From the NCBI GenBank assembly GCA_030998225.1, contig JAPYXD010000308.1, positions 4,536,001 to 4,600,000 of the forward strand: a stretch of 64,000 nucleotides of DNA, in the 5' to 3' direction. The stretch's first letter is position 1, and each line of letters begins with the position of its first letter. The position numbers and the translations under genes were made by a program. Below the pieces are notes generated by a model, which was not told where the DNA came from, made no database searches, and worked only from the letters and a program-made list of their open reading frames with translations. Shown here one piece after another: positions 1-64,000 of the stretch. This stretch comes from Diplolepis rosae. Taxonomy: Eukaryota > Arthropoda > Insecta > Hymenoptera > Diplolepididae.

Positions 1-175
1 ATGGTAATTACCCGCGCGGTAATTAGTCAGAGAATGATGCCGCGCGTCGATAATATTTTGTTGCAGCGCTAGTAACCTAGTGAGACGGTAACAGGTTACT
101 GGCGTGGCGCCATTAACATTGACTCATTATTACCTTGATCAATAATTATTATACCATCCCTGTTAGTATTTAAGC
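1..175 (+). repeat. Diverged LTR fragment related to the 20 kb gypsy element
   Basis: The first ~170 bases resemble positions about 36440-36600 of the intact gypsy LTR: both have a 'tggtaatt...gtaat.agtcag' start, a GC-rich middle with 'ccgcg', a 'taacct.a.tgagac' stretch and an AT-rich 'ataattattat' end. The match is gapped and clearly diverged, so this is a remnant of a related LTR cut by the window edge. The comparison was made by eye. Confidence 0.5.
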
Positions 176-278
176 ATAAAATTTAACATATATGATATTT
201 TTCGTCCGACTAATTTTCTTCATTTAAAAGCAGGAAAATGACGAACCTCGGACAATCAGATGTTTATTTCTTTAATAA

Positions 279-311
279 CGTTTCGATGAAACCATATGTC
301 ATCCTCATCAG
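279..311 (-). ncRNA. Hammerhead-ribozyme-like core in Penelope 3' region
   Basis: The minus strand carries CTGATGAG, a short hairpin (GATGA paired with TCATC) and then GAAACG: the two conserved core boxes of a hammerhead ribozyme separated by a stem-II-like helix. Penelope-like elements are known to carry hammerhead motifs. The same segment recurs at 11102-11134. One G is unpaired at the base of stem II, and stems I and III were not resolved, so self-cleavage is not shown. Confidence 0.5.
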
Positions 312-892
312 ATTTTACAAATTATATTGAGTATGCAGAATTCTATAATAGTTTTTTAAAAAAATCATAAGAATAACAACCATACATTTTTTATAAAAAA
401 TATAATAATAAGTATATATATAAAAATCTAAATACCTGTAATTTTGTCAACTTTTTTTAACTTCAAAGTACATATCTCCAATTGTCTTTTGAAAATACTG
501 TAGTCAATCTCAAAATTTGAAATTTTGTCAAAAAATATCGTAACAGGAACAATTGTCGAAAATTTTTTTTTTACAAATCAAAGTGGTCAAATTATTGATT
601 CACTCTTTTTGTCATTTTTTATCATAAAAGAACTTTTTACAATATTGCAACGAAGGTAAAACTTTTTCTTCATTTTTCTTAATTTAGAACTTATTGTAAT
701 AAAAGTGTGGATTCACCGAAGTTAATAACAGTATACTGAGAAGTACTGAACGGAAATCTATATGCGACAAATTTTACAGTGCCGTAGTAATAAGAAGCCA
801 CTTATTATAATAAATTGATCCTATTTTTATTTTTAAGAATGTAGAATAAAAAATGATAAGTTTTTTTTATTAAATTAATTTAAAACTAAATT

Positions 893-1330
893 TTATGTGA
901 GCTGATCCAAAATAATATCGTAAGAAGTGTTATAATCTTTTATGTCACACATCACATTAATACTATTTTTTCCTTCCTTTTTAATGTAAAACATTTCTGC
1001 AATTATTCTTTTAAAATAGTTTGTTTCTTTATGCAAAATTGTAATATTATCCCAGTCAAAATTGTGTTGAGAACCTGTATCATTTTCATTGTTAATTCTA
1101 TGTTTTGTAACAACATTGTGGTATTTTTCATTTGAATTAATGTTTTTTTTATGTTCATCACATCTGACAAAAAGCATTCTTCTCGTTTGGCCTACATAAG
1201 TTTTTGAACAATCCAAGCTTGGAATCTTATAAACTACATTTGAAATTTCAAATTTTTCCAATGGGTCTTCTCCTAATTTTATGTATTTATCTAATTTTGA
1301 AGTGTGCGAGTGTGATTTTATCGAAGAGTT
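893..1330 (-). pseudogene. GIY-YIG endonuclease domain of Penelope-like element (partial)
   Basis: The minus-strand frame ends in a stop at 893 and contains the motif order of the Penelope GIY-YIG nuclease: 'SNVVYKIP', a Cys, 'TYVGQTRR' and then 'R.DEHKKN'. In this family the nuclease sits C-terminal to the reverse transcriptase and nicks DNA for insertion. The frame stays open to 1408, but the last ~25 residues upstream no longer look like Penelope and probably read into the neighbouring LTR-like block. No reverse transcriptase is attached, so this is a 5'-truncated remnant. Confidence 0.75.
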
Positions 1331-1554
1331 ATAGACAAATCTACAGATCAATAGGATGATCAATATGAAATTTCCATGTGTCGTTATAATACCCACACAT
1401 GATAACAAATCGACTGACCCAGAGAGAAAGTGAATGAAGCCCTACAATACCAACACACTACCGTCACAACATGCGACTTGTAATAGCATGTGACTTGTAA
1501 TAACATGCGACTGGTCATAGCATGTTACTCGTCATACTTGACTTTTCAAATTTC

Positions 1555-1586
1555 TATAAAAAGCGAAAGTTCCAAGGGAAGTCAGT
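1555..1586 (+). promoter_or_regulatory. TATA box plus arthropod initiator of LTR-like block
   Basis: TATAAAAA at 1555-1562 is followed about 29 bases later by TCAGT (1582-1586), the arthropod initiator consensus. The spacing fits an RNA polymerase II core promoter of an LTR. Confidence 0.55.
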
Positions 1587-1871
1587 CCAGTGCCATCATC
1601 TCTACACCGCGAGTTCAGTTCAGTTAGTTAGTCAACGTCCGATTTCTACAATGTAACCAACGCGAGTCCAGTGCCATCGAATCTATACCGCGAGTGCAGT
1701 CCAGTCAGTCTAGTCCAGCTTCACCAGATTTCTACCGCTACTCAACCCAAATTCTAACTCGACGCTAAGTTCAACGACTTTAAAAAGTGAAGAGGAATCG
1801 CCTTCTAAATTCTCTTTGAAACTGGGATCAAAGAATCAACTAGATCAACCGTCTGGACTACGAATCTACTA

Positions 1872-2628
1872 AAGGGTTTCCCAATAGGGGTGATATGATT
1901 TTGAATGTCCCTATCGGGCTCATTTGAACTGAAATTTTTGACGTCTGCTGTCAGTTGTCATCAGTAAGGTTTGCCATTTAATCATGAGTAGTTTCACGCT
2001 TCCACAACGTTTGGAAATTGTCCAATTATTTTATCAAAATTCGAGAAGTTTTGTCGGTGTTCAAAGAGCATATCGTGCAAAATATGGTCGTCATTCTGCT
2101 CCATCCGCGCTCTCAATTCGTCGAATAATCGATAAGTTGGAGAGTGAATTTACTCTATTGGATACTAAGCCTAAAAATCGTATGCGTACCGCACGTTCTA
2201 CACAGAATATAGCCGCCGTACAGGCCAGTATCGAGGAAAACCGTGAATTGTCCGTGCCACGCCGATCTCAGGAATTGGGCCTGTCCAGGATGACTACCTG
2301 GCGTATTTTGCGATTGGATCTTGGCCTGCATCCCTATAAGATGATTCTGGCCCAAAAACTGAAGCCTAATGACCATCGTTTGCGTCGGGAGTTCGCGGAT
2401 TGGGCTCTGGAATCAATTGAAAATCATCCCAATTTTCATCAAAAAATCATCTTTTCTGATGAGGCGCATTTTTGGCTCAAGTCTCGGGGGACATTTGGCC
2501 GATATATTGTTTAAATCATAAATGGCATAAAATATCCAATATAATAAAAAAGATTTCGATCAATTCCGAATGAATAATCAGTGTTTTTTTTCAATTTCAA
2601 AACATATCACCCTTATTGGGAAACCCTT
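1872..2628 (+). mobile_element. Tc1/mariner-superfamily element, internally deleted
   Basis: Terminal inverted repeats 'AAGGGTTTCCCAATA' at the left and its complement at the right enclose 757 bases, flanked by TA at 1870-1871 and 2629-2630, the target duplication of this superfamily. It interrupts the LTR-like block and carries one truncated transposase ORF. Short length and loss of the catalytic C-terminus make it non-autonomous. Confidence 0.85.
1984..2514 (+). pseudogene. Truncated transposase, DUF4817/Tc1-mariner type
   Basis: The 176-residue ORF begins 'MSSFTLPQRLEIVQLFYQN' and follows the two helix-turn-helix domains typical of insect Tc1/mariner transposases of the DUF4817 type ('RRIIDKLE', then 'SRRSQELGLS'-like recognition helix and 'KPNDH.LRREFADW'). 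It reaches the first catalytic aspartate in 'IIFSDEAHF' (about residue 153) but then runs out of family sequence after 'GTFGRYIV'. The second and third catalytic acids are missing, consistent with an internal deletion of the parent element. DNA binding may be retained; transposition activity cannot be. Confidence 0.8.
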
Positions 2629-2932
2629 TATATAGGTGCAACTATCTCAAGATTACAACGAAGACTCAACTGATCACATTCGCTTACTGGACTCAATTAA
2701 TCATCAACCAATTTACAACTCAGGGTAATTACGTGGGTATTTCAATTTTCAATTCTATTTACAATTCCATGGTGCTTACTCATTTATTATTTGATCGTCA
2801 ATAAATATATTTTACATCATTAACCATTCTCAATCACGGACTATTCCTCATCCCTTAGAGAGGATCCTTCCGATCCTTACATAAAACGAGGAGATCTTTT
2901 AAGAAGAGAAATGTTACGTTTCTGACGTAACA

Positions 2933-3626
2933 CAAACATAAAGAGAATCTCAATAATTTATGTCATAATAATAAAGAATTTAAAGACCCGTGGCTAGAAA
3001 ATTGTACTAATACTCATATTCCAGATAACGTAAATGATGTTCTAATATTAGGAAATAATTTTAGCTCTTCGTTTATAACAAAAAAGAATGACATTGTTTT
3101 TGAAATCATAAATCAAAAACTTATGTAGGCCAAACGGGAAGAATGCTTTTTGTCAGATGTGATGAACATAAAAAAACATTAATTTAAATGAAAAATACCA
3201 CAATGTTGTTACAAAACATAGAATTAATAATAAAAATGATACAGGTTCTCAACACAATTTTGACTGGGATAATATTACAATTTTACATAAAGAAACAAAC
3301 TATTTTAAAAGAATAATTGCAGAAATGTTTTACATTAAAAAGGAAGGAAAAAATAGTATTAATGTGATGTGTGACATAAAAGATTATAACACTTCTTACG
3401 ATATTATTTTTGATCAGCTCACATAAAATTTAGTTTTAAATTAATTTAATAAAAAACTTATCATTTTTTATTCTACATTCTTAAGAATAAAAATAGGTTC
3501 AATTTATTATAATAAGTGGCTTCTTATTACTACGGCACTGTAAAATTTGTCGCATATAGATTTCCGTTTAGTACTTCTCAGTATACTGTTATTAACTTCG
3601 GTGAATCCACACTTTTATTACAGTAT
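2933..3626 (+). mobile_element. Penelope-like element, right copy, piece 1
   Basis: About 2941-3116 encodes a Penelope N-terminal segment upstream of the reverse transcriptase ('DPWLENCTNTHIP', 'LILGNNFS'). It then joins directly at ~3117 to the GIY-YIG region, so the whole reverse transcriptase has been deleted. From 3117 to 3626 it is the inverted match of about 690-1205. The copy continues at 6286 after a solo LTR insertion. Confidence 0.75.
3117..3426 (+). pseudogene. GIY-YIG endonuclease fragment, right Penelope copy
   Basis: This stretch parallels the left copy from 'YVGQT' onwards and ends at the same 'DQLT'-like C-terminus. Its reading frame is broken near the start (a stop follows 'KLM') and around 3175. 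It is preceded by Penelope N-terminal coding sequence without a reverse transcriptase, so it is a deletion derivative. Confidence 0.7.
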
Positions 3627-3631
3627 GTTCT

Positions 3632-6285
3632 TGTTACGAGCGTGTCAAGGTGACCAAATTTTTCCTAAATTATAATACAATTTCTACATAAATTCGCATG
3701 CCACTCGAAGCGCCCGAAACCGAGCACCTTGACAAGGTCGCTGATGCAGCTTATCGTTGCTCAGGTCAAGGAACTTTTAGCAGATGGTTGATTCGGGAAG
3801 GAAATTCCTAATACATTGTTATATTAATATTGATAGTGTGATTAATATGATTAATATGATTGATGTTTTGTATATATATATACTATTATTAATGTTTAAT
3901 ATCATTATGATCATATTATTATTGTATATTAAGCATATATCGCTTTATATTGTACAGCATATTGATATGAATTAATATATATATATATATATAAACTGAT
4001 GTACGTGCAGGCTTGTGCACCTGCATATAAATATGAGTTTATGTTTACAGGTAAATGCGGATAATTATAACTACGATTTTATTTTAATGCGAGTGGCCTG
4101 TCACATAATCGCATAGATTGTAAATTCATTAAGTATCTAAATTCAGGAAACTTCTAAGGTATTATTTTATTAGTATTAATATTGCTTTTATATGATATTA
4201 ATTCATTTAAAACCATTAATATTGTTGCCAATAATTATAACTATAGCTTCATGCGAGTGGCCTGTCACATAATCGCAATTTTAATACCTAAAATAATGTA
4301 AGTCCAGGAAATAATTATAAATATTTTCACTGGAAAGTGGAAGCAAAAGGAGAGAGCGCGAGGGAAGAAGAGAGAGCATAAGAGAGAGGAAGAGGGAGAG
4401 ATATCCAGCGCGTGTACACTCATGCACTGTATCTCACTATAGCTTTCTGCCGTTTGTCAATTCCTTTCTTCGTTCGCTCATGCACATGCCCCATATACCC
4501 GTCTCTTTTGGAAACTTTTGATGTGCTCTGCTGTGCATCACGAGGCTAGCATACATTCCATTTTCACACTTCCTTCTCATGCGCCTATCCTTGCTTAGAT
4601 GCTTTAGACAGCTGATCTCCCACAACAAAGGCCACGTGCTTTTTGTAATCAAAACCTAAAGGACTCATCCGAATATTTAAAATAATTATGTAAGGCTTTA
4701 TAATTCATATAATGATTATAAACCTAGACTAATTAAATATATATATTTCAATTTAGCACGAAATATATTAGAAACTAAAATCGTTTCTACAATTTGATGA
4801 CAATGCATCAAATACTAAAATTCGATGAGCGCATTTCCTTTCTCACGAAAAGTGTGGAAATAGGGGAGAAATATTCGACACCTAAAAATCAGCAAATGGT
4901 GCAATAACTGAATCAGCATGGTACAAAGTCCATCTAAATTCCTAAAACCTCCCTACCATTATTTCCTTGTCCAATCATAGATTCCTTAATCATCGAAAAA
5001 CCCTACCATGTTCACCTCGCGATGAAACAGTAAAACAGATCAACGCCAAGCCGAAATTCGCAGTTACTCGAGCAACCCGGTACTATCCGGAACTACTCGG
5101 ACAGTAGGGAATATACTTTTCTCTACTTTTGCCCGTCTGCGGTCTAGATCGACAGTTCCTAGATCCTCGTTAGTTGATTGAACCCGTAAAACTCTTTCTA
5201 ACGAAATTATTTATTTGGAATCGTGTCGGGCGGACGTAAAATACAAAAGTCTTCATCTAGACAGAAGCAATTCTTTTATTTTGAATACATCAAAATTAAA
5301 TTCGTCTTCGGCGGGCCATTTAAAAGGTCCAATTCGTTGATCGTGAACGGTCGGTATACCTGTTTCACTAGTTGAGGGTAACTCGTAAACGATTATCTAG
5401 TGATAGACTCTTGGCAATCGCATCAAACGTGTATCAACGAAAATCTTCGGCGGACTATTTATACTCCAAATCCAGTTTTTCGCGGTTTTTCTTCACCAAA
5501 ATAAAACGGCACAAAGCAGCGAGAAATCGCAGAAAATTAATACTACCGAATGTCAAAACGGTAGTGATAATTTTCACAAAATATTTGAATTAGATTTAAT
5601 AGGGAAATTTTAGCGGTGAAACGAGCGAGTTTAAAAGCACTCGACCCTTTTCTGGTTGAAAGCCAACCGTTATATTGTCTTATCAAACCTAAAAGAAAAG
5701 TGGAAAAAGTGTTTGTGTGCATCACGCAAAGGACAAGGGTGGTTTCTTTTGGAAACCACAGATATATAAAATCAAGTTTGGCCCGGATAACTGAGGACTT
5801 CAGCAACGGGAACGCACTCTCTTCCTTGCTCCTGCTCTCCAAAAATCCGGTAGGATTAAGAACCTAGGATTAAAATCTTAATTGTGGTAAGGTATAATTT
5901 ATATTTCTGACTTGTCTCTCTCTTGATTTATATCCAAAATGTTCACCTCGGGTTATTCGCTTCTTTCTTTTTGAAATAAAACTGTCTTATTTATTCGAAT
6001 AATTGTCGCCTGACTTCATTTTATTCAAGGCACCTTTTCCCCTCTTCTTATTGTTCAAAATTAAAGGTGATCAACGTAAACGTGAAGAATACACTCTCAG
6101 TCCGAGAGTAGAAGACCAACGACCCCACATAATAATAAACGAATTCAATTAATATTCACATTAATCGAATTCGGCAGTTTGGACGACCTCCGCGCACCCA
6201 TTTTATTGATAAATAAAGTATATTAAGAGTAATTGTTTTTACTTTTTATGAATTTTATTTAAATTAATAATACCCGTACGTAACA
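3632..6285 (+). repeat. Solo LTR (2.65 kb) inserted in the Penelope copy
   Basis: The block starts TGTTACGAGC and ends ACGTAACA (TG...CA) and is flanked by the 5-bp direct repeat GTTCT at 3627-3631 and 6286-6290. The flanks join into the Penelope sequence seen uninterrupted in the left copy. No second LTR copy or coding region exists inside, which is the signature of a solo LTR left by recombination. It contains a direct repeat ('atgcgagtggcctgtcacat') at about 4090 and 4250 and a purine-rich GAGAGA tract at 4345-4405. The TGTTAC/GTAACA ends match the intact gypsy at 36213, suggesting a related family. Confidence 0.75.
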
Positions 6286-6506
6286 GTTCTAAATTAAGAA
6301 AAATGAAGAAAAAGTTTTACCTTCGTTGCAATATTGTAAAAAGTTCTTTTATGATAAAAAATGACAAAAAGAGTGAATCAATAATTTGACCACTTTGGTT
6401 TGTAAAAGAAAAATTTCGACGATTGTTCCTATTACGATATTTTTTGACAAAATTTTAATTTTTGAGATTGACTACAGTATTACTAAAAGACAATTGGAGA
6501 TATGTA
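6286..6506 (+). mobile_element. Penelope-like element, right copy, piece 2
   Basis: This is the inverted counterpart of about 470-690 (shared motifs include 'caatattgtaaaaagttctt' and 'gactacagtatt'). It is bounded on the left by the solo LTR target repeat and on the right by the TA at 6505-6506 where the pogo/Tigger element inserted. Confidence 0.75.
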
Positions 6507-6747
6507 CAGTCGAGATTCCCTATAACGAGAAGCTCGAGCATCGGAGACCTCTCTGCAACGAGCGCGAGAGGGATCCCCTCCATATCCTCCTTGTTGCTAC
6601 GAGCTATTATGCGCATCATATAATGCGCGTAGTCAGTCTGTCAGTGAGGCTATGTGAATAATTCATTTACATAGTTAAAAGCGTTTTAAAAATATTTCTG
6701 CGAGTATTGAACAGGGAATTAACTTATTTGACGGTATGTACTCAAAA

Positions 6748-7847
6748 AAACTCAACAAACCTCTAGGGGATGCCTCATCGTATAGACCAATATGTTTATT
6801 GGATACGATGGGGAAGCTGCTGAAGGAGTTGATTCTACAACGGCTTCAGGCTCTGTTGGTCGGGGAGAACGGTCTCTCAGAAAACCAGTTCGGATTCAGG
6901 AAAGGCAGGTCCACTGTGGACGCTATCCAAGCTGTGGTTAACATCACCACGAAAGCAATGCGTTCAATACCGCAAGATGGAACATCTGCATCGAGGCGAT
7001 GGTGCGGAAAAAGGTTCCAGAATACCTGTTGCGAATGATAGATGACTATCTGAGCGACAGGTGGGTGATATACCAGGGCGACAAATGGTCTCTAAAAGAA
7101 GAGATGACATGTGGCACCCCTCAAGGTTCGCGGGTGGGTCCACTTGTTTGGAACGTCATGTATGACGATTTCCTGCGCATGGACTTACCTGCTGGAGCGA
7201 GCATCATCGACTTCGCGGATGACGCACTTGTCGTGTGCGCCGCTGATGACGTCGGAATCCTGGAGCTGAGGATCAATGAAAGTCTTCGACGGGCAAAGCG
7301 TTGGTTGGATAGCAGATGCCTGAAAACGGCCTCTGAGAAAACCGAGGCTTTGCTCGTCACGGACTGGAGATCCTTTCAGTACCCGAGGATCGTTCTCGGA
7401 GTGCATGAGGTCGAGTGGAAAACAAGTATAATGTACCTGGGAGTGCAGTTGGATCGTAGGCTTAGCTTTGGCGAACACCTAAGGATCGCAGCTGACAAAG
7501 CCATCCAATGTGGAGCAAACTTGGCTCGGCTTATGCCAAACATTGGTGGACCCAGGGAAGCAAAAAGGAGACTGGTGGCGATCGTGGTGCATTCGAAGCT
7601 GCTTTATGTAGGTCCGGTCTGGGCTAATGCCCTGCAAAACCATGCTATCCAAAGGAGGCTGTTCTCTGCACAGAGATCTGCTGCGTTGAGAATAGTTTCA
7701 GCATATAGAACTGTCTCGACGAGTGCTGTGTTGGTCCTGGCGAGCGTCCCGCCAATAGATTTATTGGCGGAGAAAAGGCAAGAGACCTTTCAGTTCCGCA
7801 AGAAGCTTGCCTGTACCGACATGCAGGAAATCGCTCGCGCGAAATAG
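6748..7847 (+). pseudogene. Reverse transcriptase fragment of R1-like LINE
   Basis: Two overlapping frames (6736-7038, then 6999-7847) carry reverse transcriptase motifs: 'ICLLDTMGKLL', 'ENQFGFRKGRSTVDAI', 'GTPQGSRVGPLVWNVMYDD' and the catalytic 'FADDALVV'. About 35 codons are missing near 6955, where the copy jumps from 'VVNITTK' to sequence encoding 'AFNTARW', which shifts the frame. The C-terminal part after 7847 has several stop codons and a further deletion near 8000. This is dead sequence. Confidence 0.8.
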
Positions 7848-8374
7848 GCCATCCGCAAGGATGGAAGGCACAGACTCGTCGAGAAATAACAGATGAGATG
7901 GCATGCTGAGCAGACCGGGAGATGGACCTACCGCCTGATCCCGGAGCTCGCCACCTAGCTGAACAGAAAGCACGGAGAAGTCGGTTTTTATGTCTGAGTC
8001 TGAGCGGAACTAGACGCTCATCGAGTCATTTGTCACACTTGCGATGAAGACGAGAGAGATCGATGGGCGTCGAGAGCGTAACAACGGAGAGAGCCAGTAG
8101 AAATCGCAGCGGGACCTACACCCGCGGTCCTACGTCTCGGGTGAACTTGGCTGTCCGCGTCGTTCGGGGGAGGAATCTCTCTGTTCCTCCCCTAGCTGGC
8201 GCGGCTAGTCGGTTTGCCTAACGGGCGGGTGGCCGCGGGTGTAGGTTCCGGGTGAACGGCTGACGGAAGAGTCGTACGCGACTTTAAGCTGGAACCAACC
8301 ACCCGTGAAGTTTAAAGTCGAAAGGCGGTTCCGCGGGTGGTGTATTGGTTCGAGAGAGGGGGTTTTTGGTTTTT
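6748..8374 (+). mobile_element. R1-like LINE, 5'-truncated, nested in Tigger element
   Basis: A perfect 15-bp target duplication (GGTATGTACTCAAAA at 6733-6747 and 8375-8389) flanks the copy, proving insertion by target-primed reverse transcription. It starts within the reverse transcriptase domain and ends in a 3' UTR shared with other copies in the window ('gagagagggggtttttgg'). There is no poly(A) tract at the junction and the last ~100 bases of the family 3' end are absent. Confidence 0.85.
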
Positions 8375-8454
8375 GGTATGTACTCAAAATACTAAAAATA
8401 TAATAATATAATAATAAAAATATTATGCTTATCGGGTGTATTTTTGAATATTTC

Positions 8455-10250
8455 CAGAAAAAAAGAAAAGTCTTGACGATTGATAAAAAAATGGAAATTT
8501 TGACAAATTTTGAAAACGGGATGAAAAATTGGGAAATTTTTAAAAAATACAACGTCTAAAGTTCCAGTGTCTCGACCATCCTGAAAAGGAAAGATAAAAT
8601 CAAAGAACAGCATGCTTTTATGCGAATTGTCGACTCGAATCTCAGCCGAAAACGATTGCGCGATACACATTACGACATCCTTGACCGCATTGTTTTTGAG
8701 TGGTTTAACCAAAGAAGAGCCAACGGTGAACTAATTTCCGGAATAGTTTTGCAAAGCGTTGCGAAAAATTTTCACGAAAAATTGGTGGAGCAAGGATTAG
8801 TACCAAAAAATCAATTCAATGCCTGTAATGGGTGATTAATAAATAAATAAATCGCTCCCTATTGATTACATTAACCAAAAAAAAGCGTGGATGTCGAAAG
8901 AGACCTTTATTCATTGGGTCAAAAACGTCTTTTTGATGAACGTCAGGAAAACTAAGCCTGATAAACGGTATCTTGCAATATGCATTCTTACATAAACGAA
9001 CAATCAAAACAAAAAATTCAGAATAAAAATAAATAACAGTATTGAAATTAAAAAATAATTTAAAGTAATTATAAAATGCAAGTTTGTAAGAAAATCAATG
9101 ACAAAGTTAAAATAAAAATTACAAATGAAAAATTGTTGAATTTAAACGAATAAATTACAACAATAATATTTTTTTTAAATTAACAAAATCACAGTAATAA
9201 AAGTAAGAACAATAACAAATCAACAATTATATTACCAGAATAAATTAATAATGATAAAGTCGAAAACAATAACGAAATCACAACGATAAAATAAAAAACA
9301 ATGAATAATCAACAATAACAGAATCAACAATAATAAATAACAATAAAATGAAAGACAATTACAAAATCTTATTAATATTTAAAATTATAAACGATAAGAA
9401 ATCAACGATTATTACATTAAAGACAATAAATAAAAATTAGAATAAAAAACAACAACAAGACAATAATAAAATCAATTAACATGAAATAATGATACGTAAT
9501 ATAATTTTCAGGATTCTGTTGTTACTTGATAATGCTCTAACGCATCCATCTGAGGAGAAATTGAACGAGATTGATCCGAATGGCCGAGTGATGTACCTTC
9601 CACCGAACGTCACGAGCTTGGTGCAACTGATGGACCAGGGTGTCATTTCGGCGCTAAAACCTCGTTACAAAACGGGATTCTTGTACGAAATGCTATCTTG
9701 CAATCACAAAACAAATGCATAACTTGTCCAATCTGTTAAAAAATGGTCGATTTTGAACTGCATGTTTGCTTTGAGGGAATCGTCGGGCGCGTTGACATAG
9801 AGCACTCTTCGCAACGCTTGGAAGAATCTTCTACCGAATTATTTGCCCGATTCTCTTTGTAATTTTCCTCCTAACACCGAATTGACCTCCCTGCTCAATC
9901 GCGTTCCTGGCAGAAAAGTTTTTTCAGCAGCTACCGTTATCGAGTGGCTTGAAGACGAAGGCGAGAAGCCTGCTTTTGAAGTCATGACTGACAATCAGCT
10001 TTTGAACACCTTTGCTGGACTGGACTTGCCAATTGATGGAGATTGTCTTCAAAGTTCAAACTCCAATGACATGGAAGAAGACGAGGAAGTTGAGACAAGT
10101 CCAAATGCGAGCCGCACGAACAAAAGTATCGTGAATATGGCACAAGGTTTAGTCGATTGGACCAGGGGAATCGACCAATTCACCGATGAAGGGCGACAGG
10201 TATTTTTAAAAGCACGAAATATTGTCCTCAATGCATTGCTTTCTCCGTAA
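8455..10250 (+). pseudogene. CENP-B/jerky-like (Tigger) transposase, decayed
   Basis: The domains appear in order: an N-terminal CENP-B-type helix-turn-helix ('KVLTIDKKMEILTNFENG', ~8465, with one in-frame stop at ~8558), a second CENP-B-type HTH (8620-8835: 'IVFEWFNQRRANGE'), a DDE_1 piece with 'KKAWMSKETFIHWVKN' (8874-8993), and the DDE_1 C-terminal half from 9510 ('LLLDNALTHP', 'YLPPNVTSLVQ.MDQGVI') to the stop at 10250. The segment with the first catalytic Asp is deleted around 8835. An A-rich low-complexity stretch (about 9000-9485) separates the DDE halves. A stop at 9720-9722 and another near 9798 break the rest. The acidic tail 'DMEEDEEVE' is typical of the family. Confidence 0.85.
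9000..9485. repeat. A/T-rich low-complexity tract
   Basis: This is an AAT/AAC-rich stretch dominated by 'aataa', 'acaataa' and 'aaatc' words, lying inside the Tigger transposase region where coding sequence is expected. It probably arose by repeat expansion or a short insertion. No ORF or terminal repeats seen. Confidence 0.6.
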
Positions 10251-10942
10251 TTTATTTTTAATAAACGTTTTCGACATTAAAAAGACTGAAAATATACCAT
10301 GGCGAAAGTATCGGGCAGGAATTCATTTCGAGACACTCAGGACTATTCCGATTTATTCCGATATCTGTATACGAGCCAATGCAAATCATTCCGAAACAAT
10401 CCGAAAAACTTTTGTATCTCGTTTGATTAAAAACAGTACAAAAAATCGATCTGACCTAATCCGAGGCAACTATCCGAATGAATCCGAACCAATCTGAAAC
10501 CAAGTTTTCAATCAAGGTAAATCCCAATCAATCCGAGCTCGGATTAATCCAAACCGAATTTTCAATCAGAATTAATCCAAATCATTCTGACCTCGGATAG
10601 ATTCGGATTAATTCTGATATTATGCAATTTTAATGTTTGATGACCGACTTTACTCCAAAATATTGAAAGCTCCAGATTGGAAAAATTAAATATAAAATTT
10701 TTTATTTCAAATACTGTAAAATTACACAATCAAGTAATTTTTCAATAATTTACCAATTATTTTCTCATTAATTTGTAATAAAAGCCATCAAACTCATTGA
10801 TTACTGTTTCAAATTCGAGCGCGCTTCATCCCGTAGTAGTGGGGGAAGAGGGGTCGATCGTCTGCTCGTTATGGGGAGGCGTGACGCGCTCGTAAAATGG
10901 AGGCCTTGTTACAGGGAATCTCGTTATAGGGAATCTCGAGTG

Positions 10943-11151
10943 TACTTTGAAGTTAAAAAAAGTTGACAAAATTACAGGTATTTAGTTTTTTATATATATA
11001 CTTATTATTATTATTTTTATAAAAAAATGTATGGTTGTTATTCTTATGATTTAAAAAAAAAATATTATAGAATTCTACATACTCAATATAATTCGTAAAC
11101 TCTGATGAGGATGACATATGGTTTCATCGAAACGTTATTAAAGAAATAAAA
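10943..11151 (+). mobile_element. Penelope-like element, right copy, piece 3
   Basis: This is the inverted counterpart of about 262-475, continuing the right copy after the Tigger insertion. It includes the hammerhead-like motif and ends at 'attaaagaaataaa', where similarity to the left copy stops. Confidence 0.75.
11102..11134 (+). ncRNA. Hammerhead-ribozyme-like core, right Penelope copy
   Basis: CTGATGAG and GAAACG are separated by a GATGA/TCATC hairpin, identical in plan to 279-311 on the minus strand. Preservation of both core boxes in two old copies fits the hammerheads known from Penelope-like elements. Cleavage competence was not assessed. Confidence 0.5.
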
Positions 11152-11159
11152 AGTAAAAG

Positions 11160-12110
11160 AAATATGAGCGTGGGACGCCCATCTAGCGACCATGCATTGA
11201 CCTGCTTATCCTGGCTGATCGGTCGAGTGGCAGCCACCACAGGTTAGTGTGGCGCTCGCTGTGAGTACGATCGAAAATGTCCGTGAAAACCAGATCGCCT
11301 CGTTCGTGTCACATTCACTTCCGGTTTGGGAGTAATTCATTAATTATGAAGCGAAGACTTAATGAAACCTCGCAAACTACGCCATTACCAGTCCCAAGCC
11401 CAGATGAGAAAGGAGGAGGGGACACACAGACAGCGACACGACACTACATCCTTACAGTGACACTGAACGAAACACACCCAACACCTGAGAGGGCGTTTTG
11501 CGGGAGGGCAGCGTCTCGCCCAGAGGAATGCGCGTGAGGACGCGGTGTGGAGCAAACGCATCGGGACACCTTAAACAGGTTCCTTGATGCCGCATGAGTG
11601 GAAAGAGTGTGAATGCGGGGGACCCCTTAATCGGGGTACCGACCCAAATGCGCATGCGGCGATGACGCTGAATTTCCCTCGTGCTCTCTCGCGGTCACAT
11701 CACAACCACATGCACGATACCGACACCTACACATACCAGAACGAATGCACTGCTGAGTGACTGGGCTGCGGCCGGCGCCTGGTGGATATTCCCGATAGAC
11801 TAGCCAAGGGAGGAGTAGTAGCCTCCCGACCAGGGTAGGACGCGATGTTAGTACCTTGATGTCAGTACCTTACCTCTGTGGAAGTAATATGGGTAAATGT
11901 AAGTCCCTCCGGTGTTCGACCGCGAAGGGCAAAGATCCCGTGAAACCACATGTTAAGCTGGGAAAACCGCTCACGTTTCTACTGCCTGGAGCCAATTTCG
12001 GGGTTGAAATCATGCACGCCCAGGCGCAGGAATGAAGGATTACCTGGTCAGTATTTCCTTATATCCGACGCTGCGTAGGATAAATCGCATGATTTGTATT
12101 GTACCTGATT
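11160..12110. other. GC-rich block, unassigned
   Basis: The composition changes sharply from the AT-rich surroundings. Frames are short and stop-ridden, and no domain could be recognised. It may be an untranslated or coding remnant of another non-LTR element, since it abuts an R1-like LINE, but nothing in the sequence proves it. Confidence 0.3.
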
Positions 12111-12119
12111 GTATTGAAT

Positions 12120-14298
12120 CGGGGCAGAGATTTTACGTTCAGACGAGGAGAGGGGGGGGGTTGATTCTCGACCTCACGATTGCCGTGCCCCGTCTTGCCT
12201 CAAGGATAGGCGTCTGGTGCGTCCTCGAGGTAATAACCTTGTGTGACCACTAGTGCATTGAGTTTAGCATCCAGGAACGGAGACACCCAGTGAATACGGG
12301 AAGGGGTGGCAAGGTAAAGAGCCGCTCCTGAAACACAAAACGACTGAGCAAAGACAAGCTTCACGAACCGAGGACTCGATGTACTGGTGGAACGACCAGT
12401 TGTCTGTCCTGCGCCGAAAATGCCTTACAGCGCGACGGAGTTTTACCCGCTCAAAGGGTGATCCTCTGCTGCGCGCGGCATGGAAAAGAGTAAAATCAGC
12501 TCTGAGGCAAGGCATAAAGAAAAGCTGACTTCAGTGCTGGAAAGACTTGATCGGGGAAGTCGAGAAGGACCCATGGGGTCTCACCTTAAAAATAGTCACT
12601 AAAAGATTGGTGAGTAGAAAAAAGACCCCGGGCCTGGATAATGCCGATCGAGTCAAGTACATCGTGGGAATCCTCTTTCCGCGTGTAGAGCCGTTCCAAA
12701 GACAGGACCGAAGTTCCTGCGTGGTCCGGAGCGAAGAACTCTTCACTCTCGAAGAACTAAAGAGAGCGGATCGAAGGCTCAAGGCAAACACAGCGCCGGG
12801 GATCGACGGGTTGCCGAATGAGATCCTCGAAGAGGTGATCGGGTTATACCCGGAGATCCTCCTAGAAGTCTTTAACTCCTGTCTTCGAGAGGGGAAGTTC
12901 TTCGCAGACTGGAAGAAGCAGAGGTTGGTCCTGCTGAGGATGGGGAACAAGCCTCTAGGGGATGCCTCATCGTATAGATTCTGTGCGTTGATTAGCATTG
13001 ACATACGCAATGCGTTCAATACCGCGAGATGGAACATCTGCATCGAGGCGATGGTCGCGGGTGGGTCCACTTGTTTGGAACGTCATGTACGACGATTTCC
13101 TGCGCATGGACCTACCTCTTGGACGAGCATCATCGGCTTCGCGGATGACGCACTTGTCATGTGCGCCGCTGACGACGTCAAAATCCTGGAGCTGAGAATC
13201 AATGATAATGTGTGGTGGGCAAAGCGTTAGTTGGATAGCAGATGCCTGAAAATGGCCCCTGAAAAGACCAAGGCTTTGCTGGTCACAGCCAGAAGATTCT
13301 TCAAATACCCGAGGATCGTTCTCGGGGAACATAAAATCAATTGGAAAAGAGCATTAAGTACCTGGGCGTGCAGTTGGATTGAACGCTTAGCTTCGGTAAA
13401 CACCTGAAGATGGCGACTGCCAAAGCCATCCATGTGGGGCCGTCCTGACTCGGCTCGTGCCCAACATTGGTGGACCCAGGTTAGCTAAGAGAAGGCTGGT
13501 GAAGAGCGTGGTAAATTCATAGCTGCTTTATATAGCTCCGATCTGGAGAAGTGCCCTTAACAACCATACTATCCTGAAGAAGCTGTTCTCGGCACAGAGA
13601 GATGTGGTGATGAAAATTGTCTCAGCATACCGAACTGTGTCGACGAGCGCTGTGCTGGTCCTGGCGAGCGGCCCACCAATAGATTTATTGGCTGGATAGA
13701 AAGCATGGTCAAGTCGGCTTTTACCTGGCCCAAGCGCTTTCGGGCCATGGTTGCTTTAATGCGTACCTGAAGCGCATCAAGAAAAGAGACGATGAGTCTG
13801 GTCGCTACTGCGGTTCCCTTGTGGAAAATGCAGAGAACACACTCTTTGTCTGTGCCAGGTGTGGCGCGGAAAGGGAGGCTGTCGGTCGGGCAGTGGGCGC
13901 ACAACTCACTCCTAACATGATGGTCTCCCTCATGCTCCAGTCTGAACAGATATGGATGTTTGTCAAGTCATTCGTCACCCTAGTGATGAAGGCGAGGGAG
14001 ATCGATGCGCGTGCAGAGCGCGGCAACAACGGGGGCCAGTAGAAATCGCTTCGCGGCCTACACCTGCGGTCCTGCGTCTTAGAAGGACTTGGCTGTCCGC
14101 GTCGATCTGGGGAGGAATCTTCTTATTCCGCCCCTGGTTGGCGTGACTAGCATGCCTGCCAAACGGGCGTGTGCTCGCGGATGGGAGTCCCAGGCGAACG
14201 GACAGGTTTTAACAGGTATGCCTAGACCCGTCCTAGGAGAGTTCTGTACAACGTCTATAAAAGATTTCCCCATTTTTCCTCCTCACCAAAAAAAAAAG
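12120..14298 (+). mobile_element. R1-like LINE copy, decayed and internally deleted
   Basis: The copy begins in the C-terminal half of the endonuclease domain ('GGGLILDLTIAVPRLASRI', and 'LCDH' at the position of the usual Ser-Asp-His motif). It continues through the linker ('YWWNDQLSVLRRKC'), reverse transcriptase and C-terminal region, and ends in the family 3' tail ('cctcctcaccaaaaaaaaaa' at ~14279). Two clean internal deletions remove parts of the reverse transcriptase (near 12976 and 13054), and frames are broken repeatedly after 13230. Confidence 0.8.
12322..13230 (+). pseudogene. R1-like LINE ORF2 fragment (linker and reverse transcriptase)
   Basis: One frame carries 'YWWNDQL', 'LTARRSFTRSKGD' and, after a stop at about 12522, 'APGIDGLPNEILEEV', 'SCLREGKFFADWKKQRLVLL' and 'GNKPLGDASSYR'. 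It then jumps to 'FCALISIDIRNAFNTARW' and again to sequence matching 'RVGPLVWNVMYDDF' in another frame; 'FADDALVMCAADD' follows. The jumps correspond to deletions of roughly 90 and 60 codons compared with the fuller copy at 56401-58557. Not functional. Confidence 0.8.
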
Positions 14299-14450
14299 AA
14301 ATGTAACCTCGCAATTCTTTCGTGCAAGTTTAGTATGAATCTGCTTGTTCTCGTGGTTATCTTATTTTCGTGTATTTTGCTCCCGTTTCCTCGCAAAAAG
14401 GCGGTGACTCGAGGCCTGGTCGTCTCAGTGAGGTTCCAAAATTGTTCGCT

Positions 14451-14697
14451 TTAACACTAGAACTACCGACGATTGAGGTATACCTACTTCTATTATGTCA
14501 AACAAGTCATTTTGACCCCCCTTGGTAGTTCTAGTGTTAAATTCGGTGAGGGGAAATTGAATAGTAATAATTAACTGTTCTTATATTTTATTAAAAGTCG
14601 TAATAAAATTCCAAAACAATTAAATAAATTATATCCAATTTTTAAGCATGAAATTTGAAAACCGTCAAAATGACGGTCTTGGTAGTTCTAGTGTTAA
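14451..14697. mobile_element. piggyBac-like MITE with TTAA ends
   Basis: It starts TTAA-CACTAGAACTACC and ends GGTAGTTCTAGTG-TTAA at 14694-14697. An additional inward copy of the right end lies at 14521-14540, so the element is either two nested units or one unit with a duplicated end. TTAA duplications and CAC.AG termini are the piggyBac hallmark. There is no coding capacity. Confidence 0.7.
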
Positions 14698-14699
14698 TG

Positions 14700-16540
14700 A
14701 GGTCTACAATTTTTATTCGAAAAAGTTTCTAATAAAATGTATATTTTTCGATTTAATTTTAAGAACTTGAGCGCGAGTATCGTGATGAGAATGTGTTCCT
14801 TTAGGCCGATAGTGCCTTAGGAAAATTGAATTTCTTTTTACTTGAAATTAAATCAAATTTAGTAACTTTGAGAACATTTAGTTTACATTTACACTATTAT
14901 AAAATTGACTTGAATTTCAGGATATTAAGGGGACATGTCTGTCTATCGATAAAAACACAAACGATTTTTTCCGATTTTTTCTGGAAGCTGTGTTTATTTA
15001 TTTTGTAACACATGTTATGGCATTTGAATAATACATATTCAAGGAAGTTACAATAAAAATTTCATGATAAAATATCCATAAATAAACGGATTTCAGTCAA
15101 TCTCCGAGGAGTCAAAAAAAAAGTCAATTTTCGGTGGTGATCAGATCGCAGTAGTACTGGATTATCCGAAACAAATAAATTAAACAGTTTTTTTAAGTAA
15201 ACAACACTTATGGGCGAATGGACGGAGGAAATGTATAAATATTTTTTATTTTAGAAAATGGCGGACTTTTGAAAAAAGATTGGGTTTTTCCACTTAAAAA
15301 GTGGTCGTTTTTTGGTTGTAAAATAAAAAGCATTTGTTGAAAAAAAAATCCCTCGTTCACTTGCCCGGAAACTATATCTAGAATAACTGGTTAACTTTTG
15401 GTAATGATCGGATAACCCTATCTAGAGTTCTGATGACCACGGACTTTGAAAACGTTGTTCTGACAAAAACGCGTTTAAAATTAAAAAAGTTGAAAACGTG
15501 CTTAAAAAATATCTGTATCTTTTTAAAATTTATACTTACATAGAATCGTCGATTCAGAGAATATTTTTGAAATATTATACTTTCAGAAAATGTAAAAAAA
15601 AATCGATTTTTTGAAACCGTCAATCAGACATATCGCCTTGAATTACAAGAAATAACTCAAAACAGTTTTACATCATTGTAGCTATGAATTTAAATCTCGG
15701 ATAGTTTTCATATAACCAAAACATTTTATTAGATTTGTGGCACAGATTACATGTTTTTTTATTCATTCTCAGTTGTATTTTAGACATTTTAGCCTTTTAG
15801 AGCGTCGTGACATCTCATTAACAAGTGTACAATGCAACGTTGCCACATATGCCAACTGTTTCAAGTCTCCAGTCAGTTTTGTCTGGTTGTGTAAAGGGCC
15901 ACACGGGTCAGTGATGGGGGCCAAAAATTTCCACGATCTGGGAACACTGTTTCCGACATAGAATTAAAAGAGACCAACGTTTGTCGGGGTAATAACTGGT
16001 TTTTTATCCTATGGTGGAAGTATTTACTTCGTAATATACTTCGAACGGGAAGCTTGCGTCGTGCTTCCTCGTTCTCGCTTAAGCGATACTTTATTATATT
16101 TTCCTAACGAATCTTACTTCAATAAAATTGTATTCTTATTGATTGATAAATCTTCTTGTGTTGTGTAGTTACAATATAAAACAGTTATTTTCGTTTTACA
16201 TTTATTACCTAGTTTTCCTCAATGTTATTGTTATAATAGTTTAGAGGCGGAGAGAAAAAGAGAGAGAAATCGAGAAATTAATTCGCGAGAGTTGGACTGC
16301 CTAGTCCTTTATTGTTACATTCCTCATAGCACTAGACGTATTTCGGCATGGTCTCGTTAGTCTCCCTCCACTGCCCTAAATTTCATTACTGGAACGCTCA
16401 GTCGCACTTCCACAATACCTACCCTTGTGAAAAGAAATACCAGTTTTAGACTACGTATACCGCAGGTAAAGTTCTTGATCTTAGAATGGTCTTAAAGTGG
16501 TATATTCTGGCTCCCACGCGGAGAAAAAAATCTAACTATT
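14700..16540. other. AT-rich stretch without recognisable feature
   Basis: Short frames only, none resembling a known domain, no terminal repeats found. A GAGAGA-rich tract lies at 16253-16290. I see nothing else to support here. Confidence 0.5.
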
Positions 16541-16723
16541 ATATTAGGCTGAGCTTTTCCTATTAAAGAACCGAACTTAATGTGCGAAATTGGTATGAGA
16601 TTCTACCGGTATTGGCATTAACTCGTGCATTTTTAGCATGAAATGTCATACTATAAAAGAAACAAGCGCATGCCATTATTGCTAGTGTCATATGCTGTCA
16701 GAGCAATATTCTCGCCTGACTAC

Positions 16724-16866
16724 GGTTGTAAGAAACTCATCCTATTTCAGTATGAGTTCTCTTACAACCAAGAGAACACTTGAGGTGATACGTTCGAAAG
16801 TAGGCGTGGCCTAACATCTCGGTTATAAGAGAACTCATACTGAAATAGGATGGGTTTCTTGCAATC
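16724..16866. repeat. Nested palindrome / foldback element
   Basis: Arms 16724-16769 and 16821-16866 are ~46-base inverted repeats separated by ~50 bases. Each arm is itself nearly palindromic ('ggttgtaaga' at one end, 'tcttacaacc' at the other), so the DNA can form either one long hairpin or two short ones. No coding capacity. Confidence 0.75.
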
Positions 16867-16904
16867 ATAGAATAAGATACACATTATATTATGTTTGAAA
16901 CTTA

Positions 16905-17561
16905 TTATTTATTCAAAATAGGATCCATTAGACTCAATACATTGTTTGGAACGATCAAACAATTTATCCATTGAATTTTAAATTCGGTTTTTGGAATGTT
17001 CTTTAGCACCTGTGCCACAGCTGATTGAATGGTTGGAACGTCATCGTAAAAAGCTCCGTTCATTGCAGTTTTTAGATTTGGGAACAGAAAATAGTCACAC
17101 GGTGATAGATCAGGCGAATACGGAGGGTAGTCCATGACACAAATCTGTTTTTTCATCAAAAATTCGTTAAATTTTTTGGTCTTGTGAGGTGGTGCATTTA
17201 ACTGATGTGGAACAAAACGTGCAAAGACCTTTCTTTTACCCAAATCTTCAGTTAATATTGTGTAGATTGTACAGTAAGATAAATTTGATTCTTCTGCCAG
17301 CATTCTCACAGTGAAATTTGCATCCATAGCGATTATTTCACGTACTTTTTCCACTAACTCAGCACGATTTGATGCTTCTGGTCGTCCAGGTCTTGGATCA
17401 TCATTTAAATCATCACGGCCATTTTTAAATCGTGTAAACCACGTATAAACTTGAGTACGACTCATACAATCATCACCATAAACTTTTTTCATCAATTCGT
17501 ATGTCTCAGCGAATTTTTTTTCAAGTTTAACACAAAATTTAATATTTGCTCTTTGTTCCAT
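16905..17561 (-). pseudogene. Mariner transposase, internally deleted
   Basis: The 218-residue frame starts 'MEQRANIKFCVKLEKKFAET', the usual mariner start. It shows the paired HTH domains ('RTQVYTWFTRFKNGRDDLND', 'PGRPEAS', 'VRMLAEESNLSYCTIYTIL'). After 'FVPHQL' it jumps to 'NAPPHKTKKF', so the central region with the first catalytic Asp and the Asp of the DNAPAH block is gone. The third Asp motif 'YPPYSPDLSPCDYFLFP' remains. Full family members are ~345 residues. It may bind DNA but cannot transpose. Confidence 0.85.
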
Positions 17562-17705
17562 TCTTATTTTGTAACATTAGCACACTTTTTCTTTTATTGA
17601 AATGGCTGTAACTTTCACATCTGTCATCCAATTTACATGAATTTAGGTGCGTTTGAAAAAGGATTCAAATATAAAGTTCGGTTATTTTTGGCACACACTG
17701 TGTAG

Positions 17706-18169
17706 TGACTTCGTAAAATCAGACCAAGAATTTCTATGTATATGGTGTTGGAATAAATAACAATTAACTCTTAACATTCCGCACTAGATATCCGTCATGT
17801 CAAAGCCACTTTGTAAGTAAAATTTACAAATTATAATCATTATTCCACTTTGTCAATTTAAATAAAAGGAAAAACTACTAAACGATGATAATGACAAATC
17901 ACTCATGTACACAACTATGTGACGTCATCGTATTATCGGAAACATTCGGCTGTTTCCGGAACGTTTTCGGAAAATTTTTAATTTATACTTTTCTGACGCT
18001 CATTAATAAATTATTACTAACTAAAAAATCCAGAAAAAAATTTGTATGCAAAAGTGATCCCCAAATTTCATTTTTTGATCATTTAAAAAAATCTTATCTT
18101 AATGTTTTGTGCCACCGTACGATGGCGCCTTTACTTCTTCAAACTTTAACATTGAGTTGGAAGAGCCTG
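17706..18169. other. AT-rich stretch without recognisable feature
   Basis: Only short frames without family resemblance are present between the mariner remnant and the next MITE. No RNA gene or terminal repeat found. Confidence 0.5.
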
Positions 18170-18397
18170 CCCTAGCGAACCGGCTAAACGCTAAATATAG
18201 ACATTATATATATAAAATTTTTAGTGTCAATAGATAAAATTATTGCATATTTCCATTACGGTTCAACGTTAATTTTAACGCAGAATTAGGATACAAAGAA
18301 GTTAAATATTTATTTAATCGCTTTCATGAGGTATATAGCTACTATGCGTTAGGTTTACCCTGTAGCGTAAACATAGCGTTTAGGTGGTTCGCTAGGG
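18170..18397. mobile_element. MITE with CCCTAGCGAACC ends
   Basis: Inverted ends 'CCCTAGCGAACCGGCTAAAC' (left) and the complement of 'GTTTAGGTGGTTCGCTAGGG' (right) enclose 228 AT-rich bases. The target duplication is unclear, so the superfamily is not assigned. No coding capacity. Confidence 0.65.
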
Positions 18398-18609
18398 TGA
18401 TGACAGGATTCGGACGTCATATTGAACCCCGATGTTATTTTATGATTTTCGAAGTCTAATCTGTCTAATCAAGGAAATTCCCATAGTAAGAGAAGGAGAC
18501 ACTGTGTGGGAGTACGGAATGATGACGATTGGATAGGTCAAGATTAAGGCGTACCTTAGATATCACTGCCCTTGCGGACCCAGTCCGGTGAATGGTCAGA
18601 AAATTTTTT

Positions 18610-18779
18610 TTTGTCCGCCGTACACCGAAAGTTAGACTTGTCGGTGTCGTTTTGCGTGTGGAAAGTTGATTTTTCTACACTAGTGCGGTAATATTTTAAG
18701 TGTGCGGAAAGTCAAGTTTCCGCACGCAAAACGACCGACTCGGCTAACTTTCGGTATACAGCAAACAAAAAATTTCGTT
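18610..18779. repeat. Foldback element (inverted arms)
   Basis: Arms of about 70-80 bases ('ccgaaagttag' and 'tcgttttgcgtg' on the left; 'cgcaaaacga' and 'ctaactttcgg' on the right) flank a small loop near 18690. A short unit 'gtgcggaaagtcaagtttcc' forms a further hairpin at the tip. Likely a small non-autonomous foldback transposon. Confidence 0.65.
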
Positions 18780-18952
18780 CGTATCACTTTGACATGAGAT
18801 GTTCTTAAGAAATTAAATAAGACTTGTAATTATAAAGAGTGATACTTGTAATTTCATTCGTAAATATTGAAATGAACTACTTGAGTCATTAATACCTAAT
18901 ATTCGTCAATGCTTATATTATCAAAAAGTTTTCAGGCACATGATTGATTTTC

Positions 18953-19390
18953 TCAGAAAAATGAAAACAAAACTCCAGTTTTTTCCTTGTAAGCAGCTAA
19001 CACCTTCAAACCAGATACATTAAGATTTTTCTGAAAAAATTTGGCAGCCATTTCATTGTACTCTTCATTTTCTTTAAAAAGTTTACCCTGATAAGAGGGG
19101 TACAAAATATTGGCAGCGAGCACGATAGGCTTGACAAATTTTTCAATTTCAGCCACTCTTTCAAGATATCTGCGATATAGAAGTCCGCTTTTTGGCATTT
19201 ATTTACCAATTTACAAATTTTACCAAAAGATATTATGAAGCTGAGCAATTTTTCTTTCAACTCGATGTCAAAAACGAATTAACCTCTCCTCCCACCTCAT
19301 CTTTCCAATTTTCAAACGATGCCCTTGGTATCCGTTATAACTGCGATAAAGATGTCAGTGAAAGTATACTAGGAAGTTCAATAAGTCCGT
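18953..19390 (-). pseudogene. hAT-type transposase fragment
   Basis: Minus-strand frames read 'KEKLLSFIISFGKICKLV' and 'KADFYIADILKEWLKL' and, after a frame change near 19150, 'VKPIVLAANILYPSYQGKLF'. This succession (helical region ending in W-x-L, then 'A.ILxPxYxGK') resembles the catalytic-core end of insect hAT transposases. Only the C-terminal third is present and it is frameshifted. No terminal repeats identified. Confidence 0.5.
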
Positions 19391-19409
19391 AGGATTACAA
19401 TGAAAAAAC

Positions 19410-19970
19410 AACAATTTTGGCAAAATCCTATTTATATTTCAACATAATCTCCCTTCAGCTCGTTACACCTAGTCCAACGATCTTTCAATATTTCAATGCC
19501 TCTTGTAATATTATTTGTCAAGGCCTCCAAAATAGGCATCGGTTTTCCATTTGACCTCTTCATTCAATGAAAATCTCTGTCCCTGGAGCCATCTCTTCAA
19601 GTTTGGGAACAGATAAAAGTCGCCTGGGAACAGATTTAGAGAATAAGAAGGGTGGGGAAGTAATTCATTTTTCCTTCAACAAATGAGGCCGTATGCTTGC
19701 GATTTCTTCTTTTAATTGGTCCCATAATGAACAGCAATAGTCGCTGCTGATTGTTTTTTCTTTTTCCAAACAGTTAATGAACAATATCTAACTCAAATCC
19801 TAAGAAACAGCCGATTGTCGTGTCTTTACTTGCCTTGGCGCAGTTCCACAGGATCCTAACCACTGTTTTGCTTGTTGTTTCCATTCTGGTGTATAGTTTT
19901 TGATTCATGTTTCATCAGTAGGCACTAATCGGCGCAAAAAAAAGAAAAGTTAATGTGTTTTTGAAAACCA
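19410..19970 (-). pseudogene. Mariner transposase fragment (C-terminal half)
   Basis: The minus strand encodes, with stops, 'DET' followed by 'NYTPEWKQQAKQW', then 'NCLEKEKTISSDY', 'DQLKEEIASIRPHL' and, after a break, 'GDFYLFPNLKRWLQGQRFS' and 'ILKDRWTRCNELKGDYVE'. These are the C-terminal blocks of a mariner transposase (W-x-HHYTP, catalytic-core and terminal Trp regions) of a subfamily different from the neighbours. Heavily decayed; element ends not found. Confidence 0.7.
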
Positions 19971-20234
19971 AGAGGCAATATAATTAAGTGAAGAGTGAAT
20001 GTGTATGCAGGTCAGTCATCGTCCAGAACATCCAAATGTAAGTCTACCATATTTACTCTTATTCTAAAGCTGCCAATGTCTTTAGTTATAAAATTGTTTG
20101 AAACAAGCAAACAGAATAATTAAAATATAGTTTTCATCAAATTAAAAATTGAAATACAAGGTGCGTTTCAAAATAAACGAGACTGAGCTAAAATAGAAAC
20201 GACAGAAGCTTTGTTCTGATAAATTCGAGTTTAT

Positions 20235-21681
20235 TTATTCAAAATAGTTCCCTCCGGCCTCGATACACTGTTTTGCACGATCCAAAAGCTTTTCGAAAGA
20301 GTGTTTCAGGTGATTGACCGAAATGTCCTTCAGGATATCGGTACAAGCCTTTTGGATGGCCTCTACGGACGCAAAGCGTTTTCCTTTCATGGCCAAATAC
20401 AATTTTCCGAATAGGTAGAAGTCACAGGGAGCCATATCAGGCGAATGCGGTGAGTGGTTGACGGATAAAATGTGATTTTTGATAAAAAAATCAGTGATAA
20501 GCGTTGAACGACGGGCCGGCGCATTATCGTACAAAAGGCGTCAACTGCCATTTTCACGGTATTGTGGCCTCACACGGCGAATTTTCGGTCAAAATGCGAT
20601 GAATTGAATCTTTTGACATGTTTAATTCCATTGCCATGTGTCGCAAAGAAGATTTTGGCTCATTTTTTATAAATTCATGCACAATTTCAATATTACTTGG
20701 TGTAATCACGAAACTTTCCTGACCGGGATGTTCGTTGTCCTTGATGTCTTCACGACCTTATTTGAATCGTTTAAGGACGTTTTCTTGAAAATCACTTTTC
20801 TTTAGATTTCTTTTAAACTTCGTAAATAAGTACTTTTTACCATGATCTACAAAGCGGTAAAAAGATTAGCATCTAGACCGGTACTTAAAATCGATAAATT
20901 AAGCTCTAAAGTTGAATCTCTTAACACGTGTTAGATAGGCGTAGTTCAGTTTCGCGATACCTTTCTTTACATTAAAAGCACAATTTTCTTTAGATTTTTT
21001 TGGAAAACTAGTATATTATACTAGAGATTATAAGGAATCATATGCCATCATAAAAAATACGTGTACCGGCACTACTTTTAAAGATATACGTTGTTGAAAC
21101 TCGAAGTTACACAAATTCTTAGCCGGCTTGCTGAAGTAAATATGGTGACTTGGCAACACCGCATCAACAGCGCGCGCGTACGCTTACATTTGACATTGCT
21201 TCCAGAGCTTTGTTTTTACGAGCAGCTGATTTTTGTGAAATAAAAAATCCATTTTTGTTGCGAAATTTATTAGACATCTTATTAGTATTTACAAACTGTC
21301 AATAAACTCATAATATAACCTCTCTTACACCATATGCTTTCGACCTTTCGACTCGATATGAGAAACACAGGAAAGCGGTGTTACCAAATCGCACAAATCG
21401 ACGTAAAAGACACATTTTGTTACTTTTGCGCATAAACGGTGCTCAACTCATTCGGTTAGAAAGCTTAACAGTAATTCCACTACCTATGATAGAGTAGGAT
21501 GAGCACATCTACGGGCAAGAGAACGTCCTTAAACCACTCATGGACTCTAGCACGGAATAAACAGTTGTCACCATACACTTGTTTCATTAATTCAAACCTT
21601 TCAGTAAAAGTTTTACCAAGTTTCAAACAAAACTTAATATCCGCTCTTTGTCCGAAGTTCATTTTTCGACCGATGCTATAA
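20235..21681 (-). pseudogene. Mariner transposase, disrupted
   Basis: The N-terminus lies at 21681-21530 ('MNFGQRADIKFCLKLGKTF', 'LMKQVYGDNC') and is cut within the Trp-Phe-Lys codons of the HTH linker by a nested element. The frame resumes at about 20770 ('GREDIKDNEHPGQE', 'IHRILTE') with stops, then skips the central region and ends with 'YDNAPARRSTL', 'HSPHSPDMAPCDFYLF' and 'QCIEAGGNYFE'. The first catalytic Asp is deleted; the second and third motifs are visible. Confidence 0.8.
20775..21528. mobile_element. piggyBac-like non-autonomous element in mariner
   Basis: TTAA at 20771-20774 and 21529-21532 flank 754 bases with inverted ends GGACGTTTTCTTG and CAAGAGAACGTCC. The TTAA belongs to the mariner coding sequence, so the nested insertion and its precise duplication can be read directly. 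No transposase ORF is present. Classification rests on the TTAA target only. Confidence 0.7.
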
Positions 21682-22212
21682 ACACACTGTCCCTTATAAA
21701 GCAATAACTCGGCTTTTAATTGTCCATTGGTCATGAAATTTTGACAGAACGTCAGTGAAGGATGTACCTTTCCAACTCCTACTACCATCAGAAGATAGCG
21801 CCAATATAAATAGCTATTTTGGAAAAGTCTCGTTTATTTTGGAACGCACCTTGTAGTATTAATGTTTTATTTATTAAATGGCGAAATCTTTTATAGACGT
21901 TGTACAGGACTTTCCTAGGACGGGTCTAGGCATAACTGTTAAAACCAAATACCCCTCTATCGGACCAATACACCGCCCGTGAAACCGCCTTTCGGCTTTG
22001 TACTTCGCGGGCAGATGGTTCCAGCTTGAAGTCGCGTACGACTCTTCCAACATCCGTTCGCCCGGGACCTTTATGCGCGGCCACACGCCCGTTAGGCAAA
22101 TCTACCAGCCGCGCCAGCCAGGGGAGGAATGAAAGTAGTCCTCCCCCGAACGACACGGACAGCCAAGTCCGCCAGAGACGCAGGACCGTGGATGCAGGCC
22201 CCGATGCGATTT

Positions 22213-22840
22213 CTACAGGCCCTCTCCGTTGTTACGCTCTCGACGCCCATCGAGCTCTCTCGTCTTCATCACCAGGGTGACGAATGACTCGATAAGCATC
22301 CATTTTCGTTCAGACTGGAGCATGAGGGAGACCATCGTGTCAGGAGTGAGTTGTGCGCCCACTGCTCGACTGAGAGCCTCCCTTGCCACGCCCCACCTGT
22401 CACAGACAAAGAGTGTGTGCTCTGCATTGTCCACAAGGGATCCGCAGTAACGACACGATTCATCGTCCCTTTTCGAAGCGCTTCAGGTACGCATTATAGC
22501 AACCCTGTCCCGAAAGCGCTTGCGCCAAATAGAAGCCGACTTCTCCGTGCTCTCTGTTCAGCCAGGTAGCGAGCTCCGGGATCAGGTGGTAGATCCATCT
22601 CTCGGTCTGCTCACCATGCCATCTCATCTGCCATTTCTCGACGAGTCTGCGCCTTCCATCCTTACGGATGGCCTCCTTTGCACGAACGATTTCCTGCAGG
22701 TCGGTACAGGTAAGCCCCTTACGGAACTGAAAGGTCTCCTGCCTTTCCTCCGACAATAAATCTATTGGCGGAACGCTCGCCGGGACCAACACAGCACTCG
22801 TCGAGACAGTTTTATATGCTGAAACTATTCTCAGCGCGAC
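22213..22840 (-). pseudogene. R1-like LINE ORF2 C-terminal fragment
   Basis: The minus-strand frame reads 'SVALRIVSAYKTVSTSAVLV', 'WQMRWHGEQTERWIYHLIPE' and 'LSGQGCYNAYLKRF' and continues in another frame with a terminal Cys/His region near 22400. It corresponds to the part of ORF2 downstream of the reverse transcriptase in the copies at 29760 and 56401. A frame change near 22460 interrupts it. Confidence 0.7.
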
Positions 22841-22851
22841 AGATCTTTGCG

Positions 22852-23115
22852 TCAAAAACAGCCTCTCTGGAGGCACCTTGGCGACGCCATACAGCTCCTG
22901 GCCAAGTGTTTCGTGGTGCCGCATCTCCAACAGGCATTCTTCCTGCCGGGGTTGCCCCAGCCCTGAGACCCATGGCCGTAACCAAGGCACCTTAAGCATC
23001 GGGCGACTTCCACATGCTCGTGGATGCGGCACGCAACCCACATGATCCTTACCTTACCTAGCTGAGGCAGACGCAGCGCGTCTTCCTCAGCTAGCCGGAT
23101 CACTGCGGTCTTCAC
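22852..23115 (-). pseudogene. R1-like LINE ORF1 zinc-knuckle fragment
   Basis: The frame 'MKTAVIRLAEEDALRLPQLG' continues into two CCHC-type knuckles ('CLRCLGYGHGSQGWGNP', where the last Cys is lost, and 'CWRCGTTKHLARSC'). CCHC knuckles bind nucleic acid in LINE ORF1 proteins. It is the same segment as residues ~190-270 of the ORF1 frame at 32225-33127. Confidence 0.75.
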
Positions 23116-23417
23116 CCCACCAAAGCGGGTGAAGAGTCTGCAGGACCCAGTATTAATATGTTAGAGTAATAATTGTGAATCTGCATATTCGAAAAATATT
23201 CGACATATTTTAAGTTTTGGAATAATTGTTCAGAAAAAAATATATATATACATATATATGGGGCATTATTTCTCAACCGGACACCCCCTGCTGTCCAAAA
23301 TTTGTTTGATTTTAAAAAATCGTGTTTATGCTCAAAATTTAGCAAATTTAATTTAGTTTTCAGAATTATTAAGCAGTTTTTGAAATTCAATATGGCCGAC
23401 TAAATATGACGTCGCAA

Positions 23418-23662
23418 GTCAGGAAAAACATAAGTGAACAAATTACTTTAAAAAAAAAATATTATGAAAGTTTCGATTCGAAATACTCCTTTTGGGCTTA
23501 AATTCTACGTTTGCATATGTACTTTGATGAACCATATGACACATTGCGAAATTTAAAACGGTGGATCCAATATGGCGGCTTTATGTCAACGATTGTGCTC
23601 CCTTCAACTAGATTGCCTAAAATTGGCTTGGAAATAGTTACTCGGGGGTTCTCGAGGTTGCT
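23418..23662 (+). repeat. Left arm of 3.85 kb inverted-repeat structure
   Basis: This ~245-base arm matches 27015-27263 in inverted orientation (shared words 'gaaagtttcgat', 'gatgaaccatatgacacatt', 'ccaatatggcggctttatgt'). Between the arms lie a TIR element, a tRNA-like segment and a MITE. The arms may be the ends of a large foldback or TIR element, or an inverted duplication. Confidence 0.7.
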
Positions 23663-24448
23663 AGAAGGTTTTCTTGGTTCACATTTCCACTTTTGCGAGT
23701 TAATATATTTCCTTCCATCCTTAAGCCTATATCGGTCAGAGCACGGAAATATGGATTATTTATATTCGTCAGCTCGACCCTCGGAGTCTGAAATGTTTAT
23801 ATGGACAGTTTTTTTCAGAGATTCACGTTCAATCAGATCGTTGCAGGACTACGTTTGGAATCAGTTCTTTTCAGAATTACAGTTTCATTGAGTGATTTGA
23901 CCTTTATCAAGATTGTATTACACGATATTTTCATAAATTCAAGTTTTTCATTAGTTTAATATCCAATATGCCTACACGAAGAAAAATAGTTGAAGTAATT
24001 TTACTCAACTCTGTCGATTAAAGTTGGGACATAAGGACATTTGAACATCTATTAAATCCTAGTCGGGTAAAATAAATTTGATAAATACCTAATTCACCCA
24101 ATGTGAGTAACAATAAGTGTTACATAGGAAATAATAAGGAGTTGAATAAAACGTTATCGACGACAGGGCATCAACATGCGTCAGTGGGTTAACATGGAAT
24201 GTATAAGTATATCACCGACGCTTGAGGAGCTTCAAACCGTAGTTGAGTAAAATGAGCATCGGGCGTATTATTTCAACTGGCAATGGTATGGTTCTCTTAA
24301 ATAAATCAATCAATTTTTGCATACATTATTCATAAAATATTTTTAAAAATTAATATAATTGATCAATTATTATAACTATGATTATTGATATATTAGCCGC
24401 CACTAGGCGATATAAGGAGATCTTCCTGTGGAGAAGGAGACGTCGGAC

Positions 24449-24532
24449 GCCCCTGTAGCTCTGTGGTTAGAGCAGTCGGCCGGCAATCGAAAGACCTGGG
24501 CTCGAATCTCAACGCAGTCGAAAGGGTATTTT
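24449..24532 (+). repeat. tRNA-derived sequence (SINE head or tRNA pseudogene)
   Basis: 'tagctctgtggttagagca' matches a D-arm with polymerase III box A, and 'gggctcgaatct' is close to box B (GGTTCGAATCC). The T-arm does not pair fully and no acceptor strand complementary to the 5' GCCCCTG follows, so this is not a functional tRNA. It may be the head of a SINE; a tail was not identified. Confidence 0.5.
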
Positions 24533-24720
24533 TTCCATAGAAAGATTCCCAATTCTTTAAATTTGAATTTAATTTGCATTTATTTAAGATATAAGAGTTT
24601 GAAATTGTCTACGAGGACACCTGTCGGCAACGTATCCTATCTGATACGCCACTAGTGATTCTCCGATAATGTAGGCCGTGGCAGAAATTTCAAACTCAAA
24701 TAATTAGTTTGAAATATTTA

Positions 24721-25433
24721 AGGGGGGTTTCTACTTTGTTCCGCCGAAAAAACGTGCTCTTTTTAGACATTGTTTTGGGGGAACGTATTTAAGATAAACA
24801 CTTGAAATTTTTTCAGTTGTAGGTACAAGTTTATTGTACAAGTACAAAAAGTTTTCAGTAGAAATATGCAAAGGTGTGGGGGGGGGGGCATTGAACAATG
24901 GCGGCGTGCCGAATGAATTTCTCCCACTCTCGGAAGTCCTGCCGCTGTTTCAGATGACCTGAAACACAAAAATGAAATATATTCTTACTTTGTATACTTT
25001 TGTCTTTGGCCGGTACTAGGATTTCGAAAAAAAATGAAAAATGAAAAAATTATGCGATTTTGAATGAAAAACTCGATTTTTGCCCACTTTTTTCGATACA
25101 AATTGTTATGTAAAATGAAAAATTATTATTATTTTTTGAAGATTCTAGTACGAGCCATAGCTAAGCCCTTGATACACGACTGTTAAAAGTTTCGTGGCCA
25201 TTGCTCAATTCGTCTGGCTTAAATCACTTCCGCAAGGCCAAAAAATATAGTTTTGAGAAAAACGCGTTCAAAGTTTTGCATCAGTTTAAAGTGAAAAAGA
25301 ACTTTTTGTACTTGTACAATAAACTTGTACCTACAACTGAAAAAAAATTTCAAATGTTTATCTTAAATACGTTCCCCAAAAAAAATTTCTAAAAAAGCAC
25401 GTTTTTTCGGCCGAACAAAGTAGAAACCCCCCT
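24721..25433. mobile_element. MITE with ~140-bp inverted arms
   Basis: Long inverted ends begin 'AGGGGGGTTTCTACTTTGTT' and continue with 'cgaaaaaacgtgct' and 'gtacaagtttattgtacaag'. The element is flanked by TA (24719-24720 and 25434-25435). The 713-base interior has no coding sequence and contains a G9 tract at 24881. TA duplication suggests Tc1/mariner-type mobilisation. Confidence 0.8.
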
Positions 25434-26589
25434 TAATATAATTCTTGAATTATATTTAGTATACATTTTGATTATAACTACGTATGAAGTTTAATGAAAC
25501 TAAAATTTCAAATTTACATTAAAACATTGTATTATTATCAAAAAGTATCTTGTCTAAAAACAAGGTTTTTTTCTTTTCTCTGTTGTATATTTTCAAAATA
25601 TGGATTTCACAATTGCAAATTCAAAATTATTATTTTGCCTGAGAAATTTATTTGAAATCAAAATCCTTTGTAGATTGGTTAAATATTATGTAATACACTT
25701 ACTAAGGCTTTTGATATTGAAATATTCATGGAAAAAATTTGATTTAATAAACTCAAATGAAAGAAAAGAAGAAGTTATAAAGGAATTAAAAAAAAATTAT
25801 GAATCAAGAATTTATTAAACTTGCGGAATCTATATAACTAGATTATGTGAAACTTTTAAATAAATTATATAAACTAGTGGATAACCATCAAAGTACGATG
25901 AATGTTTCAAATCACTAGTTTATAAGTATGTATTTAGAATCCATCATTAAGTAAGTGGTTCATTACGCACTAGATAAAACAGTGGCTATTCCACTATTTT
26001 GGTTTTAGAGAATACTAAAATAAACTGTAACTGTATTTTGTATGTTTTTAATTGATTTTGATTATTAAATATAATAACGTGGAACATCAGTATGTTGAAA
26101 ATTCAACACGTTTTTGAAATTAAAAAATGTTTATGTGTGCCCTAGGCGCAGATTACTTTCATTCGTTCCTGCGTGAATAGATTCAGCTGATGGAATAAAT
26201 CTTGTGATTCACGGTTTACTCAACTCTCGACTGAAGCGTAGAGTAGAAAAAATGGAAAGCTCTCCTATTTTGGTGATTTAATACAAGACTGATTTTTTAT
26301 AATTATACTACAAGTAATAATATATATATTTAGAAACTTTTAATGCTCGCTTTCAAACTTCACCCTACACTTCTTACACTACGCTGAATTTTACTGAACT
26401 TTGATTTATTTTTGAACATTTAATATATCACAAATAATTGCAGTGATACTAAATAATTCCTTACTTGTCCTTATGTCCCAAATTTGATCGGAAGTTGAGT
26501 AAAATTATTTCAACTATTTTTCTCCGTGTAATACAAGCGACTAACATCGCGATAGATGCTGCAATCCTTATAAAAATTTTGGTCTTACG

Positions 26590-26721
26590 GACCACAGAGG
26601 TAAAGATTTGAAATTAATATCTAAGAATATCAAGCGAAAATTTCCAGATCTTCCCGATAATACAGAAATTTGTGTACATTGCAGAAGGGCTAGATATGAA
26701 AGTGGTGATGTAGATTCTTAA
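26590..26721 (+). pseudogene. Unidentified coding remnant with Cys pair
   Basis: One frame reads 'LTDHRGKDLKLISKNIKRKF' then 'PDLPDNTEICVHCRRARYE' and stops at ~26721. The 'ICxxCR' ending after a charged helical stretch looks like the N-terminal part of insect transposon-associated proteins, but I cannot assign a family. Short and isolated. Confidence 0.25.
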
Positions 26722-26829
26722 AAATATCTAAATTTATCGGATACTATATTAGTCAAAATGATGTTGATATGGATCAAAATGAATTTTTCAATTCTGATTC
26801 TTTAACACTGAAAACTGAAATGTTTGGCT

Positions 26830-27140
26830 TAAATCCGCCATATTGGATCCGCCATGTTGATTTCTGATATTTTGACTGCAGAATCTCAATCAGCGGCGAC
26901 AAAAACCTTCTAGCAATCATTTACAAGCCGATTTCACCAATTGGAATCACTGAATGCTGGATTGTTTGGCATAAATCAGCCATCTTTGATTCCGATATTC
27001 TGACGAAATAATTGTTATCAGCGAGCTCAAGAACCCCCGAGTAACTATTTCCAAGCCAATTTTAGAAAATCTAGTTGCAGAGAGCATAATCGTTGACATA
27101 AAGCCGCCATATTGGATCCACCATTTTATATTTCGCAATG
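26830..27140. repeat. Imperfect tandem repeat with 'gccatattggatcc' motif
   Basis: Two to three diverged units of about 145 bases each contain 'ccgccatattggatccgcca', 'gatattttgac' and a 'ca.ttacaagccgatttcac'-like segment. The last unit overlaps the right arm of the inverted-repeat structure. Confidence 0.5.
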
Positions 27141-27263
27141 TGTCATATGGTTCATCAAAGTACTTATACAAACGTAGAATTTGAGTCCAAAAAGAGTATT
27201 TCAAATCGAAACTTTCATAATTTTTTTTTTTAAAGTAATTTATTCATATATGTTTCTCCTGAC
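27015..27263 (-). repeat. Right arm of 3.85 kb inverted-repeat structure
   Basis: Inverted counterpart of 23418-23662; the match ends at 'tctcctgac' (27255-27263). Divergence between the arms is visible, so the duplication is not recent. Confidence 0.7.
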
Positions 27264-27419
27264 TCTCGATTTCTGTGTTACATTTGACTGAAATTCGCGG
27301 AAGCGGAACGATAGTATATCTTCGAGCGTGACTAGTTCAGGCATTTATCTGACACCGGTTGAGCCTGAGGATCCAATTCCTTTTAAAGTTTCAACATAGT
27401 TTATTTCTTTTGGTTCGGA

Positions 27420-28080
27420 TAAGAATAATAGGTAATGTATATGATTCCATTCAGGATCGGGATATCCATTCATTAGAAGATTTACTCAAACATTTAAAAG
27501 ATGTTTTTACTGAATATAGACGTATTTCTCAATTGAATACTTCTTTGGCAACCGTTGCGCATCGAGAAAACGAAAATGTCTTAGAATACGGGACTAGAGT
27601 AAACAAAATTCTAACGTCTTATTGAACTGATTAAAGAAAAGAATTCGCAAGAAGCAAGCAAAATCGTGATTCAATTGGTTCGTGATACGGCCTGTGAGAA
27701 TTTTGTGATTGGTTTAAAACGTGATTTGGTTATTCGAGTTAAAGTAAGGAGACAAAATATCTTACAAAGGGCAATTAATTTCTCTAGAGCTGCGGAGTTG
27801 GAAGTCGAATTTAAAATCGGATTAAATAGAAAATATTTCGAAAGTTCCGTAGTGGATAAGAAACATCAGGATCATTTATCAAAAAAATCAGAAAATCATC
27901 AGGACAGATTCCGACCTTACCACGCAAGTGCGAGGGTACGAAAAATTGGAGGTGAAATGGTCCATAGTGTGAATCATCGGAGTAAAAACATGATTCATGA
28001 TCGATATCATGGAAAACGAAACGCGCAAAATAAGGATTGCCACGATAGTGGAAATTCGAAAAAATTAGGATCAGAAGGAG
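27420..28080 (+). pseudogene. gag: Ty3/gypsy gag fragment
   Basis: Two frames joined by a shift near 27622 read 'IHSLEDLLKHLKDVFTEYRR', 'LATVAHRENENVLEYGTRV', then 'RDTACENFVIGLKRDLVIRV' and 'LQRAINFSRAAELEVEF'. This is the capsid-like core of an insect gypsy gag (helix with 'F..YR', 'E.V..Y..R...I', 'F..GL..'). A basic tail follows without an intact CCHC knuckle. No protease or reverse transcriptase is attached. Confidence 0.7.
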
Positions 28081-28225
28081 ATCATTGGATAAGGCAAAGT
28101 TCAAAGTGCTTGTGATTGTATTGTTTATAACTTTAATTTTAACTCTGTTAGGAAACAGAATATTTTTAATTGCAAAAAAAAAAAATTTCCCAAGGATTTG
28201 TACCCAAGTTAACTTGTCCAATATA
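28060..28225 (+). repeat. Gypsy leader-like segment shared with 38918-39060
   Basis: 'ataaggcaaagttcaaagtg' through 'ggaaacagaatatttttaattgcaa' parallels 38930-39010 in the leader of the 20 kb element, with upstream bases 'gatca.tgg.taaggc' also shared. This shows that the gag debris belongs to a related gypsy lineage. Confidence 0.6.
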
Positions 28226-28269
28226 ATGAAAATAATTCGAATGATCATTGTTATAAACAAATTTGTTTA

Positions 28270-28680
28270 ATTGTTATAAAAAATCTATAAATAAATAAAA
28301 TAAATTATTTTAATTTACATAAAAGGCAGATGCAGTTGGTAAAAAAAAAATATTTTATTATTTTAAGAAATTTATTGTTAAAAATTATAAATTTACAATC
28401 TGTTGAGCGATTATTTATTTAATTCAAATATTTGAATTAATTATATTTTTATATCATTTTTTTATTTCCAAATGAAGAAATACAAATTTCATTTCAAATT
28501 ATATTATTGTTAAAAGTAAATAAACAAATTAAAAATAAATTTTACTAATCTCATTTTATTTTTCATGGAAAAAAAATTTTAAATATAGTTCTTTTATTGT
28601 TATAAACAATCGAATAATTTAAAATAACTATAAACAATCTAAGACAAAGCTCAATACAAAATATTGTAAATTTATAATGA
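28270..28680. other. AT-rich stretch without recognisable feature
   Basis: Extremely AT-rich sequence between two gypsy-derived segments. No ORF, repeat end or RNA gene seen. Confidence 0.5.
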
Positions 28681-28686
28681 CTCAAT

Positions 28687-29300
28687 GTCAAAACCAAATA
28701 TCCCTTTAGAATCTACCCCGAATGGTATAACACGTAGTCAAGTTAAACAAGATAGTCAGCTTGCAAAAATAGTAGATTTGATTCAAAAGGGTAATTTAAA
28801 AATAAAACCAATTAGAAATAGAGAATATTCAACTGATAATGAGTGACAAAATATCCCTGATCCAATCCCTACAGAACAAGAATTAGATAACACTCTTAAG
28901 TTAATTGATTCAAGTTCAGACAAATCTAATTAATAATCAAAGTATATCAAGTGAAAATTCAGGAAAAACTAGCGGGTTTCATTCAAGTTTCTGTCCAGAT
29001 TTAAGCATTGTAACAGGATCTAGTAATCAAGATCAAATTCTAACGAACAAATTATCTTATTTTCACGAATTCAATTTGCTATGCTCAACAGTAATAACAA
29101 TAGACAATAAAACTTTGAAAGAAAAATTGGAAACCTCATTGGTACGCGAATCTATAATTAGTAACAACGACAGCGACGACGATAAAAGCGACACAGAAGT
29201 CATAGATCAAGATAATCCAGTAATAGTAAATAACGAAGAAATGGCCGTAGTCATACCGTTGAGTGAAGATAGGTATAGAGGAGACATCGAGGGCGATTGA
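28687..29300 (+). pseudogene. Possible gypsy gag N-terminal remnant, acidic
   Basis: A frame starting 'MSKPNIPLESTPNGITRSQV' is broken by a stop at ~28844. A second frame (28905-29300) ends in an acidic run ('NDSDDDKSDTEVIDQDNP') and 'PLSEDRYRGDIEGD'. The last ~60 bases match, in inverted orientation, the start of the second gypsy element near 59806-59870. Assignment to gag is by position and composition only. Confidence 0.35.
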
Positions 29301-29375
29301 ATGGTCCAAACCTTGCTTTTTACCACTTTTCCTTCTACTTCGCTCTTTACTAGTCTTTTCCTAAGATCGGATATA

Positions 29376-29409
<34 letters not shown>

Positions 29410-29759
29410 TGGGTGGGGAGGAAAAATGGCAAAATCTTTTATAGACGTTGTACAGGACTCTCCTAGGATGGGTCTAGGCATACCTGTTAAAACCAAAAAA
29501 CCCTCTCTCTCGAACCAATACACCACCCGCGGAACCGCCTTTCGGCTTTAAACTTCACAGGTGGTTGGTTCCATTAAAGTCGCGTACGACTCTTCCGTCA
29601 TCCGTTCGCTCGGAACTTCCACCCGCGGTCACACGCCCACTAGGATAACCGACTAGCTGCGCCACCCAGGGAGAAACAAACAGATTCCTCCCCCGAACGA
29701 CACAGACAGTCAAGTCTACCCGAGACGCAGGACCGCGGGTGCAGGCCCCGATGCAATTT

Positions 29760-30359
29760 CTACTGGCCCTCCCCCTTGTTTCGCCCTCGATGCCCATCAA
29801 GTTCTCTCGTCTTCATCACAAGTGTGACGAATGACTCGATGAGCGTCCAGAACCGTTCAGACTGGAGCATGAGGGGGACCATCGTGTCAGGAGTAAGTTC
29901 GGAACCCACCGCCTGACCGAGGACCTCCCTAGCCACACCCCATTTTGCACAGACGAAGAGTGCTTGCTCTGCGTTATCCACCGGGGAATCGCAGTAGCAA
30001 CACGTCTCCTCGTCTCTCTTCTTAAAGCGCCTCAGGTACGCGTTAAAACAGCCATGGCCCGAGAGCGCTTGTGCCAAGAAAAAGCCGACTTCCCCGTGCT
30101 TTCTGTTCAGCCAGGTAGCGAGCTCCGGGATCAGGCGGTAGGTCCATCTCCCTGTCTGTTCACCATGCCATCTCAACTGCCATTTCTCGACGAGTCTGCG
30201 CCTTCCATCCTTGCGGATGGCCTCCATCGCGCGAGCGATTTCCTGCAGGTTGGTTAAGCAGGTGAGCTCTTTACGGAGCTGAAAGGCCTCTTTCATTTTC
30301 TCCGCCAATAAGTCTATTAGTGGGACGCTCGCCAGGACCAGCACAGCACTCGTCGACAC
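29760..30359 (-). pseudogene. R1-like LINE ORF2 C-terminal part
   Basis: The frame continues ORF2 after a frameshift at about 30345. It contains 'LVEKWQLRWHGEQTGRWTYR', 'GEVGFFLAQALSGHGCFNAY' and a Cys-rich region 'CCYCDSPVDNAEQALFVCAK' in which the His of the usual CCHC arrangement is Gln. It ends at a stop after 'RNKGEGQ', which is probably the native ORF2 end because the homologous region at 58420 lost it by deletion. Confidence 0.8.
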
Positions 30360-31890
30360 AGTTCGGTATGCTCAGACAATTCTCAGCATCACACCTCTGT
30401 GCCGAGAACAGATTCTTCTGGATAGCATGGTTGTTAAGGGCACTTGTCCAGATCGGAGCTGCATAAAGCAGCTTCGAATTTACCACGCTCGCCACCAGCT
30501 TTCTCTTAGCTTCCCTAGGACCACCAATGTTAGGCATGAGCCGAGTCAGGGCGGCCCCAGACTGGATGGCTTTGGCAGTCGCGATCTGCAGGTGTTCGCC
30601 GAAGCTAAGCCTTCGATCCAACTGCACCCCCAGGTACTTAATGCTTGTATTCCACTCGACTTCATGCTCTCCGAGAACGATCCTCGGATATTGGAAGGAT
30701 CTCCTGTCCGTAACAAGCAAAGCGTAGGTTTTCTCAGGGGCCATTTTAAGGCCTCTGCCATCCAACCAGCGCTTCGCCCGCCACAGACTTTCATTGATCC
30801 TCAGCTTTAGGATTCCGACGTCGTCAGCGGCGCACACGACAAGTGCGTCATCCGCGAAGCCGACGATGCTCGTTCCAGCAGGTAGGTCCATGCGCAGAAA
30901 GTCATCGTACATGACGTTCCAAACGAGTGGACCCACCCGCGACCCTTGAGGAGCGCCACATGTCATCTCTTCTTGAAGAGACCACTTGTCGCCCTCGTAT
31001 ATCACCCACCTGTCGCTCAGATAGTCATCTATCATTCGCAACAGGTAGTCTGGAACCTTTTTCCGCATCATCGTCTCGATGCGGATGTCCCATCTCGCGG
31101 TATTGAACGCATTGCGTATGTCAATGCTAATCAACGCGCAGAATACCTTACGCTTACCAGTTCCTTTTCTTGCATTTGTGGCGATGTTAACCACAGCTTG
31201 GATGGCGTCCACAGTGGACCTGCCTTTCCTGAATCCGAACTGGTTTTCCGAGAGCCCGTTCTCCCCGACCAAGAGAGCCTGAAGCCGTTGTAGAATCAAC
31301 TCCTCCAGAAGCTTCCCCATCGTATCCAATAAGCATATTGGTCTATACGACGAGGCAACCGCTAGCGGTTTGTTGCCCTTCCTCAGCAGGACCAACCTCT
31401 GCCTCTTCCAATCCGCGAGGAACCTCCCCTTCCGAAGACAGGAGTTAAAGGCTTCTAGGAGGATCTCCGGGTATGCCCCGATCACCTCTTTGAGGATCTC
31501 GTTCGGCACCCCGTCGATACCCGGCGCTGTATTTGCCTTAAGCCTTCCACCCGCTCTCTTTAGTTCTTCGAGAGTGAAGAGTTCCTCGCGCCGGACCACG
31601 CAGGAACTTCGGTCCTGTCTTTGGAACGGCTCCACGTTTGGGAACAAGCTTCGCACAATGTACTTGACTCGATCGGGATTATCCAGGCCCGGGGTCTTTC
31701 TTCTAGCCACCAATCTCTTGGTGACTATTTTGAAGGCGAGACCCCATGGGTGCTTCTCGAACTCACCGATCAAGTCTTTCCAGCATTGAAGTCGGCTTTT
31801 CTTTATGCCTCACCTCAAAGCTGTTTTTGCCCCTTTCCATGCCTCGTGCAGCGTAGCATCCCCCTTTGAACGGGTGAATTTTCGCCGCGC
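30271..31890 (-). pseudogene. R1-like LINE ORF2 reverse transcriptase
   Basis: A long frame (open from 31773) shows reverse transcriptase blocks in order: 'APGIDGVPNEILKEV', 'SSYRPICLLDTMGKLLEELI', 'ENQFGFRKGRSTVDAI', 'ISIDIRNAFNTARW', 'GAPQGSRVGPLVWNVMYDDF' and catalytic 'GFADDALVVCAADD', followed by the thumb 'KYLGVQLDRRLSFGEHL'. Features such as 'WNVMYDDFLR' and the C-terminal Cys/His region point to the R1 clade. The frame ends prematurely near 30345 by frameshift. Upstream (31790-31890) the linker 'CLAARR' is present in another frame. Confidence 0.85.
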
Positions 31891-32260
31891 TGCGAGGCAT
31901 TCTCGACGTAGGGCTCAAGGAGGAGGATCTGGGTCTCAAAGACATCGAAGGGATCGCCGGGGGAGAAGTAGCAGCTGTACACACGCACACCCGCCACCTC
32001 CACCCAGACGAACCCTGCGTCGGTCTCCAGGAAGTTCCCAACGCCTAAATCAGGGTTACAAACAAGGATGCCGGCCCTCCTTGATGCATCCTGATACCAA
32101 GCAGAGTTATCGGACCACTTGTACTGCTCACTAATGAGCAGCACATCAGCCCCCCTCTCCCTGGCAGTCTGCATCAGGAGGTCCTGGGCATCCTTCCCCC
32201 TTCCGAGGTTGAGCTGCAGGAACTTCAATTCCTGCCTCTCAACCTCCGAAGCTCTTCCCG
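31891..32260 (-). pseudogene. R1-like LINE endonuclease domain, N-terminal part
   Basis: The minus-strand frame reads 'LKFLQLNLGRGKDAQDLLMQ', 'ARERGADVLLISEQYKW', 'GFVWVEVAGVRVYSCYFSPG' and 'FDVFETQILLLEPYV'. This is the N-terminal half of an apurinic-type endonuclease, including the LN and SEQ blocks that contain its metal-binding residues. It then joins directly to the pre-reverse-transcriptase linker, so the second half with the catalytic His is deleted. Confidence 0.8.
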
Positions 32261-33370
32261 GAAGACCGGGCAGGAGCCGCTCCCCGTCACATGGGCAACA
32301 TCTTTGTCGCCCCTGTCTGCGCATGACAGGCACCTTGGTGGCGCCTTACAAGTCCTGGCCAAGTGTCCAGTGGCGCCGCATCTCCAACAGGCGTTTTTCC
32401 TGTCGGGGTTGCTGCAGCCCCGGGACCCGTGGACGTACCCAAGGCACCTGAAGCAGCGGGTGACTTCCAGGTGCTCGCGAATGCGGCACTCTACCCACCG
32501 GATCCTCAACTTACCTAGCTGAAGCAGACGCGCGGCGTCTGCCTCAGCTAGCCGGATCACTGCAGTCTTCACCCCACCAAAGCGGGTGAAGAGCCTGCAG
32601 GACCCCTCAAAAGCCGGTCTGCCCAATGCCAAGCACAGGGCAGACACAACCTCTTCTTTTTCAACGGTCTCGTCGAGGTCACTAATTTCGAGGGACCTCG
32701 TCGAGACCAGGGCTGAAATTTGCGCCCTTTCCCCGACCGCCAGGTCGAGCGCCTTTCGGAAGGCCGAAACGTCTCCCCCCTTTTTGAGGACCAGAAGGAC
32801 TTCTTCCTTCCTGGTCCTCCGGATAGACAGGACCTCAAGTCCTGCCTTCCGGGGGTCGACCTTCGCCTTCATATCCCTCAAGATGTCGGCATAGGACTGG
32901 CCGTCCTTCGCCGACACCTTGATGGCGTCGCCCGACCTGGCGGGCGTGGAGCGCTTCGACTTAGGAGTGGCGGTGGTCCCCTGCGCTTTTTGGGCAGGTT
33001 CCTCCGCCCTTTTCTCCTTTTTTTTCTTTTTTCTTTTTTTTTCTTTTTTTTGTGACCACATGCCAGTCCCCTTCTTTATTTGGGGGCTGGCTCGTGGCCA
33101 CCTCGGCATAAGAGGGCGAATAGCCACCCTTCCTCCTCTTGGGAGTTTTTTCCATAGGGGGAGAGGGCGCAGATCTTTTTTCGCCCTTCGCCTGATTTTT
33201 TGGGGTATCTCCCAGAGACGCCAAACGTGGTCTCTGGAAGATCTCCAATTTCTTCATAGCGGGTTGAGATTACATTTTCTTCTGGAATTTTACCCCGCTC
33301 TCCAGGAGGCACTTGTGGGTGTTGAGCATACCGCTCAACACCTCAGTTTCCTCATTCACCGAGTCTTTAA
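32225..33370 (-). pseudogene. R1-like LINE ORF1 (gag-like, two zinc knuckles)
   Basis: The C-terminal part (32225 to ~33010) contains 'KDGQSYADILRDMKAKVDP', an RRM-like stretch ('EVLSIRRTRKEEVLLVLKKG') and three Cys-rich motifs: 'CFRCLGYVHGSRGC', 'CWRCGATGHLARTC' and 'CLSCADRGD'. The N-terminal part (to ~33370) is in a different frame, separated by a lysine-coding A-rich tract at 33003-33050. It lacks the start seen in the copy at 35565. The frame offset across the A-tract is the same in both copies. Confidence 0.75.
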
Positions 33371-33377
33371 CGAAGCC

Positions 33378-34743
33378 GATCGGATATATATTTAAAATAT
33401 ACATATATATATAAATAAAATAATACATGTATAAAATATTTTATATTATAAATTTTATAATATAATATATATATATAAAATATTTTATATTATAAATTTT
33501 GTATTATAATATATAAAATAATATATATAAATATTAAATATATATAAAAGAACAATTTATTGAAAATAACAATTTTTTTCTTATATGTATTACATATTTA
33601 TTGACAAATTGTTTTCAATATTCATTATTCATAACATTATGATAAAATTGCACACGTAAACCATATATTTGGTCCATACTAACTAAATCCGAAAAAAATA
33701 AATAAAAAGTGTGCAGAATTTTTATATAAAAAATGCAAAGGAAGAACCTTAAAAATTTTACATGTGACGAATAGACATTATGGTAAAAAATGATATGAAA
33801 GAATTGCACGTTTGAAACTATAAAATTGGTCTGAATAACTGAGTTTGCGAAAGAAACTATACAAAAGGTTTTTTTGTGTGAAATTACACCCTGTGCAAAA
33901 TTTTCCCCCATAAAAATGCATAATAAAATAATAAAATAAAAATAACATAATTTGTTCTGTAAAAATACAAGTGGAAGAAACTTAAAAAATTGCAAGAGTG
34001 ACAATTAAACATTGTGGTAAAAGAGGGAATAAATTCTTAATTTTTGAGCCTCATCAGGAAGTTGTATATAGATACAATTTTTAATTTATTTTAATAGAAT
34101 CATTAGAAGCTAAAAAATAATTGAGACTAACCTTCAGTCACTCTTGCAATTTTTTAAGTTTCTTCCACTTGTATTTTTACAGAACAAATTATGTACGGCT
34201 TATATTGTTGTGGATTTAGTTATTCAGACCAATTTTACAGTTCACACGTCTAATTTTTTATAAAATTTTTTTACCACAATGGTTTTACCGTCCCGTGTTA
34301 CTGCAATGTTTATCCATCACACATCAATTCTTTAAGTTTCTTCATTATGTATTCTTATATATTTAGACCAATTTGATAGTGTCATATATGCAACTCTTTT
34401 ATATCAGTTTGACCACAAAGTTTTTCGTCACAAGTGCAATTTTAAGGTTCTTCCTTTGCATTTTTTATAGAAAAATTCTGCACACTTTTTATTTATTTTT
34501 GTTCGAATTTAGTTAGTATGGACCAAATATATGGTTTACGTGTGCAATAATGTTATCCGTCACACGTGTAAAAATTTTAGGTTCCTTCCCTATGTATTTT
34601 TATAGCAAATTTTGTACAATTTTCAATTTTCATACGTAAATTTAGTTTGACCTATTTTATAGTTTCAAAAGTGCAATCCATTTATATCGTTTGTCAACAC
34701 AATGTCTATCCGTCACATGTGTAATTTTTAATGTTTCTTCCTT
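33378..34743. repeat. AT-rich satellite-like repeats in two orientations
   Basis: 33378-33600 is (TA)-rich. From 33640 to 34020 units of roughly 140 bases ('ttcctttgcatttttataga', 'gtatggaccaaatatatggt', 'tgtcacacgtg') run on the minus strand; from 34130 to 34743 the same units run on the plus strand. The plus-strand series continues at 58811-59100 beyond the LINE insertion. Units are diverged by substitutions and small indels. Confidence 0.65.
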
Positions 34744-35564
34744 CCTCCCCTCGGACTGGTACCTTGACGAAGTCCTTCTCTTGGCTATGCCAAAAAAGGA
34801 CGGGTGGGGAGGCTTAGCAGACGGCCCTCGGGTCATGGAGGTTTTAGTGTCCCGATGAATCGGTGAACAAATGCAGGTGGCTCTATAGACGGGCATCTTC
34901 CCATTGCGTGAAGGGTGCCCTATAAACGGGTTTATCCCAGGTTGAGAGTGGGGAACGCTATAAACGCGTCTATCCCCATGCATGGAGAAGGATGTATGCC
35001 CCAGGTAGCGGCGCTGAGAGTGAGTCTGTGAGTGCTTGTGAGGAATGAGTGAAGTGAACGAATGACAGCGCCGCATAACTGTGATATGTGTCCTTCGAAT
35101 GTGAGAGGAGAACCTATAGACGGTCTCCCTCTTGAAAGAGGCTAAGAGCGAATTGGTGTATGGAATCTCCTGGGGGACACTACAAACCCTCCGCAGTCTG
35201 TGACCAAGAACAGTCCAAACGATCGTTTCCGTATGGCATCCCACTGGGAGTGCTTCGTCTCCGAGTGGTGTCTTCCCCGGCCCACGAGGAGGCGAGGCTG
35301 CTGTGAGCCTAGCTCTGCCGAGGTGGTGTGCCATGCGGGATCAGAAGCCAGCCCCTTCGGGACCTTGATCAGGTAGTGCGTATTGAACACAGGTGTCGGA
35401 GCCTGTGTTGCCTCGAGCGAGTCCGGAATGTCCGTGTATTCCGGGACCGGCTAAGCGGAGGTTGGGCCTCAGGGAACTGGGGTAGGACTTCGGTCCGAGG
35501 GTACACCCGTTCCCAACTATTCCGACCCGCTCCTCTACGCACGATGCGCTGGTAAAAATGATTT
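34744..35564 (+). promoter_or_regulatory. 5' UTR / internal promoter region of R1-like LINE
   Basis: This is ~820 GC-richer bases before ORF1, containing short imperfect repeats ('cggtttatccc..g' near 34925-34975: 'ataaacgggtttatccc', 'ataaacgcgtctatcccc'). LINEs of this kind are transcribed from a promoter in the 5' UTR; no specific element is provable here. Only this copy in the window has it. Confidence 0.5.
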
Positions 35565-36212
35565 ATGGAAAAAAATTCTGAAGCGGTGGGGAATACAGAT
35601 TCGGGTGCTTCTACGGGAGCTGAGGGGTGGAAGGACGTCCTTCAGCTCCTGAAGGAGCAAAACGGTAAAATGGAAAAATTGGCGAGGGCTCTCAGCGTCA
35701 TCCAGCAGGGTATGCTGAGAAATAACCCTCGCCACGTAACAGATAGTGTGAATGAGGCCACTGAGGTGTTGGGCGGAATGCTCAACACCCATAAGTGCCT
35801 CCTAGAAAGCGGGGTGAGAATCCAAAAAGAAATGGAATCCCACCCCGCCATGAAGAAATTGGGGATCTTTCAGAGACCACGCTCGGCGTCTCTGGGAGAT
35901 ACCCCAAAAAATCAGGTGAAGGGGGAGAAGAGATCCGCGCCCTCCCCCCCTCTGGAAAAAACTCCTAAGAGGGGAAAGGGTGGCTCTTCGCCCTCTTATG
36001 CCGAGGTGGCCACGAGTCAGCCCCCGAATGAAGAAGGGGACTGGCATGTGGTCACAAAAAAAAGAGAAAAAAAAAGAAAAGAAGTTAAAGAAAAAAAAAA
36101 AAGAAGAAGAAGGAAAAAAGGAGAAAAGGGCGGAGGACCCTGCGCGAAAAACGCAGGGGGCCACCGCCACTCCTAAGTCAAAGCGCTCTACGCCCGCCAG
36201 GTCGGGCGACGC
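35565..36212 (+). pseudogene. R1-like LINE ORF1, N-terminal part, interrupted
   Basis: The frame starts 'MEKNSEAVGNTDSGASTGAE' and includes a heptad-like stretch ('WKDVLQLLKEQNGKMEKLAR', residues ~22-41), 'GWH'-less proline/lysine-rich region, 'YAEVATSQPPNEEGDWHVV' (~146-164) and a lysine-rich tract. The A-rich tract at 36056-36120 separates it from the downstream frame 'KSKRSTPARSGDA', offset by +1. The gypsy 5' LTR begins at 36213; the reading resumes at 56274. This copy supplies the family start codon. Confidence 0.8.
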
Positions 36213-38179
36213 TGTTACATCCCAGTAACTTTTAAAATTTTATATTGCCCCTGTGCAAGGGCAATGCGCCAAACACCGAGGATAACGAGGAAGACATCAT
36301 TCAAGTATAAGAGTGTTCCTATGATAAATTATCATATGGACCGGGTAGCTGTGCGCATGAGGTAAACCTATGTATACCTCACGTCGAGGAATCGGTTTGA
36401 CATATGGTAATAAGAGATGAAGAAGAACAGCGCCCTGTCTATATGGTAATTGCACCCGTGGTAATGAGTCAGTAACTCACACCGCGAGCCGATAAAGTAG
36501 TAACGCCGTGCTAATAACCTAATGAGAGAATGAGAAGTTATCGGCACAGCCTCACTAATTATAATGACTAAATATTATAATCATTATTATATTAATATTA
36601 ATTATGTATCAACATTACATCAGTACTATTATTAATACCTCAGGTAGTAAAATAGTATTGATCAATATTATCGCCATTATGTATTGATTGCCGATGAGTC
36701 GATCACGATCGATGAATAAAAATCGATCATTGATTATGGATCATAGATAAGAAATCGATTGACTGATCATTGGCAACCAATTAATGATCATACTTCATAA
36801 AATAAGTAACACAAATTGTAAACAAATAAATGCAGAAATGAGTAATTATAAATGCATTTATTTGGAAACTAGATATAAAATTGGGCAATAGAAGAGATGA
36901 ACTCATGAACCCTTGCAGAGATCGTGCCTGGCCACCGATTCGCAATTCGTACGTGCCTTGCCACCGATTTGCGATTCGAACGTGCCGTGCCACCGATTTA
37001 CGATTCGAACGTGCCGTGCCACCGATTTACGTTGATCTGCTCCCACTAATAGAAGCATCAATAGTATATATACCCCAGATTCACCTCTGGAGGTTTGTCA
37101 TTAAGTTCCGAACAGTTGTACGGTTGTTAGGTCCGGACCGGTAATTCAACGTCGTGAGCAGACCCTTCGATAAACGTAAGTCTCAGTGGATTTCTATGAG
37201 CAACTCAACATTCGGTACTTGGTAAATAAAATCCTTGGTCCTTAAGTGGTGCAAGTCCGGAAACCGTAGTGATAGATAGTTCCTTTGGATTACGTGTATC
37301 GTCGTATTTAGTCGTGTCGGTTAATAGTGATTCATTTCTGAAATCGGGACGAACTAACCTATCTTGTTAACAAGTGCATGTTTGATTCATTTCTCGTGTA
37401 CTTAACAAGATACGTAAGCGGATAATTGATCACATCAGTCGCTGGTGGACTTGCATCCCTTACACCAACTATCCTGCAAGGATTTGTGCGCGTTGACTTG
37501 CAACAATAGGAGTAATAAACGACAATTCTCTCTTTTGCCCTCTAATTTAAGAGGTAGACAAGTAAGTTATACATATAAATAAGCATCTCAAAACTTATTA
37601 TATTATCTATAACACTGAATGTGGTGCGTGAGTTGTATACATAGGCATCTCAAAACCTAGTATATTAGCGTAACACGTACACAATCAACTCCGGAAGTGA
37701 CATATATATAGGCATCTCAAAACCTGTATATTTGGCTCATAACCGTACAAAACTTATAACACTGAATGTGGTGCGTGAGTTGTATACCTAGGCATCTCAA
37801 AACCTAGTATATTAGCGTAACACGTACACAATCAACTGCGAAAGTGACATATATATAGGCATCTCAAAACCTGTATATTTGGCTCGTAAACGCATAAAAC
37901 TCATAAAATTGCCTTCTCATCCGAGAAGTAGTATAGTTTACCACCTAAGTAACAAACTGTGCAACATTCTATTTATTTATAATAAATAATCATTTTTATT
38001 TACAAATTCAGTGTTTTATTATCATTGTGAACAACTCAGGGCCCATAGACCTGACAAGTGACAACGTACCCACAAACAAAAGTAAATTATCAGGCCTTAC
38101 CAACCTGATATAATCAGCCTACCGCCTCCCTTACATCCAATTATCTAACCTACCCTCGCCTTTTGCTCGGGACGTAACA
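36213..38179 (+). repeat. 5' LTR of the 20 kb gypsy element
   Basis: It begins TGTTACATCCCAGTAAC and ends GACGTAACA. Internal repeats include a ~28-base unit ('ccaccgatttacgattcgaa') three to four times at 36932-37035 and a ~142-base tandem unit ('ggcatctcaaaacctagtat' ... 'gtgacatatatatagg') twice at about 37610-37895. AATAAA signals occur near 37983. The stretch 36440-36600 is related to the window start. Confidence 0.93.
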
Positions 38180-38186
38180 GCTGATT

Positions 38187-38205
38187 TGGTGGCAGCGGTG
38201 GGATT
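38187..38205 (+). promoter_or_regulatory. Primer-binding site, tRNA-Leu type
   Basis: TGGTGGCAGCGGTGGGATT, eight bases after the LTR, is complementary to the 3' end (CCA included) of a eukaryotic tRNA-Leu of the AAG/TAG group, whose 3' end reads ...AATCCCACCGCTGCCACCA. The tRNA end was recalled, not searched. Confidence 0.75.
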
Positions 38206-38763
38206 GTCACTTTTGTTGTCACAATTGATAATAATGTAAAATTTACTTAATTGAAGCGAATCAAAATTATATGAGCAATTATTTCGAATAAAAATTGTTC
38301 ATAAATAAAAGCTTCGAAATTTAGGAATTTTCAAAATTACAAAATTACAAGTTAAGTAGAAATAATTGGATAATATATTTCTACTCGTCAAAATTTAAAT
38401 ATTTGAAATTAAATCTTAGAATAAATTATCTTATTTTAAGCGTTGGTGTACTTCGTGTGATCACAAGCTCTGCCATCGTCAATAACATCATCGAATCACC
38501 CCGAATAAACCTTGCATGTATTCTTTATAGTAAGATTGTGCAAATGAAGGGTTAAAAAAAAAAAGTTATAAGAAAAAATCAAAACATCATTATTTTGATT
38601 TAAATCAATTTAAAGTTCAGAAGTTTTTCTACCTAGAGTTTACGCAGGCAATTGTGTCTCAACCATTACCTGAATAAACTTATAGTATTAAAACATTGAA
38701 TATTTAAATTCAAAATTTTATAATTACACAAATTTCTGAAAGTACTAAAATTACACAAGGTGT

Positions 38764-39290
38764 TGTGCTTAAGTCAGGCTTGTTTAATTTCGTACTACTG
38801 AAATTTTCAATTTGTTAACTAAGTTTGAATTTAAGTTTAAAACAAAACAAGAACAGCACACGAGAGTATAAGTCCTTTTTAGATTCGTTGAACGGTCACC
38901 GTCGATGACGATCGACTGGGTAAGGCAAAGTTCGAAGTGTTTGCATAGTAATTGTTTATAACTTTCATTTTAACTTTGTTAACTAACAGAATATTTTTGA
39001 TTGCAAAGATTGTCCAAGAGTCTGTGCTTGAGTCTAGCTTGTCCAATCTTGTATCTCTAAAATTCTGTGACATTAAACAATTTTTTTTATTGTTTATTAA
39101 CAATAAACATTTTCTGTGATTTTAAAGATTAATTAAGGGTTTGTGCTTGAGTCTGGCTTAATCAATTTTGTATCACCGAAAACGCAAGTTGTTAATACAC
39201 ATAATCTAATTATAAATTCAATAATTGCAATTACTTGCTCAGGAATTCGCGGTCGCGGCTGGCCTGACCCGCCTTATATCACTGAAAACA
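38764..39290 (+). repeat. Degenerate tandem motif in gypsy leader
   Basis: Four spaced copies of a ~45-base motif ('gtgcttgagtctggcttg', then 'caattttgtat.ac', then 'gaaaa') lie at about 38764, 39023, 39141 and 39254. A related copy occurs in the gag debris near 28185. Function unknown; a leader position could suit RNA packaging or translation control. Confidence 0.5.
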
Positions 39291-39615
39291 TATAATCCAA
39301 GGTTAAACGCTGCAGCGACTGCGCGCGCCACAGCAAGAATTTGCAGTACAGTAATAGCTAGAACAAATCATTGACAGTAACAGTTCAAAATTAGTATTAC
39401 TGCATTCATTTAAAAATAAACAATTAAAAACAAACAAATAAACAAATTCAGCAATAAATTAAATTTCCTAAATTAACAATTAAAAATAAAATTCAAAGTA
39501 ACCACGATATTATAATATGTAATAATAATTGAACTATAATACTTTTTTTAATATAAATAAAACACTTTGAACAGATTCTCACACACACACGATAAAAGAA
39601 TCCATTTGAACACTA

Positions 39616-39652
39616 TAACAGTTGATTTGGTTTGGTTTGGTGGCAGGCGACC
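39616..39652 (+). other. Second LTR-end/primer-site-like sequence in leader
   Basis: 'taacagttgatttgg' followed after a short TTTGG duplication by TGGTGGCAGG repeats the sequence around the true LTR end and primer site at 38175-38197 ('taacagctgatttggtggca'). It lies ~1.44 kb downstream and is degraded after the first 10 primer-site bases. Confidence 0.6.
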
Positions 39653-39855
39653 ATACGGTCAAGACAACCAAGGAAAAAGAAATTAAGGTCTACAAAATAG
39701 TTTATCATAATTTTAAAAAATCAAAATATTCTCAATTTTGCTCACAAAAGGACAAAATTCAGGGACAATAATATAAAATATTATTGTTCAGAATAAACTG
39801 AAAAATTAAGATCGGTAAATTATAATAAAAAAAAAAATAAAAATATAAAAATTGT

Positions 39856-40203
39856 ATGGCACATAAAGACTCCCATATAGTGTTTAAGCACGATTCAAAC
39901 ACTATAATTTCAGTCTATTCCGAATTACTAAAAAACAAAGTAGGCGACTTTTTATACGACCCAAATTTAACTATTAATCTAATTCATAAGGAGAAATTAG
40001 CCACCTATAATAACATTAACCATCTCAAAATTTACGTTATTCACAACGCCACCCTTACAACAAGTGGTGTAGTAAAAATTCCCATATTGAAGCAAGAAAT
40101 TGAGTTTAACATTATAAATCCAGAAATAGGTGCAGGCATATCCGGAGTAATTGGAAAATCGTTTCCAACTCTTTTCAAAATAAATATTCCGGATAAAGTC
40201 TAA
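39856..40203 (+). CDS. Leader ORF: retropepsin-like protein without active site
   Basis: The 115-residue ORF starts at ATG with no stop. Its middle, 'FLYDPNLTINLIHKEKL', lines up with the protease start in this element's own pol ('FLVDTGADINVI'): the F-L-x-D and I-N-x-I positions are kept but the catalytic Asp-Thr-Gly is Asp-Pro-Asn. The C-terminal 'SGVVKIPIL', 'IEFNIINPE' and 'ISGVIGKSF' match the later beta strands and the 'DGILG' loop of retropepsins. This suggests a duplicated protease domain that lost catalysis. It sits between the second primer-site-like sequence and gag. It could act as a dimerisation partner or be a frozen relic; expression is unproven. Confidence 0.55.
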   Translation: MAHKDSHIVFKHDSNTIISVYSELLKNKVGDFLYDPNLTINLIHKEKLATYNNINHLKIYVIHNATLTTSGVVKIPILKQEIEFNIINPEIGAGISGVIGKSFPTLFKINIPDKV

Positions 40204-40560
40204 ACATTTCTTACGAAAATTAAAATACTGGAAACAAAATTAATTATAATAATAATAACAATAAACATTTTATATAAGCCAACCTAAATCTGGTTTTGAA
40301 CATAAATTTTGACATTACACTGGCAAAGTAATTATTGAATTTTTTTATCAAAAAAAAAATTAATAATTAATAAGAATTTATTTAATTGAATTGATTAATA
40401 TTTGAAAAGGTCAGTTTTTCATCATTAATCAAAATTAAGGATCAGGTGCTAAAATTAATATAATTTTACACATAAGGAGCATTCGAAACTCCCGGTTTCT
40501 GGAGAGACTAAATTATACGGAATTTTATTCAACCTTTCGAATTACAAAAATTAAACCAAC

Positions 40561-41697
40561 ATGCCTCACGATAAAAATAGCACCACTCATGACAAAACGC
40601 AAGGTGGAGAGTTCACAGGAAACATTTCACGAACCCTTAGTGACGCCATGGTCACTTCAATGGCGGAATGTTTTGCTATACAACAGGGAGTGATGAATAT
40701 ACCCACTTTTAACGGGAAAAATATGCCAGTTAGGGACTTTATTCAAGATGTATTAAATGGAGAATCCAGCGTACCTGCAAATTGCGAAAGGCAGTACATA
40801 ATGGCGGTACTAGCGCGATTAAAGGGTGCCGCAAGAGATAGCACGCACGGAAAAACATTTTCCACAATAACCGACTTAATACAACATCTTAAACAGCGCT
40901 TTGCCCCCCACAAGACTTACTCGTGGTATTTGCATGAAATATCCATAATTAGGATGTCTCGCATCGAAAGTGTAAGCGAGTTTTACGACAGAATCACCCT
41001 ACTTAAATCCGGAGCTCAAGCGGCGTTAGAAGACAAATATCAAAACGCGGAGCAGATGTTACTACCCTTAAACGATTGCGCCTTAGAAGCTTTTATCCGA
41101 GGACTACCCGATGTAATATCAGGAATGGTGGAATCACGGAATCCATCGTCATTGGAAGCAGCATTAAAATACGCACTCGAGTATGAGGCTCGACATCAAT
41201 TAAACCCCCATTTTCCTATAAACAATATTGCGGAAAATAGATATTCCACCCCTTATACAGGATCAAGGGATAGGAGCCCAAGCCCTCATGTTAGGTTTGC
41301 ATCATCACCGGATAGGAATAGAGCAGTGGAACCCAGACAAGGACCATCAGGGATAATAAGGAGACCTACATCACCAATAGTGCCTAATTACCCGAATAAT
41401 TACGCACCCCCATTTCAATACCCACCTTATATACCCTATCAACCTTATCCGTACTATCCAGGTTCGCTAACATCAAACAACCCTTACCCTAATCACAATT
41501 ACCCATATAAAGGAACTAATACACCCCCGAGAGCACAATCACCAGCTCCAGCTAATAAAAATGATTTAAACTTCGATTCCGCTCGTCGAACAGACGCGAC
41601 GACGAGCGTGGAGAAAACCGAGCGTCAGAACAGCGTGAGATTTCTCAAGAAGCAAGAAAAATCTTCTGTACCAAACTCAGTCGAGAATCCCCAGTAG
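40561..41697 (+). CDS. gag: Gag polyprotein of gypsy element
   Basis: The ORF has 378 residues. The N-terminal two-thirds is a gypsy capsid-like region ('MNIPTFNGKNMPVRDFIQDV', 'AVLARLKGAARDS', 'LIQHLKQRFAPHKTYSWYL', 'EAFIRGLPDVISGMV'). The C-terminal third is Pro/Tyr/Asn-rich ('YPPYIPYQPYPYYPG', ~310-325) and basic, with no CCHC knuckle, as in errantivirus gags. The ORF ends in two tandem TAG codons. Pol overlaps in the -1 frame (open from about 41631), with an A-run at 41655-41661 as a candidate slippage site. Confidence 0.9.
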   Translation: MPHDKNSTTHDKTQGGEFTGNISRTLSDAMVTSMAECFAIQQGVMNIPTFNGKNMPVRDFIQDVLNGESSVPANCERQYIMAVLARLKGAARDSTHGKTFSTITDLIQHLKQRFAPHKTYSWYLHEISIIRMSRIESVSEFYDRITLLKSGAQAALEDKYQNAEQMLLPLNDCALEAFIRGLPDVISGMVESRNPSSLEAALKYALEYEARHQLNPHFPINNIAENRYSTPYTGSRDRSPSPHVRFASSPDRNRAVEPRQGPSGIIRRPTSPIVPNYPNNYAPPFQYPPYIPYQPYPYYPGSLTSNNPYPNHNYPYKGTNTPPRAQSPAPANKNDLNFDSARRTDATTSVEKTERQNSVRFLKKQEKSSVPNSVENPQ

Positions 41698-41744
41698 TAG
41701 AGCTTTCGTCGAATGAACTATTACAATCAAAGGCAAGGTTTTTA

Positions 41745-44700
41745 GTGGATACAGGTGCGGACATAAATGTCATTAAATTAGATGCTTTAGATGAGGACCT
41801 ACTGGTCAATGAGAATGAAGCAATAGAAATCACAGGAATTACACAAAGTAGGATTTCAACTATAGGAACAGTAAACATCGAATTAATGAAATCCAAAATC
41901 ACTTTTCATGTAGTACATTTTGACTTCCCAATAAGCACGGATGGAATACTAGGTCGAGAATATCTTCGACAAGAGAAGGTAGAAATATCCTTTTGGCATA
42001 ACACCATTGTGACGCACTCCAACCCCACAAAACCTATACCGTTCATAGACAATGAATCTAGAGTAGCGTTAGAAAATACCACAGATTACAAAGGGCCTCT
42101 ACTAGGACCAATCAAGGTAAGAGCCAGGACTCGACGAGCTATTCCAATAGCAGTAATAAATTCCGAAATAAAAGAAGGGTACTTACCCTTAATAAAAACT
42201 ACAGAGGGCGTGCTAGTAGGCGAAGCAGCCGTAACCAACGTGAATGGGATTTGTCATGTATTCGCCATTAATACAACAGATAATGACCTCGAAATAGAAT
42301 TACCCCCACAAGAAATCATCCCCTTTGAATATTACAAACTTCCAGGAGAAGATTTCGACGAATATTCGGCAGACGAAGATTATTCACCCCCAGTAAATAA
42401 AGCTGAAGAAGTAATAAAACACCTTCGACTGGACCATTTGAATACCGAGGAAAAGGAACATGTACTGGAGATAATTAGGGAATTTCCTGATAATTTCTAC
42501 CTGCCAGGAGAACCTCTAACCTCCACTCATTTAGTGCAGCACAAGATTCACACTTTAGACGACGTGCCTATTAACACCAGGCCATACCGATTTTCACCCT
42601 CTCAAAAGGAAGAAGTTGAGAGAGTAATACAAAAAATGAAGATAGAAGGAGCAATTAAAAACTCAAAATCTCCTTATAACTCACCCCTACTGATTATACC
42701 TAAGAAAATAGACGCCACAGGAAAGAAGAAATGGAGAATAGTAATAGACTTTCGGCTTTTAAATGAAAAAACAATTGGGGATGCATACCCATTGCCAAAT
42801 ATTGCAGATATTTTAGATCACTTAGGTACTGCACAATATTTCTCTATTTTTGATCTAGCCAGTGGTTTCCATCAAATAGAACTAGACCCGAATGATAGAC
42901 AAAAAACAGCGTTTTCATCATTGAATGGACACTATGAGTACGTCAGAATGCCCATGGGATTGAAAAATTCACAGGCTACATTCCAGCGCCTAATGGACCA
43001 AGTTCTATTAGGGCTACAAGGGACCGAATTATTTGTCTATCTCGACGACATAGTAATATACGCTAAAGACTTAGAAGATCATGGAAAAAAGGTAAGACGC
43101 CTTCTCAAACAACTGAAAGAAGCCAACCTGTCACTACAACCGGAAAAGTGCGAATTTCTTTTCAAAGAAATAGCATATTTAGGGCATATAATTACAGACA
43201 AAGGAGTAAAGCCAGATCCTAAAAAGATCGAGGCTGTTCAAAATTTTCCCAGACCAAGAACACCAAAAAACATAAAACAATTCCTAGGACTAGCCGGATA
43301 TTACAGAAGATTCATCAAGGACTTCTCCGCAAGAGCGAAGCCTCTATCAAATTTATTAAAAAAGGAAGCAGTATTTAAATGGGGACCAGTGGAAGAGAAG
43401 AGCTTCAGGGATCTACGACAAGCTCTGTGCGAAAGCCCCATATTGCAATACCCTGATTTTGAAAAACACTTTACAGTAACTACTGACGCTTCAGACTATG
43501 CAATAGGAGCCGTTCTGAGCCAAGAAAAGGACGGAATGGATCTCCCTGTGGCATATATGTCGAGAGTGCTAGTTGGACCCGAATTAAATTACTCTACAAC
43601 GGAGAAGGAATGCCTTGCAGTTCTCTACGCGGTACAACAATTCCGACCCTATATTTATGGAAGAAAATTTACCCTCATGAGCGACCATGAGCCCCTCAGG
43701 TGGATAGATTCTGTAAAAGATCCAGGCCAAAGACTAATTCGTTGGAGACTAAAATTAAGAGACTATGAATATGAGTTTAAATACAAACCAGGTAAATTAA
43801 ATACTAACGCGGATGCCCTATCAAGAAATCCAATCGTAGAAAACTCTGACGAAAAAGAAGAAGAAGAAAAACAGCCTGCCAGGTTACTGCCAATGTTGAC
43901 TAGACAAGCTAATAAACGAGAGGAAAACAGCGCGAAGCCTAGTTCAAAAACTTTAGAACCAGAAGCCAAAAATAAACCCGCAATTCAGACAAGAAAAGGA
44001 TTTACTTCGAGAATTTTACCCTCTAAACCCTCTACTTCAAGACCTCAAAAACCGACCCTCGCTAGGTCAAAGTCCAGTGCATCAACATCAGCTGATTTGG
44101 ACCAGAGCACCATTAGCAAACGGTTGATTCGACGGTGGGTAGAGACTCAACGAGTTCAGGATCGACCAGATTATAGAGAGGATAGCAGTTCGGACGACAC
44201 AGAACGGGCTCCAGAACCACCCCCAATCCTCAGAAAAAGAAAAAGTGTGCTACCAAGCTTGAATTTACCACCTGCAGCATACCCATCGTCAACAATACCT
44301 AAGAGTGCACCGGCAAAAGCACCAGAGTGCTCGGCTGAATTCTTCCCAGAAGATCAGGAAGAATTGACCCCTATGACAGAAAAACAAGAAACAGGACCCA
44401 TTAAAATGGTGAGTCCGCCACCCAGCGACAGTGAAGACAGTACAACAGAAGAAGAACAAGAAAGAGACCAGATGGAACAAGAAAAGGCTAATTCAACTAA
44501 GGAAAATATAGAAAAATCATTTTCACGATTTGAACAATCCTTAAAGGCCCATGAAGACTGGCTGGAGAGGACAGAAGTGGATGAAGAAGCCCCGCTTCTT
44601 GAAATCACAGCAGTTTCGGAAGGAGAAAATAATCAAGAGCTCCTTGATGCCATTGAAGAAATGGAACCTGAAAGCGAGACCGAATTCACGAACAGAATAG

Positions 44701-45704
44701 AATCAGCTATAAAAATAGCTGAAGAATTATTAAAAGAAACACAGAAAAAAGGAAAGGTGATAAATTCCGAAAGTAAGGAAAATCTAGACCCCGGAATTTC
44801 GTCTCCAGATGAAGAAGCCCCGACCAGAAATCTATACGCTCACACCAGAAAAAGTGTCACTTTTCACCCTGGAATAGCTTCAACCCCGGATGCTTTAGGG
44901 AAATATTCCCCCTCAGCACTAAGAAAACCCAGGGCTATTTCCACGCCCTTTCCAGAAAAACTGGATGACGAACCTAATTTTAATCCATCAACTGACAAAA
45001 GTAGTACTCGTAGAATGGGAATAAATATACCTACATACTCAGACGAACATACTATGGATACTACTAGTTTGCCGTCTGACCATTCGCGACCGTCAATCAC
45101 TTGCATCCCTCCGGCATTGCCTAAGGCCTATGAAATGTACAATGGAACAGGGACGCGCAGTAGTAAAACCGTGCAGGTCAGACTAAGTAGCTGTCGAGAG
45201 AATCTTACTTATTTGAAAAGTAATTACGTGCATTTTCTCTCGGTTGACTGTGAGTTTGTCACCCCCGTAAGCCGACTACTAGTGGACTTGGGAGTAGTAG
45301 ATCCTCAGGACCTGAAAAATAGGAAACCTAAAATAGGAGAAGTGCTTATCACACCTCATAGACGCTTTAACATATATTCACTCATAATTAAACAAAACCA
45401 TTTTGATGAGATAAACGAAGAATACGTTAAAGTAGCCGTACACAATTTGAGAATAGCCCTAGAAAAGGAAAATATTTCGGAATTTCGCATTTCAAAACAT
45501 GGAGACATTAGTGACACATTACCAATAGGAAAATTGCGCGAAATTCTAACTCAAGAATTCGCTAATTCAAAAATGGAAATAACAATATGTTATGGCAACG
45601 TAAATATACCCCCAGAGGAGACACGTACCCAAATTATCTCCGAAAATCATGAGAGTAAAATTGGAGGTCACAAAGGGATAAACAAAACATATCGAAGAAT
45701 TTGA
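41745..45704 (+). CDS. pol: Pol: protease, reverse transcriptase, RNase H, macro-like module
   Basis: Pol is in the -1 frame relative to gag, and its frame is open upstream of 41745, where a non-ATG codon stands, so expression by frameshift is expected. Order: protease with 'VDTGADINVI'; reverse transcriptase with 'RIVIDFRLLNEKTIGDAYPL', 'MPMGLKNSQATFQRLMD' and catalytic 'FVYLDDIVIYAKD'; RNase H with 'TTDASDYAIGAVLS' and 'EKECLAVLYAV'; chain-end 'NADALSRNP'. A ~440-residue Ser/Pro/Glu-rich region follows (43830-45150), then a ~145-residue macro-domain-like module (45160-45600) and the start of the integrase zinc finger. An in-frame TGA at 45702-45704 cuts it from integrase (45714-46655). Confidence 0.9.
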   Translation: MDTGADINVIKLDALDEDLLVNENEAIEITGITQSRISTIGTVNIELMKSKITFHVVHFDFPISTDGILGREYLRQEKVEISFWHNTIVTHSNPTKPIPFIDNESRVALENTTDYKGPLLGPIKVRARTRRAIPIAVINSEIKEGYLPLIKTTEGVLVGEAAVTNVNGICHVFAINTTDNDLEIELPPQEIIPFEYYKLPGEDFDEYSADEDYSPPVNKAEEVIKHLRLDHLNTEEKEHVLEIIREFPDNFYLPGEPLTSTHLVQHKIHTLDDVPINTRPYRFSPSQKEEVERVIQKMKIEGAIKNSKSPYNSPLLIIPKKIDATGKKKWRIVIDFRLLNEKTIGDAYPLPNIADILDHLGTAQYFSIFDLASGFHQIELDPNDRQKTAFSSLNGHYEYVRMPMGLKNSQATFQRLMDQVLLGLQGTELFVYLDDIVIYAKDLEDHGKKVRRLLKQLKEANLSLQPEKCEFLFKEIAYLGHIITDKGVKPDPKKIEAVQNFPRPRTPKNIKQFLGLAGYYRRFIKDFSARAKPLSNLLKKEAVFKWGPVEEKSFRDLRQALCESPILQYPDFEKHFTVTTDASDYAIGAVLSQEKDGMDLPVAYMSRVLVGPELNYSTTEKECLAVLYAVQQFRPYIYGRKFTLMSDHEPLRWIDSVKDPGQRLIRWRLKLRDYEYEFKYKPGKLNTNADALSRNPIVENSDEKEEEEKQPARLLPMLTRQANKREENSAKPSSKTLEPEAKNKPAIQTRKGFTSRILPSKPSTSRPQKPTLARSKSSASTSADLDQSTISKRLIRRWVETQRVQDRPDYREDSSSDDTERAPEPPPILRKRKSVLPSLNLPPAAYPSSTIPKSAPAKAPECSAEFFPEDQEELTPMTEKQETGPIKMVSPPPSDSEDSTTEEEQERDQMEQEKANSTKENIEKSFSRFEQSLKAHEDWLERTEVDEEAPLLEITAVSEGENNQELLDAIEEMEPESETEFTNRIESAIKIAEELLKETQKKGKVINSESKENLDPGISSPDEEAPTRNLYAHTRKSVTFHPGIASTPDALGKYSPSALRKPRAISTPFPEKLDDEPNFNPSTDKSSTRRMGINIPTYSDEHTMDTTSLPSDHSRPSITCIPPALPKAYEMYNGTGTRSSKTVQVRLSSCRENLTYLKSNYVHFLSVDCEFVTPVSRLLVDLGVVDPQDLKNRKPKIGEVLITPHRRFNIYSLIIKQNHFDEINEEYVKVAVHNLRIALEKENISEFRISKHGDISDTLPIGKLREILTQEFANSKMEITICYGNVNIPPEETRTQIISENHESKIGGHKGINKTYRRI
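45160..45600 (+). other. Macro-domain-like module within Pol
   Basis: The segment reads 'SNYVHFLSVDCEF', 'KPKIGEVLITPHRRFNIYSL', 'IIKQNHFDEINEEYVKVAVH', 'NISEFRISKHGDISDTLPIG' and 'EITICYG'. This order (HxxSxDC, GEV, YxLIxK, S....GD..D.LPI, I.I..Y) follows ADP-ribose-binding macro domains of the TARG1/OARD1 type, including a Lys and an Asp at the places of that enzyme's catalytic pair. The glycine-rich first loop is replaced by 'FVTPVSRLL', so binding or catalysis may be altered. The position between RNase H and integrase is unusual. Homology is by eye. Confidence 0.6.
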
Positions 45705-45713
45705 GAAAGGTAC

Positions 45714-46655
45714 ATGTGGCCAGGACTTAAAGAGCAAGTTACTGAATTCGTCAGAAAATGTGACATCTGCCAGAGACAAAAAATTGTACGGGCAAAAATT
45801 CACGAACCCATGCTAATCACCGATACACCCCTCGACACCTTCGACAAAGTTTCCCTAGACACAGTAGGAAAATTGCCTACCACCCCTGATGGTAATAAAC
45901 ATATTCTCACCATGCAGGACAATTTATCTAAATACTGCATAGCCGTCCCCATACCCGATATTTCAGCAACCACTATCGCTCATGCAATAGCAAAACACTT
46001 ATTTTCACAATATGGAGCCCCGAGGGCTATACTTACAGACAGGGGAGAAAGCTTCATCAATAAATTGCTCAGAAAATTATCCAAAATTTTCGGAGTAAAG
46101 CAAGTCACCACCTCAGGGTATAGACCGCAATCAAACGGATCCCTGGAAAGGAGCCATGCCGTATTGATGGATTACATAAGGTCATACGCGGAAACCTACG
46201 ACGATTGGGACCAACTCCTACCCTTCGCGATGTTCGCGTACAACACCTCAATACACGAAGCCACAAAATTTACACCCTTTGAAGTAGTGTTTGGTAAGAT
46301 TGCACGCACCCCCAGTTCATTTCCAAACCCAGAAAAATTAGAAACCTACGGAACCTATCTGCAGGAACTAATATTAAGACTATCGGAAATTAAATTAATG
46401 GCAGCGGAAAATTTGGTTGCCGCGAAGGAACATTCAAAAGAAAATTATGATCAAAAAGTAAAACCATTTTTAGGGAATGTAGGAGATCAAGTATACGTCC
46501 AAAGGGAAGTTAAAACACACGGAAAATTGGATAATAAATACCACGGACCCTACACCCTTGTAAAAATATTAGGCAAGAACAACGCCATCTTGGAAAAACC
46601 CGACGGAAAACTATTCCAAAAACATTTTAACAAACTTAAGTTAGTGAATGACTAA
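45714..46655 (+). CDS. pol: Pol C-terminal part: integrase
   Basis: Same frame as 41745-45704, separated only by one TGA and two sense codons. It shows the 'CDICQRQK' half of the HHCC zinc finger (the two His are upstream of the stop in 'HESKIGGH'). The catalytic core follows: first Asp in 'VSLDTVGK', second in 'AILTDRGESF', Glu in 'SNGSLERSHAVL'. The C-terminal domain has 'GDQVYVQRE' and 'KYHGPYTLVKILGKNNAILE'. The stop is a single break in an otherwise long open frame and would separate integrase from Pol unless read through. It could be a recent inactivating change in this copy. Confidence 0.88.
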   Translation: MWPGLKEQVTEFVRKCDICQRQKIVRAKIHEPMLITDTPLDTFDKVSLDTVGKLPTTPDGNKHILTMQDNLSKYCIAVPIPDISATTIAHAIAKHLFSQYGAPRAILTDRGESFINKLLRKLSKIFGVKQVTTSGYRPQSNGSLERSHAVLMDYIRSYAETYDDWDQLLPFAMFAYNTSIHEATKFTPFEVVFGKIARTPSSFPNPEKLETYGTYLQELILRLSEIKLMAAENLVAAKEHSKENYDQKVKPFLGNVGDQVYVQREVKTHGKLDNKYHGPYTLVKILGKNNAILEKPDGKLFQKHFNKLKLVND

Positions 46656-46699
46656 AAATTAAAAAAATATTAACCGCAATTTTCTTTTACAGGAAAATC

Positions 46700-47284
46700 A
46701 TGTCCAGCATTAACATGCGACCACCACAAGGAAAAATATACCCCGCTACCCTCCATCCAAAAGGGGAGATTAATAACTTACGGTTTGCTAAGGGACAGTT
46801 GGAGGAGCTGGTGGCAGAGTACGGCTTTACAAAACCAAAGTATACGTTAGAGGAAACCGCGGGAACCGACAACGCAAAAATTTTCATCATTAAATGCGAA
46901 GTAGAAGACCGTAGACGCGAGAATAAATTCAGTACCGTAAGCAACGGGGAAAGAAAAATACGTAGCGCAGAACATGAGGCCGCGAGAAAAATGTTAACGG
47001 CCCTTGAAAAAATGTATTTTTTTAGCGAGGAAAAAAATGATTGTAATATTACGGACGAAGAGTACGTTATTTGTATGGACAACCCCGCGACGTTATTAAT
47101 TAAATTATACAAATGGGAAGCTTGTTGCGAATACTGTTATTTGAGGGGCCATACTATGGCAAATTGTAAAAAGCAAATTAAACGAAATAAGCGGCTTCCC
47201 GACGATCAAGAACCAAACGAAGAAGACTTCTGGGGTCCTCCACAAGGGGATGAAAATACAAATCTTATATATCTAACGCCCTAA
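46700..47284 (+). CDS. Accessory ORF: dsRNA-binding domain plus CCHC knuckle
   Basis: The ORF encodes 194 residues and begins 44 bases after pol. Residues ~30-105 follow the alpha-beta-beta-beta-alpha plan of a double-stranded-RNA-binding domain: 'QLEELVAEYGFTKPKYTLEE', 'AKIFIIKCEVE', a hydrophilic loop, then 'GERKIRSAEHEAARKMLTAL' at the position of the family's KKxAK helix. A CCHC zinc knuckle 'CEYCYLRGHTMANC' follows at ~145-158. The tail is acidic. I know no gypsy element with such a gene. Such domains in RNA viruses often shield dsRNA from RNA interference, but that role is only inferred here. It could also replace the CCHC knuckle missing from gag in RNA packaging. Confidence 0.7.
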   Translation: MSSINMRPPQGKIYPATLHPKGEINNLRFAKGQLEELVAEYGFTKPKYTLEETAGTDNAKIFIIKCEVEDRRRENKFSTVSNGERKIRSAEHEAARKMLTALEKMYFFSEEKNDCNITDEEYVICMDNPATLLIKLYKWEACCEYCYLRGHTMANCKKQIKRNKRLPDDQEPNEEDFWGPPQGDENTNLIYLTP

Positions 47285-47894
47285 AAAGAAGTCTTCCTCC
47301 AATAAAAATTCACGGAATGCAAATTAACTAGTAAAATTCACTAGGAAGCCCCTAGCGAAACCACCATTTTCATTATTATCTTTTATATATTATAGGATTA
47401 ACAAAGTTGTAATTAGATAGCATTACTCATGACGCATATTAAATATCACCACTAGAATTATAGATATATTCGCAATTATACATAATAACTAGATTAGGCA
47501 CACACTATTATACCCATATATATATAAAGCTTGCAAAATAAATTAGAAAAACTTAAACGTAGGATGATTAATCAATGATTCAAACCCCAAACCACCTATA
47601 ATACTTATAATATTTATGCAATTGATTTGCAGTTTCAAAACCTATTCAACTATTTTCATATTCACATATATAATTATATCACTGTTATATTTAATAATTT
47701 TTTTGATAAAAATTCAATAATCTGATTTCATTAAAATAAGGGAATAAAGAAATCAAGAGAGAGGATATGGAGGTTGCCTTATTCCTTCTTCCCTTATCAA
47801 CACAACAATGTAACAAAAGATAACATCCCTGATAGAACTCTAATAAAATTTTAACAAAAACCTTACTTTTATAGACAAATAGACAAACAACAGG

Positions 47895-49877
47895 ATGTTT
47901 ACCCAGATCCTAGGCCAAGCAACAATGATCTGTACAGGAGTACTACTCAGCATGACAGGCTCGTCAGGAAACCCACGGAATTACGAAGTACAACCTTTTG
48001 ATAACAACCCAGGCTTATTCTACGAAAAACTGGAAACTATCCGCACTACTCAGAACCATTGGAGGTTCGTTATATTCATGGACCCCCAAAAACTACAGGA
48101 ACATCTTCAATTCGACAAAATGAAGTCAGAAGTTCAGAAAATTTACAAGACGTGCCCAAATCGATTGAAAAGTACTAATTGCAAAGATATGATAAAATTG
48201 GATCGCCTCAATGAAAAGCTACACCAACTCGAAGTTATAAATGAGGATTTAAGTGAAATACAAATGGAATTACACCAGGACATACCCCATGAAATAATTT
48301 CACCCAGGACCATGCATAGACGAAGAGCACCTCTTCTTGGATTCATAGGCAGCATTCTAGGACCAGTGATAAGGGTGATGACTTCCGACGACGCAGAGGA
48401 ATACAACGAAGCAATAAATGATATTTATGAAAAGCAAAATAACATCAGTAAAATAATTGGAAAACAAACCCACATAATAAAAGCAGAAGTGAATAATATT
48501 CATCAGGATCTAAACAAGAAAACTAAGCAAATTCAAATTATTCAAAAAGAATTAAATGAAACTATCAACAAAATAGAGTCACAAGGACAATACTGGAATG
48601 ATTACATGTATTATGAAAAAATGATACAATGGTCAACACATTTGGAACTAAAATTGGAAAATTTATATGAAATAATAAAACAATTCATTAAAATAACAGA
48701 ATACGCACGAGAAGGCAAATTACACCCTTCAACAATTTCCAAAGCCCAACTACAAGAAGTAATCACTGAAATACACACTAAAATGGAAGATTACGAATTT
48801 CCGATTCCTACTTCACACGTTAGAGTGGAATTACTTTCACAAATTGGCAAGACAGACCTTAAAATTAAATCTGGAAAATTACTAATATCAGTAGACATCC
48901 CATTGCTAGATAGAAAAGCACTACAATTATATAAAATTTACCCATTTCCTGTGTACCAGAACATTTCAGGAAATTATACTAGAGCCATCTACATTTTACC
49001 AAGAAAACAATATATTGCCCTGACAGAAGACGAAAGAAAATTCTTTTTGGCAGATAAAGAGTACTATGACACCTGTCAAAAAACAATCTACCACACGATT
49101 TGCGAAAACACCCAACCAATGCACGAAACAGTCACAACTACGTCCTGCGAATGTCAAATGCTTACACGCCCTTCAATGGAAATTTTAAAGCAATGTGATA
49201 TAAAAATAAACACAAAAAATTCAGTTTTTTGGAAGCATATTCCATCCTTAAACGCATGGATATTTTCAACTAAAAAATCAGAGCCAATCAGCATCACCCG
49301 TAAAAAGGGAAAAACAGAAAAAGGACATATTACAAATTCAGGAATATTAAGATTAAGTGCAGGGTGTATTGCCAGAACGGAACAGACAACTTTAATTGGA
49401 ACTCAAATAAATGTAAACTCAGAAGAATTTATCTACAACCCAGGATTTTCATTGAACATATCAGAAATTTCCCCAATAATCTATAAAACGATGCATATTC
49501 CTACGATAACATCATTGTTTTGGGAAACAGAAAAGGATAATAAATTAAAAAATCTGCATACGGAAGAATCACTCTCTACCATAGAAGAACAACTTCTCAA
49601 CATGGGAAACAATCATTATAGGCATAAACTAACCCAAAAATATTGGTTAGGAGGGTCCAGCATCCTAACCTTATTAATAATAACAACAGTAATATACCTC
49701 ACACAAGGAATAATCCGTAAAAACTGTAAAACGCGTAATAATACAAATTTAAGCATAAAAGAAAACCAAGAGGAAGTAGAACTACAACCCCTTTCGGTAG
49801 ACAACCAAACAAACACAGAAGAAATTCACCCCCTTCCAAGAGTATTAACAATCCCAACAACAGTTAGAATTGCATAA
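47895..49877 (+). CDS. env: Envelope-like glycoprotein (baculovirus F-type)
   Basis: Intact 660-residue ORF. It has a hydrophobic N-terminus consistent with a signal peptide (residues ~5-22), a furin-like basic site 'HRRR' at about 141-144 followed by a hydrophobic fusion-peptide-like stretch ('LLGFIGSILG'), long coiled-coil-forming helices (~165-230), a Cys-rich region (~400-435) and a single transmembrane segment near 586-608, then a ~50-residue cytoplasmic tail. This plan is that of errantivirus Env proteins related to baculovirus F. It probably acts at the membrane of infected or expressing cells and would need a spliced mRNA. A 610-base AT-rich gap separates it from the preceding ORF. 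Confidence 0.88.
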   Translation: MFTQILGQATMICTGVLLSMTGSSGNPRNYEVQPFDNNPGLFYEKLETIRTTQNHWRFVIFMDPQKLQEHLQFDKMKSEVQKIYKTCPNRLKSTNCKDMIKLDRLNEKLHQLEVINEDLSEIQMELHQDIPHEIISPRTMHRRRAPLLGFIGSILGPVIRVMTSDDAEEYNEAINDIYEKQNNISKIIGKQTHIIKAEVNNIHQDLNKKTKQIQIIQKELNETINKIESQGQYWNDYMYYEKMIQWSTHLELKLENLYEIIKQFIKITEYAREGKLHPSTISKAQLQEVITEIHTKMEDYEFPIPTSHVRVELLSQIGKTDLKIKSGKLLISVDIPLLDRKALQLYKIYPFPVYQNISGNYTRAIYILPRKQYIALTEDERKFFLADKEYYDTCQKTIYHTICENTQPMHETVTTTSCECQMLTRPSMEILKQCDIKINTKNSVFWKHIPSLNAWIFSTKKSEPISITRKKGKTEKGHITNSGILRLSAGCIARTEQTTLIGTQINVNSEEFIYNPGFSLNISEISPIIYKTMHIPTITSLFWETEKDNKLKNLHTEESLSTIEEQLLNMGNNHYRHKLTQKYWLGGSSILTLLIITTVIYLTQGIIRKNCKTRNNTNLSIKENQEEVELQPLSVDNQTNTEEIHPLPRVLTIPTTVRIA

Positions 49878-49911
49878 ACAAATACAAGTCGTTGAGGACA
49901 ACGACACTTTT

Positions 49912-49924
49912 AAGGAGGGAGGAC
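49912..49924 (+). other. Internal polypurine-tract copy after env
   Basis: AAGGAGGGAGGAC, preceded by 'gaggacaacgacactttt', closely repeats the tract before the 3' LTR ('gaggacgatgattattct' + AAGGAGGGAGGAC at 54294-54306). It lies 35 bases after the env stop. Confidence 0.75.
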
Positions 49925-52150
49925 AAGTACCCAAGTAGGCAAAATTTTTGCCAAAAATCACACTGAATTACGATACATCATTACGGTTACCACTAGGAAT
50001 ATACAATAAATAATCACGATACATAATGGCAGCTATAATAAATTAACAATCAAAGCAACAGAGGAAGAGAATAAGGATCATAGAAAGTACGAGGAGTTTA
50101 GCCATATCAAGCTAACAAACCACTCCCACTTGAGAAAGAAATTAATCACACCCACCGAGAGCAACCATAATGAATTATAATCCAATCACGTAAAGAAATG
50201 CAATGTGACACCTTACTGGACGCAGCGTATCACTAGCAGTCGAGACTCCCGACAACATGGCCAGAGCGTAACTTGAACCGCCCAGCGATAAGAAGACTCG
50301 CGACCGCCTGCAATGAATCATACATACTAAGCAGTTCTCCTGTATCTATATGAATGCCTATTACAAGTTCTTTATTAGACTTGCCAAAAACCCACAAGGC
50401 AGCGGGCCTTATACCAATGGATGCACCGACAAGATGGTTATCATTATCAAAAACTCCATGGCAGCCCCGCAACAATGGCCACCTAATATACAAGTATTAT
50501 TGGACATGCCACCATCATGGAGGTACAAGTGATACATATAGGTATGCAGAACAGCGAACTCCACATACGGTATGTTATCCGGTCAGAAAATTTTAAACGA
50601 ACAATCAAATTCGGGCGATTCCATTAACATTAATTGAATAATATCCGCGAAGAATAAAAGATGTGCAATGCTATATATCCATAAACCTTTAATCATGTAA
50701 ATCAATCAGAATTGAGCCACATGACTAAGGGTTTTTCCGAACTATAAGGGCACATATCTCCGTTGTTAACGCAATACTAGAAATAACCACAGAGATATTT
50801 CAAGTAATTGATTGACTAAGTAGTCAATGGGATAAGGCCATAATTTTGTAAAGAAAATAAGTACGAGCACATCGATTAATAAAGCCATTCTTGGTAAAAC
50901 CGGGTAACGCAAAACCTAACCATGAATCTTCTATTACAAATTACCCGATTTGGCCGATAAATAGGCTCGTGCCAGCCAAATTAACCTAGAAATAAGCAAT
51001 AGATGGATTTAATAAAATAACTATAAAAGGATTTCCCAGAATTCGGATTATAATCAGATTATAAACTAAGAACTAGGGTAGAACTTTTTAAAAAATTTTA
51101 TATTTAGTAAATTGAAGAAAGAGTTTTAATCACGCTGAACTAAGTTAATGTTTTGAGGCAACTAAAGTTTTACATGAAATCTTTGAATAATAATTTTATG
51201 ACAAGTGTTATAAAAACTGCTTACAGCTTCATAAAATTAAGAAAAGTTCAGAAAATGCAGTGCATTTTTGCAATTTTAGGATACTCATACCAAAATTCAT
51301 CCTAAGGATCGTCAAGTTTTACGTTAACCTTTACAACATGAAAATTTGAAGGTTTCTAACAGAATCCGACTATCATAATTAAGAGATAATGTCTATAAAG
51401 TCATGTATGTGTGTATGTTGTGTGAATTATGTGTGAATTACACATATACGCATGCATATATGCCTATATACATGTATGATGTCATGAAGGTATGACAGGG
51501 CATGGCTATTTAAACCACTACCATAAAAGCATCAATAAAACGTAACAGCATGAGTGCTCCTCAAGCAGTATGCTGCCCTGCTAAATCTTCATTAAGCTCG
51601 GAATTGAATTCGGGTGGTCCTGTGGCTAAAACGATGAAATTCCCCGCGTAACCTAAAAATACTTCATCAAAAAGCTATACACCTTCAATTATGTACACCG
51701 ATCGGATTTGGTCTACATAATTTAGGGTCCCTGCATACATGCATGCACACGTACGTACGTACGTGTGTACGCAGGTGTGTAGATGGGGTCAGCAATCATG
51801 GATAGACGAGCCCATAATTAAAAATACGATAATTATAACCTAAAACTAATAATCAATAATATAAGTAATTCTAAGATTATAGTTAGGTGCTATCGCGCCA
51901 CCTTTGGTACAGATTTCCAGGCGATAGCAATCAACAATACTACCAAAGGGGTCGCAGTAGAAATATAAGAAAAATATATATATTAAATATATTAAGTTCA
52001 TTTTAAATTAATTAAATTCTAAAGCTACGGGAATCAGAGAAATAAAACACGAAAATCAGAGAGACAAGCAGAGGGCAACATATAGGAAACAAAAATTTTG
52101 AACGTACCTCGTCTGCCAGTCTCTCAAGCTATTATATACGTTTAAAAATT
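49925..52150. other. Long non-coding part of gypsy 3' region
   Basis: AT-rich sequence with no convincing sense ORF. Alternating purine-pyrimidine tracts (TG/CA, TATA) lie at 51401-51480 and 51735-51780 ('cacgtacgtacgtacgtg'). A minus-strand frame at 50233-50493 (86 codons) looks protein-like but has no start codon and no recognised family. Confidence 0.5.
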
Positions 52151-52156
52151 TTTATT
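52151..52156 (-). terminator. AATAAA poly(A) signal of antisense gene
   Basis: AATAAA on the minus strand, ~170 bases past the antisense stop codon (52326), is suitably placed for 3' end formation. Confidence 0.5.
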
Positions 52157-52325
52157 CGCAAATAAATGAAGGACAACTTATGTATAAAAATATATAAAAA
52201 TAATAATATAATAATATATAAATATATAATATATAATAAAAGTATATATAAAGATAAGTAATCACAGCTAACTTAAAGGTATGAAAGCATCAATATGAAG
52301 ACAGGAATTTACAATAACGATAATA

Positions 52326-53769
52326 TTAGTGGTAGCTGGGAGGCAGCACCGGATCCTCCGTTGGCACCAGGACTTCCTCAGGCCTCGGGTCTGAAACAAG
52401 AATTAATAAATAAGAAACAGGAAATCGAAGACAAGAAACAGAAAGGAAGAAGGGAATTTTAAATGGAGCAAGATTGGAAACGAAATCTACAACTTACACC
52501 ACGGAGCATCATAGTATGTCCCGCATCGGCACGGGAGGACATGGAAGGAGCCACGCAGGTAGCGCCCGCAGTGACAGAAATCCCCCATGTACCAGGCACC
52601 ACTGAAACATTCAAAAACAAAGAGGAAATAATAAATAAAATATGCCAAATCAAGGTAATTCCAATGAGCACACGACGACTTACCCAAGGCAAACAGAAGG
52701 CACCAGGGATGAGTGTATACACTCCTGCATGCAAGGCGTGCCTACGTGCGCTTCCGTAAGCGCCAGCAGCTCCAGTGCTCGACGGCGTGCCACCTCCTGC
52801 GCTCGTCTAGCAGCCTGGATGGCTAGAGAGCGCCAGCACCTTCTAATTAGTCTATTTCGGCGCCCACCTCGGTTCTCCCGGGCCACCCGACTCCAGTTTT
52901 GTTGGAGCTGCCCCTGCTGAACAATCTCCGTCGCCAGGAGCAGCACCCGAGCCAGGAATAAGCCCGGGGAGCACCGCAGAAAGTTCCGTGGCCGCCCCTG
53001 CACGCCTGAAACAAAAAGAAAAAGGATAATTAAAGATTAACGATTGAAGAATGACGTAGTAGCCCTAAGGCACCACCCTATTCCACGCACCTAAGCCAAC
53101 CCCACCACTAAACCTCGACATTTTAGGGCGTCCTTACACCCTAAGATGCGGTGTTTTAGCTCCAGGGAGGCTACGCGTAGCAGAACACCGGGACTCCGCG
53201 AATCGAGAACCCTGACAACGGCAAAGGAGTCGTGGGAGACTGAGGAATTAATCAACTCCTGACAGGCCAGGGTCATTGATTCGATAGCCCGGCTGGGACG
53301 AACGCCGCGCACCGATACATAAAAAACCCCCAGTCGATCTTCAATCTCCGAAATCCGCACTTGCAAGCTGTCACGTCGCGGCGCAAACAGGGCAGGGTCC
53401 CCGGACGAAGAAGATGAACTGGAGACACTCGGCTGTAATAAAGAGAGGTCGAAATCCGCAACCGAGTCAATTAAGGAACGATCAATAAGAAGACCGGAGG
53501 CTTGAGGGCTAGAGTAATCGGGTGCCCCGAACCACTCAGCTAGTAGAGAGTCCAGGAAGTCCCCGGCGCCTGACATCTTGACCCGAACCAAGACACTTCA
53601 CGAATGCGGCACTACCCGAACCAATTATGCAAATTAAAAATGGGCACTTACCAGCTCCTTCAGGCACCGACGTAGCCCCCCTCACTAAGGAGAGAGGGTA
53701 GCCCTGATCTTGGCAGTGCTCCTCGTAAGAGATGGTCCCTGAGCTTGACGATGACCCATCTTCTGCCAT
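52326..53769 (-). CDS. Antisense five-exon gene inside gypsy 3' region
   Basis: Coding exons: 53769-53652, 53569-53138, 53005-52684, 52601-52498 and 52390-52326 (118, 432, 322, 104 and 65 nt). All four introns (82, 132, 82, 107 nt) are GT-AG, with donors GTAAGT or GTAAGG and, for the last three, pyrimidine-rich acceptors such as 'tttttctttttgtttcag'. Phases agree throughout, giving 346 residues from 'MAEDGSSSSSGTISYEEH' to 'VLPPSYH'. Exon 2 holds a heptad stretch ('VRISEIEDRLGVFYVSVRG') and 'VVRVLDSRSPGVLLRV', faintly like LINE ORF1/FP25 RNA-binding proteins. Exon 3 is an Arg-rich helix, exon 4 Cys-rich ('FCHCGRY', 'LPCRCG'), exon 5 ends in PPSY, a possible WW or late-domain ligand. Function unknown. 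Confidence 0.7.
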
Positions 53770-53781
53770 GGCTGCCGTAGA

Positions 53782-54172
53782 CTGAGGAGAAAATCATCCC
53801 CACGACCCAGCATGCAACGAGAGGACATCATGCCAACCATGCAAAAAACCCCACCAAGGCAGAACTCCTAGGGCACACGTGCACTACCATCCAGAACATG
53901 ATCCAAAAATTCGCCATGTCAACTTCTACATAAAATTGACTCATGGCAACTGCAGCATAGCATCACTATCCAACATCTTCGAAAAATGACATCATCCTGC
54001 ATCAGCTGAATCCTCAGATAACACCATTCTCAGGATACAAGTAGCCTAGTAGAAAAGAACAAAATACCAGAAACGCTCTGTCAAATTAATAACAAAAACT
54101 ACTTCAGTCCCTGCAGTCATCAACATGCAGCTGCAAAATAACATCACTATCTACCAGGAACTATTTACTTAC
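53782..54172 (-). other. Predicted 5' UTR intron of antisense gene
   Basis: On the minus strand a donor GTAAGTAAA follows 54173 and an acceptor 'ttttctcctcag' ends at 53782, 12 bases before the ATG at 53769. A 391-nt leader intron would join a short first exon to the coding exons. Confidence 0.5.
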
Positions 54173-54222
54173 CAAAGAGATTCCGGAAGTGCAATCCACA
54201 CCACAAATTATGGGGCCCACAA

Positions 54223-54231
54223 CTTAATATA
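54223..54231 (-). promoter_or_regulatory. TATA-like box for antisense transcript
   Basis: TATATTAAG on the minus strand lies ~50 bases upstream of the predicted leader-intron donor, so transcription could start near 54200, just inside the 3' LTR. Sequence-based guess only. Confidence 0.35.
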
Positions 54232-54293
54232 GAACGCCCACTACACTTTTTACGGAAGACACTTATTATTTCATCGAGGACGATGATTATTCT

Positions 54294-54306
54294 AAGGAGG
54301 GAGGAC
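54294..54306 (+). other. Polypurine tract before 3' LTR
   Basis: AAGGAGGGAGGAC abuts the TG of the 3' LTR at 54307; this is the expected plus-strand primer. Confidence 0.85.
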
Positions 54307-56273
54307 TGTTACATCCCAGTAACTTTTAAAATTTTATATTGCTCCTGTGCAAGGGCAATGCGCCAAACACCGAGGATAACGAGGAAGACATCATTCAAGT
54401 ATAAGAGTGTTCCTATGATAAATTATCATATGGACCGGGTAGCTGTGCGCATAAGGTAAACCTATGTATACCTCACGTCGAGGAATCGGTTTGACATATG
54501 GTAATAAGAGATGAAGAAGAACAGCGCCCTGTCTATATGGTAATTGCACCCGTGGTAATGAGTCAGTAACTCACACCGCGAGCCGATAAAGTAGTAACGC
54601 CGTGCTAATAACCTAATGAGAGAATGAGAAGTTATCGGCACAGCCTCACTAATTATAATGACTAAATATTATAATCATTATTATATTAATATTAATTATG
54701 TATCAACATTACATCAGTACTATTATTAATACATCAGGTAGTAAAATAGTATTGATCAATATTATCGCCATTATGTATTGATTGCCGATGAGTCGATCAC
54801 GATCGATGAATAAAAATCGATCATTGATTATGGATCATAGATAAGAAATCGATTGACTGATCATTGGCAACCAATTAATGATCATACTTCATAAAATAAG
54901 TAACACAAATTGTAAACAAATAAATGCAGAAATGAGTAATTATAAATGCATTTATTTGGAAACTAGATATAAAATTGGGCAATAGAAGAGATGAACTCAT
55001 GAACCCTTGCAGAGATCGTGCCTGGCCACCGATTCGCAATTCGTACGTGCCTTGCCACCGATTTGCGATTCGAACGTGCCGTGCCACCGATTTACGATTC
55101 GAACGTGCCGTGCCACCGATTTACGTTGATCTGCTCCCACTAATAGAAGCATCAATAGTATATATACCCCAGATTCACCTCTGGAGGTTTGTCATTAAGT
55201 TCCGAACAGTTGTACGGTTGTTAGGTCCGGACCGGTAATTCAACGTCGTGAGCAGACCCTTCGATAAACGTAAGTCTCAGTGGATTTCTATGAGCAACTC
55301 AACATTCGGTACTTGGTAAATAAAATCCTTGGTCCTTAAGTGGTGCAAGTCCGGAAACCGTAGTGCTAGATAGTTCCTTTGGATTACGTGTATCGTCGTA
55401 TTTAGTCGTGTCGGTTAATAGTGATTCATTTCTGAAATCGGGACGAACTAACCTATCTTGTTAACAAGTGCATGTTTGATTCATTTCTCGTGTACTTAAC
55501 AAGATACGTAAGCGGATAATTGATCACATCAGTCGCTGGTGGACTTGCATCCCTTACACCAACTATCCTGCAAGGATTTGTGCGCGTTGACTTGCAACAA
55601 TAGGAGTAATAAACGACAATTCTCTCTTTTGCCCTCTAATTTAAGAGGTAGACAAGTAAGTTATACATATAAATAAGCATCTCAAAACTTATTATATTAT
55701 CTATAACACTGAATGTGGTGCGTGAGTTGTATACATAGGCATCTCAAAACCTAGTATATTAGCGTAACACGTACACAATCAACTCCGGAAGTGACATATA
55801 TATAGGCATCTCAAAACCTGTATATTTGGCTCATAACCGTACAAAACTTATAACACTGAATGTGGTGCGTGAGTTGTATACCTAGGCATCTCAAAACCTA
55901 GTATATTAGCGTAACACGTACACAATCAACTGCGAAAGTGACATATATATAGGCATCTCAAAACCTGTATATTTGGCTCGTAGATGCATAAAACTCATAA
56001 AATTGCCTTCTCATCCGAGAAGTAGTATAGTTTACCACCTAAGTAACAAACTGTGCAACATTCTATTTATTTATAATAAATAATCATTTTTATTTACAAA
56101 TTCAGTATTTTATTATCATTGTGAACAACTCAGGGCCCATAGACCTGACAAGTGACAACGTACCCACAAACAAAAATAAATTATCAGGCCTTACCAACCT
56201 GATATAATCAGCCTACCGCCTCCCTTACATCCAATTATCCAACCTACCCTCGCCTTTTGCTCGGGACGTAACA
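54307..56273 (+). repeat. 3' LTR of the 20 kb gypsy element
   Basis: 1,967 bases, same length as the 5' LTR with no indel needed. Differences noticed by eye are single substitutions (for example near 54351, 54453, 54733, 55366, 55982-55985, 56107, 56176 and 56240). The right flank ACGC continues the LINE ORF1. Confidence 0.93.
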
Positions 56274-56400
56274 ACGCCATCAAGGTGTCGGGGAAGGACG
56301 GCCAGTCCTACGTCAAGAATGCCTCGCAGCGCGGCGAAAATTCACCCGTTCAAAGGGGGACGCTACGCTGCACGAGGCATGGAAAGGGGCAAAAACAGCT

Positions 56401-58557
56401 TTGAGGCGAGGCATAAAGAAAAGCCGACTTCAATGCTGGAAAGACTTGATCGGTGAGTTCGAGAAGCACCCATGGGGTCTCGCCTTCAAAATAGTCACCA
56501 AGAGATTGGTGGCTAGAAGAAAGACCCCGGGCCTGGATAATCCCGATCGAGTCAAGTACATTGTGCGAAGCTTGTTCCCAAACGTGGAGCCGTTCCAAAG
56601 ACAGGACCGAAGTTCCTGCGTGGTCCGGCGCGAGGAACTCTTCACTCTCGAAGAACTAAAGAGAGCGGGTGGAAGGCTTAAGGCAAATACAGCGCCGGGT
56701 ATCGACGGGGTGCCGAACGAGATCCTCAAAGAGGTGATCGGGGCAGACCCGGAGATCCTCCTAGAAGCCTTTAACTCCTGTCTTCGGAAGGGGAGGTTCC
56801 TCGCGGATTGGAAGAGGCAGAGGTTGGTCCTGCTGAGGAAGGGCAACAAACCGCTAGCGGTTGCCTCGTCGTATGGACCAATATGCTTATTGGATACGAT
56901 GGGGAAGCTTCTGGAGGAGTTGATTCTACAACGGCTTCAGGCTCTCTTGGTCGGGGAGAACGGGCTCTCGGAAAACCAGTTTGGATTCAGGAAAGGCAGG
57001 TCCTCTGTGGACGCCATCCAAGCTGTGGTTAACATCGCCACAAATGCAAGAAAAGGAACTGGTAAGCGTAAGGTATTCTGTGCGTTGATTAGCATTGACA
57101 TACGCAATGCGTTCAATACCGCGAGATGGGACATCTGCATCGAGACGATGATGCGGAAAATGGTTCCAGACTACCTGTTGCGAATGATAGATGACTATCT
57201 GAGGGACAGGTGGGTGATATACGAGGGCGACAAGTGGTCTCTTCAAGAAGAGATGACATGTGGCGCTCCTCAAGGGTCGCGGGTGGGTTCACTCGTTTGG
57301 AACGTCATGTACGATGACTTTCTGCGCATGGACCTACCTGCTGGAACGAGCATCGTCGGCTTCGCGGATGACGCACTTGTCGTGTGCGCCGCTGACGACG
57401 TCGGAATCCTAAAGCTGAGGATCAATGAAAGTCTGTGGCGGGCGAAGCGCTGGTTGGATGGCAGAGGCCTTAAAATGGCCCCTGAGAAAACCGAGGCTTT
57501 GCTCGTTACGGACAGGAGATCCTTCCAATATCCGAGGATCGTTTTCGGAGAGCATGAAGTCGAGTGGAAAACAAGCATTAAGTACCTGGGGGTGCAGCTG
57601 GATCGTAGGCTTAGCTGTGGCGAACACCTAAAGATCGCAGCTGCCAAAGCCATCCAATGTGGAGCGAATTTGGCCCGGCTTATGCCAAACATTGGTGGAC
57701 CCGGGGAAGCGAAAAGAAGATTGGTGGCGAGCGTGGTCCATTCGAAGCTGCTTTATGCAGCTCCGGTCTGGGTCAATGCCTTGCAAAACCATGCTATCCA
57801 GAAGAAGCTGTTCTCGGCGCAGAGACTTGTCGCGCTGAGAATAGTTTCGGCATATAGAACTATCTCGACGAGCGCTGCGCTGGTCCTGGCGAGCGTCCCG
57901 CCAATAGATTTATTGGCGGAGGAAAGGAAAGAGACCTTTCAGATTCGCAAGGAGCTTACCTGCGCAGACCTGCAGGAAATCGCTCGCGCGAAGGAGGCCA
58001 TCCGCAAGGATGGAAAGCGCAGACTCGTCGAGAAATGGCAGATGAGGTGGCATGGTGAGCAGGCAGGGAGATGGACCTACCGCCTGATCCCGGAGCTCGC
58101 CACCTGGCTGAACAGAAAGCACGGGGAAGTCGGCTTTTACGTGGCGCAAGCGCTCTCGGGCCATGGCTGTTTTAACGCGTACCTGAGGCGCTTTAAGAAG
58201 AGAGACGAGGAGACGTGTTGCTACTGCGATTTCCCGGTGGATAACGCAGAGCACGCACTCTTCGTCCGCGCAAAATGGCGTGTGGCTAGGGAGGTCCTCG
58301 GTCAGGCGGTGGGTTCCGAACTTACTCCTAACACGATGGTCCCTCTCATGCTCCAGTCTGAACGGTTCTGGACGCTCATCGAGTCATTCGTCACACTTGT
58401 GATGAATGCGAGAGAACTTGATGGGGCCTGCACCCGCGGTCCTGCGTCTCGGGTAGACTTGGCTGTCCGCGTCGTTCGGGGGTGGAATCTGTATATTTTC
58501 TCCCCTGGGTGGCGCGGCTGGTCGGTTTGCCTAGTAGGCGTTTGGCCGCGGATCTAG
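56401..58557 (+). pseudogene. R1-like LINE ORF2, long open reverse transcriptase frame
   Basis: A 718-codon frame (also open upstream through the linker 'LRQECLAARRKFTRSKGD' from ~56308) covers the whole reverse transcriptase ('APGIDGVPNEILKEV', 'NQFGFRKGRSSVDAI', 'GAPQGSRVGSLVWNVMYDDF', catalytic 'GFADDALVV') and the C-terminal region ('GRWTYRLIPELATWLN', 'CCYCDFPVDNAEHALFVRAK', where the last Cys of the zinc motif is Arg). A deletion near 58420 removes the family stop, so the frame runs into the 3' UTR. No endonuclease is attached, because the region between ORF1 and the linker is deleted. It is the best-preserved reverse transcriptase of the LINE family here, but not an autonomous element. 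Confidence 0.85.
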
Positions 58558-58768
58558 GTTCCGAGCGAACGGATGACGGAAGAGTCGTACGCGACTTTAA
58601 TGGAACCAACCACCCGTGAAGTTTAAAGCCGAATGGCGGTTCCGCGGGTGGTGTATTGGTTCGAGAGAGGGGGTTTTTGGTTTTAACAGGTATGCCTAGA
58701 CCCGTCCTAGGTGAGTCCTGTACAACGTCTATAAAAGATTGTGCCATTTTTCCTCCTCACCAAAAAAA

Positions 58769-58799
<31 letters not shown>

Positions 58800-58810
58800 T
58801 GTTTCTTCCT

Positions 58811-59330
58811 TTGCATTTTTTATAGAAAAATTCTGCATATTTTTTATTTATTTTTGTTCGAATTTAGTTAGTATGGACCAATTATATGGTTTACATGTGC
58901 AATTTTATCATAATGTTATCTGTCACACGTGTTCATATTTTTTAAGTCCCTTCCCTATGTATTTTTGTAGCAAATTGTGTACAATTTTCAATTTTTTATT
59001 CGTAAATTTAGTTAGACCTATTCTATAGTTTCGCAAGTGCAATTCATTTATATCGTTTGTCAACACAATGTTTATCCATCACACGTGCAATTTTTTATTC
59101 TTTAATTCTTTTCTTTCTTTGTATTTTTATAGAAATAAATCTCACTGATGAGGCCTCCAATCTGAGTCGAAACGTTTGAGGAAAAAATGAAACCCTGAGT
59201 TTACATTATTTCTGGACCTTAAAGCCAAAGTAAAAAATCATCTATCTATTAATATTATTGAGGGTCGATATAAGCCAGTTATTTATAATTGTAATCAAGA
59301 TAATGAAAAAATATTGAAAACAATTTGTCG
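58811..59330 (+). repeat. Continuation of AT-rich satellite-like repeats
   Basis: Two to three ~140-base units continue directly from the series ending at 34743, which was split by the LINE. The last part (59270-59330) leads into sequence that is the inverted match of 33580-33640. Confidence 0.6.
59145..59174 (+). ncRNA. Hammerhead-ribozyme-like core, second type
   Basis: CTGATGAG at 59145-59152 and GAAACG at 59169-59174 flank a 16-base segment ('gcctccaatctgagtc') that can form only an imperfect stem II. The spacing and both core boxes fit a hammerhead. It follows the satellite units. Weaker than the Penelope cases. Confidence 0.35.
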
Positions 59331-59560
59331 ATAAATATGTAATAAATATAAGAAAAAAATTGTTATTTTCAATAAATTGTTCTTTTATATATATTTAATA
59401 TTTATATATATTATTTTATATATTATAATACAAAATTTATGATATAAAATATTTTATATATATATTATATTATAAAATTTATAATATAAAATATTTTATA
59501 TATATATTATTTTATTCATATATATATGTATATTTTAAATATATATCCGATCTTAGGAAA
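59330..59560. repeat. TA-rich tract
   Basis: Low-complexity TATA-rich DNA, inverted counterpart of 33378-33600. No feature within. Confidence 0.6.
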
Positions 59561-59770
59561 AGACTAGTAAAGAGCGAAGTAGAAGGAAAAGAGGTAAAAA
59601 GCTATTTTGTAAAATCTTGTGGACAAGCTGGGGTTGAATTGACGAGGACTACCTGACCCATTACGAATACAGCAGACTCACCAACACGAGTTTGGGCCTT
59701 ACTCCTACACCTTACTTCTTATCCGTGAGATTTTGGCGGGTTTCGAAAGTGTCGATCCTGGTGTTCGGGT

Positions 59771-61141
59771 TTGGAAGTTTATCTACCCCTGGCGTCTTTC
59801 CCCGCAACGTTTGGACAATTCAATCGCCTTCGATGTCTCCTCTATACCTATCTTCACTTAACGGTCATACCCAACAGCCAGCAGGTATCCTTACGCGACG
59901 CGCTAGAGGTGGTCCCATTGTTCGGCGGAAGTAACCTCCCATTGTCACATTTTATTGAGGGTTGCATGGAGGCAAAGGCAATGCTACCGACACCTGCAGC
60001 TCAAGAAAACCTCGCAAGGTTATTAAGAGGTAAATTAACTGGAGAAGCTAGAAAATTCATTTTTGGTTCAACTTATGCATCAATAGAGGAATTGATAGCA
60101 AAATTGAAAAGAGTATATGCCCCTGCGAAAAGCGTGTACCAGTTACAGGGAGAATTAGATAACACATTTATGTGGGAAAGAGAAAATGTCCTTTCCTATG
60201 CGGCAAAAATTAAAGAAATTGCAGACAGAATTGAAGATGCTCACAGACTCAATAATGGCGGTCAGGTAGGTAATGCTTTCAAACAAAATTTAGAAAAACA
60301 TGTAATACAATGTTTTATACGCGGCTTGCGTCCCGAGTTATAAATTCGTGTAGAAGAAAAGGATACTTTTAGGGAAGTCATTAACGACAGTATTGATATT
60401 GAACGAAGATTACCTACAAATTCCGCACTACTAAAAAATAAAAATATGGAATATTTAAAAAGTGACGAACAAACAAATAATAAAAATAATAAGGTTACTC
60501 GGTTTAATGTAGCACGCGAAGATAAATTTATTTGTTTAATTTGTAAAAAACCAGGTCACACAACTGAAAAATGTTTTCATTTAAGTAAATATCAAGATTC
60601 AGTTCTTAATAATAAACAAAAAAAATTTTCGTATCCTAACCAACAAAGATATAATAATTTGAATGATCAAAGAAGTAATAATAATAATTTTTCAAGAAAC
60701 AATTACAATCATTTTCCGAATAACAATTTTTTAAGTAATAAACATAATTTTAATAACAATAACAATAATAATTTGCAAAATAGAAATAATAATTATAGAA
60801 ATAATAATAATAATTGTTTACAACAAAGATACAACAATAATAATACATTTTCTAGAAATTTGTACAATAATAAAGACATTAATAGACAATGGAATCCAGG
60901 ACAGTATAAAAACTTGTACTCAGGACAGTTCCAAAATCGAAATAAACCATATGAAAATAGATTTTTACAGAATATTAACACTCAACAAAATTCAAATTCT
61001 ACTGAAATAATTTGCAATTACTGTAAAAAATGCGGTCATTCAGTACGAGACTGCAAGATACGACCAAATAGCCAATCACAAACAGCTCATCAGGAAAACT
61101 ACAAAGCTCTCCCCAGCACGGGTGCACTGAGGAAACCATAA
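59771..61141 (+). pseudogene. gag: Gag of second gypsy element
   Basis: One frame with a single in-frame TAA at ~60341. The capsid-like core reads 'LRDALEVVPLFGGSNLPLSH', 'NLARLLRGKLTGEARKFIFG', 'IEELIAKLKRVYAPAKSVYQ' and 'VIQCFIRGLRPEL'. After the stop come two CCHC knuckles ('CLICKKPGHTTEKC' and 'CNYCKKCGHSVRDC') separated by ~120 residues rich in Asn with Phe, Tyr and Arg. CCHC knuckles bind genomic RNA during packaging. Confidence 0.8.
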
Positions 61142-61215
61142 ATCGAGAACCACTGGCATCCACTTCTAACGATCATACAACAACGACAATAAATATTTCA
61201 AAGTCCACTTCGATT

Positions 61216-61515
61216 CCATCAATTATAATATCCACGGAAGGTTTAAAAAATCCAACACACATGATGATTGATACTGGTGCTGCTCGAAATTTAATTAAAC
61301 AAAAGGTTCTCAACCCTGAAGTACCAATAAATAGCCAAAAACTATTAAAACTTACAGGAATTAATGATTTACCACTTTACACATTAGGACAGGTGAAAAT
61401 AAACATTTTCGGTTATCCAACGATATTTAACGTTATTCCGAATGAAGTCCCAGTAGAAGAAGATGGAGTATTAGGATCAGAATTTTTTCAAGATAAGTTT
61501 AAATATAAACTATAA
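61216..61515 (+). pseudogene. pol: Protease of second gypsy element
   Basis: The retropepsin active site 'MIDTGAARNLI' and the later loop 'EDGVLGSEFF' are both present, with 'TGINDLPLYTLGQVKI' between. The frame ends at 61515 in a stop; the linker to the reverse transcriptase (61515-61860) is in broken frames. Confidence 0.75.
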
Positions 61516-61859
61516 TTCAAAATGCTTAGAAATTGAGAACCCCTGTTACCCTTTTAAATCTACCAATACATTTACTATTCCAGCTCTAACAGTTACAACA
61601 TTTCACGTTAATATAAAAAATACAGATAAGAGTGAAGGGTATGTACCTCGATTACATATCCAAGATGGCGTCTACGTAGGTGACGCATTTGTAAAAAATC
61701 ACAAGGGAAGAGCTTATTTCAGATTTGCAAATACAAATGAAATACCAATAACATTATCCGTCCCAATAATTAATTTAGAAGATTTTGAGGAACAATAATG
61801 TTATAAATAAATTGAAAAATTACATACTTTTAAACAATCAAATAACAATAATAATAACA

Positions 61860-63110
61860 ATATAGATTTCCCCCAGTTCACAAGGAAGAAATTACAAGAC
61901 AAGTCGATGAATTATTAAAAAATAAAATAATCAAGCCCTCACAATCACCATATAACACTAGAGTATGGATAGTTCCTAAAAAACCTGATTCTGAAGGAAA
62001 AATAAAATAGAGAATGGTTCTTGATTTTCGTAAATTAAATGAAAAAACAATTGGCGATTCGTATCCTTTACCTAATACAAACGATATACTTGATTCTCTA
62101 GGATCAGCAAAATATTTTTCAGTGTTTGATTCAGCTACCGGTTTTCACCATATAAAAATGGATCCAAAAGACTCGCATAAAACTGCATTTTCTACACCTC
62201 ACGGTCATTACGAATTCGATAGAATGCCTTTCGGTTTAAAAACTGCACCAGCCACATTTCAGAGATTAATGGATTTAACATTAACTGGATTCATCGGAAC
62301 GGAAATTTTTGTATATCTGGATGACATAATTATATATGCAAATACTCTAGAATAGCACGAAATTAAATTTAACAATTTAGCAGAAAGACTTAGAAAAGCA
62401 AATCTTCAATTACAACCAGACAAATTCGAATTTTTACGACTCGAAGTAGGATATTTAGGTCATATAATTGATAAAAATGGAGTACGTCCAGATCCAAAAA
62501 AGATAATAGCTGTAAAAAACTTTCCAGTTCCAAAAACACAAAAAAATGTTAAACAATTTTTAGGCTTAGCAGGATATTATAGACGATTTATTGATGGGTT
62601 TTCAAAAAATGCAAGTCTTTTAAATCAACTTCTGAAAAAGATATACCTTTTAATTCGGCAGAAAAACAACAAGCAGCAATCGGTATTTTAAAAGCAAAAT
62701 TATGTGAAGAACCACTTTTACAACGACCTGATTTTTCTCAACCTTTTATACTCACAACAGATGCCTCAGGATTTGCAATAGGAGGTATTTTATCACAAGG
62801 TAAAATAGGTAAAGATAAGCCAATAGCATATGCTTCACGTAGTCTAAGTGATACTGAGAAAAAATATGATACATATGAGAAGGAAGCTCTTGCTATAATA
62901 TTTTGTGTAACTCATTTTCGTCCTTATTTGTATGGGAGAAAATTTACTTTAGTGACTGATCACAAACCTCTAGTTTGGTTTCAAAATTCTAAAGACCCTT
63001 GTTCACGAGTTTCACGTTGGAGATTGAAACTCGCAGAATATGATTTTGATGTAATTTACAAAGCTGGAAAAATGAATGTAAATGCAGACGCTCTCTCAAG
63101 AAACCCTATT
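61860..63110 (+). pseudogene. pol: Reverse transcriptase and RNase H of second gypsy element
   Basis: Reverse transcriptase blocks: 'KIIKPSQSPYN', 'MVLDFRKLNEKTIGDSYPLP', 'MPFGLKTAPATFQRLMD' and catalytic 'FVYLDDIIIYAN', then 'NVKQFLGLAGYYRRFIDGFS'. RNase H follows with 'TTDASGFAIGGILSQ', 'YEKEALAIIFCV' and 'NADALSRNP'. Breaks: TAG at ~62009, TAG at ~62353 and a frameshift near 62632. The catalytic residues themselves are still visible. Confidence 0.8.
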
Positions 63111-63913
63111 GATGATAACAAAGAGAAATCAAAAAATTTACAAGCCGATGACAATGATACTTTTATGAGTTCTCAAGAAAAAATGTTTTCCAAGAAAAAT
63201 TTTACAAGAAATAAACAAGAAAACTCTAAAAATGAGGTAAGACCTTCAAAACGAAGAAACTTGAATCCAGGAATCGTACCAGGCGACATAGATCGTTTTA
63301 GCGAAATTTCGGAAGCCCAAATATTAGATATCGACTCAAAAATCCCAGAATATTTTCAAGGATTTCTTAGTAAAGAATTATTTAGTGAGATTGGTAAAAA
63401 TATTTTAAAATACACAAATTTATTCAAAAATATGGCTTCAAGACTTATTTTTATGACAATATTTCCATTAAGTCCAGTGTTTTCCAAAAATACGAAAATT
63501 TTTCATGTAAAACTGTTACTACAAGAGCCCAAAAGAGAATACAACAAGAAAAAGCGAAAAATTTGAATGGAAATGACACTCAAGAAAAATTAGACGAAAA
63601 TTTTTCTTTTAAACCTCTTGTGAAAAAACCACGAGGTAAGCCAAGGAAAAATCTACTTACAAATTTGAAAAATATTCCCTGTCAAACAAAAAGAAAGAGA
63701 GGTAGACCAAGAAAACAAATGTATGAAGATGAATTACCAGAAATAAATATGCAAAAGGGAAGCCGAACAAAAGTAGAATCAGATTCCGACTCTGATCCTG
63801 ATTATTTAGATTATTTGAAACAAACTCAAGCGAAAAACAAAAAGAAGAATCCCAAGAAGCCAAAAAATATTAATGGATTTGAAAGCGAAGAAAGTGAAAA
63901 TTATTTTTCATAG
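63110..63913 (+). pseudogene. Basic Pol tail with two AT-hook motifs
   Basis: After RNase H the frame continues with a charged linker (to 63566). A frameshifted part (63563-63913) then contains 'KKPRGKPRKNL' and 'KRKRGRPRKQM'. The core GRP-R (or RGKPRK variant) is the AT-hook that binds the minor groove of AT-rich DNA. An acidic 'SDSDSDPDYLDYLK' and a lysine-rich end follow. Integrase would be expected next but is absent. Confidence 0.55.
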
Positions 63914-64000
63914 CGCCTCCTTTGAAAATCCGATTTTCGGTACCTGTAGAGCGGGTTGAAGCTACGATTTTCAACCCGGTCCACAGTTACAGCCAATTAG
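63914..64000. other. Unassigned end of window
   Basis: Composition becomes GC-richer ('gcgggttgaagctacgattttcaacccggtcc', which can form a hairpin with GGGTTGAA/TTCAACCC). It is probably another sequence joined to the truncated gypsy. Too short to identify. Confidence 0.4.

What the first reader, a model, noticed from the sequence alone, without database searches (positions are those of the whole stretch)
52326..53769. Spliced antisense gene between env and the 3' LTR of a gypsy element
The sequence shows five minus-strand exons whose four GT-AG introns have good donors, mostly good acceptors and fully consistent phase, giving 346 codons to a stop, with a possible leader intron, TATA-like box and AATAAA signal. 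Chance would not easily yield four phase-consistent introns of insect-like size. It lies inside the LTR pair, opposite to gag-pol-env. Antisense ORFs are known in some plant gypsy elements and in deltaretroviruses; I know none spliced like this in an insect gypsy. The product (acidic Ser-rich start, possible RNA-binding middle, Arg-rich helix, Cys-rich part, PPSY end) could regulate or assist the element, or be a captured host gene.
Basis: partly seen in the sequence, partly recalled or inferred. Interest (0 to 1): 0.92.

Follow-up and report, generated by a model that had tools for sequence, protein, structure and literature searches.

The report
Antisense two-protein gene in retroviral element
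A retrovirus-like mobile element carries, on the strand opposite to its known genes, a split gene that evolution has kept as protein code in many diverged copies and that probably makes two different small regulatory proteins.

Summary
The window holds a ~20 kb env-bearing gypsy element (LTRs 99.5% identical). Between env and the 3' LTR lies an antisense locus. Between clades of ~84% DNA identity dN/dS is ~0.11 (ORF2) and ~0.27 (spliced product), with no exon gaps in the six copies compared. A sibling element with env only ~53% identical has the same layout. Strongly diverged versions sit between near-identical flanks, as if exchanged as a cassette. ORF2's C-terminal half is predicted RRM-like; the spliced product has a helical basic part and a CxC...CxC motif. 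Best explanation: the element's own antisense regulatory locus, comparable in position to plant Grande/Retand antisense genes and HTLV HBZ. Transcription, splicing and function are inferred; no RNA data were available.

The parts
36213..56273 (+). The whole env-bearing gypsy element: 5' LTR 36213-38179, gag 40561-41697, pol 41745-46655, dsRBD ORF 46700-47284, env (Baculo_F) 47895-49877, 3' LTR 54307-56273
   Evidence: self-BLAST, ORFs, Pfam, flank repeat ACGC
53652..53769 (-). Exon 1, start ATG 53769-53767, Ser-rich N-terminus, ends in phase 1 before donor GTAAGT (53651)
   Evidence: dN/dS below 1 in the comparisons
53006..53651 (-). Long intron 1 (646 nt) removed to make the spliced product; contains ORF2
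   Evidence: phase 1 to phase 1 join open in WIN, L026, L030, L056, L058 and L079, L085, L088, L090
53091..53576 (-). ORF2, 161 codons plus TAG stop (53093-53091); second product; DFDLSLL motif and predicted RRM-like domain
   Evidence: dN/dS 0.10-0.13 against six clade-B copies; alignment A1; AlphaFold2
53085..53090 (-). Donor-like site GTGCGT directly after the ORF2 stop (inferred alternative donor)
   Evidence: TAG|GT in 28 of 37 distinct places (29 of 39 rows)
52684..53005 (-).
52602..52683 (-). Intron 3, GTAAGT...TTTCAG
52498..52601 (-). Exon 4, CxC...CxC motif
52391..52497 (-). Intron 4, GTAAGT...TTTCAG; absent in frame in L066 and L067
52326..52390 (-). Exon 5 with TAA stop (52328-52326)
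52151..52156 (-). AATAAA, possible antisense poly(A) signal
   Evidence: consensus match only
54333..54338 (-). TATAAA in the inner edge of the 3' LTR, possible antisense promoter element
   Evidence: consensus match only

Best explanation
The element carries its own antisense regulatory locus with two protein products. SHOWN by sequence: an antisense coding locus between env and the 3' LTR, both products under purifying selection, present at the same place in a diverged sibling element. INFERRED: an antisense transcript starts near the inner edge of the 3' LTR. If donor 53651 is used, exon 1 joins exon 3 and a 202-residue protein (exons 1-3-4-5) results. If not, ORF2 stays in the RNA and is translated to its TAG stop, and the donor right after that stop can join the same exon 3 acceptor, leaving exons 3-5 as untranslated tail: two alternative donors sharing one acceptor. 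INFERRED function: both act on the element's own expression in the nucleus, the spliced product through basic helices and a CxC...CxC (possibly zinc) site, ORF2 through an RRM-like domain behind an acidic-hydrophobic DFDLSLL motif that recalls activation domains (recalled, untested). Antisense orientation lets a retroelement keep introns, because the sense genomic RNA does not splice them out. My split: protein-coding and used by the element ~0.97; two products ~0.8; nuclear regulator ~0.5.
For: Selection: ORF2 dN/dS 0.10-0.13, spliced product 0.25-0.32 against six clade-B copies, no gaps in any exon or ORF2 while flanks and intron 2 have gaps; other families 0.12-0.45 for ORF2 and 0.12-0.35 for exon 3 at moderate divergence. 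Layout and phases 1-2-1 kept, exon lengths differing by threes. Same layout in L092, whose element has env 52-55% identical. Intron 4 absent in frame in L066 and L067. RRM-like prediction. Plant antisense genes proposed as regulators (PMC11963269, PMC7264820; passages) and HTLV-1 HBZ with spliced and unspliced antisense RNAs (PMC10186651; passages).
Confidence: 0.6

Rival explanations
1. Nucleic-acid chaperone or packaging helper: ORF2 works like LINE-1 ORF1p, binding the element's RNA, and the spliced protein helps assembly, rather than regulating transcription.
Confidence: 0.22
2. Captured host gene: a host gene with introns was taken up as DNA in antisense orientation and is still evolving mainly as a passenger or host-like protein.
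For: Introns are usual for host genes; the locus lies outside the core genes.
Against: Only multi-copy relatives were seen in the loci I read, and the same locus sits in a distinct sibling element. But I did not classify all of the 152 listed matches or, so a single-copy host relative is not excluded.
Confidence: 0.1
3. One reading: one 346-residue protein of exon 1, most of ORF2 and exons 3-5.
For: It is an open frame in the window with GT-AG introns.
Against: Its donor 53137 lacks GT in L056-L058; it is 1 of 125 open choices; ORF2 keeps its own stop in 15 of 17 and 23 of 23 clade-A and clade-B copies.
Confidence: 0.06
4. The antisense RNA, not its protein, matters (or the frames are chance).
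For: Non-coding antisense RNAs are known, e.g. micropia of Drosophila hydei (cited in PMC7264820, passage seen).
Against: Codon-position bias and dN/dS of 0.1-0.3 in the coding frame; the other two frames of that strand give 0.85 and 2.81 with 8-9 stops in the window. One sense-strand frame also gives 0.18, but with 4 stops.
Confidence: 0.02

Closest known systems
Antisense additional ORFs between pol and 3' LTR of plant gypsy elements (Grande gene23, RIRE2, Retand TRP28) and fungal Boty (PMC7264820, PMC11963269; passages and one section seen)
   Same: Same place and orientation; present across families; unknown function, nuclear or DNA-binding role proposed
   Different: No TRP28 match in the window's products; here env lies upstream, and a multi-exon product plus a nested second ORF are seen; the words 'intron' did not occur in the two plant papers searched
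HTLV-1 HBZ and HTLV-2/3/4 APH antisense genes (PMC10186651; passages seen)
   Same: Antisense, near the 3' LTR; spliced and unspliced RNAs; regulators of the sense genes
   Different: No bZIP match in the window's products; larger exon number; unrelated host element
Env-bearing insect endogenous retroviruses / errantiviruses (PMC12992720, PMC13172572; passages seen)
   Same: gag-pol-env order, Baculo_F-type env, recombination between variants
   Different: The passages seen describe no antisense gene and no dsRBD ORF
Large-T/small-t region of polyomaviruses (recalled)
   Same: Layout only: two donors, one acceptor, with a stop inside the part removed by the upstream donor
   Different: Unrelated sequences, different kind of virus; analogy, not membership
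LINE-1 ORF1p (structure 2w7a, 2yko)
   Same: Predicted RRM-like domain with a helix in front
   Different: No sequence match found; weak structural score

Membership tests
Env-bearing gypsy element (errantivirus-like) | LTR pair with short target-site repeat, gag-pol-env order, Baculo_F-type env | tested here: met
Plant-type antisense accessory gene (aORF-3R) | Conserved antisense ORF between the sense genes and the 3' LTR in many copies | tested here: met
Plant Retand antisense gene | TRP28 domain (PF04195) | tested here: not met
   no Pfam match at E 10 for the window's ORF2 or spliced product; HMMER filters drop most matches above 0.1
Plant Grande gene23 | Own promoter upstream of the antisense gene, nuclear product | not testable with these tools
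   needs RNA and cell experiments
HTLV HBZ/APH | bZIP domain (HBZ only) | tested here: not met
   no Pfam match for the window's products
HTLV HBZ/APH | Spliced antisense transcripts from the 3' LTR | tested here: inconclusive
   splice sites conserved, a TATAAA in the LTR, no RNA seen
RRM proteins (ORF2) | beta-alpha-beta-beta-alpha-beta fold | tested here: inconclusive
LINE-1 ORF1p | ORF1p central domain fold plus coiled coil | tested here: inconclusive
AT-hook proteins (spliced product) | AT_hook motif reaching Pfam cut-off | tested here: inconclusive
   L067 12.9 bits against 17.4, E 0.11; no AT_hook row in the other four queries; GRGRPR seen by eye in F2

The most novel reading that the evidence does not exclude
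A type-specific regulatory cassette of an animal retrovirus-like element: one antisense locus makes two different proteins by choosing between two donors, and strongly diverged versions of the locus are swapped between near-identical proviruses, in the window's family together with the adjoining half of the LTR. That would be a self/non-self or copy-number control system in which each type acts on its own LTR.
Probability: 0.2. Interest if true: 0.88.

Novelty: new variant of a known kind. Interest (0 to 1): 0.74.

Why it matters
Antisense genes of retroviruses and plant retrotransposons are a standing puzzle: few are characterised and their function is debated. Here is one in an env-bearing gypsy element, with introns, a nested second ORF and codon-level selection measurable on dozens of copies in one genome. 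It shows how a retroelement can keep introns, and it makes directly testable whether antisense accessory proteins regulate LTRs, help RNA packaging or counter host silencing.

Tried and rejected
Rejected: the 346-codon model; chance frames and an RNA-only function. Considered and left open: host capture, chaperone role, AT-hook, activation-domain reading of DFDLSLL (recalled, untested), functional matching of antisense type and LTR.

Led nowhere: a search for spliced-protein relatives (10 hits; P0090 and P0089 look to me like genomic copies with deletions; their contigs were not seen); the viral fold library (a few papillomavirus E2 rows, none significant); Pfam on the products. For the F6 copy L096 the fetched flank L098 gave only weak pol matches (37-43%) and no env, so its element is unresolved. 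The LTR of F5 was not examined. Ten literature searches listed no paper that I recognised as describing such a gene in an animal gypsy element; I saw listings only (12 of 98 papers, 12 of 68, 10 of 13), only open-licence papers are held, and the survey of metazoan errantiviruses cited as Chary and Hayashi 2025 was not among the hits. Families F1-F6 were grouped by identity and eye, not by a tree.

Full report
SETTING. Self-comparison gives one LTR pair, 36213-38179 and 54307-56273, 99.5% identical, with ACGC on both outer sides. Between them, on the + strand, are gag 40561-41697, pol 41745-46655, an ORF with a dsRNA-binding domain 46700-47284 and env 47895-49877 with a Baculo_F match. The finding lies on the minus strand between env and the 3' LTR.

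COPIES. A DNA search of the same genome listed 49 matching pieces, with 40 of 140 candidates scored. I took 39 places plus the window: 17 in the window's clade A and 23 in clade B, about 84% identical to A. A protein search with ORF2 gave 152 matches, a lower bound since 150 of 422 candidates were scored, from 100% down to 39% identity in the rows listed, many without a stop inside. A second search from a diverged copy gave 152, partly the same places.

THE GENE MODEL. In three diverged copies (L056, L057, L058; ORF2 about 40-48% identical to the window's) I read the same order: exon 1, ORF2, exon 3, exon 4, exon 5. Joining exon 1 directly to exon 3 keeps phases 1-2-1 and an open frame in the window (202 aa), L026, L030 (202), L056 (215) and L058 (210); L057 is broken in exon 3. 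The model search found the same phases in L079, L085, L088 and L090. Exon lengths differ between families by multiples of three (exon 3: 322, 349, 352; exon 4: 104, 95, 104), intron lengths do not. ORF2 ends in TAG on a donor-like site in all three. In some searches together TAG|GT stands at the ORF2 end in 29 of 39 rows, the window included; L057 = L078 and L068 = L086 are the same places, so 28 of 37. Two of the misses read TAG|GC, and F5 copy L094 and F6 copy L095 have no donor there. In clades A and B a stop is present in 15 of 17 and 23 of 23, and GT follows in 16 of 17 and 23 of 23.

SELECTION. Window against six clade-B copies (six of 23): ORF2 dS 1.17-1.38, dN 0.13-0.15, dN/dS 0.10-0.13; spliced product dN/dS 0.25-0.32; no gap column in any exon or ORF2, 9-10 in the 5' flank, 1 in the first 75 bases of intron 1, 11 in intron 2, 38-49 in the 3' flank. 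Exons 4 and 5 and introns 3 and 4 are nearly identical between the clades, so the spliced value rests on exons 1 and 3. In other families ORF2 gives 0.19 (L057-L058), 0.22 (L056-L067), up to 0.45 for close pairs; exon 3 gives 0.19 (WIN-L062), 0.12 (L056-L067), 0.21 (L057-L058); exon 4 mostly 0.06-0.25 with three at 0.35-0.41. Pairs between families, near saturation, are higher (exon 3 about 0.4-0.6, exon 1 up to 0.77) and carry little weight. Controls: the other two frames of the ORF2 strand give 0.85 and 2.81 with 8-9 stops in the window; the sense frames give 0.79, 0.18 and 4.26 with 14, 4 and 5 stops; the low 0.18 is the frame whose third positions mirror those of ORF2.

INTACTNESS. All six splice dinucleotides plus an intact spliced frame: 10 of 17 (A) and 11 of 23 (B); intact ORF2: 9 of 17 and 8 of 23. 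In the diverged sets an intact 1-2-1 model was found in 3 of 20 sequences (window, L056, L058; a fourth, L060, gave an out-of-phase model after a deletion) and in 4 of 19. My site thresholds may have missed some. Many copies are decayed, as expected of old insertions; the selection signal comes from the lineages between them.

INTRON 4 ABSENT. L066 and L067 have exons 4 and 5 fused in frame without intron 4; the exon 5 start is exact, the exon 4 end is about 9 bases shorter. This supports the boundary; whether it came from a spliced RNA, a deletion or an older intron-free state is not decided.

SAME PLACE IN A DISTINCT ELEMENT. The F5 copy (L092 with flank L097) has pol 77-83%, dsRBD ORF 49% and env 52-55% identical to the window's on one strand, and downstream of env the antisense locus on the other. 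In L092 I read by eye an exon 1 ending in phase 1 at GTGAGT, ORF2 ending TAG|GT, exon 3 ending YCLG, exon 4 with CxC...CxC and an exon 5, in the same phases; exon 3 of that copy holds one stop. The association thus appears older than the split of these lineages. Its LTRs were not examined.

CASSETTE EXCHANGE. L056 (F2) and L058 (F3) are 100% identical over 92 bases on the env side and 96% over 358 columns on the LTR side, with 72% over 269 columns in between on the env side, yet blastn (E 1e-5) finds no match across the antisense gene itself. Between the window and F2/F3 the divergence also covers the first ~830 bases of the LTR (about 51-85% per 100 columns), whereas the next ~400 bases are 94-98% identical in L075 and L076. 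The LTRs of L058 and L056 are 93% identical to each other, but those of L057 and L058, both F3, only ~83% in the first part. So LTR type and antisense type do not match strictly, which counts against the type-specific reading. Clades A and B also look recombined. Recombination between variants is known for Drosophila endogenous retroviruses (PMC12992720, passages).

MECHANISM. See Best explanation. Shown: coding, selection, layout, place. Inferred: promoter, donor choice, start of ORF2, nuclear regulatory role. In F2 exon 1 and ORF2 form one frame (219 aa in L056). In F1 and F3 a short intron, leaky scanning or another start would be needed: clade A has a TGA after one candidate acceptor in the 16 of 17 copies that keep the site, while the 17 of 23 clade-B copies that keep it have CGA or CAA.

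KNOWN WORK. Plant Retand elements carry antisense ORFs before the 3' LTR, mostly with a TRP28 domain, proposed to regulate (PMC11963269, passages). Grande gene23 is nuclear with its own promoter, and the fungal element Boty has such an ORF (PMC7264820, passages and one section). HTLV-1 HBZ has spliced and unspliced antisense RNAs (PMC10186651, passages). Bdelloid rotifer LTR elements have other additional ORFs (PMC5408684, passages). None of the ten search listings showed an animal gypsy element with such a gene.

Noticed in passing
46700-47284: Extra sense ORF between pol and env with a double-stranded RNA binding motif (Pfam dsrm E 4e-06) and, by eye, a CCHC-like stretch; kept at 49% identity in the F5 element. 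Could be a silencing suppressor or a relocated nucleocapsid (my guess).
   Followed up: partly
39856-40203: 115-codon sense ORF between the 5' LTR and gag that looks protease-like by eye; no Pfam match.
   Followed up: partly
54307-55138: First ~830 bases of the LTR are strongly diverged between the window's family and F2/F3 while the next ~400 bases are 94-98% identical.
   Followed up: partly
55702-55995: Two tandem 147-base repeats inside the LTR, 94% alike.
   Followed up: no
52160-52690: Clades A and B are nearly identical in introns 3 and 4 and exon 4 although ORF2 differs at about 25% of sites: a recombination mosaic.
   Followed up: partly
L066 and L067: Intron 4 absent with exons 4 and 5 fused in frame.
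   Followed up: yes
56401-58557: Reverse-transcriptase ORF (RVT_1) just outside the 3' LTR; related DNA pieces recur at several places in the window, probably a non-LTR element.
   Followed up: no
L092-L096: Two further ORF2 families (F5, F6) at about 35-44% identity to the F3 query; the F6 element is unresolved.
   Followed up: partly
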